In this document: one piece after another, positions 1-38,087 of the stretch
Numbering within the stretch: the first letter of the stretch is position 1
How the letters are laid out: every line of letters begins with the position of its first letter
From: a virus
Length of the DNA stretch: 38,087 bases
IMG/VR virus record: IMGVR_UViG_3300049561_000013
Coordinates: 1 to 38,087 of that record
Direction: 5' to 3' (one strand)
The notes under the pieces: generated by a model
The model's input: only the letters and a program-made list of their open reading frames with translations
Database searches by the model: none
What the model was told of the DNA's origin: nothing
Made by a program: the position numbers and the translations under genes

Positions 1-501
1 TTTTTTACAACATATATATTGGATGATCACTTAAGCGATGATGGCGGATTAACAGGAGATAGATTGACGTGTTGTGGCAACGATATATGGTATCTGTATT
101 CTCCTGGCGGTACGACACCAGGCAAGGTTAGAAGGATTCCAAATGTTACGTGGGCAAACAATGGCGGTGCACTCGGAAAAGTAAGAACATCATTACAACA
201 AAATCCTGTAACCAATGTTCTTACAATAGATTGTTCATTAAGCGATTTTTTCAATGTTAGCGTTGGAGCGAACATCACAACGTTCAATATCACCAATTAC
301 AGCGAATCTTTACAGATTATAGTTCGTTTGCAAGCACAAGGGGCTTATACGGTCACAGGATTCCCTGCCGGAAGTTTGTGGTTAGCTTCTCCAAGACCAC
401 CATTTACCACAGCGTCAAGTTCTCATTATATATTATATTTAACAATATTAGCCAACACACATATAATGTGCGAATGGACTGGTCCATTTACGAGCATATA
501 A
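1..501 (+). CDS. C-terminal part of a tail-fibre-like virion protein (5'-truncated)
   Basis: The frame is open from the first base to a TAA at 499-501, so the start lies upstream; 166 residues are visible. The last 110 or so residues resemble a beta-rich domain repeated in many phage tail fibres and appendage proteins. That domain has a short 'LTIDCSLSDFFNVSV' strand, an 'NITTFNITN' strand, a hydrophobic 'IIVRLQAQG' segment, a 'VTGFPAGSLW' turn and a final 'YLTILANTHIMCEWTG' segment. I recognise this pattern by eye only. It would be a structural adsorption component at the end of the tail gene block. The call as a virion protein is moderate and the exact role unknown. A TTG at 19 is an internal codon, not a convincing start, because no ribosome binding site precedes it. 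Confidence 0.6.
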   Translation, partial: FFTTYILDDHLSDDGGLTGDRLTCCGNDIWYLYSPGGTTPGKVRRIPNVTWANNGGALGKVRTSLQQNPVTNVLTIDCSLSDFFNVSVGANITTFNITNYSESLQIIVRLQAQGAYTVTGFPAGSLWLASPRPPFTTASSSHYILYLTILANTHIMCEWTGPFTSI

Positions 502-515
502 TCAGGAGAAATAAA

Positions 516-836
516 ATGGAAGAAACAATGGAAATTGTAAAATTGATAAACAATTGGAAAACCCTTGGAGCGTTAGCAAGTATCGTAATCCTATTACAGA
601 TTCTCGTCAAATTATTAAAAATTAAAATGATGGATGATTTGTTCATTAAATATAGAATTAAATGGACTAAACCATATATAGCAGTAACGTTGGGTGCTTT
701 GATAGGTGGTTTAAGCACTTATTCCACCGAAGCAAATCTTATTCAAAGTATCGTTGCAGGAATGTTGGCTGCTACGGCCTCTGTTGGTTGGAATGAAATT
801 ATTAATAAGATACAACCAGAAAAACGACAGCAATAA
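516..836 (+). CDS. Small membrane protein, putative holin
   Basis: This 106-residue protein starts at ATG 516 behind AGGAG (504-508). It has three hydrophobic stretches: about residues 17-34 (LGALASIVILLQILVKLL), about 53-70 (YIAVTLGALIGGLSTYS) and about 76-94 (LIQSIVAGMLAATASVGW). The C-terminus is charged (KIQPEKRQQ). Small size, two to three membrane spans with Gly/Ala-rich helices, a basic tail and a position just after a tail-fibre-like gene are typical of phage holins, which perforate the inner membrane to release endolysin. No catalytic motif exists to confirm this. It could be another small phage membrane protein. The only endolysin in the window lies about 35 kb away at 35726. Confidence 0.5.
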   Translation: MEETMEIVKLINNWKTLGALASIVILLQILVKLLKIKMMDDLFIKYRIKWTKPYIAVTLGALIGGLSTYSTEANLIQSIVAGMLAATASVGWNEIINKIQPEKRQQ

Positions 837-862
837 ATGGATTAGATAAGGGGATGACCAAT

Positions 863-1375
863 ATGGATTGTACAAATAAAAATTGCGAATTACATCAAGG
901 AATTCAATCAATTCAGCAAATTATTAAAAATTTTCAAGACAGCACAACCAACGCTATTGCAAATTCCCAGCACGAAATAAGCACATCCATCAAAGATTTA
1001 GATACATGCCATACCGAAGCAAGGCAACACATCGAAACAGAATTACGTGGTGAATTACAGAGAAATATAGTTGTGATAAATACAAAAATTGATAACTCAA
1101 TAAATACCACAAATAACCACTTAATTGCTATTAATGCTGATTTAGGTGAAATAAAAGGGGCATTAGGATTGAAAACAGACAAGGATGAAACTGGAAAATT
1201 GCGTATCAGCGTAGCGGAAAAATTGGAATTTCTTCGCCAAGAAGGGAAACAGGAGGCACAGAAGGAATTGGATAAATTCAGGTCTCAACAATATCGTTTC
1301 AGCCACAAAATACTTTTTATGGTGATTACGTTGTTGGCGAGCGGGTTGTGTTTGGCATTGGGCAAGTTGATATAA
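863..1375 (+). CDS. Tail-anchored coiled-coil membrane protein
   Basis: The protein has 170 residues if translation starts at ATG 863, which lies 9 bases after AAGGGG (848-853). An in-frame ATG at 854 directly abuts that site and is less likely. Most of the protein is polar, Gln/Asn/Glu-rich and helical with no aromatic core, as in a long coiled coil. A single membrane segment lies at the extreme C-terminus (about residues 148-167, ILFMVITLLASGLCLALG). This topology, a soluble coil plus a C-terminal anchor, is like the XhlA-type membrane proteins found in phage lysis cassettes, but it is about twice their usual length. An inner-membrane lysis accessory role is inference from topology and neighbours. 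I do not recognise a family. Confidence 0.6.
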   Translation: MDCTNKNCELHQGIQSIQQIIKNFQDSTTNAIANSQHEISTSIKDLDTCHTEARQHIETELRGELQRNIVVINTKIDNSINTTNNHLIAINADLGEIKGALGLKTDKDETGKLRISVAEKLEFLRQEGKQEAQKELDKFRSQQYRFSHKILFMVITLLASGLCLALGKLI

Positions 1376-1445
1376 AATCAACTAGTCAATGGCCAACAAA
1401 CTATATTAAGGTAGTGTTTTGGCAATCCAAGTGAAGGAGGTTTAT

Positions 1446-1892
1446 ATGCGATTTTTGCTTGGGTTATTTTTGGCGTTGGTTGTGGCATTCGCGGTTCCGG
1501 ATACGGCCGTGTGCCAAACGAACTCGACAGACGATACAACGAACATTTTGATTGAAAATGACGTTGAAATCGTCAATTATGCATTGTTGGCAGAGGTTGA
1601 AAACGTTCAATTGAACGTTGAGCCTCAAAAGGAGTGTATCAGCGTTTGCTGTTGCAGAAATATCGCGAATACCAACGTGAAAAATCATATTTATGAAAAT
1701 CTTTTTATATTGACCGCAAATTCCGCCATAAATGAAAAAGGATGGTACAGTCTCGGACCGATTCACCAATGGATTAAAAATCGATTCAATTGTATGGATG
1801 AAAATAATTTGTCAAATCCCAATACACCAGCAAACGCGCCAATGATTTTAACATCCAACATTGGACCAATCCACCAATGGATAAAGTCTTGA
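1446..1892 (+). CDS. Secreted small protein with a duplicated GPIHQWIK motif
   Basis: This 148-residue protein starts at ATG 1446, placed by a strong Shine-Dalgarno (GAAGGAGG, 1433-1440). Residues 1-22 form a signal peptide (MRFLLGLFLALVVAFAVPD). Cleavage is probably near AVC-Q; the sequence TAVC is not a standard lipobox. The mature part is Asn/Glu-rich with a cysteine cluster (CISVCCCRN). Two copies of GPIHQWIK occur: one after WYSL (DNA near 1757) and one as the very last residues (DNA near 1864). The protein is probably exported and could act in the envelope at lysis, given the two preceding membrane proteins, but no family is recognised. Confidence 0.6.
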   Translation: MRFLLGLFLALVVAFAVPDTAVCQTNSTDDTTNILIENDVEIVNYALLAEVENVQLNVEPQKECISVCCCRNIANTNVKNHIYENLFILTANSAINEKGWYSLGPIHQWIKNRFNCMDENNLSNPNTPANAPMILTSNIGPIHQWIKS

Positions 1893-1946
1893 ATCATAGA
1901 TACGTTTTAAGATAAACGCCGGCACACGCGACATTCAAATAAAAAT

Positions 1947-3410
1947 ATGATTACAATTCAAGTAGATAATAAATATGCGTTTATACGCGGTGCATCGCCA
2001 CATACAATAAAAAATTTGGAAAAGTTAACCAGTTATTTGGTGGCTGGTTTCATGTATTCACCAACATTCAAATCCAAACGTTGGGATGGTAAAGAACACT
2101 TAATGGTGTTCAGTCCCAGGAATGGATACAAAATTCCCAATGGTTTAATTGGCGATGTGATACGAGAATTGGAAGATACAGCAAAAAAATATAAGATAAC
2201 GTGTAATTTCCAAATTAATGGACCGAAAATAAAATATGAATGGAATTCTAATGTTGTATTGAGACCGTATCAAAATGACGCAGTAGACGCGGTGTGCAAG
2301 GGTAAAAAATGGGAACGTGGGCGTGGTCTTTTAAAGATGCCTATACGCTCAGGGAAAACAAAAACTGCTGCACGTATAATCTACCACACACAACGCAGAA
2401 CTTTGTTTATCGTGCCATCTCAACAGCTTCTGTACCAAACTAAACAATCGTTAGAAGAATCCCTGACGAGGAATGTAGGGATTATCGGCGATGGTTTGTG
2501 GGATGTACAAGATGTAACCGTAGCAACTATTCAAACTTTGGCCAAACATGCCGGAGGAATAAAAAGAAATGGTAGAAAAAAAATTATTTTAAAACCTGAT
2601 GAAAAATTCATTCATTTATCAAAATATTTCGATATGGTAATATTCGATGAATCGCACCATCTCGTTGCTGATACTTGGCACGCTATCATCATGGGTTTTG
2701 ATTGCAGATATAAGATTGGGTTGAGCGCTTCAATTCATCTAGATAATGCCAAAGAATGTGAACGTGGTGTGATTTGGTTAAAGGGATGCTGTGGAGATAT
2801 ACGACATGAAGTGGAAACTGATATGTTGGTTGAACAAGGTTATCTGATGAGGCAGCACATAGAATTGATTATACAAACACAGCCAACAGGATACGAAAAT
2901 TGGGGTTGGGGAGGCGAACTTGTTAATAAATTGATTTACGAAAACGAATATCGCAACAATAAAATTGCAGAAAAAACGATTGAAAAAGTCAATTTGGGCA
3001 TGAAAGTCCTGATTGTATCCAATAGAATCAATCAATTAGTTCTATTAAATAAATTGTTGATATCAGCAAATGTTGGACACGCTGTGATAGTAGGTAGTGA
3101 TAAAATTGCGTCTCGAAAAAACAAAATAAAAGCATTTATTAATGGAGAAATAAATGTATTGCTGGGTACTATATTTGGCGAAGGTGTCGACATACCAGAA
3201 ATTGAATGTGTTATTAATGCCGAAGGAGGCCAAGATGTAAAAAAAACGATTCAAAAGATGCGCAATATGACTCCTTTATCGGGTAAGGATGTGGCTACTT
3301 ATGTTGATTTTATGGATGTAACAAATAAATATTTTGCTAAACATAGTCGCGAGAGATTGAACACATATAAAAATGAGCAATCCTTTGTAATAAATGTATT
3401 TCGAGCTTAA
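1947..3410 (+). CDS. UvsW-like superfamily 2 DNA helicase
   Basis: A 487-residue SF2 helicase. The N-terminal domain (residues 1-90), with the KSKRWDGKEHLMVF segment, resembles the substrate-binding domain of T4 UvsW. Motif I is PIRSGKTKTA (about residues 132-141), motif II is FDESHH (about 232-237) and motif III is LSAS (about 258). The C-terminal RecA-like domain has a motif V region LLGTIFGEGVDIPEIE. Motif VI is degenerate: IQKMRNMTP replaces the usual QxxGRxxR. The UvsW family unwinds branched DNA and R-loops and drives the switch from origin-dependent to recombination-dependent replication. It is the first gene of the replication block. ATG 1947 has only a weak upstream ribosome binding site. 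Confidence 0.88.
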   Translation: MITIQVDNKYAFIRGASPHTIKNLEKLTSYLVAGFMYSPTFKSKRWDGKEHLMVFSPRNGYKIPNGLIGDVIRELEDTAKKYKITCNFQINGPKIKYEWNSNVVLRPYQNDAVDAVCKGKKWERGRGLLKMPIRSGKTKTAARIIYHTQRRTLFIVPSQQLLYQTKQSLEESLTRNVGIIGDGLWDVQDVTVATIQTLAKHAGGIKRNGRKKIILKPDEKFIHLSKYFDMVIFDESHHLVADTWHAIIMGFDCRYKIGLSASIHLDNAKECERGVIWLKGCCGDIRHEVETDMLVEQGYLMRQHIELIIQTQPTGYENWGWGGELVNKLIYENEYRNNKIAEKTIEKVNLGMKVLIVSNRINQLVLLNKLLISANVGHAVIVGSDKIASRKNKIKAFINGEINVLLGTIFGEGVDIPEIECVINAEGGQDVKKTIQKMRNMTPLSGKDVATYVDFMDVTNKYFAKHSRERLNTYKNEQSFVINVFRA

Positions 3411-3457
3411 AACAAAAAAAGTTCTTTTAAATCACACCAAAACAGGTTATCTTATTT

Positions 3458-3548
3458 TTGCTGTTCGAAAAATTGGTTTTGAAAATTTATGTCCACGGTC
3501 CCAGGCGGTATTAAAATCTTCTCGAACAGCAATTTATCGCCTGGGACC
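3458..3548 (+). promoter_or_regulatory. Interlocked inverted repeats, possible H-type RNA pseudoknot in the initiator leader
   Basis: This lies in the 161-base gap between the helicase and the initiator-like gene. Two perfect 11-bp inverted repeats interlock in the order A-B-A'-B'. Arm A is TTGCTGTTCGA (3458-3468) and pairs with TCGAACAGCAA (3522-3532). Arm B is GGTCCCAGGCG (3497-3507) and pairs with CGCCTGGGACC (3538-3548). Stem B can extend by three pairs including one G-U (3508-3510 with 3535-3537) without touching A'. Both stems could form together as a pseudoknot, or compete as alternative hairpins. The 3' arm ends 23 bases before ATG 3572. The B arms are GC-rich in an AT-rich gap. Control of initiator translation, or a DNA site for a dimeric protein, are both possible; function is inference. 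Confidence 0.65.
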
Positions 3549-3571
3549 TAGGCTCTTGTGTCAGGTGATTC

Positions 3572-5119
3572 ATGGTTAAACATTATGATGACACGCAATA
3601 TCCCACAATAGAACAAGCATATTCAGAATTGACCTACAGAGCATTTGCTGTTTGGATTAGGTTGATGGTAGCAACGCCAGATCAATTAGCATCAGGAAAA
3701 AAAGAATTAAGCAAGGTGTGTAATTATAGCACATCGCATTTTTATACAATTTTAAACGAATTACACAATAAAGATTACATCAGACACACACCGGCACCAT
3801 TATATCGTCCGCACACCATAATATTACACAAACGTGCTATGATTGTTGGCAGAAATCATTTCGTTCGTTTATCCAATCCCAGTACACCGGTGACTATAAG
3901 CAATTCTACGTTGGACAATATGAATAACAACAACCATAAAATTCAATCACAAAAAGATAACATACCAAATAAAATCAGTATAACGAAAATGGTGAACAAG
4001 AGTCTTATACAGATACGCAAGGAAATGCTAACCAACGGTAGACAAAAATATGTCGAATGCAACGATGAAGAAATTCCGCTGGATGAAATTATTGATCACA
4101 ATTCCCCTCCCCTTGGAACCCCTCCCCATAAAATAATAATTCCTAATATTATTAATAATAACATAGCTTCTACAGCTTCGCAGATAGAAGCTATAGTTTC
4201 TACAGCTTCGCAGATAGAAACTAAACATATCGCGCGCGAGCAATTTTCTACACACATAAAATCTTTCCCAGATGAAAACAATACTGTCATGAAAAAAATT
4301 GAAACTTCACTTTCCAAAAAATTAACAGAAAAATATCGTGAAATAAAAAATATTGAGGGTGAAAAACGGACAAACAGAAAATTAAATGCGCCATCATCCA
4401 TTGATTATAGCAAACTAGATTTAAGAGGTGATCCAGCGATTTCATTTGATCCAAAATCAAAACAAAGAGATGAGATAATGGCGATATTATCAGTGAAAAC
4501 GCACGGGAAGGGCGCGAAGAAAGATCGGTTGTTAATTAAAAAACGTGTGATTCGTAAATTGAGCAGCGAATTTGCCAGAATTTATAGGAGATATCGCAAC
4601 ATGATTCAGGATGTTCGTGGATTAGAATCAAGATTTATGATGCCTCCAGACAGCGGAAAATATTGTGGTAAAATAGCAGTACAATGTATATATAATGGCA
4701 TCACGCCAAGACAATTATTAGAATATTGGGATGAAAATATTGGTAACTTTGCTAATGGCATATTTACAACACCATATCCAACATTATCGTTTTTGTCGGG
4801 AATATTTGCCGCTGAACAAGTAGCAATAGCACTTTACGAATCAACATCGGGTATTGTGAGCAAATGGAGAACGGGTGATTTTAAAAAGGCCGATACAACG
4901 ACTCATTCATTTTTTAACATAAAAGAATTGGATCATAGGCTTAAGGAGGGATTGAAAAAGGCAGGGTACGATGTTGGCGTGAAATATGATGATAGGTATT
5001 TATTGACTGTACAAAAAACGGCGATGGCTATTGCGAATGGTAAAAATTTGTTTGTTGGTGGCGAATTGAAAAAAATGGTTAAATGGGCAATCAAGAATCT
5101 GTATGGTTACAATGATTAA
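3572..5119 (+). CDS. Replication initiator-like winged-helix protein (lambda O-type architecture)
   Basis: A 515-residue protein starting at ATG 3572 behind CAGGTGA. Residues 12-75 form a winged-helix domain (LTYRAFAVWIRLMVA, then LSKVCNYSTSHFYTILNELHNKDYIR) like those of phage replication initiators and replisome organisers. Residues about 110-290 are a polar, low-complexity linker containing two tandem decapeptides of the form I(A/V)STASQIE(A/T). The C-terminal 220 residues are helical and basic at first (KKDRLLIKKRVIRKLSSEFARIYRRYRNMI). The order of DNA-binding N-domain, linker encoded by origin-like DNA and C-domain recalls lambda O. The genes that follow (DnaC-like loader, DnaB-like helicase, primase) support an initiator role. 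No sequence family is recognised with certainty. Confidence 0.6.
   Translation: MVKHYDDTQYPTIEQAYSELTYRAFAVWIRLMVATPDQLASGKKELSKVCNYSTSHFYTILNELHNKDYIRHTPAPLYRPHTIILHKRAMIVGRNHFVRLSNPSTPVTISNSTLDNMNNNNHKIQSQKDNIPNKISITKMVNKSLIQIRKEMLTNGRQKYVECNDEEIPLDEIIDHNSPPLGTPPHKIIIPNIINNNIASTASQIEAIVSTASQIETKHIAREQFSTHIKSFPDENNTVMKKIETSLSKKLTEKYREIKNIEGEKRTNRKLNAPSSIDYSKLDLRGDPAISFDPKSKQRDEIMAILSVKTHGKGAKKDRLLIKKRVIRKLSSEFARIYRRYRNMIQDVRGLESRFMMPPDSGKYCGKIAVQCIYNGITPRQLLEYWDENIGNFANGIFTTPYPTLSFLSGIFAAEQVAIALYESTSGIVSKWRTGDFKKADTTTHSFFNIKELDHRLKEGLKKAGYDVGVKYDDRYLLTVQKTAMAIANGKNLFVGGELKKMVKWAIKNLYGYND
4120..4223 (+). other. Candidate replication origin inside the initiator gene
   Basis: From about 4107 the coding strand carries two copies of CCCCTCCCC. 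An AT-only-like tract follows (about 4130-4162, e.g. AATATTATTAATAATAA) that could melt easily. Then come two tandem 30-bp dyad repeats (4163-4222). Iterons next to an AT-rich unwinding element inside the initiator gene is the layout of the lambda origin. The tract encodes the dispensable-looking linker of the protein. Replication genes lie immediately downstream. This is an architectural argument; no known origin sequence is matched. Confidence 0.5.
4163..4223 (+). repeat. Two tandem 30-bp repeats, each a perfect dyad with compensatory change
   Basis: Copy 1 (4163-4192) and copy 2 (4193-4222) match at 28 of 30 bases. Each contains an inverted repeat around the identical 12-base loop CAGCTTCGCAGA. 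In copy 1, ATAGCTTCTA (4163-4172) pairs with TAGAAGCTAT (4185-4194). In copy 2, TAGTTTCTA (4194-4202) pairs with TAGAAACTA (4215-4223). The only two differences between copies are the two partners of one base pair, C-G in copy 1 and T-A in copy 2. Pairing is therefore conserved while sequence changed. In protein the repeat reads as two decapeptides in the initiator linker. Confidence 0.8.
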
Positions 5120-5273
5120 TAGATTTATTTGTGTATTGCTTATGGTATTGTGGAGTATCAGCGAATGGACAGGTTTATCGTTGGGAAGCGCTGCTCCATG
5201 GATATTTGGTAAAATAATAAATATTAAATGTAAAATAGCGTTGGTGGAGAATGATAATGCGAACAAAGGATGA
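5112..5273 (+). CDS. Possible 53-residue membrane peptide
   Basis: The frame opens at ATG 5112, inside the last codons of the initiator-like gene, and ends at TGA 5271-5273, overlapping the start of the next gene by 17 bases. The protein begins MINRFICVLLMVLWSISEW, a single hydrophobic N-terminal segment that could be a membrane anchor or signal peptide, followed by a short polar tail. It fills an otherwise empty 137-base gap, and terminal overlaps are common in this genome. No clear ribosome binding site is visible, so translation would have to be coupled to the upstream gene. No family is recognised. Confidence 0.4.
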   Translation: MINRFICVLLMVLWSISEWTGLSLGSAAPWIFGKIINIKCKIALVENDNANKG

Positions 5274-5982
5274 TGTTGAGACTTATAAGGCAAATCTTTT
5301 TCGAAAATATGTTTTAGGTTGTGAAAAATGTGATAGCGGACGCAATCAAGATTGTGTATGTAGGAAAAAAATGAATTTGGCAGCATCCGCATATGAAGCA
5401 TGCATACCGCAAGATTTTTGGTGGATAAGAGAAACACAAGTGATCAATAACAGAAATGTTTTTGAAAGAGTTGTTAATCCATATGTGAATAAATTAAGGC
5501 AAGCATTGAAACATGGATATGGGTTGGTCTTGTTGGGAGATAATGGTGTTGGCAAAACTTATTTTATTAGTTATATTCTTATGGAGGCAATCAAACGGCA
5601 TGCCACGGTTTATTACACAACGATGCCAGATTTGGATTATAATTTGAAACGTGGTTTCAAAAATCCAGAAATAGAAGAACGTTTGAATTGGATGCTCACT
5701 TCAGATTTTTTGGCAATAGATGAATTGGGCAAAGAGAGGGCAAAATTAGACAACAAATATATGGATGCTCAGGTGGAAAGAATTTTGAAACGTAGGTTGG
5801 ATGATAATTATCCAATGATATTGGCTACAAACATGGATTCCGATTCATTGGATCAGGCATATGGAGTCACTGTAGCATCGATGCTATCCGGTAAATTTGA
5901 AATTGTTACTATGGAACCTGGTGATTTTCGCGCATCACTTCGTGATAAAATGGTGTACGATATGGGTTACGATAATGAATAG
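5257..5982 (+). CDS. DnaC-like AAA+ helicase loader
   Basis: A 241-residue protein from ATG 5257, chosen because GGTGGAG (5242-5248) is correctly spaced from it; ATG 5251 is too close. The N-terminal region has a cysteine group (CEKC, then CVC; about residues 22-36), likely a metal-binding knuckle. The AAA+ core has Walker A GDNGVGKT (about residues 94-101), Walker B FLAIDELG (about 149-156) and a sensor-1 region with ILATN. This matches the DnaC/IstB-type loaders that place the hexameric helicase on origin DNA. It sits between the initiator-like gene and the DnaB-like helicase, as expected for a loader. Confidence 0.85.
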   Translation: MRTKDDVETYKANLFRKYVLGCEKCDSGRNQDCVCRKKMNLAASAYEACIPQDFWWIRETQVINNRNVFERVVNPYVNKLRQALKHGYGLVLLGDNGVGKTYFISYILMEAIKRHATVYYTTMPDLDYNLKRGFKNPEIEERLNWMLTSDFLAIDELGKERAKLDNKYMDAQVERILKRRLDDNYPMILATNMDSDSLDQAYGVTVASMLSGKFEIVTMEPGDFRASLRDKMVYDMGYDNE

Positions 5983-5985
5983 GAA

Positions 5986-6639
5986 ATGAGAGACAACATG
6001 AAGTTTGACGAATATATACCATGGGCAATTAGAACAGAAAATGTGAACGCGATGAGCATACGACAACGTATGTTGGATGATAATGTTATTAGGATGCTTC
6101 ACGCCGTTATTGGCATGACTACGGAAATTGGCGAATTGACAGAAGCCATCCACAAATTGGATAGTCATCGAAACGAAGCAGAGTGGGCGAATTTTCGTGA
6201 GGAAGTTGGTGATGTGTTTTGGTATGTTGCTGTTATGTATGACGCAGCGGTTGCCAAATTTGGCCAAATAGCAGTGAGGATACCAACATGGGATCATTCT
6301 TGGGCGAATGGTGATTGTTTGGAAACGTCAAAGCAAATCTCTTTGGAAGGTGCGTTGGCTTCTACTGTTGGTGCGTTGGCGAATTTGATTAAAAGACATA
6401 TTTTCTATGGCGATGAATTGGTAGTGGATGCATTGTTAATGAGATTGCATAACGTGTATAAAACATTAAGGTTGTGTCTCGATTTTTATTACAGCGGCGC
6501 ATCGTGCACATATTATAATACACTCGCCGATAACATAGAAAAATTGAGAAAAAGACACGGTAAAAAATTTGATGACGTGGGCGTGGTGGATTGGAATGTC
6601 GAAAGAGAATTAAGTCATATGTTTGGTCATCGGCAATAA
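5986..6639 (+). CDS. MazG-like nucleotide pyrophosphohydrolase
   Basis: A 217-residue all-alpha protein. Metal-binding motifs of the MazG/dUTPase-like superfamily are visible: TEIGELTEA (about residues 45-53) and, after about 20 residues, FREEVGDVFWYV (about 68-79), giving the ExxE...ExxD pattern. The C-terminal half repeats helical character (ALASTVGALANLIKRH, then NTLADNIEKLRKRHGKKFD), as in larger phage members. The family hydrolyses (d)NTPs to monophosphates and pyrophosphate; here it could shape the dNTP pool during replication. ATG 5986 and ATG 5998 are both possible starts; the second has GAGAG at suitable distance. It is the first of two MazG-like domains in the window (see 15652). 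Confidence 0.75.
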   Translation: MRDNMKFDEYIPWAIRTENVNAMSIRQRMLDDNVIRMLHAVIGMTTEIGELTEAIHKLDSHRNEAEWANFREEVGDVFWYVAVMYDAAVAKFGQIAVRIPTWDHSWANGDCLETSKQISLEGALASTVGALANLIKRHIFYGDELVVDALLMRLHNVYKTLRLCLDFYYSGASCTYYNTLADNIEKLRKRHGKKFDDVGVVDWNVERELSHMFGHRQ

Positions 6640-6642
6640 ATT

Positions 6643-8013
6643 ATGAAATTTGATATAGATTTTGAAGAAACTATATTGTCTAAATGCTTGAGGAATCAAG
6701 TTTATTTGAAAAAAGCAGCGCCATTATTGGAAGTACATCATTTTGGTTCCCCGCAACATTCTTGGGTGTGGAAATCAATAAAGCACATTTGGGATACCTA
6801 TAGAGAGATGCCCAATGGCAGGCTTATAGTGATGCGAGCTCAGCATGATTTTACCAAACCAGAAGAATTGAAAGCGCATTTAGAATTAATTAGAAAAATA
6901 GCACACATAAAACCCCAAGCAGCAACAGCAACTTTGGCTGAACTTGAACAATTTGTAAGAGCGGTCAATGCACAACGTGTACTTGAAGAAGCGGCAAAGG
7001 AATTGGAAAAAGAGCACATCGAAAAGGCATGGGAGATACTCAATGCTGCTTCTCGACAAGATATAAAACCACGCAATTATCACATGATCCATTGGATTGA
7101 AGAATTTGAAGAGAGACAAAGAGAACGTAAATTCAATGCTGAACATCCAGATGCTGTTGCTCGCGTTCCAACGGGATTCAAACATTTGGATAATATTCTT
7201 GGTGGCGGAATAGAGATGGGAGAAATGGGTTTGGTGATGGGTACTACAGGGAAGGGCAAGAGTATTATGCTGTGTAATCTTGCCTATTGGGGCGCTGCAT
7301 GTGGTTATCCGACTATTTATTTCACAATGGAGATGTCGGCCAGACAGGTGGCTCAACGTATGGATTCGCGATGGGCACAATATGAATACAACAAATTCAA
7401 GAAATTTGATTTTATGCCCAGCGAATTGAGGCGTTTGGATACCAGACGAAAATATGCCATGAGGCGTTTTTCGGATAAATTAGTGATAGTGGAAACGCCT
7501 GTGCGTAAAACAACTGTGGTCGATTTGGAACGTATTATTGATGATTTAAATGAGGATGTAAAATTTGTACCAAAAATGTTGGTGATAGATTCTGGAGATC
7601 ACATGTCCTCTGTTAGAAGATACGAATCATATCGTTTGGAGCAGGCGGATGTGTATTGGAATTTATCTGGGATGGCTCAACAGGGTTATGCCGTGTGGTC
7701 ATCAGTCCAAGCGGGCAAGGAGTTTGCCAAACAAGTAGCACACGCAGAAGCAGCAAGCGAATCATACGATAAAAGCAGGATTGCTGATTTGGTAATCAGC
7801 ATCAATACTCCAGAAAAAAAAACCAGGAGTACACGAGTGACAACAGACGATGGCGAAGGGGACGCAGAAGAAGAGCACATCTATGCATTAGATGGAAAAT
7901 ATATGGAACTTTTTATCAGCAAATATCGAGACGGTGAAGATAAAATAACAATTCCCGTGGATGCCCAATTTGCTAAAATGTACATCAAGGAGTTGGAAAA
8001 AGATGAAGCGTGA
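6643..8013 (+). CDS. Replicative DNA helicase, DnaB-like
   Basis: A 456-residue hexameric helicase. The N-terminal helical domain (FEETILSKCLRNQVYLKKAAPLLEVHHFGSP split over residues 6-36) is the DnaB N-domain that contacts primase and loader. The RecA-like domain has Walker A GTTGKGKS (200-207), a IYFTMEMS segment (about 224-231), Walker B MLVIDSGDHM (about 313-322) and a C-terminal region with a basic KYRDGEDK loop that fits the DNA-binding or arginine-finger part. It travels on the lagging strand at the fork and pairs with the loader at 5257 and primase at 8470. Only three bases separate it from the upstream gene. Confidence 0.9.
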   Translation: MKFDIDFEETILSKCLRNQVYLKKAAPLLEVHHFGSPQHSWVWKSIKHIWDTYREMPNGRLIVMRAQHDFTKPEELKAHLELIRKIAHIKPQAATATLAELEQFVRAVNAQRVLEEAAKELEKEHIEKAWEILNAASRQDIKPRNYHMIHWIEEFEERQRERKFNAEHPDAVARVPTGFKHLDNILGGGIEMGEMGLVMGTTGKGKSIMLCNLAYWGAACGYPTIYFTMEMSARQVAQRMDSRWAQYEYNKFKKFDFMPSELRRLDTRRKYAMRRFSDKLVIVETPVRKTTVVDLERIIDDLNEDVKFVPKMLVIDSGDHMSSVRRYESYRLEQADVYWNLSGMAQQGYAVWSSVQAGKEFAKQVAHAEAASESYDKSRIADLVISINTPEKKTRSTRVTTDDGEGDAEEEHIYALDGKYMELFISKYRDGEDKITIPVDAQFAKMYIKELEKDEA

Positions 8014-8152
8014 TGCGCGTGGTCCGCTGGAAACTATTGTAGACACGAATGAAGGGTTTAAGGATAATGTTCTAAAAGGTGTGATGGTGACATCGGCAAC
8101 CAAACATATTTGTGGAATTATTTGGTACTGGTGTGCCTGGAGGCGAAAATGA
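8003..8152 (+). CDS. 49-residue protein of unknown function
   Basis: ATG 8003 lies inside the end of the helicase gene, and the stop TGA (8150-8152) overlaps the next start in an ATGA. The sequence begins MKRDARGPLETIVDTNEGF and ends with an aromatic and Cys-rich stretch (HICGIIWYWCAWRRK). That end is hydrophobic but too short for a confident membrane call. AGGAG lies 12 bases upstream. Overlap at both ends suggests a translationally coupled small gene. I do not recognise it. Confidence 0.5.
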   Translation: MKRDARGPLETIVDTNEGFKDNVLKGVMVTSATKHICGIIWYWCAWRRK

Positions 8153-8457
8153 CGTGTTGTGAATCTGGATGTTTTGAAAAACGAGATGCATCAAGGCAAT
8201 GGGTTTATTTGTGTAAGTTTCATGCGGATGAATATGACATTTACCCTAAAAATTCATATAGTTTGTTGGCTGCGATTGAGTGCCTGATGTATCGTTTTAG
8301 GGGCAGTGGCGACCTTGACGATGTTGAATTTGAGAAACTGAAAAGGTCATTACGGGACAGGATTAAAAATTGGAGTAGGGGCAGGGCAATAGACGAGCGG
8401 TATGATAATTGCGTCAAGGAGTTGTGTCGAATAGCGGTTGAGTGCAATCAACCATAA
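8149..8457 (+). CDS. Small Cys/His-rich protein of unknown function
   Basis: A 102-residue protein from ATG 8149, six bases after GGAGG, overlapping the upstream stop. The N-terminus has CCESGC and then CKFH about 18 residues later, a spacing compatible with a zinc-bound treble-clef or ribbon fold. The rest is helical and charged (VEFEKLKRSLRDRIKNWSRGRAIDERYDN). It lies between the replicative helicase and the primase, so a replication accessory role is possible. There is no direct evidence for one. Confidence 0.6.
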   Translation: MTCCESGCFEKRDASRQWVYLCKFHADEYDIYPKNSYSLLAAIECLMYRFRGSGDLDDVEFEKLKRSLRDRIKNWSRGRAIDERYDNCVKELCRIAVECNQP

Positions 8458-8469
8458 AGAGGTGTTGTC

Positions 8470-9465
8470 GTGAAATTCGACGTGGTTGAGTACTGTAGAG
8501 ATAACATAGATAATGTTAAATTGAATGCTACCAAGCAATTGGTGGGAGATTGTCCATGGTGTGAAAAATCTGGGCATTTTTACGTGGATTCTGAAACAGG
8601 TAATTATATTTGTTTTGCGTGCGATCAACGAGGTAATCGCCTTGTCGGGGTGGTTGCTCAAATAGAAGGCATTAGCGATGGTGAAGCACGCAGATACATC
8701 ATGAAACACAACGTGGAATTTAGGCGCAAAGAAACGCCACAGACGTTGTTGTCTAAGATTTCGTCGTTGGAGGAAAAAACAGAAATACATCCAACGGTGT
8801 GCGATTTACCGCCCGAGTTTGTTCCAGTTTATCAAGACGGTCGGTGGTCGATGCCTGTGTATTTAAAACAGAGAGGCATTAAACGGGATACCGCTAGAGA
8901 ATGGGGGCTTGGTTGGGCAAGGAGAGGCCGGTATGGTGGTAGGGTGATCATTCCGGTGATGTGTCCAGCCGGTCGTTCATTCACTGCTCGCGATGCAACG
9001 GGAGCACAGAGTCCAAGGTATTTGAATCCCAAGGGGATTGATCATGGTCGATTGTTGATTGGTTGGAATCATCATCCGATAGGTGGCGATGTGGTGTTGG
9101 TTGAAGGTCCGTTCGATGCGATTAAATTGTGGCAGCACGGATTTCCTGCTATGGCACTCATGGGCAAGGTGCTGCACATTGAACAATTTGTTATGTTGAT
9201 TGCTAAACCAACTGATGTTTCAATCATCATAATGCTTGATCCGGAAGAGATTGAAGCGCCATATAAAGTGGCAGAGCAATTGGTGTGCAGATTTAGAGAT
9301 GTTTCAATTGCTAAATTGCCCTTAGGGATGGATCCAGGGGATTCCACAAGAGAAGAAGCATTCAAAGCTATTGAGGACGCAGTGCCATATAACGGTAATA
9401 AAATGAGTAAAACGTTGGCTATGATTGGCAATAGTAGAAAAAGATTGAATAATTTTTATGCGTAA
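8470..9465 (+). CDS. DnaG-like DNA primase with zinc finger and Toprim domain
   Basis: A 331-residue primase starting at GTG 8470 behind AGAGGTG. Residues 22-48 form the zinc-binding domain (CPWC, then CFAC) that recognises template. The Toprim core has VLVEGPFDAIKLW (about 209-221) with its catalytic Glu, and IIIMLDPEEI (about 254-263) with the acidic metal-binding residues. It lacks the C-terminal helicase-interaction domain of bacterial DnaG, so it is a compact phage primase. It would synthesise RNA primers at the fork with the adjacent DnaB-like helicase. It closes the first replication operon; a promoter-containing gap follows. Confidence 0.88.
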   Translation: MKFDVVEYCRDNIDNVKLNATKQLVGDCPWCEKSGHFYVDSETGNYICFACDQRGNRLVGVVAQIEGISDGEARRYIMKHNVEFRRKETPQTLLSKISSLEEKTEIHPTVCDLPPEFVPVYQDGRWSMPVYLKQRGIKRDTAREWGLGWARRGRYGGRVIIPVMCPAGRSFTARDATGAQSPRYLNPKGIDHGRLLIGWNHHPIGGDVVLVEGPFDAIKLWQHGFPAMALMGKVLHIEQFVMLIAKPTDVSIIIMLDPEEIEAPYKVAEQLVCRFRDVSIAKLPLGMDPGDSTREEAFKAIEDAVPYNGNKMSKTLAMIGNSRKRLNNFYA

Positions 9466-9510
9466 ACATTTATTTTTACATAAAAATATGAATATGGCAA
9501 TATAAAAAAC

Positions 9511-9539
9511 TTTACGTATGGAAATATCAGCGATATATT
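9511..9539 (+). promoter_or_regulatory. Sigma70-type promoter for the cobS-cobT operon
   Basis: TTTACG (9511-9516, 4 of 6 to TTGACA), a 17-base spacer, then TATATT (9534-9539, 5 of 6 to TATAAT). It lies in the 125-base gap after the primase. Transcription would begin near 9545-9547, downstream of the ATG at 9540, which is why ATG 9591 is preferred as the start of the next gene. The match is by eye and untested. Confidence 0.5.
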
Positions 9540-9544
9540 ATGAT

Positions 9545-9565
9545 TGAGGGAATAGGCACCCCTCA
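9545..9565 (+). promoter_or_regulatory. Hairpin at the predicted transcript 5' end
   Basis: TGAGGG (9545-9550) and CCCTCA (9560-9565) form a perfect 6-bp stem with a 9-base loop. It begins at the expected transcription start of the promoter at 9511. Stem-loops at the extreme 5' end of phage early mRNAs can stabilise them. That role here is inference. Confidence 0.4.
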
Positions 9566-9590
9566 GCGCGACGTGAAATTGGAGAACGAT

Positions 9591-10778
9591 ATGGGTGATA
9601 AATTTTTAAAATTTGACGATAAGGGCGAAAAGATACAATGTAAAATTTGCGAATGCTATTTTCACAGGTTGGAAATACATCTCAAAAAAGAACACAACAT
9701 CACCAAGGAACAATATTTATCTCAATATCCAAACGCCGCTACAATCAGCGTAGCAGCCAGGAAGAACGCATCGTTGTCAGCAAAACAATCGATGCCAAAC
9801 GTTATAGCAGAGGTGTTTCGTCACAAATCGGAATCACATTTAATCAAACAAGGAAGTGACGCAGAGAGAATATTTAAAATTGGCGTGTCACAACTTAAAA
9901 TGGTTCAAGATTCCGAATTGTCTCAATTGCAAAAATCGCATGTCCCTAAATATGATGAACAATGGATAATGGACACAAGGGAAATGGAATATTTGGAAAT
10001 TGCGTCCGTTGGAATAGAGGATGGTGATAATATTTTTATTTGGGGGCCACCTGGCGTTGGAAAAACCACACTGGTGAAACAATTGGGTGCCATAACAAAT
10101 ACGCCAGTTTATATTTTTCAATTTACCAATGGTATTTCGTTGGAAGATTTTATTGGTGAAACTAAACTCGTCACGGATGAATGTGGAAATAATGTTACTG
10201 TGTGGTGCGATGGGATGTTTACAAGGTGTTGGCGGTTGGGTTATTATATTGTGTTTGATGAATTAACGGCAGCTCCTGCGAATATTATGTTGAGATTGCA
10301 TGGATGTTTGGATGGAGATAGTTTGGCGTTGATCGAAAATGGCGGTGAAATAGTTCTTAAACATCCGCGCACTTGTATTTTCGCTACGGATAACACAAAT
10401 GGTCGTGGTGACGATACTGGTATGTTTAGTGGTACAAATGTACTTAATGAAGCAACGCTTGATAGATTTGGTACCACCATTCATTTTTCACACCCAGATA
10501 GTCAATCAGAAGAAAAAATTTTGGTGGCGAAAAGTGGTATAAATAAGGAGCAGGCAAAACTTATGGTTGGCGTTGCTAGATTAGTTCGCGAAGCCTTTGT
10601 TAATGAACAATGTTATTGTACATTTTCAACCAGACGATTGATTGGATGGGCGAAAAAAACTCTGAGGTTTGATAATGTTAGGAAAGCTGCTGAAGTTGCA
10701 ATATTAGGTAAATTGAGTAAGGATGATGCAACATTCGTGGATGCTATTATACAAAGGATTTTTGGCGGAGCAATATGA
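9591..10778 (+). CDS. CobS-like AAA+ ATPase with N-terminal zinc finger
   Basis: A 395-residue protein from ATG 9591, chosen because GGAG (9581-9584) is well spaced and the predicted promoter starts transcription after ATG 9540. Residues 14-45 hold a C2H2-like finger of MucR type (CKIC, then HLKKEHNIT and QYPNA). The AAA+ domain of the MoxR/CobS group follows: Walker A WGPPGVGKTTL (about 147-157), Walker B IVFDELTAAP (about 216-225), sensor ATDNTNGRGD and an arginine region ATLDRFGTTIHF. In cobalamin synthesis CobS pairs with CobT to insert cobalt. In phages the pair occurs without that pathway and its task is unclear. It overlaps the cobT-like gene by four bases. Confidence 0.85.
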   Translation: MGDKFLKFDDKGEKIQCKICECYFHRLEIHLKKEHNITKEQYLSQYPNAATISVAARKNASLSAKQSMPNVIAEVFRHKSESHLIKQGSDAERIFKIGVSQLKMVQDSELSQLQKSHVPKYDEQWIMDTREMEYLEIASVGIEDGDNIFIWGPPGVGKTTLVKQLGAITNTPVYIFQFTNGISLEDFIGETKLVTDECGNNVTVWCDGMFTRCWRLGYYIVFDELTAAPANIMLRLHGCLDGDSLALIENGGEIVLKHPRTCIFATDNTNGRGDDTGMFSGTNVLNEATLDRFGTTIHFSHPDSQSEEKILVAKSGINKEQAKLMVGVARLVREAFVNEQCYCTFSTRRLIGWAKKTLRFDNVRKAAEVAILGKLSKDDATFVDAIIQRIFGGAI

Positions 10779-12604
10779 TGAAAAAAGCAATTACTATGGT
10801 GAGTAAATTTCAAAAAATTGCTCGTGCGATGTCTAAGAATTGGGATGTAATTGTTGTGCCATCGGGAATTAAATGTTCTACTGATGGTAATAGAATATTT
10901 TATCCATTCAACGCTGATCATTTACAAGAGGCATCCCAGAAAATACTTCATGGTTTGTTGGATCACGAAATTTCTCATATCGCTGAAGAACGTGCACATA
11001 AAGCAAATGGTTGGTGTACTGCTATGGATATAATGAATAGTATTGATAACAATAAATTGAGATTGATTTTTAATGTTTTTGAGGATATACGTATAGAAAA
11101 CAAATATTCTGGATTGTATGTAGGCATGGGCGAAAATCTCCGTGAAGCGGCTAAATATGCTGTGGATTTGTTGAAGAAAAAAATAATTAATGGTGGTGTA
11201 AATTTTTGGCCAGCCATTGGTGGTGCGATATTGATGTCGGCGAATGGTTGCGATATGGAGTGGTTGCCCGTTCAATATCGGCCGTATATGGTATCCATTG
11301 TGCAAGAAATTATTGAAAGCAAACATGCTATGCGTGCAGAGGATTCATTGGGACTTGCTTATCGTGTGATGTCTAAAATTGGCGATACATCCACCGATAC
11401 ATCCAATGATACATCCACCGATACATCCACTGATACGTCCACTGATACGTCCACCGATACATCCGATGATACATCCAATGATACGCCCACCGATACATCC
11501 AATGATACATCCAATGATACATCCAATGATACGCCCACCGATACATCCAATGATACGCCCACCGATACATCCAATGAATATGAAAATGGTGTTGGTGCGT
11601 TGATTGAAGAGATCAACGGCGATACGGATATTGATGATTTGGTTGATGGAATTAGGCACGAGATGCACATCGAGGCGGCGATGGATGTTTTCACTAATGA
11701 AAGATATGTGCCCAATCCTAACGCTGTTGCGTTGGATAAGTGGATAAAACCACATACGGATCATTCGATAAATCATAAATTGTACACTAAAGATAAGGAT
11801 TTTGTGATGTCTCAAATCACAGGGATGAGAGGAAAATTATTGGGTGTGATTAAAGGCAAAGCGGTGTTCACGGTGGAAAGGGGCAAATGCAGGGGTAGGA
11901 TTGATAAACGATCACTACATAGAGTGCCAACCGGATGCAAAAATATTTTTAAAAGTATGAAGTGTGGCGAATCTCTTAATACGGCGTTTGCTATCGCAAT
12001 AGATTTGAGCGGTTCCATGGGCGATGGTAATAGACGTGATACTAAATCAAAATATGCAAAATTGATGGTACTGGCATTGTGTGAAACATTTGTGGCGTTG
12101 CGTGTTCCTTTTGAAGTGATAGGATTTCATACAAATGTTTCACATTGCGGCCCCATAATCCCAGGGACGCAGAGGGACGAACCATTGGAGTTTGTGTTAT
12201 TTAAAGAATTTGGTGAGTCTTATGTATCATGTAGATACAGACTTAATGGCGTGCACGGTACCGGTAACAACATTGATGGAGAATCTATATTTGAAATAGC
12301 AAAAAGATTGTCCGCTAGACCAGAGCAACGGAAAATACTATTTGTGGTTAGCGATGGAATGCCTCGTGGGGGCGGCGTAGGGATTGAAATGTTGGAAAAA
12401 CATTTGCGCGATGTTGTTAAATTAATTACCTCTTGTGGTATTGAGGTATTGGGAATTGGTGTTAAAACTAATGCTGTAGAGAATTTTTATAATGGATTGA
12501 CTGGTGCTACTAATATTTCAGTATACGATTTGAATCAATTGGCAGTATTGGTGTATAGAAAAATGAAAGAAATGTTTGTGAAGAGAATACAAAGGGCACA
12601 ATAA
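10775..12604 (+). CDS. CobT-like VWA-domain protein with HExxH motif and tandem repeats
   Basis: A 609-residue partner of the CobS-like ATPase; ATG 10775 overlaps its stop. The N-domain carries LLDHEISHIAEE (residues 61-72), an HExxH zinc-metalloprotease-like motif at 64-68. Residues 204-267 are sixteen near-identical tetrapeptides DTS(T/N/D) or DTP(T), a flexible acidic spacer. The C-terminal von Willebrand A domain has MIDAS AIDLSGSM (about 408-415) and a second strand LFVVSDGMPRGGG. MoxR-type ATPases with VWA partners usually act as remodelling or metal-insertion machines. If the HExxH is active, this pair could be an ATP-driven protease, which is inference. The substrate is unknown. Confidence 0.85.
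   Translation: MMKKAITMVSKFQKIARAMSKNWDVIVVPSGIKCSTDGNRIFYPFNADHLQEASQKILHGLLDHEISHIAEERAHKANGWCTAMDIMNSIDNNKLRLIFNVFEDIRIENKYSGLYVGMGENLREAAKYAVDLLKKKIINGGVNFWPAIGGAILMSANGCDMEWLPVQYRPYMVSIVQEIIESKHAMRAEDSLGLAYRVMSKIGDTSTDTSNDTSTDTSTDTSTDTSTDTSDDTSNDTPTDTSNDTSNDTSNDTPTDTSNDTPTDTSNEYENGVGALIEEINGDTDIDDLVDGIRHEMHIEAAMDVFTNERYVPNPNAVALDKWIKPHTDHSINHKLYTKDKDFVMSQITGMRGKLLGVIKGKAVFTVERGKCRGRIDKRSLHRVPTGCKNIFKSMKCGESLNTAFAIAIDLSGSMGDGNRRDTKSKYAKLMVLALCETFVALRVPFEVIGFHTNVSHCGPIIPGTQRDEPLEFVLFKEFGESYVSCRYRLNGVHGTGNNIDGESIFEIAKRLSARPEQRKILFVVSDGMPRGGGVGIEMLEKHLRDVVKLITSCGIEVLGIGVKTNAVENFYNGLTGATNISVYDLNQLAVLVYRKMKEMFVKRIQRAQ
11384..11575 (+). repeat. Sixteen 12-bp tandem repeats in the cobT-like gene
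   Basis: Units follow GATACATCCACC or GATACATCCAAT with variants GATACGTCC and GATACGCCC. They are in frame and encode DTST/DTSN/DTPT. Length changes in multiples of 12 bp would keep the frame, so copy number may vary between relatives. The GATAC core also appears in the repeats at 26283 and 37833. Confidence 0.95.
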
Positions 12605-12623
12605 AAAAGGAAGGTGTTACGTG

Positions 12624-13772
12624 ATGATTGATAAATTTGCGGATGGTTATGTATGTGGTCAGAACATACACGATGTATATGCAAAAATAGAAAAAGATGT
12701 AATGCCATTTTTATCAAAAAAATCGCGACGATTGTCGTCATCGATACCAACCATTGATTATGATGACGCATTGCAAGAGGGTAGAGTGGCAATAGTGGTC
12801 GCGTTGGCTCATTACGATCACGAAAGAGGTGAAGATTGTGTGGGGCCATATGTGTGGAAGGTGGTTAAAAATGCGTATTTCGGTATGGCATACGAAGCAT
12901 TGATGAAGTCTAAAATGCCCCATATTTTTGTAACCGGAACGGATGGAAAAGTATACAATAAACCGTGTTCGCCAATTTCTCTTAATATGTTGATGGATAA
13001 TGAACGCGGTGGAGGCGGTGGATATAAACAAATTTGTGGTTTGATTGATACAAAAATGTTATCACCGGAATGTGAAACAATGAATCATAGAGTGCGTTCT
13101 GGTGTAGGCAAATTCACTATGAAAATGTATAATAAACTTGGTGGCATTGATCGTAAGGTATTTAAGTGTAAGGTACATCCATCGAATGATTTTCTATCCA
13201 TGTTGTATTCGGATGGAGTTGATTTTGTTCACAAAGATGAGCAAGGCGTATTGGTATTGGCAGATGATTTTAATATAACATTTGATCAGATTGCTGCGTT
13301 CTTGGGCATTAATAAAAATGCCGTTGGCTGGTCATTATATAAAATCAGGGAATTGTTTTTAGAAATGGCCAAATATGACGATGATTTCAACGAATTATTT
13401 GATGATTTGGTAATAGATAAAAGATGGCCATCGGTGTGGATGGTTACAGGTAAGGTCGAAGATTTGGAATTCGAACAAAAAACTTTTAGAAAAAGGCATC
13501 TGGATCCCGAGCGGACATCATCGGATGAATATGCGGCGAGTAGTACTGTGAAAGATGCCAATGGTTTACCATTTTATTCACGTTTGATAAAATGGTATAA
13601 GTGGGGATCGGTCATAGTAATAAAGCGTGGCGATGTGTATTATACCATTATCGCAGAGGGGAGATTTAATCCTCTCACCGGTGCTGTATTTGGATTGAAA
13701 ATTACTGGGGCCCACGAATGCATTCCATTATCGTGGTACAAAATTATGGTCAAGGCGTTGAATAATGAATAA
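12624..13772 (+). CDS. Divergent sigma70-family RNA polymerase sigma factor
   Basis: A 382-residue protein from ATG 12624, eight bases after AGGTG; GTG 12621 is the alternative. Residues about 45-88 resemble sigma region 2 (DYDDALQEGRVAIVVALAHYDHERG, read in two parts, then PYVWKVVKNAYF). Residues about 215-247 resemble the region 4 helix-turn-helix (ITFDQIAAFLGINKNAVGWS). A long insertion separates the two and a 130-residue C-terminal extension follows with no recognised fold. It would redirect host RNA polymerase to phage promoters, probably for a later gene class. Its target promoters are not identifiable here. Confidence 0.65.
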   Translation: MIDKFADGYVCGQNIHDVYAKIEKDVMPFLSKKSRRLSSSIPTIDYDDALQEGRVAIVVALAHYDHERGEDCVGPYVWKVVKNAYFGMAYEALMKSKMPHIFVTGTDGKVYNKPCSPISLNMLMDNERGGGGGYKQICGLIDTKMLSPECETMNHRVRSGVGKFTMKMYNKLGGIDRKVFKCKVHPSNDFLSMLYSDGVDFVHKDEQGVLVLADDFNITFDQIAAFLGINKNAVGWSLYKIRELFLEMAKYDDDFNELFDDLVIDKRWPSVWMVTGKVEDLEFEQKTFRKRHLDPERTSSDEYAASSTVKDANGLPFYSRLIKWYKWGSVIVIKRGDVYYTIIAEGRFNPLTGAVFGLKITGAHECIPLSWYKIMVKALNNE

Positions 13773-14574
13773 AAAATATGTACCATTCTGTGTGGGTGAA
13801 TACAAGAACGGCGATGTTTCGTGTGATGGAGATGAAGATGGCGATGAATTTGCCAAAAAACCATGTTCGTGGAGGAATAGATGTGGCGCATTCCGTGAAT
13901 ATGTGAAAAGAACTGACAATGGTTATCAGAGACACATTACGTTGGTTCCAGATAGTGAATTACACCACGCATTTCGTGCGATGCCAATTGGTGGTCGGAA
14001 GATATTTATTGATTTCTGTGATTCGTTGGCGATTAAATATAATGTTGCGGAGGGGAAAATCATTCACCAGACATCAGTCAAGAAAAATGTACCATTGAAA
14101 AAAGCAAGAAGAGCAGCAGTAAAAAGGTCCAGGGCTAAGGCACACGCGAGAAAAATCACCTTGGATGCATTATTTGAACATTTCAAACTTCATTTTATTG
14201 AAAATTTGGTGGAATATAAATTTACACCACCAAAAGGGATAATAAAACCAGGCAGACTTTATTTGATTGATAAAAAAAAATCAAGTAAATACGTTTCAAT
14301 ATATTGCAAAGAACCGGGCACATTGGGTCAACCGGTGGTGCTGATTAGATTCAAACCAAGAACGATGACGTTTGATATTGAATTACCTATGGATGTGTTA
14401 GATTATGATGGTGTGGGTATAGATGTTATGAAAAAGATACATCCGGCACACGTTGATGATGGAAGATTTAAGACAATATGTACAGGGATGGACAAAGAAT
14501 GTGTTGCGCTGGTGGCACAATTAGTAGCCAAAATGATAAAAAGAGGTAAAATAAATTTGCCATCGCCCGGTTGA
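13765..14574 (+). CDS. Unknown protein with N-terminal cysteine motif
   Basis: A 269-residue protein whose ATG 13765 overlaps the sigma-like gene by eight bases. Residues 9-40 contain four cysteines (FCVGEY, VSCDGDEDGD, KKPCSW, NRCGAF) that could bind metal. A strongly basic stretch follows (about residues 110-132, KKARRAAVKRSRAKAHARK), which suits nucleic-acid binding. The C-terminal half looks alpha/beta with no catalytic motif I recognise. Its coupling to a sigma-like factor hints at a transcription-related role, as inference only. It is the last gene before a hairpin and a new operon. Confidence 0.6.
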   Translation: MNKKYVPFCVGEYKNGDVSCDGDEDGDEFAKKPCSWRNRCGAFREYVKRTDNGYQRHITLVPDSELHHAFRAMPIGGRKIFIDFCDSLAIKYNVAEGKIIHQTSVKKNVPLKKARRAAVKRSRAKAHARKITLDALFEHFKLHFIENLVEYKFTPPKGIIKPGRLYLIDKKKSSKYVSIYCKEPGTLGQPVVLIRFKPRTMTFDIELPMDVLDYDGVGIDVMKKIHPAHVDDGRFKTICTGMDKECVALVAQLVAKMIKRGKINLPSPG

Positions 14575-14615
14575 TGGAATGCCTAATTCATCTAAAACTA
14601 GGCGATGGTGTCTCT

Positions 14616-14679
14616 GGTGGCGCCTTGCCGTTCTCCAACCGTTTAACAGCGGATTCATTGCAAGGCGCCGCCAATTTTT
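14616..14679 (+). terminator. Long hairpin with T-run, possible intrinsic terminator
   Basis: GGTGGCGCCTTGC (14616-14628) pairs with GCAAGGCGCCGCC (14660-14672), 13 bp with one G-U, followed by AATTTTT ending at 14679. The 31-base loop is long for an intrinsic terminator and contains a weak inner hairpin (CCGTT with AGCGG). The stem is GC-rich in an AT-rich, gene-free stretch (14575-14689). It could end the cobST-sigma operon or act as a leader structure for the flavoenzyme gene, whose AAGGTG site begins just after it. Confidence 0.55.
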
Positions 14680-14689
14680 ATTAAGGTGA

Positions 14690-15655
14690 ATGGTGAAAAG
14701 AGTCATAATAATTGGTGGTGGTATATCGGGTTTGGTGGTTGCTAACGTATTTTCCAAATATGCTTCGCACGTTGCCGTAGAAGTGTATGAATCTGGCGTT
14801 GTTGGCGGCGAATTTGTATTGGGTGGATTGAAATACATCCATCAATCCAGGGCGATGGAAGATTTTTTGGATGGTCTTGGGATTTATTGGTGCGATTATA
14901 GAGTAAGGGGGGGAATATTATTGAGAGGGGAGGTCAGAAAATATCCATTATTTTTATCGCAATTGAGTAAGGATGAGGCTATCCGTATTCAACGCGATCA
15001 TTATCGCAAGACTAGATTGATGGAATTAGGAGATTTTGATGATACTGCAATGAACGAACCAGCCAACGCTAAATCAAATAATGCATTGAATTGTGATTTT
15101 CAACGATTGGTTGATGTATTGGCATCTAATTGCAATATAATTAAAGCATCATTGATAAGGGTTATAAACGACAAGGTTTATTTGAGCAACAATACGGTCA
15201 GACAATTTGATTATTTGGTTCTGACCATACCGTTGTGGATTATAAAATTGGTGACCGATTACGAGATTGCATCTGCCATAGCGATGAAATTGAATATAGC
15301 GATAGTCAAAGGAACACGTAACACATACGCTGGTTGGGATTATGTGTATACTCCATACACTCCATCAAATTATATTCACCGAATATCGTATGGCGATGGT
15401 GGATATGCTGTTGAGGCTAATGGCAAATTGGATGAAGTTAGGTTATATTCTGATTTAAATTTTTTGTTTAAGAATGGATGGCGTTTGGAAGGGATAAAAA
15501 AAAATTTGAAAGGACATTTACTTCCATTGGATCAAAAAATAATTGTGCCATCGAATGTGGCATTATTGGGTAGATTCGCGGCATGGGAATCAAGGATGAC
15601 TGTTGATGTTACGCTTAATCGTGCTATCGAATTAGGGAAGCGATGGTTTGAATGA
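14690..15655 (+). CDS. FAD-dependent oxidoreductase (amine oxidase / UDP-galactopyranose mutase-like fold)
   Basis: A 321-residue flavoprotein. The N-terminus VKRVIIIGGGISGLVVANVF is the Rossmann dinucleotide-binding motif (GxGxxG at about residues 9-14) with the acidic end VEVYESG. The C-terminal signature VALLGRFAAWESRMTVDVTL followed by NRAIELG matches the second FAD-contact region of the amine oxidase, protoporphyrinogen oxidase and UDP-galactopyranose mutase group. It is shorter than most of these, so the substrate domain is reduced. It heads a block of nucleotide enzymes coupled by overlaps (ATGA at 15652). An oxidation step on a nucleotide is inferred from these neighbours. ATG 14690 or GTG 14693 may be the start. 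Confidence 0.75.
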   Translation: MVKRVIIIGGGISGLVVANVFSKYASHVAVEVYESGVVGGEFVLGGLKYIHQSRAMEDFLDGLGIYWCDYRVRGGILLRGEVRKYPLFLSQLSKDEAIRIQRDHYRKTRLMELGDFDDTAMNEPANAKSNNALNCDFQRLVDVLASNCNIIKASLIRVINDKVYLSNNTVRQFDYLVLTIPLWIIKLVTDYEIASAIAMKLNIAIVKGTRNTYAGWDYVYTPYTPSNYIHRISYGDGGYAVEANGKLDEVRLYSDLNFLFKNGWRLEGIKKNLKGHLLPLDQKIIVPSNVALLGRFAAWESRMTVDVTLNRAIELGKRWFE

Positions 15656-16560
15656 GCAGATTGAAGGAAATTTGGAAGCGTCAGTTGGAACAACAAATCG
15701 GATTCAATATGGATCCAGAAGCAATGACGAAGGTGCGTAAAATAGAGGTGGCCAAGGATTTGTTATTGGGATTGGATGAGGAGGTGGCTAAATTGGCAAA
15801 CTCTGCCACGCACTACAAGGTGCACATACTTAGGTCCACAGAGATTGAAAAAGCGAACGTTGCTGAGGCCGTGGTGGACGTATTGAAATATGCAATAGCC
15901 ATCGGGCAACTATATGGATTGACTGATACTGATTTGTACGATACGTTTCTGAACAAATCTACCGTGGTGGCCGATAAAGCGCGTGGTGAAAGGTTGTTGC
16001 TGGAACGAGATACGCGGGTGATATTATTTGATTTGGATAATGTTATTGCTGATATGTTAGATTGGGACATAGGATTGAAAAAAGCACGTGGGCAGGCGAT
16101 GGATGGCATGGGCGATGTAATGGTTACCATGCTGGAGTCGATGAAGGAAGAATTTTACAAAAGTAATGGATTTTTGAAATTATCTCCTGTAGATTCTGCT
16201 CCAGAAAGTATTCGATTGTTGAAAAGTTATGGTTGGAAAATTGTGATTATATCCGCTAGGCCAATATGGCAATATCGGCACATATATTCAGATACCGTGC
16301 AATGGTTGAATAAACATGGTATCGAATATGATTTGCTGTTATTCAACAAGGATAAGGCCGAAGCAATATATGAACACATCTTTCCAGCCATGCCATCATA
16401 TTTGGTGGAAGACAGAGAGAAACATGTTTTGGAAGTATCCGAATTGGGGATCAAGGTGTTGGTGATGGATTATTCATATAATGAGACAATCAAAGATACA
16501 AATTTGATTACACGCGTGTACGGTTGGAATGAAGTGATTAGTGTGATAGGAAGGCCATAA
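15652..16560 (+). CDS. Fusion of MazG/dUTPase-like NTP pyrophosphohydrolase with HAD 5'-nucleotidase
   Basis: A 302-residue two-domain protein. Residues 1-115 are all-alpha with KDLLLGLDEEVAKLAN and, about 30 residues later, NVAEAVVDVLKYA, the paired acidic helices of MazG/dimeric-dUTPase enzymes. Residues 123-300 form a HAD domain: nucleophile motif I FDLDNVIADM (Asp127 and Asp129), motif II IISAR, and the later acidic motif YLVEDREKHV. The HAD part resembles the 5'(3')-deoxyribonucleotidase group. The two activities in series would take a dNTP to dNMP and then to nucleoside, removing a chosen nucleotide from the pool. The substrate is not visible from the sequence. Confidence 0.7.
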   Translation: MSRLKEIWKRQLEQQIGFNMDPEAMTKVRKIEVAKDLLLGLDEEVAKLANSATHYKVHILRSTEIEKANVAEAVVDVLKYAIAIGQLYGLTDTDLYDTFLNKSTVVADKARGERLLLERDTRVILFDLDNVIADMLDWDIGLKKARGQAMDGMGDVMVTMLESMKEEFYKSNGFLKLSPVDSAPESIRLLKSYGWKIVIISARPIWQYRHIYSDTVQWLNKHGIEYDLLLFNKDKAEAIYEHIFPAMPSYLVEDREKHVLEVSELGIKVLVMDYSYNETIKDTNLITRVYGWNEVISVIGRP

Positions 16561-16564
16561 CGTC

Positions 16565-17527
16565 ATGGAACCTAAAGTAACATTGTTGAGTTGGACACAA
16601 CAGCCGCTGGAGACAGTTTATTCTGTGTGGCGTGCATCCAAAACAGAGAAGACATTGCTTTCACCTATGGAGGTTTCCACTATCATATCGAAATCTGAAA
16701 TTGAAGATACATTCAGGGCAATCATTGCTCAGAGAATACCGATTGGAGAACACATTAATTTTGTGTTTATGTTGGAAGGGGTGTCTGTTAGTTGGAGGGA
16801 GCAGGCAGTTAGGCATCGTATAGGTACACATCCATCGCCAGAAAGATTGGGTGCGGATATGACGGTGGATATAATGCCTAATTTACACAATAGTTCTTGG
16901 TGGTCCCAATCAATGCGTATTCAAAATATGGGTCGATTTTACGATGATGAGATGTTTCGTGTGCCTGATACATTGAAGGGGAAAGTAGTGCCGCGTGAAG
17001 CGCTAAATAATGGATACGATGCTACGCTGTTGTATTATCAAACTATGAGTCGTATCCAAGATGCTTACAATTCGTTGGTTGCTGCTGGAGTTCCCTTGGA
17101 AGACGCAAGGGAATTAATACCATTAGGAGCACAACATCGTATTAGTTGGAGTCTCAATATGAATTCACTCCAGCACATTCTGGGAGAAAGGGGTTGTTGG
17201 ATTCTTCAACTTGGTATATGGGGGCCTATCATTAAAGGCATGGTACGAGAGTTGGCTACAAAAATACATCCAATTTTTTATGAAATGATTTCGCCGCCGT
17301 GTATGGATGGTGATGAATTTAATGGGTGTGTATATAAAGAGGAATGCAAGAGGCGGATGAACAGCGAGGACAATCTTCCGCCGTGTCCCTTGTATGTGAA
17401 TTATCATTATTATCCACTTTTCAGTAACATTGAATTCCCTATGGTTGAAGAAATGAAAATACGGGCAGAGCAATACAGAAATTTTTGGGGTAGAAATCCT
17501 TATACAGGAAAGAGGAACGCGATATGA
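16565..17527 (+). CDS. ThyX-family flavin-dependent thymidylate synthase-like enzyme, divergent signature
   Basis: A 320-residue ThyX homologue. Family features are EHINFVFMLEGVS followed by REQAVRHR (about residues 59-85), and PLEDARELIPLGAQHRISWS then NMNSLQHILGERG, the nucleotide-binding helix region. The signature RHRxxSxNExSxR is strongly altered: at residues 83-96 it reads RHRIGTHPSPERLG, so the Asn-Glu pair, the second Ser and the final Arg are replaced. A C-terminal extension carries four cysteines (PPC, NGC, EEC, PPC; about residues 241-278), not part of the ordinary enzyme. ThyX methylates or hydroxymethylates position 5 of dUMP using folate and FAD. The changes suggest an altered substrate or chemistry. 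It overlaps the aminotransferase gene by ATGA. Confidence 0.75.
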   Translation: MEPKVTLLSWTQQPLETVYSVWRASKTEKTLLSPMEVSTIISKSEIEDTFRAIIAQRIPIGEHINFVFMLEGVSVSWREQAVRHRIGTHPSPERLGADMTVDIMPNLHNSSWWSQSMRIQNMGRFYDDEMFRVPDTLKGKVVPREALNNGYDATLLYYQTMSRIQDAYNSLVAAGVPLEDARELIPLGAQHRISWSLNMNSLQHILGERGCWILQLGIWGPIIKGMVRELATKIHPIFYEMISPPCMDGDEFNGCVYKEECKRRMNSEDNLPPCPLYVNYHYYPLFSNIEFPMVEEMKIRAEQYRNFWGRNPYTGKRNAI

Positions 17528-18687
17528 GTTTCTTGATGAATACAATAGAACCACGTGGTGGAATAGTGACTACAGGGGATTGCAAGGGAAGTTTTTTTGA
17601 AGGCGTCCACGAAGATGTTAGAATGTGGTATTTGGATTTTTTTACGGATTCTGGTACAGCATCATTAGGACACGGTTCTGTGTATCATTTGGATGCAAGA
17701 TCACGTGGTGCTGGCCAATCTCTTCATACGTTGAATCTTTTTGATAATGAATTGAGAAATCGGATTGCTGAGAAGGTGTGTCGTGTTGTAGGATATGATA
17801 AGATATTTTTTTGCAATAGTGGCACGGAAGCAATCGAAGCAGCAATCAAGTTGGCAAGAAAATATCAATATGATAAGCCATGGTTTGAATTGCAAGGTCG
17901 GTCAAAAGATCAAATCTGGTCAATAAAAGATGCATTTCATGGTAGGACTTATGGTGCTTTGGCAGCAAGTGATGGTCCAAATTATCATTTCGATGGGTTT
18001 GGACCATTTCCGGAAAGTTTTGTTTTTCAAGAAATTGATGAAATCAATTTTGATTTAGCAGCGGCAGTAATCATATCGCCTGTATTTGGTAATAATGATG
18101 TTCGCGTATATGATATTCGATGGTTAGAAAAATTGAAAATGATGTGCAACCAGAATGATACTTTGCTGATATTTGATGAGGTACAGACAGGTAGTGGCAG
18201 AACAGGCGATATCACATATGCAAAACTCATAGGAATACAACCAGATATAATGGCGTTGGCTAAAGGTTTTGGGATGGGATTTCCGGTTGCTGCAACTTTG
18301 GCTAATAATAGAGTTGCACAATCATTCACACCAGGCACACATTTTTCAACATTCGCTGGTAGTCCGCCTGCGTTGTATCACGTAGAAGTCATGTTTGATT
18401 GGTTGGATAATAATCTCTCTAAGGTGCGCAAGATGGGACAGAGGATGATGTATGATTTGGCGCAAAAGAATTGGGTGAAAACACCAAGGGGCATCGGAAT
18501 GTTTATTGCGTTTGAGATAAATGGGGATGCCAAAAAATTTTCAATGCGGTGTCTTGACAAGGGATTAGTGATTGGAGCATTCAGATCTAATCCGGTGAAA
18601 ATCACGCCGCCATTAAATTTGAGTGACGAAGAATGGGAAATTGGTTTGAGAATAATGGATAGAGTCGCCAAGGAGATGCAACTGTGA
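17524..18687 (+). CDS. Class III PLP-dependent aminotransferase
   Basis: A 387-residue enzyme close in length to acetylornithine and other class III aminotransferases. The visible path is FFCNSGTEAIEAAIKLAR (cofactor phosphate loop, about 98-115), KDAFHGRTYGAL (substrate and cofactor stacking, about 138-149), LLIFDEVQTGSGRTG (Asp218 contacts the pyridine nitrogen), and ALAKGFGMGFP with the Schiff-base Lys247. All catalytic residues seem present. Phages have no evident need for arginine or haem synthesis here. Sitting between a ThyX-like enzyme and a dNMP kinase, it may transaminate an aldehyde on a nucleotide. That substrate is inference. Confidence 0.85.
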   Translation: MSFLMNTIEPRGGIVTTGDCKGSFFEGVHEDVRMWYLDFFTDSGTASLGHGSVYHLDARSRGAGQSLHTLNLFDNELRNRIAEKVCRVVGYDKIFFCNSGTEAIEAAIKLARKYQYDKPWFELQGRSKDQIWSIKDAFHGRTYGALAASDGPNYHFDGFGPFPESFVFQEIDEINFDLAAAVIISPVFGNNDVRVYDIRWLEKLKMMCNQNDTLLIFDEVQTGSGRTGDITYAKLIGIQPDIMALAKGFGMGFPVAATLANNRVAQSFTPGTHFSTFAGSPPALYHVEVMFDWLDNNLSKVRKMGQRMMYDLAQKNWVKTPRGIGMFIAFEINGDAKKFSMRCLDKGLVIGAFRSNPVKITPPLNLSDEEWEIGLRIMDRVAKEMQL

Positions 18688-19268
18688 TAATAATGCTAGA
18701 TGGTGTTAATGGAGCAGGTAAATCAACATACGCTTATCTTCTGAAAGAAAAATTGGGAATTAATATCTGTCGGGTTTTCAGATCAGCAGACAAAAAATTG
18801 CATTGGGGTAGCACAGGGGAAGAATTGCGAAAGGAATTGACAGAACTTAAGATCCCTATAAATACACACGCAGATGATATATTCATGGCAGATTTCATGG
18901 CATCTTTTCAGGTTGATGCCATATTGGATAGAACTATTGCATCGGCAATAGTATATGGGAGAACATATAATCAATTTGATGGATGGTACACCGAAAAGAC
19001 AATAGCCAGGCGATTGCTGGATTTCTGGACATCTCTTATGGATAAATGTAAACCACCATTGATTTATATATGGATGGACGTTTCGTATGCCGTGGCAACA
19101 AAACGTTGTCATGATAGATGGTGTCCAGAAAAGAAAGATTTTGAAAAACTTAAGAAGGAATATGAGCAAATATTTTATCGCCTGCCTATGAAAAGGTTTA
19201 GATTGGATACTACCAATATTCACGAAAAGAGCGATGGTGTCGATAAGATACTCGATATTGTGAAATGA
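18684..19268 (+). CDS. Thymidylate kinase-like P-loop deoxynucleotide kinase
   Basis: A 194-residue kinase starting at GTG 18684, eight bases after AAGGAG and overlapping the upstream stop. Walker A GVNGAGKST occupies residues 7-15. An ILDRTIASAIVYGRTY segment (about 90-105) matches the DR(S/T) motif of dTMP and deoxynucleoside kinases, and a lid-like RCHDRWCPEKKD follows (about 142-153). It would phosphorylate a dNMP; the operon suggests a modified one. The 5-hydroxymethyl-dU DNA kinases of thymidine-hypermodifying phages are also P-loop kinases, so a DNA substrate cannot be excluded. Confidence 0.75.
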   Translation: MIIMLDGVNGAGKSTYAYLLKEKLGINICRVFRSADKKLHWGSTGEELRKELTELKIPINTHADDIFMADFMASFQVDAILDRTIASAIVYGRTYNQFDGWYTEKTIARRLLDFWTSLMDKCKPPLIYIWMDVSYAVATKRCHDRWCPEKKDFEKLKKEYEQIFYRLPMKRFRLDTTNIHEKSDGVDKILDIVK

Positions 19269-19269
19269 T

Positions 19270-19659
19270 ATGGCGACTTTGGAAGAAATGAGAGAGCGAT
19301 TGTCTGTTGGTCTTTCGCTGTCTACAAAAAAGAAACACACCAAATGTGTTGATTGTGGTGGTAGGCATGCTGACATTGGAGATATATATTGCGAAACTTG
19401 TAAGGGCACAGGATATATTGAAATATCAGAAAAAATTAAATCGACCAAATTGGTTAAAAAATTTAAACAAATAAAAGATTGGAATAATCGTTACGCAATT
19501 AGCGCTGATGGTAGGGATTGTTTGATAAAATTTGGTAAATATAATGGTTGTACTCTTTCGCATATATATGGCGTAGATGATGGTTATTTGGTGTGGATGC
19601 TTAATGAAGATTTTCCAAACGATTTGAAGGATGTGTGTAGATTCGTGAGGGGAAAATGA
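19270..19659 (+). CDS. Zinc-ribbon protein with ExoX-type C-terminal domain
   Basis: A 129-residue protein. Residues 26-49 hold a DnaJ-like zinc ribbon (CVDCGG, then CETCKGTGY). Residues about 84-125 carry the pattern FGKYNGCTLSHIYGVDDGYL followed by WMLNEDF, which I recognise as the small domain found at the C-terminus of exonuclease X-like proteins and in phage proteins. A DNA-binding accessory role near the polymerase is reasonable. Its stop overlaps the polymerase start by ATGA, so the two are probably translated together. Confidence 0.65.
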   Translation: MATLEEMRERLSVGLSLSTKKKHTKCVDCGGRHADIGDIYCETCKGTGYIEISEKIKSTKLVKKFKQIKDWNNRYAISADGRDCLIKFGKYNGCTLSHIYGVDDGYLVWMLNEDFPNDLKDVCRFVRGK

Positions 19660-22600
19660 CCATCAAAGAAGATTTTGTGCATTTGCACGTGCATTCTGAT
19701 TATTCGCAGCTTGATGGTTGTGGCAAGGTGGCAGACTATGCCCAGAGAGCCAAAGATATGGGGCACCCGGCGATTGCTCTCACCGAGCATGGTACTATGA
19801 GGCAATATTATACACAGCAAGAGGCATGCCAAGAACGTGGTATAAAACCTATATATGGCATTGAGTTTTATGTTGCTAACGATATGCGCCGAAAAGGGTT
19901 GACTGACGATGAAAAAACAGAAATTACCAGAGATTTGAAAAGAGGTGAACGAAAGGGTGCAATCAAAGAATATGAAGAGCGTGAGGGTATTCGAGACAGA
20001 TGGCATCTGACCGTTTGGGCCCAGAACGATGTTGGCATGAAAAATCTTTTCAAATTGTCTACCAATGCATGGTTGGATGGATTTTATTACAAACCAAGGA
20101 TTGATGTCGAAGAACTTTTGAAATACAAAGATGGTTTGCTTGTGGCCACCGGGTGTCAATCGAGCATCATTATGGATCATGCTTGTTTGGGCAAGCGAAA
20201 ACGTGCGTTAAAAGAAGCGGACCGTTTATATGAGGCATTTGGAGATAAATTATGGCTTGAAGTGATGCCCCACGCTGGTAATGATCAGATATTGGCCAAT
20301 AAGTTTGCTATGGAACTTATGGGACGTTGGAAAAATATTGATATGGTGGCAACACAAGATGCTCATTATGTTGACGCTTCTGATTCTGAGGCACACGAAG
20401 TACTTCTGTGTATCGGCACAGGAGATAAAATGAAAAATCCCGATAGATTTCGATTTGGTGATGGCGAATTATATTTGAAATCACGAAAAGAAATGTTTCG
20501 TGATTTTACTAAAAACCATGATTATATGGGCAGCAAACTTATTAAACGTGCGTTGAATAATACATTAGTTGTGTCCAATATTATAGATGAAGACATTGTA
20601 AAAATAGATAGGTTTGCTTGTTTAATGCCACCGGTGGATGTGCCTAGTCGATATAACGGTGATGAATATGCTTACGTGAAAGCTATGTGCGTACACGGTT
20701 GGGAATGGCGAGAAATACCAAGTAGAGTGTCTACGTATGCAAAAAAACATGCGATAACATACAAAGAAGCGATGACTATTTACAAGTCTCGACTGAAACA
20801 CGAATTACAAGCAATTCAAAAACAAAAATTTATTACGTATTTTCTGTTGGTAAGGGATTTATATGATTGGGCGCGCAAACAGGATATTATGTGCGGTCCT
20901 GGACGCGGTTCAGCTGCCGGATCATTCGTGGCATATTTATTAGGTATCACATCTGTTGATCCTATTGAACACGCTTTGCTGTTTGAACGTTTTATTAATC
21001 CGGCACGTGTTGATATGCCCGATATAGATATGGATTTTGAGGATGTTCGAAGACAAGAGATCATCGAATATCTCAGACAAAAATACGGCGCAGATAGGGT
21101 GAGCCAGATAGCAACGGTTTCACAACTTAGTGGTAAGCAGTGTTTAAAAGACATATCAAGGGTGCTGGAAATACCGTATGCGGATGTGAATGAAGTAACC
21201 AACTCTATTATCGAACGGTCCAGCGGTGATGAGCGAGTCAGCCAGACAATAGTGGATTCGTTCAAAGACTTTAAAGTGTGTCGTGAATTCAATAAAAAAT
21301 ATCCCGATGTGTTGAAATATGCTCGGAAATTGGAAGGCATGCATAAGAATTTGGGTATTCATGCTGCTGGTGTGGTAACAAGTCCGGTGCCGTTGGTGGA
21401 TATTACGCCGCTGGAGGTCAGAAAGCACGCGGATGGCGATGTTGTTGTGACTGCTGTTGATATGAATGGGGTTCAAGCGCACGGTCTGCTCAAGATGGAT
21501 GTTTTGGGACTTAGAACGTTGGCGGTGTTGAAAGATGCTGTTAGGGCCATAAAAGAACGTCATAACGTGGTGATAGATTTAGAACGTTTGGATTTGAATT
21601 TGGCTGATATACTTCAAGCATTTACTGCCCATGATTATGTGGGCATTTTTCAATATGATTCACCGGGTGCGGATAAAATATGTACAGGCGTGTCGTTTGA
21701 TACATTTGAAGATGTGGCTGCTATGACTGCCTTGAATCGTCCAGGCACAGCAAGGAGTGGATTGGCCACCGAATATGTGGATCGTAAGAAGCACCCAGAA
21801 AAAAGAACACAAGGGCATTTTCATCCAAAGGTTTCAGCAATCACAGCGGATACCATGGGTGTCATTGTGTATCAAGAACATGTACAACGAATTTTTACAG
21901 ATATAGCTGGTTTCCCTCCAGGCACGGCAGATTCGTTGCGTAAGAAGATTGCAAAAAAATTTGGTGACGAGACAATCGGGAAAGAACGCGAGAATTTTAT
22001 TCGTGGGGCGCGTGAGCACTCTGGAATCGATGAAAAGATTGCCGGGAAAATAATGGATGCGATAACATTTTTTGGATGTTTGAAGTGCGATACTATGATT
22101 TCCACGCCAAGTGGTTTAAAAAGAATTGACCATTTGAGAGATGGCGACGCGGTATATTCATATTTAAATGGTAAATTGGTTGTTAATACGATAAAGTCTG
22201 TTGGTATTTCTGGTGTTAAAAAAATAGTCTTAATGGATACAACGTGCGGTACAGTATTTTCAACATTGGAGCATTGGTGGAGAAATGGTTTTGGTGAATA
22301 TATTCAAACTAAAAAGTTGAATATAGGAGATAAATTGGAGGTTGTAAATGTGTATAATGGAAGGATGTACAAGGGAAACATTGGCAAAAGGATTGTGCGG
22401 CCCGCACTACCAACAAAAATACAGAAAAGAAAAAACGGAATCAGGAAATCCTGTTGGTTCAATACACAGCAAAACAAGTATTCGTGGCAAAGGGTGGAAA
22501 AAAGGTCTGGACAAGACGCATCCATCAATCGCGGCGCAATCCGAAAAGATTTGTGGTTCAAAAAATCCTTCTTGGGCGGGTGGCCATATATCAGAATTCA

Positions 22601-24368
22601 GAAAGATAAGAAAAGAATTATTGAAAATAAACAAAACGTGCCAACATTGTGGTTGCAAACCATTGAAACACCAAGCGCCAAATATGAAATCTCTTCACGT
22701 CCACCATATAGACAGGAATCCAAAAAACAACGCATTGGAGAATTTAGAGGTGTTGTGCCAATCATGCCATTCGTCGGAACATATGGAAGACAAAATGAAA
22801 GCAGGTTTCACGCATCAGTAAAATCAATAACTTATGTTGGATTGGCAGAAACGTGGGATATGGAATGCGTTAATGAACCTAATAATTATGTGCTTGCTAA
22901 TGGTCTTATAAGTCACAATAGCTATGGATTTAATAAAAGTCACGCAACATCTTATGGTGTTATAGCATATTGGGGCATGTATTTGAAAGTGAATTATCCG
23001 TTGGAATTCTATTGGGCATTATTGAAAAACACACCAGAGAGGATACGCATCCAAGCATTCGCCAAGGACGCGAAGCGGCATGGCATAGAATTGTTGCCGC
23101 CTGATGTGTCTGTATCTAGGCGTGAGTTTGCTATAGACCCAGCAAGAAACGCAATTAGAGGCAGTCTGGTGGATATCAAGGGAGTTGGTGAAGCGGCATC
23201 GCAATCCATAATGGATAATCAACCATACACAGACTTATTTGATTTTTTAACGCGTGTAGAAAGAAGGAAAGTACATAGAGGAGTGACATTAGCATTGGCT
23301 AAATCTGGAGCGCTCAAATTCATACCAAATATAAAATGGTTCGTTGACAATATAGACTCCTTCTGGAAGGAATGGAACAAGGGTAAAGGCGGTGCTACGC
23401 GCGCAAAGGAGATGCTCAATGCATCCACGGAACAACCAGATTATGCTGATGAGGAAAGGCAACTCATAGCATCTCGTGTAAATCCATTGGCGTTTGGTAA
23501 GCATCCAATCGACGCTTACAAAGATTTCATAGATAAAAATGTGAAAGTGCCAATGGTGATGATGTCTGATGAATCTTTTTGGGAGGACAATAATGACAAA
23601 GGGGTATATATTTGTGGCGTTATACTGGAAGTGAAATACAATCAGATAGGCGATTTTCACACAGGAGAATTGCCCTCAGAAAGTGATCGAAAGAAAATGT
23701 TTTGGGGACGCCGATATGCCAACGTCAACGTGGAAGACGCAGGCGGTAAACAGAATCGTATCAAGTTTGACATAGATATTTTTGATGATATGAGAGAGTT
23801 GATTGATGCTGGTATCGGTACACCGGTAATTGTTCATGCCGTGCCCAACAAGCAATTTGAAAATTTGAGAGCACATTTCGCGATAGATTTGGAAGGATAC
23901 AGGAAAAAAATAGAATTTAATGAGAGATTGAATGTATGGGAAAGTATCATCGCAGGGCAACATCCAGCGCAAATGGTTATTTGGAAAGCAAAGGGTTTGA
24001 TGATTGGTGAACAAGTTGCTGAACAAAGAACTCAGAACATTCAATTTTTTGAGAATAAAACACATAAATTTACAGGCGTTGTGTTGCAAATTCGTTTCAA
24101 ATATGATAAAAAAGATAAGTTAATGGCATTTTTTAGTATGATTGATGCGGTGGGAAATTCCATTGATTGTATTTGTTTTGCTTCTAATTGGATTGCGGAG
24201 TTTGGTAATATAATCAAGGCAGGCAATTTATTATCAATTGAATTGTCTCGCCAAAAAGACATTAGAAATAAGCGTAAGTGGCAATATTTTTTTAATGGTG
24301 GGAATATTCATTGGTATAAAAATCATCCAAAAAATATTAATCTAGGTAAGGTAATAAGCAATAGATGA
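19656..24368 (+). CDS. dnaE: DNA polymerase III alpha subunit (DnaE-type) interrupted by an intein
   Basis: A 1570-residue precursor, about 1289 residues without its intein. The N-terminal PHP domain has HLHVHSDYSQLDG and ALTEHGTM (residues 8-50). The C-family polymerase core has CGPGRGSAAGSFVAYLLGIT (about 412-431), MPDIDMDFED with the catalytic aspartates (about 452-461) and LLKMDVLGLRTL (about 610-621). The intein occupies residues 808-1088 and splits FFG from SYGFNKSH, a highly conserved helix of the family. The last 480 residues include a helix-hairpin-helix-like GVGEAASQSIM region and an OB-fold-like region. It is the replicative polymerase of this phage; activity requires splicing. Confidence 0.93.
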   Translation: MTIKEDFVHLHVHSDYSQLDGCGKVADYAQRAKDMGHPAIALTEHGTMRQYYTQQEACQERGIKPIYGIEFYVANDMRRKGLTDDEKTEITRDLKRGERKGAIKEYEEREGIRDRWHLTVWAQNDVGMKNLFKLSTNAWLDGFYYKPRIDVEELLKYKDGLLVATGCQSSIIMDHACLGKRKRALKEADRLYEAFGDKLWLEVMPHAGNDQILANKFAMELMGRWKNIDMVATQDAHYVDASDSEAHEVLLCIGTGDKMKNPDRFRFGDGELYLKSRKEMFRDFTKNHDYMGSKLIKRALNNTLVVSNIIDEDIVKIDRFACLMPPVDVPSRYNGDEYAYVKAMCVHGWEWREIPSRVSTYAKKHAITYKEAMTIYKSRLKHELQAIQKQKFITYFLLVRDLYDWARKQDIMCGPGRGSAAGSFVAYLLGITSVDPIEHALLFERFINPARVDMPDIDMDFEDVRRQEIIEYLRQKYGADRVSQIATVSQLSGKQCLKDISRVLEIPYADVNEVTNSIIERSSGDERVSQTIVDSFKDFKVCREFNKKYPDVLKYARKLEGMHKNLGIHAAGVVTSPVPLVDITPLEVRKHADGDVVVTAVDMNGVQAHGLLKMDVLGLRTLAVLKDAVRAIKERHNVVIDLERLDLNLADILQAFTAHDYVGIFQYDSPGADKICTGVSFDTFEDVAAMTALNRPGTARSGLATEYVDRKKHPEKRTQGHFHPKVSAITADTMGVIVYQEHVQRIFTDIAGFPPGTADSLRKKIAKKFGDETIGKERENFIRGAREHSGIDEKIAGKIMDAITFFGCLKCDTMISTPSGLKRIDHLRDGDAVYSYLNGKLVVNTIKSVGISGVKKIVLMDTTCGTVFSTLEHWWRNGFGEYIQTKKLNIGDKLEVVNVYNGRMYKGNIGKRIVRPALPTKIQKRKNGIRKSCWFNTQQNKYSWQRVEKRSGQDASINRGAIRKDLWFKKSFLGGWPYIRIQKDKKRIIENKQNVPTLWLQTIETPSAKYEISSRPPYRQESKKQRIGEFRGVVPIMPFVGTYGRQNESRFHASVKSITYVGLAETWDMECVNEPNNYVLANGLISHNSYGFNKSHATSYGVIAYWGMYLKVNYPLEFYWALLKNTPERIRIQAFAKDAKRHGIELLPPDVSVSRREFAIDPARNAIRGSLVDIKGVGEAASQSIMDNQPYTDLFDFLTRVERRKVHRGVTLALAKSGALKFIPNIKWFVDNIDSFWKEWNKGKGGATRAKEMLNASTEQPDYADEERQLIASRVNPLAFGKHPIDAYKDFIDKNVKVPMVMMSDESFWEDNNDKGVYICGVILEVKYNQIGDFHTGELPSESDRKKMFWGRRYANVNVEDAGGKQNRIKFDIDIFDDMRELIDAGIGTPVIVHAVPNKQFENLRAHFAIDLEGYRKKIEFNERLNVWESIIAGQHPAQMVIWKAKGLMIGEQVAEQRTQNIQFFENKTHKFTGVVLQIRFKYDKKDKLMAFFSMIDAVGNSIDCICFASNWIAEFGNIIKAGNLLSIELSRQKDIRNKRKWQYFFNGGNIHWYKNHPKNINLGKVISNR
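22077..22919 (+). other. Intein in DnaE (residues 808-1088 of the precursor)
   Basis: Block A is CLKCDTMISTPSG with the nucleophile Cys808. Block B is VFSTLEHWWRNG with the Thr/His pair. Block F is VGLAETWDMECV and block G is NYVLANGLISHN ending in His-Asn, followed by Ser1089 as the +1 nucleophile. All splicing residues are present. The 281-residue length would normally include an endonuclease domain, but residues 898-1055 in this frame are a basic sequence with no motif. They are the out-of-frame reading of the HNH gene at 22348. The site lies two residues upstream of the place used by the cyanobacterial split DnaE intein, relative to FNKSH. Confidence 0.93.
22348..22821 (+). CDS. HNH homing endonuclease nested out of frame in the DnaE intein
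   Basis: A 157-residue protein in the +1 frame relative to dnaE. It has its own start: TTGGAGGT (22335-22342), six bases, then ATG 22348; an in-frame TAA (22345-22347) sits directly before the ATG. The N-terminal zinc-finger-like part is CIMEGCTRETLAKGLCGPHY, common in free-standing phage HNH proteins. The HNH core has CQHCGC (about residues 94-99), then LHVHHIDRNPKNNALENLEV and LCQSCH. The gene lies exactly between intein splicing blocks B and F; its TAA (22819-22821) is just before block F. It would cut intein-free dnaE alleles and drive homing. Confidence 0.88.
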   Translation: MCIMEGCTRETLAKGLCGPHYQQKYRKEKTESGNPVGSIHSKTSIRGKGWKKGLDKTHPSIAAQSEKICGSKNPSWAGGHISEFRKIRKELLKINKTCQHCGCKPLKHQAPNMKSLHVHHIDRNPKNNALENLEVLCQSCHSSEHMEDKMKAGFTHQ

Positions 24369-24394
24369 CATGAAATGCAAAACAGGAGGTTATC

Positions 24395-24937
24395 ATGGCA
24401 GGTCTGAAAGATGTGGCAAAGGAAGTTGGGTTAATGCCAATCACCACCGAGAGTGGTGTGAAAGTGAATGCGTTGCCTCTATTGGAGGCAATGTTCAAAG
24501 AAATCATACGTCGATGCAAGGATGGCGAGTTGGTGCGAATCCACAACTTTGGCACATTTCGTATGAAATTGAACAAGGGTCGCACGTTGAAAACACCATT
24601 GATGGAGGGGGGAGAAGTTTCATATAGTGATATGTTGATTCTCAAATTTCGCCAATCTATGTTGTCCAAACGTGAAGTGAATTCAGAGTCCACGGAAAAA
24701 TCTAAAACCAAGAAAAAATCCAAGGATAAAAAGGGCAAATCATCAAAGGAACAGAAAACGTCCAAAGTATTCAAAATATCTGAATTACCAAAGGGAACCA
24801 AGGATAAAAAGGCAAAAAGACTTGATGAATCCGTTGCCGCACCCGTCGTTCCTGTGGATTCCAGCGAGTCAATACCGATGGACACTATTCCCAAGAAAAA
24901 AAGAGAAATCCCCAAAAAGAAACAGAAACACGAGTGA
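24395..24937 (+). CDS. HU/IHF-like DNA-binding protein with long basic tail
   Basis: A 180-residue protein behind a consensus AGGAGG (24386-24391). Residues 1-90 look like an HU/IHF fold: FKEIIRRCKDGELVRIHNFG and TFRMKLNKGRTLKTP match the conserved NFGTF and beta-arm region. The second half is a Lys/Ser-rich, disordered tail (KSKTKKKSKDKKGKSSKEQK and similar), unlike plain HU but like tailed HU proteins. It would bend or compact DNA during replication. It sits between the polymerase and recombination genes. Confidence 0.7.
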   Translation: MAGLKDVAKEVGLMPITTESGVKVNALPLLEAMFKEIIRRCKDGELVRIHNFGTFRMKLNKGRTLKTPLMEGGEVSYSDMLILKFRQSMLSKREVNSESTEKSKTKKKSKDKKGKSSKEQKTSKVFKISELPKGTKDKKAKRLDESVAAPVVPVDSSESIPMDTIPKKKREIPKKKQKHE

Positions 24938-24947
24938 GTAGTGGCAA

Positions 24948-25457
24948 ATGACATTTGCAGACATAAATATCGTTGTTAACGGCGTCCAAATCAAAACTAA
25001 TATACACGACATGTTAGATATATCGGATATCAGCGCTGATATGGATAAGGTGGCATCCCAAATAGCATATTGGGGCGCTATTTGGGCATCAGCCGAGGCA
25101 GAAGCGGCAGCATCCGATGCGTTTTACAGGAAATGGAGGGCCGATTTTGGTAAAACAATTACAGAATCGGCCGAGTGGCGCGTGCGGCAGGGTATAGAAT
25201 CACAGTCGGAATTCCACACCATAAAAACAGGCATTGCTAATGCCACACGGAATGTGGTGTTGGCTAAAACTATGTATGAGGCGTTGAAAACCAAGGCAAG
25301 CATGTTGCAATCTAAGGGTGCCATGATGAGAGCGGAGTTGGATAGTACATCGATGCACACACCATCGGCTCCAAGATCAAAGCGCATCGGTGAAGAAAAA
25401 AGACATGTCGATAAAATGGCGATGAAAGAAATTTTCAGGAAAAAACAAAAAATGTAA
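24948..25457 (+). CDS. Helical protein, possible UvsY-like recombination mediator
   Basis: A 169-residue, almost wholly helical protein with charged heptads: SADMDKVASQIAYWGAIWAS, AEAEAAASDAFYRKWRADFG and a region TIKTGIANATRNVVLAKTMY. The C-terminus is basic (RSKRIGEEKRHVDKMAMKE). Size, helical make-up, the YW pair and a place next to an SSB-like protein and a RecA recombinase resemble the T4 uvsY context. Direct sequence similarity is too weak to assert by eye. It could also be an unrelated conserved phage protein. Confidence 0.45.
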   Translation: MTFADINIVVNGVQIKTNIHDMLDISDISADMDKVASQIAYWGAIWASAEAEAAASDAFYRKWRADFGKTITESAEWRVRQGIESQSEFHTIKTGIANATRNVVLAKTMYEALKTKASMLQSKGAMMRAELDSTSMHTPSAPRSKRIGEEKRHVDKMAMKEIFRKKQKM

Positions 25458-25499
25458 TGATTGTATTGAAGTGTCAATCCGGCACAAGGAGAATTTATT

Positions 25500-26840
25500 A
25501 TGGCAGTTAATGCTAAAAAAATGAAAAAAGGTTATGAAAAACATCAAAGAAATGGTGATTTTTGGACGCCACCAATCGGAGATACGTTGGTGTATATTCA
25601 CGGGCAATGCCGTGAAGACGACAAGTATGAACCCACAGAAGGAGTGAATTATGTCGAGGTGGCAATTCATTATGGTGTTGGTCCCAACAAGGCTATGGTG
25701 GTTTCGCTTGATCCGGCGGCAAATCCTATCGTGGAGCATCCGTTCGTGAAGTCATTTCTTAAAAAAAAGAAAAACAAATTCAAAATGCCCTCAAAGTGTC
25801 CAATGGCATTGGCAATGGAGAATGGTACCCTATCTGAGACTGAAGCTGACGAATCGCGACGTCTTCAGCGTTTTATGTGGGGAGTAACTCCAATCAAATA
25901 TCGTTCAGATAAAGGGGATTGGCAGAAATTGCCTCCGCATCCATCGGTGATGGTGGTCGGCAAGACGATATTCGATGGTATCATGGAATTGTTTATTGAT
26001 GTTGGTGATATCACAGATGTGAATGGAGCGGTGCTTGCTCTCATCCACAGAGAAGGCAAAAACAAGAACGATACTCGGTATAAAATTACAGCAGATATGG
26101 TCACTCTTCGCAAGCCAATTAAACTTGGTTCGGAATTGCAAAATAAAATCGTTGAGGCCATGAAAGATGGCGGGGATTGTGATTTGTTCAAGGTTGTTGC
26201 GAATATGATCAAAACTCCAGAAGAAATTGAGGCATTGCTCAACAACGTCAAAACTGAAGATGATACAGATGGTGATTATGGCGATGATACCGATACCGAT
26301 GACGATACCGATACCGATACCGATGACGATGCCGATACCGATGATGACGATGATTCCGATGCTGATGCCGATGCCGATGACGATGCCGATACCGACGATG
26401 ACGATGACGACGATGACGATGCCGATACCGATGATGACGATACACTTATTATTGATGGTCGCGACGACGATGACGACGATGACGATGATGACGACGATGA
26501 CGATGATGACGATGATGACGATGATGACGATGATGACGATGATGACGCCAAAACCAAGAAAAAAAGCACGCCACCAATCGCCAAGAAGACCAAAGAAATT
26601 AAGGTTGATAAGCCGTTTAAAGTTGCCAAGGAGACCAAGGAAATCAAGATTGATAAGCCAATTAAAGTCACTAAGGAAACCAAGAATCCCAAGGCAAATA
26701 AGGCAACCAAACAGGAGGATGATGATGAACTCGGATTGGATGCTTTGGATAGGGAGTTGGATAGAGTTTCCAAAGGCAAGCCATCCAATATCGTATCTAA
26801 CAAAACCGTTAAAATTGAGTCCAAAAAGAAAAAAGGTTAG
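25500..26840 (+). CDS. Putative single-stranded DNA-binding protein with poly-Asp and Lys-rich tails
   Basis: A 446-residue protein behind AAGGAG. Residues 1-250 are globular: FWTPPIGDTLVYIHGQCRED and VNYVEVAIHYGVGPNKAMVV suggest an OB-like beta core as in phage SSB families that begin with an 'FW.P..G' motif. Residues 262-349 are extremely acidic (DTD, DDD and DAD repeats), ending in 28 consecutive aspartates (322-349). A Lys-rich repeat region follows (KEIKVDKPFKVAKETKEIKI and similar). SSBs use acidic tails to recruit partners, but here the tail is large and internal. Position before recA and after a possible mediator fits the role. Confidence 0.55.
   Translation: MAVNAKKMKKGYEKHQRNGDFWTPPIGDTLVYIHGQCREDDKYEPTEGVNYVEVAIHYGVGPNKAMVVSLDPAANPIVEHPFVKSFLKKKKNKFKMPSKCPMALAMENGTLSETEADESRRLQRFMWGVTPIKYRSDKGDWQKLPPHPSVMVVGKTIFDGIMELFIDVGDITDVNGAVLALIHREGKNKNDTRYKITADMVTLRKPIKLGSELQNKIVEAMKDGGDCDLFKVVANMIKTPEEIEALLNNVKTEDDTDGDYGDDTDTDDDTDTDTDDDADTDDDDDSDADADADDDADTDDDDDDDDDADTDDDDTLIIDGRDDDDDDDDDDDDDDDDDDDDDDDDDDDDAKTKKKSTPPIAKKTKEIKVDKPFKVAKETKEIKIDKPIKVTKETKNPKANKATKQEDDDELGLDALDRELDRVSKGKPSNIVSNKTVKIESKKKKG
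26283..26546 (+). repeat. Acidic low-complexity repeats (GATACC/GATGAC) in the SSB-like gene
   Basis: The coding strand is a chain of GAT, GAC, ACC and GCC codons in hexamer units such as GATACC, GATGAC and GATGCC. It ends in 84 bases of pure GAT/GAC codons (26463-26546) encoding 28 Asp. The alternating use of GAT and GAC shows expansion followed by drift. The region produces long but meaningless open frames on both strands. Confidence 0.95.
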
Positions 26841-27947
26841 TTGTCGGCGGCACAATTAGATATGTCTTCTAATCCAAAAAAAAAAGTTAATAAATCAAGC
26901 TCCAGCGGTGCAATAAATAAATCAGGGAATGATGTCGTTGGTATCCTAGACAGCATAATTGGTGCTATTGGATCCGAGGACGGTACCCAAATATTGGGTT
27001 CGGATAGTTTGGGTATTAAAATCAAAGGCGTGACATCTACGCAATGTGCTACATTTGATGCGGCCATTGGCAGAGGTGGCGTCCCAAGAGGGAGACTGAC
27101 TATCATCCATGGTCCAGAAGGTTGTGGTAAAACCACCTTGGCGTTGCATTTGGCTGCGGAAACACAACGCCAAGGCGGGGTGGCCATTTACATCGATAAG
27201 GAATACAAACTTGATCCTGATTATGCTGCCAAAATAGGTGTGGATGTTGGTAAATTGATAATTACACAACCATCATATTTGGAAAAAGTGTTTCGGGCTA
27301 TTGATGCCATCATAGATAAAGTGGTTCAACTCAGAGAAGATCAAGGCAAAAAAATACCAATACTGATAGTGCTTGATTCCATGAACGCGGCAATTACCAA
27401 AGCCGAATTTGAAGGCGAATGGGAAGATCATCATTATGCGCCCCAGGCACGAGTATATTCGTCATCGTTGCCTAAAATAATGCCTAAAATATCCAAGGAA
27501 GACATTGCTTTGGTATGGATTAGTCAGATCAGGACAAACATAGGCATTTCATATGGTAATCCAACTGATATATCGGGGGGTAAGGCTCCCAAATTTTATG
27601 CATCGTTAATAATGTCATTGGCCAGAAAAACTGCTATAGCAAAGGATGGTGAAAAAATAGGTAATGAAGTGGAATTGATTTGTAGCAAAAATCAGATTGC
27701 TCCGCCATTCAAAAAAGCTATGTGTAATATAATCTATGGCGTTGGAATAGATAAAAATGCTGCGATGGTAGATCAGGCCATACGTGATGGAATAATAGTG
27801 AAGAAAGGCTCATGGTATACGTGGAGGGGGGAAAGTGTGGGGCAAGGAATTGATTCAGTTGTGATAGCATTTGTGGATAATGAATGGATGCGGCCATTGA
27901 CAGAGGAAGTAGTAGAAAAAAATGGATGGGAGCAACCATTGATATGA
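26841..27947 (+). CDS. RecA-like recombinase
   Basis: A 368-residue RecA/UvsX-type ATPase. The first 20 or so residues are Lys/Ser-rich. Core motifs are FDAAIGRGGVPRGRLTIIHG followed by PEGCGKTTLALH (Walker A), AIYIDKEYKLD, ILIVLDSMNA (Walker B), LVWISQIRTNIGISYGNPTD, and GGKAPKFYASL. It forms the nucleoprotein filament for strand exchange and recombination-dependent replication. The start is probably TTG 26841, since AAAGG precedes it at proper distance. ATG 26862 has no visible ribosome binding site. Its stop overlaps the SbcD-like start. Confidence 0.9.
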   Translation: MSAAQLDMSSNPKKKVNKSSSSGAINKSGNDVVGILDSIIGAIGSEDGTQILGSDSLGIKIKGVTSTQCATFDAAIGRGGVPRGRLTIIHGPEGCGKTTLALHLAAETQRQGGVAIYIDKEYKLDPDYAAKIGVDVGKLIITQPSYLEKVFRAIDAIIDKVVQLREDQGKKIPILIVLDSMNAAITKAEFEGEWEDHHYAPQARVYSSSLPKIMPKISKEDIALVWISQIRTNIGISYGNPTDISGGKAPKFYASLIMSLARKTAIAKDGEKIGNEVELICSKNQIAPPFKKAMCNIIYGVGIDKNAAMVDQAIRDGIIVKKGSWYTWRGESVGQGIDSVVIAFVDNEWMRPLTEEVVEKNGWEQPLI

Positions 27948-29050
27948 ATGATGTATACAGAGCAATATTTACGGCCGATCTGCACATCAGCAATCGTTTA
28001 CCTTTTAGCAAACCAATGGCTGATGGTGTTACTGATCGATTGCAAGATGTATGCCGCGTGATAAAGCGTATTATTCATGCGGCCAAGAAGGCGTCGGCCG
28101 AGGCAATATTCATATTGGGTGACACTTTTGATAAGTCATTGGTGGATGCAATTACTCTTACGCATACGATGAAAGCCATTGTTGAAACAACAGTGCCCAT
28201 GTATATATTGGCTGGTAATCACGATGCCAATAGTATTCGTGGTGGTAGATTTGTGGTGGAAGCGTTTGGAGCTATGGATCACCATTATATCCACTATCTC
28301 AACGGTATATTATCACCCAGGCCATGGTTGAATTTTATTCCTGTGCCATTTATGGTGGTATCCGAAGCAGCATCACGTATTTGTTTGGAAAAGAAAAATT
28401 TAAATAAAGAATTGGTCAATGTGTTACTTTTCCACAACAGCGTATTAGGTTGTAATCACATGGAATGGACATGTGATGATGGTTTGGAACCTAAATTGCT
28501 TACAACGGGTTTCGATTATGCGTTTGGTGGTCATTTCCATACCCACCAAACGTTTGGTAAGAAACAAAATGGCATGTATGTTGGCGCGCCGTTGCATCAT
28601 CACTTCGGCGATATGGGACGCGATGCTGGATTTTGGGTCGTTGATTTTGAGAAATCAGGAGATATTTCATGTAAATTTATATCAGGCGGTGCACCGGACT
28701 TCCATGTCACCAAAAAATTGAAAAGAGATGATGTTTGGAAAAATGGTGATTATATCAGGGTGGAGGTCGAAGCAACCTACCCTGATTGGATCAATTTGAA
28801 ATCCCGTGTCAGCGCTTTTTGTGAAAGTTTGAATGGTATGAATGTGACATTTAAACACAAGCCGATATATCACCATACAAAGAGGTTGACAGATGCAAAC
28901 GGCATGGCAGGGAAGTTGACTCTGGATGCCGCGTTGGATGAATATTTGAAGACTCCAGGCGTGATAACAGGTGATTTGGATGCGAAACGACTGAAATCTG
29001 TTGGCGAGGAAATATTGCAGGGCGTTAGAGGCGAATATGGAATTGTATAA
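27944..29050 (+). CDS. SbcD/gp47-like (Mre11) nuclease subunit
   Basis: A 368-residue calcineurin-type phosphoesterase from ATG 27944, which overlaps the recA stop. Metal-ligand motifs appear in order: FTADLHIS (about 9-16), FILGDTFDKS (about 57-66), ILAGNHDANS (about 88-97), LLFHNSVLG (about 161-169) and GGHFHTHQ (about 194-201). With the adjacent SbcC/Rad50-like ATPase it trims DNA ends for recombination, as T4 gp47/gp46 do. It overlaps that gene by 14 bases. Confidence 0.9.
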   Translation: MNDVYRAIFTADLHISNRLPFSKPMADGVTDRLQDVCRVIKRIIHAAKKASAEAIFILGDTFDKSLVDAITLTHTMKAIVETTVPMYILAGNHDANSIRGGRFVVEAFGAMDHHYIHYLNGILSPRPWLNFIPVPFMVVSEAASRICLEKKNLNKELVNVLLFHNSVLGCNHMEWTCDDGLEPKLLTTGFDYAFGGHFHTHQTFGKKQNGMYVGAPLHHHFGDMGRDAGFWVVDFEKSGDISCKFISGGAPDFHVTKKLKRDDVWKNGDYIRVEVEATYPDWINLKSRVSAFCESLNGMNVTFKHKPIYHHTKRLTDANGMAGKLTLDAALDEYLKTPGVITGDLDAKRLKSVGEEILQGVRGEYGIV

Positions 29051-30983
29051 TTTGTCTGTGGTTGATTTTGGACCATATGAAAAATTGGAATTATCGTTAT
29101 ACAAACAAGGTTTGGTGTGGGTTGGCGGGCAAAACAACGATACGGCATCAGCAGACTCTAATGGTTCTGGCAAATCAACGATCTTCAAGGCAATTACATG
29201 GGGATTGTATGGAGAAACGATTGATGGCGAAAAAGGGGATAAAGTCATCAGGGATGGAACGAATAAAGCAATTGTGGATGTGAGTTTGATTAATCAAGCG
29301 GGCGATGTGTGGAAAATATCGAGGTCAAGAAGTAAGGGCATCCCGCGTGTTGTGATATTTAGGCCTGATGGTAAATTGTTTGATGGCGGAAAACAAGAGA
29401 TACAAGATCATATCACGCGTATGGTAGGATTGGATTTTAAAGCATTTAGAAATACAGTTTTGTATGGGCAAAATGATTCTGCTCGTTTTGCTAATCCACA
29501 AACCAAAGACGCAGAACGCAAATCAATGTTGCATCGGATTCTGAACACAGAATTGTTGGCGGCGTGCCATAAAATGGTGACCGATGTGGCAAGGACGTTG
29601 AAGGCAGACGTGAAGGATTTGGAAAATGCGTCAATAAAACAAAGGGATGCGGCAAAAGAACACGATGTTAGCGGATTGAGAGAACAATATAATCGTTGGA
29701 TTGGTGATAATCGGGAGGCGGTTGAAATACTTGTTAATAGAGCCAAAGAATGCAAGAAAAAAGCTGAAGATTTGGCATTAATCAAGGAAGAACTGCCAAA
29801 ACTTGACGTGTCTAGTTTGGAATGCGAAATTGAATTAAAAACCAAACAAGCGTACGATATTGAAAAAAATGATCACAACGTTGCTATTTATAAGAAAAAT
29901 GCGGAAGATATGGAGATTAAACACGCAGAATACATCATGGCTGTTAATCTACTTGTGAAAGAACGTGATAATATAGATGGGCAATTAAAATTACTTGATG
30001 GCGATAAGTGTCCCGTGTGTACGACTTCATTGGTCGAGGGAACAGCGCGGCTTCATGTTGGTGGATTAAAAAAACATAGAAAGGAAATAAATAACAATTT
30101 GGAAAAAGTCCAAATTAATATGTCAACATCCAAAATTTCATTGGATGCCGCGCGTGTAAAATATACACAAGCATATGACAAAACTAGAGAGCTTCCAGCA
30201 ATATTGAAAAAAATCACAGTTTTGAAATCACAAATCAACGAAGCACACATGTTTCACACAAGAGAAGTAAACAGAATCAATGAAATTCAAAATAGAATAA
30301 ATATATTGGTGGATGAAGCACGAAATAGATTGTTGGATGCTAAAAAAGAAAAGGGCAAAGAGAATCCTTATACAATTCAACTTGATAAGGCTGTTTCCCG
30401 TGTGGCAGAATGCGAAAAAAAGATTGTTTTATTAACCGCTGAAATAAAAAAGAAATGCGATGAACTTTCATATTATGAATTCTGGACAAGGGGTTTTTCC
30501 AATCAAGGATTGCCAAGTTTCATATTGGATCATGTCATGCCACAAATTACAGAACGAGCCAACTATTATTTGGAAACTCTTTCTGATAGCGATATAACTA
30601 TGTCATTTTCTACACAACGCGAATTGAAAAGCTCCAAGGGAGAAATGCGCGATGAAATCGAAATACGTTGGTCGATAGAAGGCCACGACATGTACCCACC
30701 CAGCGGTGGTCAACTTAAAAAAATGGAAATAGCTACGGATTTGGCCTTGATGGATTTGGTGGCATCTAATGAAGGTAGTAGTCTGGATATATTGATGATG
30801 GATGAAGTGCTGGACGGGCTTGATGCCGAAGGAAGTTCACGTGTATTGACTCTACTTCAAAAACTTAGATCAAGGCGTGGAAGTATATTTGTTGTGACAC
30901 ATGATTCCAAGATGGCCGAGATTTTTGAAAAAGGTATTCAAGTTCTGAAACAGGACGGCGTGGCTACTTTGGAAGCAATGTAA
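29037..30983 (+). CDS. SbcC/gp46-like (Rad50) ATPase subunit
   Basis: A 648-residue SMC-like ATPase from ATG 29037, preceded by AGAGG. Walker A is SNGSGKSTIFKAITWGLYGE (about 41-60). Two long coiled coils flank the zinc hook CPVC (about residues 325-328), followed by the C-terminal signature PPSGGQLKKMEIA (about 559-571), Walker B LDILMMDEVLDGLD and the His switch VVTHDSKMAE. At 648 residues it is close to phage gp46-type proteins and shorter than bacterial SbcC because the coils are short. It works with the SbcD-like nuclease. Confidence 0.9.
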   Translation: MELYNLSVVDFGPYEKLELSLYKQGLVWVGGQNNDTASADSNGSGKSTIFKAITWGLYGETIDGEKGDKVIRDGTNKAIVDVSLINQAGDVWKISRSRSKGIPRVVIFRPDGKLFDGGKQEIQDHITRMVGLDFKAFRNTVLYGQNDSARFANPQTKDAERKSMLHRILNTELLAACHKMVTDVARTLKADVKDLENASIKQRDAAKEHDVSGLREQYNRWIGDNREAVEILVNRAKECKKKAEDLALIKEELPKLDVSSLECEIELKTKQAYDIEKNDHNVAIYKKNAEDMEIKHAEYIMAVNLLVKERDNIDGQLKLLDGDKCPVCTTSLVEGTARLHVGGLKKHRKEINNNLEKVQINMSTSKISLDAARVKYTQAYDKTRELPAILKKITVLKSQINEAHMFHTREVNRINEIQNRINILVDEARNRLLDAKKEKGKENPYTIQLDKAVSRVAECEKKIVLLTAEIKKKCDELSYYEFWTRGFSNQGLPSFILDHVMPQITERANYYLETLSDSDITMSFSTQRELKSSKGEMRDEIEIRWSIEGHDMYPPSGGQLKKMEIATDLALMDLVASNEGSSLDILMMDEVLDGLDAEGSSRVLTLLQKLRSRRGSIFVVTHDSKMAEIFEKGIQVLKQDGVATLEAM

Positions 30984-31004
30984 TAGAATAAGGTGTGGTG
31001 TGGT

Positions 31005-31208
31005 ATGGAATGGTTAGATTATTGTGAACATTGTGGTACAACAGATTTGCCAAGGCGCGTAATAAATGTCAAGGCCAGTCTTGAAGGGCGGATACGTGGT
31101 GATGAAAAAGAGGAAAAAAGACAATTGAGCGTTGGTACGATTGAGGAACAATGGGTTTGTTCGAAGTGTGGCAGAATTGTGAGACAACCTAAAAAAGATG
31201 ACACGTAG
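31005..31208 (+). CDS. Small zinc-ribbon protein
   Basis: A 67-residue protein. ATG 31005 is favoured because AAGGTG lies upstream at workable distance; a GTG at 30993 is the alternative. Two knuckles, YCEHCG near the N-terminus and VCSKCGRI near the C-terminus, form a zinc ribbon around a charged middle. Function unknown. It ends right at the resolvase start, so the two genes are likely coexpressed. Confidence 0.6.
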   Translation: MEWLDYCEHCGTTDLPRRVINVKASLEGRIRGDEKEEKRQLSVGTIEEQWVCSKCGRIVRQPKKDDT

Positions 31209-31928
31209 ATGATAAAATTGGAAAAAACATTGGGGATGGATATATCTTTGAATCATGGTGCTATTGTGGAATTGACTGGTGGCAGATTGACTAATTTTCG
31301 TTATTATACCACGTTAGTTGGTTCGGCATCATTGTCGAATCGAGGTACTAGGATTGATTCGGATTTGTTTAGGCTTGATGTTAAACACAATTTATGCGTT
31401 GCTCGATTGGCTTGGATACGAACTTATCTGGATCAAGCTTTTTCACATACATCAGCAGTATATGCTGGAATTGAAGATTATGCTCTTAGAGCAGAACAAG
31501 GCGCTCACCAACTTGGCGAGGCAGGCGGGTTGGCGAAGTTGGTTTGTTGGGATAATGGTGTTAGGCTTAGACTTCATGATCCAACATCGGTTAAGATGTT
31601 CGCTGCGCATGACGGTACATGCCAGAAAGACGCTGTCCAAAGGGCCGTGGAGGATAGATGGGGGGTGAATTTTTCATCATTAGATCAACATCCGGCACAA
31701 CCTACGGCAAAGAATCCAACACCAAAACCAAATATGCAAACCAGCGAAGATCTTTGTGATGCCTTTGCTGTTGCAATGCTCGTGTGGGTGGAAATTCAAT
31801 TGAGGCATGGAAAAATAGCATTATCCGATTTACACGAAAAGGAAGTCAGGGTTTTCAATCGGATTACAAAAACTTATCCAATCAATTTGTTGAGTAGGGA
31901 ATGGATATATAATAGTAATAGGAGATAA
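31209..31928 (+). CDS. RuvC-like Holliday junction resolvase
   Basis: A 239-residue RNase H-fold nuclease. The acidic catalytic set is visible: LGMDISLNHGAI (first Asp, about residue 11), AGIEDYALRAEQGAHQLGE (Glu, about 88), and SEDLCDAFAVAML (final Asp pair, about 178-181). The KMFAAHDGTCQKDAVQRAV segment also follows RuvC-type proteins. It would resolve branched replication and recombination intermediates before packaging, completing the SbcCD, RecA and UvsW set. It starts one base after the previous stop. Confidence 0.8.
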   Translation: MIKLEKTLGMDISLNHGAIVELTGGRLTNFRYYTTLVGSASLSNRGTRIDSDLFRLDVKHNLCVARLAWIRTYLDQAFSHTSAVYAGIEDYALRAEQGAHQLGEAGGLAKLVCWDNGVRLRLHDPTSVKMFAAHDGTCQKDAVQRAVEDRWGVNFSSLDQHPAQPTAKNPTPKPNMQTSEDLCDAFAVAMLVWVEIQLRHGKIALSDLHEKEVRVFNRITKTYPINLLSREWIYNSNRR

Positions 31929-31930
31929 TG

Positions 31931-32182
31931 ATGAATGTTAAAAATAAAATGAAAAACATGAAGAATAAAAAAAACGATTGGGATCCAAATGATATGATTG
32001 GTTGTGATGGAAGTGACGATGGAGAATTATATGATTATGAAAAAATCGTTCATATGACCGATAAGTCGGTGTTATTGGAAATGGATGGCGAAGATGTGTG
32101 GATACCAAAGAGTCAAATAATTGATGCTACCGATAAGGTTGTGACAATTACAAAATGGTTGGCCCAAAAAAATGGTTGGTAA
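31931..32182 (+). CDS. Small phage protein with 'DGEDVWIPKSQ' motif
   Basis: An 83-residue protein. ATG 31931 is six bases after AGGAG; ATG 31928 is also possible. The N-terminus is Lys/Asn-rich. The C-terminal 45 residues hold SVLLEMDGEDVWIPKSQI, a short beta-rich module I have seen in small phage proteins of unknown role. No catalytic residues are evident. It overlaps the next frame. Confidence 0.6.
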   Translation: MNVKNKMKNMKNKKNDWDPNDMIGCDGSDDGELYDYEKIVHMTDKSVLLEMDGEDVWIPKSQIIDATDKVVTITKWLAQKNGW

Positions 32183-32436
32183 ATGAAGTGTGTCCGGTGT
32201 GTGGTTTGACATATAATGATTTCAGAACCGGATTGACCTTTGCTGAAGTTAAGGCGTGTATGCACGTGGAATCCGAAGATTGTGTTGATTGGGTATATAA
32301 ACGGCGTAAAGGAGTGCTCAGAAAATGGAAAAAAATAAAACAGTTAATGTGGAGATTTCATATTGAGGAATGTTCTTGCGATATTGTAGCAGAGAAACAG
32401 CCGATTAGTGAAATAAAAGGCGATATGGAATATTGA
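32155..32436 (+). CDS. Small zinc-binding protein of unknown function
   Basis: Up to 93 residues. The start is uncertain: ATG 32155 overlaps the upstream gene by 28 bases, while TTG 32173 or GTG 32188 would give shorter products. The core VCPVCGLTYNDFRTGLTFAE, then VYKRRKGVLRKWKKIKQLMW and HIEECSCD, suggests a metal site and a basic helix. The overall pattern looks like a conserved small phage protein. Function is not known. Confidence 0.6.
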   Translation: MVGPKKWLVNEVCPVCGLTYNDFRTGLTFAEVKACMHVESEDCVDWVYKRRKGVLRKWKKIKQLMWRFHIEECSCDIVAEKQPISEIKGDMEY

Positions 32437-32445
32437 GGTGTAATT

Positions 32446-33360
32446 TTGAAAGCCGATACACTTATTGTTGATGGTCGCCACGCACTGTGGCGTACGTCAG
32501 ATGCTTTTAAGATGTTGTCTGCTGAAGTGGGTGGCGAAATCATAGGTACAGGTGGTATGTATGGTTTTTTGTGTCTAATGATTAGAATTCACCAAAAATA
32601 TGGTGGCAGGATGATTGTTGCTTGGGAAGGTCTTACCAATTTCAGAAAGGATTTATATCCAGAATACAAACGAAAAACCGAATTAGATGAAGAGCAGGTT
32701 GCCCTCATAGAAGACATGAGGGAGCAAGAGAAACGTTTGAAGTCTTTGTTGAGATTTCTTGGTGTTAAACAATATTATGGAGATGGATGTGAAGCGGATG
32801 ACGTCATAGGAAGATTGGCCAACGAATATAGTATGGATGAAAATTCATTGGTGATTATATATTCAGGGGATTCTGATTTGCGTCAATTGGTGAAAGAAAA
32901 TGTCTTTGTAGCAGCGCCTGGTTATCAAGGCGCCAAAGATACATTATATGACCAGCAACGTGTGGTGGAAAAACATGGCGTGGCGCCTGGATATATTTCA
33001 GATTTAAAAGCGCTTGCTGGTGATTCGTCTGACAATGTTCCAGGAATAAGAGGTATTGGACCAAAATGGGCATCCAAATTGATAAACACTTATGGCGATA
33101 TAGAATCGGTTATATGTGGTGCAATGGGCGAGAGAAAAGCACAATGGCCATTAAGTGAACGATTTAAATTGGTGATTAGTGATGCGAAAGACGATATAAG
33201 GTTGTATAAGAAACTCACTACAATATGCACAGATATGCCTTACAAGATTATAATCGCAAAACCTAATGTGGATACGTTGCTGAAATATTTTAAATTGTAT
33301 CATTTTATGTCATTGCAGACAACAAACGAGATGCGTGAATTAATGGAACTTGGTAAATGA
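32446..33360 (+). CDS. 5'-3' exonuclease / flap endonuclease
   Basis: A 304-residue protein starting at TTG 32446 behind GAGGTG. Family motifs are TLIVDGRHALWR (first Asp), FRKDLYPEYKRKTELDEEQ, GCEADDVIGRLA (acidic pair, about 116-127), IIYSGDSDLRQLV, and ALAGDSSDNVPGIRGIGPKWA, which is the helix-hairpin-helix part with further metal ligands. It belongs with the 5' nuclease domain of DNA polymerase I and T4 RNase H. It would remove RNA primers and 5' flaps, a task the DnaE-type polymerase cannot do. Confidence 0.9.
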   Translation: MKADTLIVDGRHALWRTSDAFKMLSAEVGGEIIGTGGMYGFLCLMIRIHQKYGGRMIVAWEGLTNFRKDLYPEYKRKTELDEEQVALIEDMREQEKRLKSLLRFLGVKQYYGDGCEADDVIGRLANEYSMDENSLVIIYSGDSDLRQLVKENVFVAAPGYQGAKDTLYDQQRVVEKHGVAPGYISDLKALAGDSSDNVPGIRGIGPKWASKLINTYGDIESVICGAMGERKAQWPLSERFKLVISDAKDDIRLYKKLTTICTDMPYKIIIAKPNVDTLLKYFKLYHFMSLQTTNEMRELMELGK

Positions 33361-33974
33361 AAATGAAAAATACAGAAAAATTCACTTTATCAGAACGTTT
33401 GGGTGCATTACATACGCGTTGGAGCGGATGTCGGCGTTGTCAATTATGTAATCACAGAAAAAATGTCGTTTGGTGTAGAGGTAATCCGGAAACCAAATTG
33501 TTGATTATTGGTGAAGCTCCAGGAGATCACGAAGATGAGATGGGCAAGCCATTTGTTGGCGCGTCTGGTAAGTTGTTGGATGAATTGTTCAAGAAGGCAA
33601 CGGGGAAGTCATTAGAACGTGTTGCGTTGATCACCAACATCGTAGCATGTAGACCACCGGCCAATCGCGTTCCTGAAATTGAAGAAGTAAAAGCCTGTAG
33701 AGATAGGCTTTATGAAATAGTTCAAATTGTTTCACCAAAAATTATTTTGCTCGTAGGATCAACGGCAGCGAAAAGATTGGCAGGTATCTATCCAATAGGT
33801 CATTGGAGAGGTAAGTTGGTGGATGCCGATATTAGGGATTCCATATTGAAATCTATAACGTTGCCAGCCATACCCACATACCATCCATCATATTTGTTGC
33901 GCATGGGCCGTAGAGCGGATATTGTTGACGTGGTGGTAGGGGATATAGAAAGAGTTTGGAAAGAAATTGTATGA
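33357..33974 (+). CDS. Family 4-type uracil-DNA glycosylase
   Basis: A 205-residue protein whose ATG 33357 overlaps the exonuclease stop. Cysteines for a [4Fe-4S] cluster are visible (GCRRCQLC, then NIVACRPPANR). The catalytic region is LIIGEAPGDHEDEMGKPFVG followed by ASGKLLD, and the leucine-loop motif is HPSYLLRMG. This matches UDGa/family 4 enzymes that remove uracil from DNA. In this phage it may police uracil, or act on another 5-substituted uracil, given the ThyX-like cluster. The latter is inference. Confidence 0.85.
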   Translation: MKMKNTEKFTLSERLGALHTRWSGCRRCQLCNHRKNVVWCRGNPETKLLIIGEAPGDHEDEMGKPFVGASGKLLDELFKKATGKSLERVALITNIVACRPPANRVPEIEEVKACRDRLYEIVQIVSPKIILLVGSTAAKRLAGIYPIGHWRGKLVDADIRDSILKSITLPAIPTYHPSYLLRMGRRADIVDVVVGDIERVWKEIV

Positions 33975-34354
33975 AAAAAGATAGAAGAAATAAAAAATAT
34001 AGATCGCCAAAATCAGAAAAGCCACAAATACCAATGCCAACATACAATGCCAAGATGATACACGATTTGATGGTTGAAAGGAAGATAAAAGGTAAATATA
34101 AAGATTATGTTATTATAATGGCATCTAAACTGATAGATTGGTTAAACACTTATGAGATTGCTATTACATTAAAAACAGGAGAAATGAAGAGGTGTGGCGT
34201 AAATGGTATTGCGCTACTTCACAAAAGTAAATTGAAAAACGTGTTGGACGAAGAAACAGCAAAAAAGTTTTGGTCCCACGGCATGAGAACTAATATGAAT
34301 GTCGAATCGCGGCGTTGTAAATGCATAGTGAATGATAAAAAAATTAAAAAATAG
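33971..34354 (+). CDS. Basic protein of unknown function
   Basis: A 127-residue protein from ATG 33971, overlapping the glycosylase stop. The N-terminus is very basic (MKKDRRNKKYRSPKSEK) and the rest is mixed helical, including KDYVIIMASKLIDWLNTYEI and two C-terminal cysteines (RRCKC). It may bind nucleic acid. I do not recognise a family. Confidence 0.55.
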   Translation: MKKDRRNKKYRSPKSEKPQIPMPTYNAKMIHDLMVERKIKGKYKDYVIIMASKLIDWLNTYEIAITLKTGEMKRCGVNGIALLHKSKLKNVLDEETAKKFWSHGMRTNMNVESRRCKCIVNDKKIKK

Positions 34355-34544
34355 GAAAACATTCAAACCAGAATTGAATTATATGACTCCAGCGGAAATG
34401 AAAATATTTCAAAATATGGTGATTTCTGGTGAGATTACTTTTTTTAAAATGTCTCGTTGTGTCACGTGTGGCAAAGATATAGTGAATGGTAAAAAATATT
34501 GTAGCATTGGTTGTTCTAAGATTGAGGAGGTCGGCGGTGAATAA
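34332..34544 (+). CDS. Small protein with C-terminal zinc finger
   Basis: A 70-residue protein; ATG 34332 overlaps the upstream gene by 23 bases. The N-terminal half is basic and helical (LNYMTPAEMKIFQNMV). The C-terminal half has CVTCGKDIVNGKKYCSIGC, a four-cysteine knuckle pair. Function unknown. The stop overlaps the next gene's GTG. Confidence 0.55.
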   Translation: MIKKLKNRKTFKPELNYMTPAEMKIFQNMVISGEITFFKMSRCVTCGKDIVNGKKYCSIGCSKIEEVGGE

Positions 34545-34758
34545 TAAATGGATAGATAAATTGCTTGCGTCTGTGAATCATTACATCAATTTGTCAACAA
34601 CAGACGGTATAGATAGGGATGGCCGTATCTCTGGATTTGTAATGCGTAGTTTTGTTTTCAACGGTCAAAAAATTGATGTACCAACTGAGATTGAACTTAA
34701 TGGCGATCCCAATGATAAAATATCGTTGGATAGAATTGCCAGTATGGATGTGACGTGA
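34537..34758 (+). CDS. 73-residue protein of unknown function
   Basis: The start is GTG 34537, fixed by a consensus AGGAGG (34525-34530) six bases upstream. The protein begins MNNKWIDKLLASVNHYINLS and has an acidic, Asp/Asn-rich C-terminal half (EIELNGDPNDKISLDRIAS). No motif is recognised. It overlaps neighbours at both ends, consistent with coupled translation. Confidence 0.55.
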   Translation: MNNKWIDKLLASVNHYINLSTTDGIDRDGRISGFVMRSFVFNGQKIDVPTEIELNGDPNDKISLDRIASMDVT

Positions 34759-35291
34759 TGGCTGGGCGTCCTATATCGCCAAAGTGTCCACATTGTGGTT
34801 TTGCGCTTTTTAAAACAGAAAAAGCTGGGCAAATAATACTAACGGATGAATATAGATATTGTCGAAATGAAAAGTGTCGTGCTTATGGAGTTCACGTTGC
34901 ATCTTGTAATCAAATTAAAAAGCAAATTGCGCCTGTTGGCAATTCATCCATAAAACACAAAAGAGCAGCACAACCAGTGGATAAAAAATCACACCCACAA
35001 CCGAATCCGCCACCGTCAAACCCACCGTCAAACCCATCGCCAAACACGACAACATCTACAATGAATTCATCAACCCAACCATTATCCATTATAGAGCAAG
35101 GCGAGAATAATATCATTCGAGAGGCCAGGATGAAAATTGTTTCAGAAATATCCGGTCATCAAACAAAATGTTTGACGGCGTTATCGCTTGCTGTGGTGTT
35201 GCAAGAATTGGGTGACGGTGATTTGGCCAATGTGCTGATAGAGCGTTACGAACTAGATAAATTGTATGATATAAAAAAGATTGTTAAATAG
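34758..35291 (+). CDS. Zinc-ribbon protein with Pro-rich linker and helical C-domain
   Basis: A 177-residue protein from ATG 34758 (GTG 34755 is the alternative), overlapping the upstream TGA. Residues 7-40 form a zinc ribbon (CPHCGF, then CRNEKC). Residues about 70-105 are a Pro/Ser/Asn linker (NPPPSNPPSNPSPN). The last 60 residues are helical (REARMKIVSEISG, then ALSLAVVLQELGDGDLANVL). The layout suggests a tethered protein-protein or DNA-binding adaptor. No family is named. Confidence 0.6.
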   Translation: MAGRPISPKCPHCGFALFKTEKAGQIILTDEYRYCRNEKCRAYGVHVASCNQIKKQIAPVGNSSIKHKRAAQPVDKKSHPQPNPPPSNPPSNPSPNTTTSTMNSSTQPLSIIEQGENNIIREARMKIVSEISGHQTKCLTALSLAVVLQELGDGDLANVLIERYELDKLYDIKKIVK

Positions 35292-35295
35292 TCAC

Positions 35296-35517
35296 ATGAA
35301 ACACAGTTGTAAAATAATAAATATGGAATACGAATGTCAAGCAGGGTGTCAACCGTGGGATGTCTGTGATGGTTGGAAATTTGCATCCCAAAGAAGATGT
35401 GAATATAGCAATAAATATGGGAATATTTGTAAAAATATCAGAATACGGAAAAAAGCATTAAGATTGTTGATTGAATGGGCGGACAAAGAAAGGGGAGCAC
35501 AAAATGAAACCAAATAA
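35296..35517 (+). CDS. Cys-rich 73-residue protein of unknown function
   Basis: The start is ATG 35296, four bases after the previous stop; a TTG at 35281 is an alternative but lacks a ribosome binding site. Six cysteines occur (HSC, YECQAGC, DVC, RRC, NIC), followed by a basic C-terminal helix (IRIRKKALRLLIEWADKE). A metal-bound fold is likely. Function unknown. It overlaps the next small gene by 14 bases. Confidence 0.55.
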   Translation: MKHSCKIINMEYECQAGCQPWDVCDGWKFASQRRCEYSNKYGNICKNIRIRKKALRLLIEWADKERGAQNETK

Positions 35518-35617
35518 ACCTGAATTTAGATTTTTTAAACATGGCGATAAGTTTATTCCTGCTGAGATTTGGTGGCAGCAACATAAAAATTTTTTTTGTG
35601 GTTTTCAGTACAACTAG
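35504..35617 (+). CDS. 37-residue protein of unknown function
   Basis: ATG 35504 lies behind GGGGAG (35492-35497) at good distance, and the frame runs to TAG 35615-35617. The peptide starts MKPNKPEFRFFKHGDKF and is aromatic-rich (IWWQQHKNFFCGF). The clear ribosome binding site and the overlap with the previous gene support it as a real small gene. No homology is recognised. Confidence 0.5.
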   Translation: MKPNKPEFRFFKHGDKFIPAEIWWQQHKNFFCGFQYN

Positions 35618-35618
35618 A

Positions 35619-35708
35619 ATGGTGGGTGTTAGAATGGTTGAGTCGACAATGGATGATGAATGGGGACAAGAGATTTTATCGCAAATTGAAACGGATAAGC
35701 ATGTGTAG
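35619..35708 (+). CDS. Possible 29-residue peptide
   Basis: ATG 35619 begins two bases after the preceding stop and runs to TAG 35706-35708; an internal ATG at 35634 would give 24 residues. The acidic sequence includes VESTMDDEWGQEILSQIETD. There is no strong ribosome binding site, so this is a weak call. It fills the gap before the endolysin. Confidence 0.3.
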   Translation: MVGVRMVESTMDDEWGQEILSQIETDKHV

Positions 35709-35725
35709 AGATAAAGGATATTATA

Positions 35726-36298
35726 ATGTATACTGTTGAACAACATTTCTTGGTTAATAATGATTGCTATCGAAATCACAAGAAATTAATTCCGGTGGGG
35801 ATTATGATTCATTCTACAGCAACGCCTGGCATATTGGGGCCAAGATGGTGTACTAAATGGAACGTTTCAGGAATTCGAAAATGTGTTCATGCTTTTGTTG
35901 ATGATGCGGGAGTATATCAAACGTTGCCATGGGCATATCAAGCTTGGCACGCTGGAGGTAAGGCAAATCGCACCCATATAGGGTTTGAATTGTGTGAACC
36001 TAAGGGAATAGTGTACAATCATAGCGGAAGCAAAATCATTAAGTATGTCCCGCCTGAGGGATATTTTGATTTATTGTGGAGTAATGCAATTGAATTGACT
36101 GCCGAATTATGTTCGGCATTCAATATTGATCCCATGGTGGCCGGATGTGTTTTGTGTCATTACGAAGGGGCATTGCGTGGTGTGGCATCGAATCATATTG
36201 ACATAAAACATTGGTTTCGTTGGGAGAATAAAACTATGGATGATTTTCGTTTTGATGTCGCAGCATATTTATCTGCTTATTGTAGAGATAATCCATAA
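35726..36298 (+). CDS. N-acetylmuramoyl-L-alanine amidase endolysin
   Basis: A 190-residue Amidase_2-type enzyme behind AAAGGA. Zinc ligands and surroundings are visible: IPVGIMIHSTATP (first His, about residue 29), AFVDDAGVYQTLPWAYQAWH with AGG, HIGFELCEP (catalytic Glu region), and CHYEGALRGVASNHIDIKHW (second His and following Asp). It cleaves the amide between muramic acid and the peptide stem. No signal peptide or cell-wall-binding domain is present, so release needs a holin such as the candidate at 516. Confidence 0.88.
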   Translation: MYTVEQHFLVNNDCYRNHKKLIPVGIMIHSTATPGILGPRWCTKWNVSGIRKCVHAFVDDAGVYQTLPWAYQAWHAGGKANRTHIGFELCEPKGIVYNHSGSKIIKYVPPEGYFDLLWSNAIELTAELCSAFNIDPMVAGCVLCHYEGALRGVASNHIDIKHWFRWENKTMDDFRFDVAAYLSAYCRDNP

Positions 36299-36317
36299 AT
36301 AATCAATTATAGATGCG

Positions 36318-36349
36318 TTATTGTGTAATATCGCACAATTATACAATAA
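36318..36349 (+). promoter_or_regulatory. Overlapping palindromes, possible operator
   Basis: Within the 137-base gap 36299-36435, ATTGTG (36320-36325) and CACAAT (36334-36339) form an inverted repeat with an 8-base spacer. TTATTGT (36318-36324) and ACAATAA (36343-36349) form a second one overlapping the first. Such AT-rich overlapping dyads suit a dimeric regulator. They lie about 25-55 bases upstream of a promoter-like sequence. Confidence 0.35.
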
Positions 36350-36373
36350 TTATGTGATTAGTCAATTTTTTTC

Positions 36374-36401
36374 TTTACTTCCACACGGCAAGGATTATAC
36401 T
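36374..36401 (+). promoter_or_regulatory. Sigma70-type promoter-like sequence
   Basis: TTTACT (36374-36379), a 16-base spacer and TATACT (36396-36401) resemble -35 and -10 elements. A run of seven Ts lies just upstream. It precedes the gene at 36436. The 11 bases GGGAATAGGCA following it (36403-36413) also occur at 9548-9558 downstream of the cobS promoter, though at a different distance. Confidence 0.4.
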
Positions 36402-36435
36402 TGGGAATAGGCATGGAGATTGAAAAGGAGAAATC

Positions 36436-36741
36436 ATGGAAAATCTGACCGAAATGCAATATACAGAATTGGCGATGAAAAAAGCATTGGACCACCATCA
36501 TGAAAAATTTGATTTGGTGTGTTGGTCGATGGTGACGAACAAGGATACGCCATGTGCAATGGCAACAGCATTGAGACTGAATTCGCATAAAGCTGTGATT
36601 ACGATGGAAAAAATGTATTATCGCCATCCCGAATACGTTGTCCAGTGGATTTGTGATAACGAAGCATTGGCGTTAAAGTTGGAAGAGTGCACAACAATAT
36701 TTCAGGCGTTGGATATGATAAAAAAACACAGAGGTATATAA
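36436..36741 (+). CDS. 101-residue protein of unknown function
   Basis: ATG 36436 follows AAAAGGAG. The protein is helical and mixed-charge: MENLTEMQYTELAMKKALDH with a His cluster (HHH), then a middle section CAMATALRLNSHKAVITMEK and C-terminal LEECTTIFQALDMIKKHRG. No catalytic motif is recognised. Its TAA shares a base with the next ATG (TAATG), so the two are translationally coupled. Confidence 0.65.
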   Translation: MENLTEMQYTELAMKKALDHHHEKFDLVCWSMVTNKDTPCAMATALRLNSHKAVITMEKMYYRHPEYVVQWICDNEALALKLEECTTIFQALDMIKKHRGI

Positions 36742-37754
36742 TGTCTCGGATTTTGAATAATACATGGTTGATGTGGATTGGTAGTGATAATTACCATACA
36801 ATTGATGAATGGATCGAAGAAGCAGAGGAAATGGGAGTTTCAAAGAGATTACCCAATTGTAATGTCGGCGCAGCACTTCGGCAAGAAGGTACTGTTGTGT
36901 TTGTGGCACATGATGAGGGTATATGGAAGAATTGTTCGGATTGTTTGGGAAAAATTGAAAATCCCGAATGGCGTAAGAAAACACAAGAAATATGCAATTT
37001 AATGGATGTTGTCACATCATTGAAAGAAAAACGTGATGAAGTTGTAAATGATGAAGGGGATGTGGATTCATTGAAGAAATTGAATAGTTTGAATAGAAAG
37101 ATTGTGCGTCGTGAAAAAGTTTTGGATGTGCTTCGGAATGAAATCACAATGTTCACAAAGAGGGTTGATGCTGGGTCTGGCGGTGAAGTGGTTGTGATCA
37201 ACAGGGTGACAGGCAAAAAGGAGAAAATAGATTATCGGCAATACAATTATTGGTTGCACCAACCAAAGAGATTTGATGAAATGTGGCAAGTTGTTGGTAT
37301 TCCGAAAATGTGTTCGATGTGTGGTGGCACAGGACAGCTTCCAGAGGCTAAAGTGTTTGGTCTTTTTATTCCAACGGATGTGGAATATATATTGAAGGAT
37401 GATGACGACGAAATGGTAAAACAAAAAATGAAAGATTTGGGTTTTGCGTTAATAGATAAAAAACGTTTAGGTGGCGAATTGAAACGCAAATGTGGTTATA
37501 GGCATTCCGGTGGTGTGTATGCAGTGGTGAATAATGCTGACGCAGACAAAAAGAAAATCAAAAAATTTGTTAAAAAATTGGTGTCTGCTGGCGTTGTGAA
37601 TCCGGATGGTGTGGAAATTAAAGGGAATTTCATGCGTTTTCTTCAACCGATTTCGGTTGATGAGAAACGTTTCAGAGGCATTAAGAAATGGAATATTGAA
37701 GGCAATAGCTTCGTAAAAAACGAGGCAGAAATGATTGTGGATGCGTTGGAATAA
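36741..37754 (+). CDS. Phage protein with central coiled coil and zinc knuckle, function unknown
   Basis: A 337-residue protein from ATG 36741. The N-terminal segment (NTWLMWIGSDNYHTIDEWIE, then EEMGVSKRLPN) is a pattern I recognise from large phage proteins of unknown role. Residues about 90-140 are a charged coiled coil (SLKEKRDEVVNDEGDVDSLK, then KLNSLNRKIVRREKVLD). A zinc-knuckle half-site CSMCGGTG follows (about 191-198), then a C-terminal alpha/beta part with KKIKKFVKKLVSAG. It is probably a nucleic-acid- or assembly-related cytoplasmic protein, but there is no direct evidence. Confidence 0.65.
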   Translation: MSRILNNTWLMWIGSDNYHTIDEWIEEAEEMGVSKRLPNCNVGAALRQEGTVVFVAHDEGIWKNCSDCLGKIENPEWRKKTQEICNLMDVVTSLKEKRDEVVNDEGDVDSLKKLNSLNRKIVRREKVLDVLRNEITMFTKRVDAGSGGEVVVINRVTGKKEKIDYRQYNYWLHQPKRFDEMWQVVGIPKMCSMCGGTGQLPEAKVFGLFIPTDVEYILKDDDDEMVKQKMKDLGFALIDKKRLGGELKRKCGYRHSGGVYAVVNNADADKKKIKKFVKKLVSAGVVNPDGVEIKGNFMRFLQPISVDEKRFRGIKKWNIEGNSFVKNEAEMIVDALE

Positions 37755-37781
37755 CAGGCCATTTGGCCAGGAGTGTGATTC

Positions 37782-38087
37782 ATGGAAACTATGAAATTTT
37801 TGTTTTTGGTTGCGTTGTTTGTTTTGGGTTGCAACGCCGAGGTCGATACCGAGGTCGATACAGAGGGCAACGCCGAGGTCGATACAGAGGGCAACGCCGA
37901 GGTCGATACCGAGGTCGATACAGAGGGCAACGCCGAGGTCGATACCGAGGTCGATACAGAGGTCGATACAGAGGGCAACGCCGAGGTCGATACAGAGGGT
38001 AACGCCGAGGTCGATACCGAGGTCGATACAGAGGTCGATACAGAGGGCAACGCCGAGGTCGATACCGAGGTCGATACAGAGGGCAAC
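37782..38087 (+). CDS. Lipoprotein with tandem EVDT/EGNA repeats (3'-truncated by window end)
   Basis: ATG 37782 lies nine bases after GGAG (37769-37772); ATG 37791 is an alternative. METMKFLFLVALFVLGC is a lipoprotein signal peptide with lipobox VLGC. The Cys codon is 37830-37832. Everything after it is tandem tetrapeptides EVDT or EGNA, about 21 in the visible part, giving a highly acidic extended surface domain. The frame is still open at the last base. It is probably anchored in the cell envelope of the infected host, perhaps to block superinfection, but that role is inference. Confidence 0.7.
   Translation, partial: METMKFLFLVALFVLGCNAEVDTEVDTEGNAEVDTEGNAEVDTEVDTEGNAEVDTEVDTEVDTEGNAEVDTEGNAEVDTEVDTEVDTEGNAEVDTEVDTEGN
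37833..38087 (+). repeat. 12-bp tandem repeats GAGGTCGATACM / GAGGGCAACGCC
   Basis: Two unit types, GAGGTCGATACC or GAGGTCGATACA (EVDT) and GAGGGCAACGCC (EGNA), are arranged in runs of one to three EVDT between single EGNA units. The array continues past the window edge. Near-perfect identity implies recent expansion or constant recombination. It is noticeably richer in GC than surrounding DNA. Confidence 0.95.

Follow-up and report, generated by a model that had tools for sequence, protein, structure and literature searches.

Five adjacent genes of a phage form one operon, which continues into the phage's own gene for DNA polymerase III alpha. This operon rather likely produces a hypermodified pyrimidine deoxynucleotide ahead of DNA synthesis, with the ThyX-like protein, the flavoenzyme, the aminotransferase, the kinase and the polymerase acting in sequence. 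The genes lie on IMG/VR virus record IMGVR_UViG_3300049561_000013, whose 38,087 nucleotides were analysed at full length (the window). The window and many of its relatives are fragments of uncultured phages.

Gene organization

All five open reading frames named in the initial annotation were present, each on the + strand. They encode a flavoenzyme of 321 aa (14690-15655), a fusion of a MazG-like part (a weak assignment) with an NT5C-type HAD deoxyribonucleotidase (302 aa, 15652-16560), a ThyX-like protein (320 aa, 16565-17527), an ArgD-like class III, PLP-dependent aminotransferase (387 aa, 17524-18687) and a dTMP-kinase-like P-loop kinase with GTG start (194 aa, 18684-19268). The genes had been described as abutting or overlapping. 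Three of the four junctions overlap, with ATGA at 15652-15655 and at 17524-17527 and GTGA at 18684-18687; between the MazG-HAD and ThyX genes a gap of 4 bases was found (16561-16564). One base downstream of the kinase gene, a + strand reading frame codes for a 129-aa protein with an ExoX-like C-terminal domain (19270-19659, Pfam 3.7e-7). It overlaps by ATGA with the gene of an intein-containing DNA polymerase III alpha (19656-24368, + strand), the expected user of the modified dNTP.

A hairpin whose 14-nt arms enclose 31 nt, with a T-rich tract after it (AATTTTTATT; 14615-14673, + strand; MFE -34.7 kcal/mol, z -2.9), is probably a terminator or attenuator ahead of the operon. Since it sits just upstream, the five-gene unit probably begins at 14690. 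The promoter scan of the window stayed at shuffle level (22 found, 20.9 expected from shuffles) and the Rfam search of the window gave no match. Two further + strand genes of the window encode a separate MazG-family protein (5986-6639, PF03819 6.8e-6), possibly a second dNTP pyrophosphohydrolase, and a uracil-DNA glycosylase superfamily protein (33357-33974, PF03167 1.6e-31).

Enzymes of the module

The ThyX-like protein matched Pfam Thy1 (PF02511) with 2.4e-19 and 70.3 bits (gathering cut-off 24.8), and its fold is that of ThyX (VIA Z 15.8 over 180 residues, rmsd 2.3 to 3ge9). With ordinary ThyX it shares the fold (Z 15.3 to TM0449, 1o26) and the dUMP-binding residues. R83, R118, R182 and R209, aligned with R78, R90, R147 and R174 of TM0449, are invariant in 17 of 17 alignment rows, and the residue aligned with S88 is kept in 15 of the 17; these TM0449 positions, in this numbering, we take to be the dUMP site. 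The retained arginines argue for the earlier claim of a ThyX-type enzyme acting on dUMP. In contrast to ordinary ThyX, the window protein has an insertion in the RHR region, a replaced segment past the R174 position (R-x-C-W-I-x-Q-x-x-x-W-x-P) and a Cys-bearing C-terminal extension. It also stays under the thyX equivalog cut-off (TIGR02170, 54.1 vs 87.9 bits). This flavoprotein would attach a carbon substituent at C5 of dUMP, as suggested by the kept dUMP-binding residues together with the region after them that is unlike ordinary ThyX.

For the flavoenzyme, sequence matches were weak and confined to the FAD-binding N-terminus; GGGxSGL and GRFAxW are conserved in its alignment (A3). Its predicted model (pLDDT 88.6) resembles UDP-galactopyranose mutase over the whole chain (VIA Z 26.6 to 3ukk/4dsg, rmsd 2.9-3.0, 316-318 of 321 residues), whereas amine oxidases reach a Z of about 20. 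An amine-oxidase fold had been proposed before. All these proteins belong to one superfamily, but the reading as a simple amine oxidase was set aside for the better-fitting mutase fold. Compared with the mutase, the window protein is shorter (321 vs 465-517 residues in the best-matching structures) and 14-16% identical, and it scored 10.8 bits with the NCBIfam mutase model TIGR00031, under the cut-off of 303.75. A fold shared by the predicted model establishes no function. Because the mutase fits better than amine oxidases, a sugar-like or polyol substrate and the simple oxidation of an alcohol or amine appear equally likely; the enzyme would oxidise or rearrange the C5 substituent to a carbonyl.

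With 5.2e-70 and 236.6 bits for Aminotran_3 (PF00202, cut-off 30.5), the aminotransferase belongs, as claimed, to the class III enzymes, the kind aminating terminal aldehydes. Its nearest solved relative is the acetylornithine aminotransferase 2eh6 (2.3e-64), and its score lies under the cut-off of the ArgD subfamily (TIGR00707, 256.2 vs 410.05 bits). Lys247, presumably the catalytic lysine, is invariant in 10 sequences. Co-occurrence with the flavoenzyme gene suggests that this protein would convert the carbonyl to an amine. The dNMP kinase of the initial annotation turned out to be dTMP-kinase-like (Thymidylate_kin, PF02223: 2.3e-6, 27.9 bits vs cut-off 27; kinase profile: 1.3e-9 with the Aquifex thymidylate kinase 2pbr; TIGR00041: 34.3 bits vs cut-off 83.25). 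It would raise the modified monophosphate to the diphosphate, the host would complete the triphosphate, and the operon-encoded DNA polymerase III alpha would incorporate it.

The assignment of the MazG-HAD fusion stands for the HAD half, which resembles deoxypyrimidine 5'-nucleotidases (NT5C, PF06941: 2.9e-11, 44 bits vs cut-off 24.8). D127 and D129 of its DxD motif are invariant in 9 sequences, and the MazG-HAD profile matched human dNT-1 with 2e-5. The MazG half is the least secure of the family assignments: the single sequence matched dUTPase_2 (E=0.07), the nine-member profile gave weak matches to YpjD (E=0.036) and iMazG (E=0.037), and the ExxE/ExxD residues, which we take to be the MazG motif, are partly lost. 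The fusion is proposed to clear competing dTTP/dTMP, or to turn dUTP to dUMP. To our knowledge, no biochemistry exists for any member of the module; its gene content, gene order, folds and conservation as a unit are what was observed, whereas its substrates, its product and the presence of that product in DNA are what we infer.

Occurrence in other viruses

A search by the ThyX sequence alone gave 62 loci, and 53 after dropping nine with identical ThyX cores. Genes for the flavoenzyme, the MazG/HAD fusion, the ThyX-like protein and the aminotransferase occurred together in 19 of the 53, whereas aminotransferase, flavoenzyme and MazG-HAD were all three absent from the other 34. The initial annotation had regarded the five genes as probably one pathway and suggested looking for them in other phages. 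Since this set is found again in 19 further non-identical viral loci, the module is not a chance arrangement, and it is conserved as a functional unit.

The loci were divided by gene content into classes A (20 loci) and B (33), so counts per class are descriptive; one locus labelled class A, L065, has no aminotransferase seen there. Less circular than these counts are the joint presence (19/53) or absence (34/53) and the ThyX tree, where 2 changes account for the 21 class A rows, compared with a mean of 13.6 after shuffling, with unsettled bootstrap and L065 counted as A. All locus counts are inflated by phylogenetic relatedness. In each of the 20 class A loci the module genes share one strand. 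Of 87 neighbouring pairs, counting those of the window, 67 are at most 60 bases apart; the median is -8. A relative of the 129-aa protein is present in 10 of the 20 loci. Whole records were searched for the aminotransferase, which was found in the window and in 19/20 class A records, but in 0 of 25 class B records (of 33) and in none of five named phages. Converse searches mostly returned the same contigs and a few new ones. By the flavoenzyme, 18 loci were obtained, 17 of them with ThyX and aminotransferase, and the exception stops at the contig edge; by the aminotransferase, 33 were obtained, 25 in the module and 8 with stand-alone aminotransferases.

The module also occurs on backbones other than that of the window: L083 carries a sulfotransferase after the kinase and no DnaE was seen there, and the DnaE of L111 is only 36% identical to that of the window. 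A class I methyltransferase was found in L065 and two aminotransferases in L077. A dCMP deaminase, a source of dUMP, is encoded in 9/20 class A records, and also by SP-15 and LIS04. Most of the 34 loci without the three genes have a nucleoside deoxyribosyltransferase, a YfbR-like nucleotidase and DNA polymerase I, and some a short-chain dehydrogenase (SDR) or a radical-SAM protein. SDR or radical SAM are the tailoring alternatives of class B; SDR was counted in 6 of 33 loci, which omits one member of the SDR cluster in L108 (observed in L033); in the tree, 7 were used. SDR with deoxyribosyltransferase beside ThyX was not found in the window or the 20 class A loci, nor did the window contain a YfbR match. 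The gene content suggests a ThyX core whose tailoring enzymes can be exchanged. One extra class A gene (C19) was considered as aminocarboxypropyl-transferase-like and dropped, with one weak Pfam match (TRM5-TYW2, 1.3e-4) and no PDB match.

Single-protein scans of viral contigs with ThyX, aminotransferase and flavoenzyme revealed no relative, as the automatically chosen peptides lay in variable stretches. A tblastn search of named phages detected neither a flavoenzyme nor a kinase relative, and for MazG-HAD it gave only two weak matches, in the HAD region. No aminotransferase match of this search exceeded 34% identity, and many were from short or bacterial-looking records. In genome contigs 43 stretches matched and none is a relative, thus no host or prophage was found.

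Alternative explanations

Many phages encode thymidylate synthases and dTMP kinases. The genes could serve an ordinary nucleotide supply, in which ThyX makes dTMP, the kinase dTDP, MazG/HAD tunes the pools, and aminotransferase and flavoenzyme answer a separate demand for amino acids or cofactors. ThyX was the sole thymidylate synthase seen in the 19 records that were searched first, with one copy per record in 18 and ThyA in none; for this reason, and in line with the retained dUMP-binding residues, the ThyX-like protein could still make dTMP. However, plain supply explains neither the joint presence of aminotransferase, flavoenzyme and MazG-HAD with this ThyX clade (19 of 53 together, 34 with none) nor the swap to SDR or radical SAM elsewhere, and the ThyX score of 54.1 is under the equivalog cut-off of 87.9. 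It was set aside on account of the linked gene set and is regarded as unlikely.

The thymine of phages M6, ViI, SP10 and phiW-14 is likewise tailored at C5 by phage-encoded flavin- and PLP-dependent enzymes. Lee et al. in 2022 are said to have found such enzymes acting on DNA-borne thymidine hypermodifications. By analogy with M6 and ViI, ThyX might form 5-hydroxymethyl-dUMP, which is incorporated before the other enzymes act on DNA. Modification in these four phages proceeds after incorporation via a 5-hmdU DNA kinase, but its domain PF18723 was detected in 0 of 51 records here, the window being a fragment, while the positive control, phage M6, gave 1.4e-57. Furthermore, the kinase of the operon is dTMP-kinase-like and the nucleotide-pool enzymes point to monomers. 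This post-replicative route was set aside as quite improbable. A free nucleotide derivative as product (antimetabolite, anti-defence decoy or signal) recalls the ThyX homologue PolB, labelled UMP/dUMP methylase from Streptomyces cacaoi in the structure library and serving the nucleoside antibiotic polyoxin, but is very improbable, as an operon reaching the replicative polymerase and a dNMP-kinase-like gene fit a DNA precursor better.

Relation to phage SP-15 and other named phages

The modified base of Bacillus phage SP-15 (Thornevirus) became known chemically in the 1970s. In this phage 5-(4,5-dihydroxypentyl)deoxyuridine replaces much of the thymine; its biosynthesis is only hypothesised and the pathway genes are assigned by hypothesis (PMC5977210). 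According to work cited in that paper, dihydroxypentyl-dU is made as the nucleoside triphosphate. Thus, the earlier claim that a route before polymerisation differs from known systems holds for the 5-hmdU DNA kinase, found in none of the 51 records, but not with respect to SP-15.

From 408 matching records, seven named phages with ThyX relatives were examined by match and SP-15 by accession. The nearest named relative is LIS04_124 (190 bits to the subfamily profile) of LIS04, a Listeria phage that shares its genus with SP-15, and it occupies the genomic slot that holds the divergent ThyX of SP-15. A direct sequence link failed: SP15_130, the SP-15 ThyX, gave no match to the profile of the subfamily at E values up to 10, and the connection therefore runs through LIS04_124 at the same slot. 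Unlike the window, SP-15 has SDR, deoxyribosyltransferase and DNA polymerase I without a class III aminotransferase; one of its proteins is related to the uracil-DNA glycosylase superfamily protein of the window (8.1e-21). Pbunavirus PB1, Wifcevirus FEC19 and mycobacteriophage Troll4 carry a ThyX-like gene near DnaE, together with HAD phosphatase-like genes. A FabG-like SDR was found in FEC19 and Troll4, and PB1 gp68 and its FEC19 counterpart weakly matched the flavoenzyme profile with GxGxxG and GRFAxW. These three phages are without class III aminotransferase, and in the tree their ThyX proteins stand apart (100/98 branch).

Tentatively, hypermodified thymine may be reached by a second route, centred on ThyX and distinct from that of the 5-hmdU DNA kinase. 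A ThyX with altered co-substrate site would put a multi-carbon, possibly sugar-derived chain on C5 of dUMP, and interchangeable enzymes (mutase-like flavoenzyme with aminotransferase, SDR or radical SAM, with methyl- or sulfotransferases) would complete this chain on the mononucleotide. The lineage of the window would arrive at an aminated base, and the 50-year-old dihydroxypentyluracil of SP-15 would be another product of this kind of route.

If true, the operon would give a genetic handle on how phages synthesize large C5-substituted pyrimidine nucleotides before replication, by a route different from the best-studied phage thymine decoration. Amine-bearing dNTPs and the polymerases accepting them are also useful for DNA labelling. 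New amine-bearing DNA bases and ThyX chemistry beyond methyl transfer would be predicted, as would modified DNA in cultured phages, namely LIS04 and, with more reserve, the much-sequenced Pbunavirus group.

Organization of the operon

All five genes proposed in the initial annotation as one coupled cluster were found: flavoenzyme (14690-15655), MazG-HAD fusion (15652-16560), ThyX-like protein (16565-17527), aminotransferase (17524-18687) and kinase (18684-19268). They are translationally coupled or nearly so. The run exceeds these five genes. Downstream of the kinase, a 129-aa ExoX-C-terminal-like protein (19270-19659) is followed by DNA polymerase III alpha (DnaE, 19656-24368), whose gene overlaps the 129-aa ORF by ATGA. 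A strong hairpin and then a T tract lie directly upstream of the first gene of the module. Around the operon, the 38,087-base window encodes UvsW-like and DnaB-like helicases, primase-like, RecA and SbcC/D-like proteins, a 5'-3' exonuclease, a uracil-DNA glycosylase and an amidase.

Some further features of the window were observed. An intein starts at about residue 808 of DnaE. Its coding region also contains, in another frame, a 157-aa HNH endonuclease ORF (PF01844, 6.4e-6; 22348-22821, plus strand), so that the same DNA seems to specify both the intein linker and a homing-type nuclease. Upstream of the operon (9540-12604) a MoxR-VWA-type pair is encoded: a CbbQ-like AAA protein and, after it, a CobT-like VWA protein that includes a long Thr/Asp/Ser repeat. 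A 446-aa protein with a very acidic, low-complexity Asp run is encoded at 25500-26840, and a tandem-repeat protein with NAEVDTEG units (37782-38087) continues past the right end.

Properties of the encoded proteins

The ThyX-like protein matched Pfam Thy1 with 70.3 bits and scored 54.1 bits against the thyX equivalog, below its cut-off of 87.9. Its predicted model (mean pLDDT 80.6; residues 84-110 below 50) has the ThyX fold, with Z 15.8 to the atypical Corynebacterium glutamicum ThyX (3ge9) and 15.3 to the reference enzyme TM0449. The positions matching R78, R90, R147 and R174 of TM0449, which belong to the dUMP site of this enzyme, are invariant in all 17 rows of an alignment of ThyX-like proteins. 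In this subfamily the motif R-x-C-W-I-x-Q-x-x-x-W-x-P takes the place of the segment after R174. Cysteines of the C-terminal extension are conserved as well (C246 in 17/17, C255 and C274 each in 16/17 rows).

For the flavoenzyme, matches in sequence searches were mostly confined to the FAD-binding N-terminus. The predicted model is good (pLDDT 88.6) and aligns over the whole chain with UDP-galactopyranose mutase (Z 26.6). Protoporphyrinogen oxidase (Z about 23) and amine oxidases (Z about 20) ranked lower. The amine-oxidase fold suggested previously is matched, but UDP-galactopyranose mutase fits better. The description as MazG-HAD fusion holds for the HAD half, which resembles cytosolic deoxyribonucleotidase, but the MazG half is weakly supported. 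The aminotransferase belongs to class III and is closest to acetylornithine aminotransferase, scoring below every NCBIfam cut-off listed. The kinase is dTMP-kinase-like with a weak match.

Distribution of the module

An alignment-guided search by the ThyX sequence alone yielded 62 viral loci, 53 after removal of nine with identical ThyX cores. The initial annotation proposed to look for the same five-gene order in other phages; flavoenzyme, MazG-HAD, ThyX and aminotransferase stand together in 19 of the 53 loci. Of these, 18 also have the kinase, the exception being L092, which stops short of it. No flavoenzyme, MazG-HAD or aminotransferase was found in the other 34 ThyX loci. One of them, L065, falls within the same ThyX clade; a contig edge cuts it about 1 kb upstream of ThyX. 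It keeps kinase, ExoX-C and DnaE, and a class I methyltransferase adjoins ThyX. The 19 loci with these four genes and L065 make up class A (20 loci), the other 33 class B. Class B loci contain nucleoside deoxyribosyltransferase (29 of 33), YfbR-like nucleotidase (28), DUF6378 (22) and DNA polymerase I (28), with a radical SAM protein (13) or, by profile, an SDR (6) as variable partner.

Searching whole records, the aminotransferase was detected in the window and in 19 of 20 class A records, but in none of the 25 class B records covered (of 33) and none of five named phages. Starting from the flavoenzyme alone, 18 loci were obtained, 17 with ThyX and aminotransferase; the exception stops at a contig edge. 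With the aminotransferase alone 33 loci were found: 25 in the module, 24 of these with a ThyX match in the stretch retrieved, and eight without any other module gene. In L083 and L111 the gene set sits on backbones unlike that of the window. In the ThyX tree, whose bootstrap is not settled, the window falls in a clade of 13 class A rows (98/92); placing the class A label on this tree takes 2 changes, compared with a shuffled mean of 13.6.

Individual loci showed additional genes. A gene absent from the window, C19 (about 260 aa, with FGGSGW and ADFN motifs), accompanies the module in 6 of the 20 class A loci, within it or close by (among them L011, L061, L063, L064 and L111); its product is possibly SAM-binding. 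The L083/L012 module, which belongs to a different phage backbone, has a sulfotransferase gene overlapping that of the kinase, and further decoration of the base is possible. The module of L077 (record G008) includes a pair of class III aminotransferases, which suggests two amination steps or two substrates. The module of L157 has aminotransferase, kinase and DnaE. The one ThyX match of this locus, at 72 bits a weak one, follows DnaE and may form a bridge to the PB1-like ThyX branch. The protein gp68 of Pseudomonas phage PB1 (L003) and its counterpart in Escherichia phage FEC19 (L005) matched the flavoenzyme profile weakly (2e-5) and have GxGxxG and GRFAxW at their ends. Genes for ThyX-like and HAD-like proteins and for DnaE lie close by. 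A related pathway without aminotransferase may be present in Pbunavirus and Wifcevirus.

Relation to phage SP-15

Among the matches listed, LIS04_124 from Listeria phage LIS04 was the named ThyX relative with the best score (E 3e-19, 23% identity); to the ThyX subfamily profile it scores 190 bits. LIS04 and Bacillus phage SP-15 are both placed in the genus Thornevirus. By conserved neighbours, LIS04_124 occupies the slot of the SDR SP15_129 and the ThyX SP15_130, and a deoxyribosyltransferase adjoins this slot in both phages. Both also have dCMP deaminase, and SP-15 has a YfbR-like protein and a uracil-DNA glycosylase, both often seen in class B. SP15_130 was, however, unmatched by the ThyX subfamily profile, which counts against the link. 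According to PMC5977210, >50% of thymine in SP-15 DNA is replaced by 5-(4,5-dihydroxypentyl)uracil with further additions, and gp130 was hypothesised to be a hydroxymethyluridylate synthase. Titles cited there describe synthesis of the base as nucleoside triphosphate and its labelling from ribose.

Proposed pathway

The initial annotation read the cluster as a pre-polymerisation route to an aminated pyrimidine nucleotide. At sequence level this is partly supported by the conserved coupled set, the folds, the retained dUMP-site residues, the exchange of tailoring genes, the dNMP-kinase-like and nucleotidase genes and the polymerase in the operon. The 5-hmdU DNA kinase (PF18723) of the known post-replicative thymidine hypermodification was found in none of 51 records, with phage M6 matching as working control. 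ThyA was not detected in the 19 records searched, and dCMP deaminase was present in 9 of 20 class A records.

In the proposed pathway, the ThyX-like protein would substitute C5 of dUMP, and the UDP-galactopyranose mutase-like flavoenzyme would oxidise or rearrange the side chain. Amination with glutamate by the aminotransferase, phosphorylation and incorporation into DNA would follow, and dTTP/dTMP would be removed. Within the 53 loci flavoenzyme and aminotransferase were never found apart, and the simplest reading is that they act in sequence. Given the UDP-galactopyranose mutase fold and the link to SP-15, a polyol side chain derived from a sugar is a serious possibility, next to the one-carbon chain that the original scheme suggests.

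In searches of open-licence full texts on phage ThyX, DNA modification, hypermodification and aminotransferase, no paper among those listed was found to describe the module. For a Gordonia phage, FabG-like reductase, MazG, DnaE and ThyX-like genes are named in a passage of PMC11385102 that does not join them into a pathway. Phage base modification before replication is already known.

Follow-up and report, generated by a model that had tools for sequence, protein, structure and literature searches.

The window, by which we mean the whole stretch of 38,087 nucleotides of viral DNA analyzed here, encodes a phage DNA polymerase III alpha subunit (DnaE) in an open reading frame that matches Pfam DNA_pol3_alpha (1.7e-83) as well as PHP, finger and HHH_6 models, the match to DNA polymerase III alpha spanning the PHP, NTPase, finger and HHH domains. 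Within this frame lies an intein, and within the intein, in the +1 frame relative to dnaE, lies a gene for an HNH endonuclease (Table 1). The coordinates of both elements in the initial annotation, made from the sequence alone, all hold, as does its claim that the dnaE frame runs open through them. Metabolic-looking genes (14690-18687; by eye amine-oxidase/mutase-like, thyX-like and class III aminotransferase-like) adjoin the replication genes, and the interval between dnaE and a recA-like gene holds an ORF (25500-26840) in which Asp predominates over a very long tract (poly-D, DTDDDDD repeats).

Table 1. Features of the interrupted dnaE gene, in window coordinates.
Feature	Position	Strand	Basis or remark
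dnaE, phage DNA polymerase III alpha ORF	19656..24368	+	Open across the intein and HNH region
Intein, 281 codons in the dnaE frame, C1 to HN, +1 Ser	22077..22919	+	TIGR01443; AlphaFold2 (AF2) Hint fold
Intein N-terminal splicing region, blocks A and B, TLEH box	22077..22355	+	Profile of related inteins, the window itself included, 1.3e-20; AF2 pLDDT ~97
Shine-Dalgarno of the HNH gene, GGAGGT	22337..22342	+	Sequence
HNH endonuclease gene, 157 aa, +1 frame relative to dnaE	22348..22821	+	Pfam, PHROG, motif
HNH gene as read in the intein frame: linker, unconstrained and predicted to be disordered	22359..22790	+	AF2; identity null
Intein C-terminal splicing region, blocks F and G, plus the +1 extein Ser	22803..22922	+	Profile 2.6e-12; TIGR01443

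The intein is inserted at FFG^SYGFNKSH, a conserved polymerase motif that intein-free dnaE relatives read unbroken as FFGSYGFNK. It begins with Cys1, ends with Asn281 and is followed by Ser at the +1 position, Cys1 and Asn281 being invariant in 23 aligned inteins, and its block B holds TLEH, a TxxH box whose His is nearly invariant in the same alignment. Blocks F and G read TWDMECVNEPNNYVLANGLISHN, and TIGR01443 (intein_Cterm) matches above its cut-off; a search with TIGR01445 did not detect the N-terminal region of the intein, and the intein matches from a PDB search by sequence were weak. AlphaFold2 placed residues 1-91 and 242-281 in a Hint domain at pLDDT ~97 and left residues 95-185, 188-197 and 226-238 below 50, and a fold search with this model was decisive, its top PDB matches being inteins. 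The splicing domain is predicted from the model to fold around a disordered linker.

The HNH gene has its own start and its own stop, and is not an in-frame part of the intein. The strong Shine-Dalgarno and the in-frame stop that had been described ahead of its ATG are both present: GGAGG ends six bases upstream of the ATG, and TAA (22345-22347) lies immediately 5' of it. The protein matches Pfam HNH above the cut-off (6.4e-6) and PHROG HNH families down to 1.2e-15, the motif residues H119/H120, N132 and H141 are conserved in alignments, and the zinc Cys pairs are invariant in the four dnaE HNHs. AlphaFold2 folds its core well and its N-terminal part with low confidence; Foldseek with this model found no significant match in the PDB.

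The scan of viral contigs provided 18 dnaE relatives that cover the insertion site. Four of them (L002, L003, L007 and L013) carry an intein at the window's position, with an HNH ORF in the +1 frame and an open intein frame; the extein rows of L012 and L014 are identical to those of L002 and L003, respectively. The others are without an intein, apart from L005, and the empty FFG^SYGFNKSH allele is found in L001, L004, L006, L008, L010, L015 and others. The dnaE tree pairs the window with the empty L001/L008 and L013 with the empty L015 as sisters, both with full support, and occupancy of the site is patchy. The dnaE intein of L005 (~8420-9330) has an in-frame HNH and sits at the neighboring site FNK^SHAT; its N-terminus is atypical, apparently with Thr in place of Cys/Ser. 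An in-frame HNH in homologues had been named as evidence that would count against the arrangement; all of the close homologues of the window's HNH (those of L003, L007 and L013, 41-51% identical to it) are out of frame, and the HNH of L002 is a different one.

The HNHs of L002 and L003 belong to different families, and in both inteins (8434-9420 and 8434-9312, respectively) the HNH gene lies right after the first intein codons and before the remaining N-terminal splicing region, outside the canonical place between blocks B and F. Beyer et al. (PMC6801210), who treat the position of the endonuclease as fixed, describe every intein endonuclease as occupying a single conserved site, and remark that free-standing endonucleases invading at random would be expected to yield other positions. 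L002 and L003 look like cases of such invasion at another position.

No match came from scanning viral contigs with the single HNH sequence, nor from searching annotated phages at the nucleotide level with the window. Scanning instead with an alignment of the four dnaE HNHs, by HNH similarity and with nesting not a criterion, yielded 79 viral loci, to which phage records found by tblastn were added. Of the 78 distinct HNHs, 48 lie entirely within a longer ORF in a different frame, 28 are not nested (free-standing or in fractured genes) and 2 are in frame, proportions that are no census since the sample was seeded by one HNH group. The out-of-frame arrangement reported initially is real, and it is one member of a widespread class, not unique: the nested inteins are the window's, those of the four viral dnaE relatives above and a further 42 distinct ones. 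In-frame HNH inteins were seen only in more distant loci (L091, L108, and L005 with its other dnaE position).

Canonical intein blocks F and G stand at the end of 47 of the 48 nested hosts, and both intein halves are matched in one open frame in 45 of the 48 by profiles built partly from those same sequences. Independent support comes from the NCBIfam intein_Nterm and intein_Cterm models, at least one of which matches most of a ten-member subset; within that subset, L003 and L002 match only other intein-containing models. The hosts are mainly terminase large subunit genes (terL), together with DNA polymerases, dnaE and an aminotransferase. Nesting is seen in five named phage genomes (Acinetobacter phage Highwayman, Tetrasphaera phage TJE1, Gordonia phage Clown, Synechococcus phage S-EIVl and Rhodobacteraceae phage MD07), and for the terL genes of TJE1 and Highwayman the annotation lists the terminase CDS alone. 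Two MAG contigs assigned to Nitrospiraceae (L124) and Patescibacteria (L126) also have terL inteins with an out-of-frame HNH, and are probably prophage or phage contigs.

That an intein frame should stay open through the whole HNH gene had been judged unlikely by chance, with an estimate of ~0.0005; the judgment was sound and the estimate too mild. Under a null model in which the HNH protein is fixed and synonymous codons are drawn from local usage, ~12 intein-frame stops are expected in the window and 0 are present (P(none) = 1.9e-8). An intein-frame stop in the window's phase requires a T-ending HNH codon before AA, AG or GA, and T-ending codons occur at 0 of the 35 sites where they would make a stop, versus 32 of 76 sites elsewhere. 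For the 48 distinct nested HNHs (47 of them in inteins) ~330 host-frame stops are expected and none is observed, with a pooled log10 P(open) of -183, while the 28 non-nested relatives have 719 stops against 668 expected and not one of them is open. An open frame by chance is rejected on both the window's own probability and the pooled one.

The nested HNHs fall into two phases, 33 in the first and 15, the window's among them, in the second. Wobble T in the second phase is found at 0 of 642 critical sites versus 33% elsewhere. In the first phase ATG followed by A makes a host-frame stop from which Met offers no synonymous escape, and Met followed by an A-starting codon occurs in 0 of 53 instances in nested HNHs versus 22 of 64 in non-nested ones; the intein frame therefore constrains even the HNH protein.

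A comparison of selection in the two frames, proposed in the initial annotation, separated them: nonsynonymous changes amount to 0.72 of expectation in the HNH frame and 1.04 in the host frame, over 12 pairs of relatives that are not all independent. Within the dnaE group, identity is 40-52% in the HNH frame and 22-30% in the linker frame, the latter equal to a null derived from the HNH frame alone. Selection on the linker sequence itself is seen neither in the substitution ratios nor in identity relative to this null. The HNH frame is under purifying selection and the linker frame is free to vary barring stops; taken with the missing stops, this means that selection acts on the protein in one frame and on openness in the other. 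The original reading of the locus, as a contiguous intein for which an independent HNH gene serves as linker sequence, is supported by the selection on the HNH frame and by the predicted disorder of the linker, and the uncoupling of endonuclease supply from splicing that had been put forward with it is plausible.

In textbook inteins the endonuclease is fused in frame. The window's intein resembles canonical inteins (in-frame LAGLIDADG or HNH) in its Hint domain, in having the endonuclease placed between blocks B and F, and in being inserted precisely into a conserved motif with patchy occupancy. It differs from them in that the endonuclease is a complete ORF in a different frame, with a start and a stop of its own, while the intein frame supplies only a linker. 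It would have in common with group I introns (e.g. that of I-HmuI) an endonuclease translated independently of the host gene, from its own start inside a self-removing element, but the window's element would be removed at the protein level, and its host frame must stay open. An Rfam search at E up to 1 gave no intron match, and an intron reading was rejected.

ShiLan, an out-of-frame HNH in a phage methylase without a splicing domain (Arsenault et al. 2025, PMC11855218), likewise shows an HNH hidden in another frame, an open host frame and a patchy distribution. It has no detectable ribosome binding site, however, whereas the window's HNH is preceded by a Shine-Dalgarno and lies in an intact intein with its splicing domain. 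Two loci in our sample involve cytosine methyltransferase ORFs: L031 (2701-4413) has an out-of-frame HNH without intein motifs and is ShiLan-like, and L121 (CUB-EPI_14, 135-1940) spans an HNH. We found no out-of-frame endonuclease in a spliceable intein in the open literature searched; a 2025 preprint by Gosselin et al. (10.1101/2025.01.02.630785), on actinobacteriophage inteins and 'Non-Canonical Architecture', may be prior art. A nested endonuclease seems to be undescribed for real inteins, the sole precedent found, ShiLan, being one that does not splice.

Free-standing genes for related HNHs adjoin terL in several phages. In Vibrio phages 1.238.A and 1.245.O and in Lactobacillus phage CL2, the terL intein halves lie on separate ORFs with the HNH between them, and the link to fractured genes drawn in the first reading is borne out by this split-intein state. 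The Vibrio terL genes (L107, NC_055735.1, 2124-3374; L120, NC_055736.1) consist of an intein N-half, an out-of-frame HNH gene and a separate ORF, named 'hedgehog/hint domain protein', that holds the intein C-half and the TerL C-terminus; the arrangement in CL2 (L114) looks similar. Fractured genes, which Dassa et al. are said to have described in 2009, reportedly have split inteins with a free-standing endonuclease between the halves. Such a gene between intein halves is common to them and to the window; L107, L114 and L120 are fractured in this sense, and the window differs from them in having its halves in a single open frame, so that splicing would be in cis. These states suggest a path from a free-standing HNH through a nested out-of-frame intein to a fractured split intein, in a direction that we infer.

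We consider it highly probable that the window holds a contiguous, cis-splicing intein together with an independently translated, overlapping gene for an HNH homing endonuclease. A ribosome on dnaE would read across the HNH gene in the dnaE frame to give a single precursor, in which the intein halves would fold together with the ~145 intervening residues as a disordered linker, and the intein would splice itself out. Other ribosomes would initiate internally at the HNH Shine-Dalgarno and ATG to give free HNH endonuclease, which presumably cuts intein-free dnaE alleles, and the element would thereby spread by homing. Cleavage of the uninterrupted allele and homing are inferred from the patchy distribution, and the HNH could serve a role other than homing. 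A Shine-Dalgarno of at least 5 bases precedes 9 of 41 HNH starts (22%, first-ATG rule) versus 14 of 458 control start codons (3%); given that a strong one is limited to these 9, internal initiation may differ between phages, and the signals upstream of the start support it for the window and not uniformly across relatives.

Compensating indels flanking an ordinary in-frame HNH intein could have produced the appearance of two frames, and the window is covered by a single assembly. Yet the arrangement recurs in 47 distinct inteins, named phage genomes included, an HNH-frame stop directly precedes the HNH ATG, and the avoidance of intein-frame stops by HNH wobble usage at each critical site is something that indels could not yield; an assembly or sequencing artefact is extremely improbable. 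It is also very unlikely that the HNH is a ShiLan-type insert, kept in the protein without splicing. The principle, an HNH concealed in a host gene whose frame stays open, is the same, and L031 looks of that kind, but the dnaE insert has Cys1, blocks B and F, HN, the +1 Ser, an intein_Cterm match above the cut-off, a Hint fold at pLDDT ~97 and a site in a conserved polymerase motif, whereas ShiLan has no detectable splicing domain.

Programmed ribosomal frameshifting could make the HNH as a fusion to the intein with no independent initiation, given that a +1 shift near the junction would link the frames and that some relatives are without a clear Shine-Dalgarno. In the window and most relatives, however, an HNH-frame stop lies 0-10 codons upstream of the first ATG, so that the shift would have to fall downstream of the start codon. 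The Shine-Dalgarno of the window is strong, an unsystematic look noticed no slippery site, and we give this possibility very little credence. Homing-cycle theory holds that the endonuclease decays once an element is fixed, and would thus allow the HNH frame to be a decaying remnant in an intein that alone matters. Against decay, the HNH motif residues are kept among relatives and purifying selection acts on the HNH frame, which makes such a remnant very unlikely. As for a contiguous intein with an independently translated HNH gene as a general condition, we judge it at somewhat better than even chance that overlapping genes of this kind are a common source of homing endonuclease for phage inteins, that free-standing HNH genes enter mini-inteins in another frame and at differing positions of the Hint domain, that two-frame selection then purges every intein-frame stop, and that some descendants gain stops and become split inteins in fractured genes; the nested state would then be the missing step linking free-standing homing endonucleases, mini-inteins and split inteins.

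A separate overlapping gene offers a concrete path along which a free-standing endonuclease can give rise to a mobile intein, and this in turn to a split intein, and nesting explains how an intein can gain an endonuclease before any fold-compatible fusion evolves. It also means that the terminase and polymerase genes of phages conceal many endonuclease genes that annotation has missed. The nested inteins provide, moreover, a natural gene overlap with a clear and testable division between its frames, one selected for amino acids and the other for the absence of stops only.
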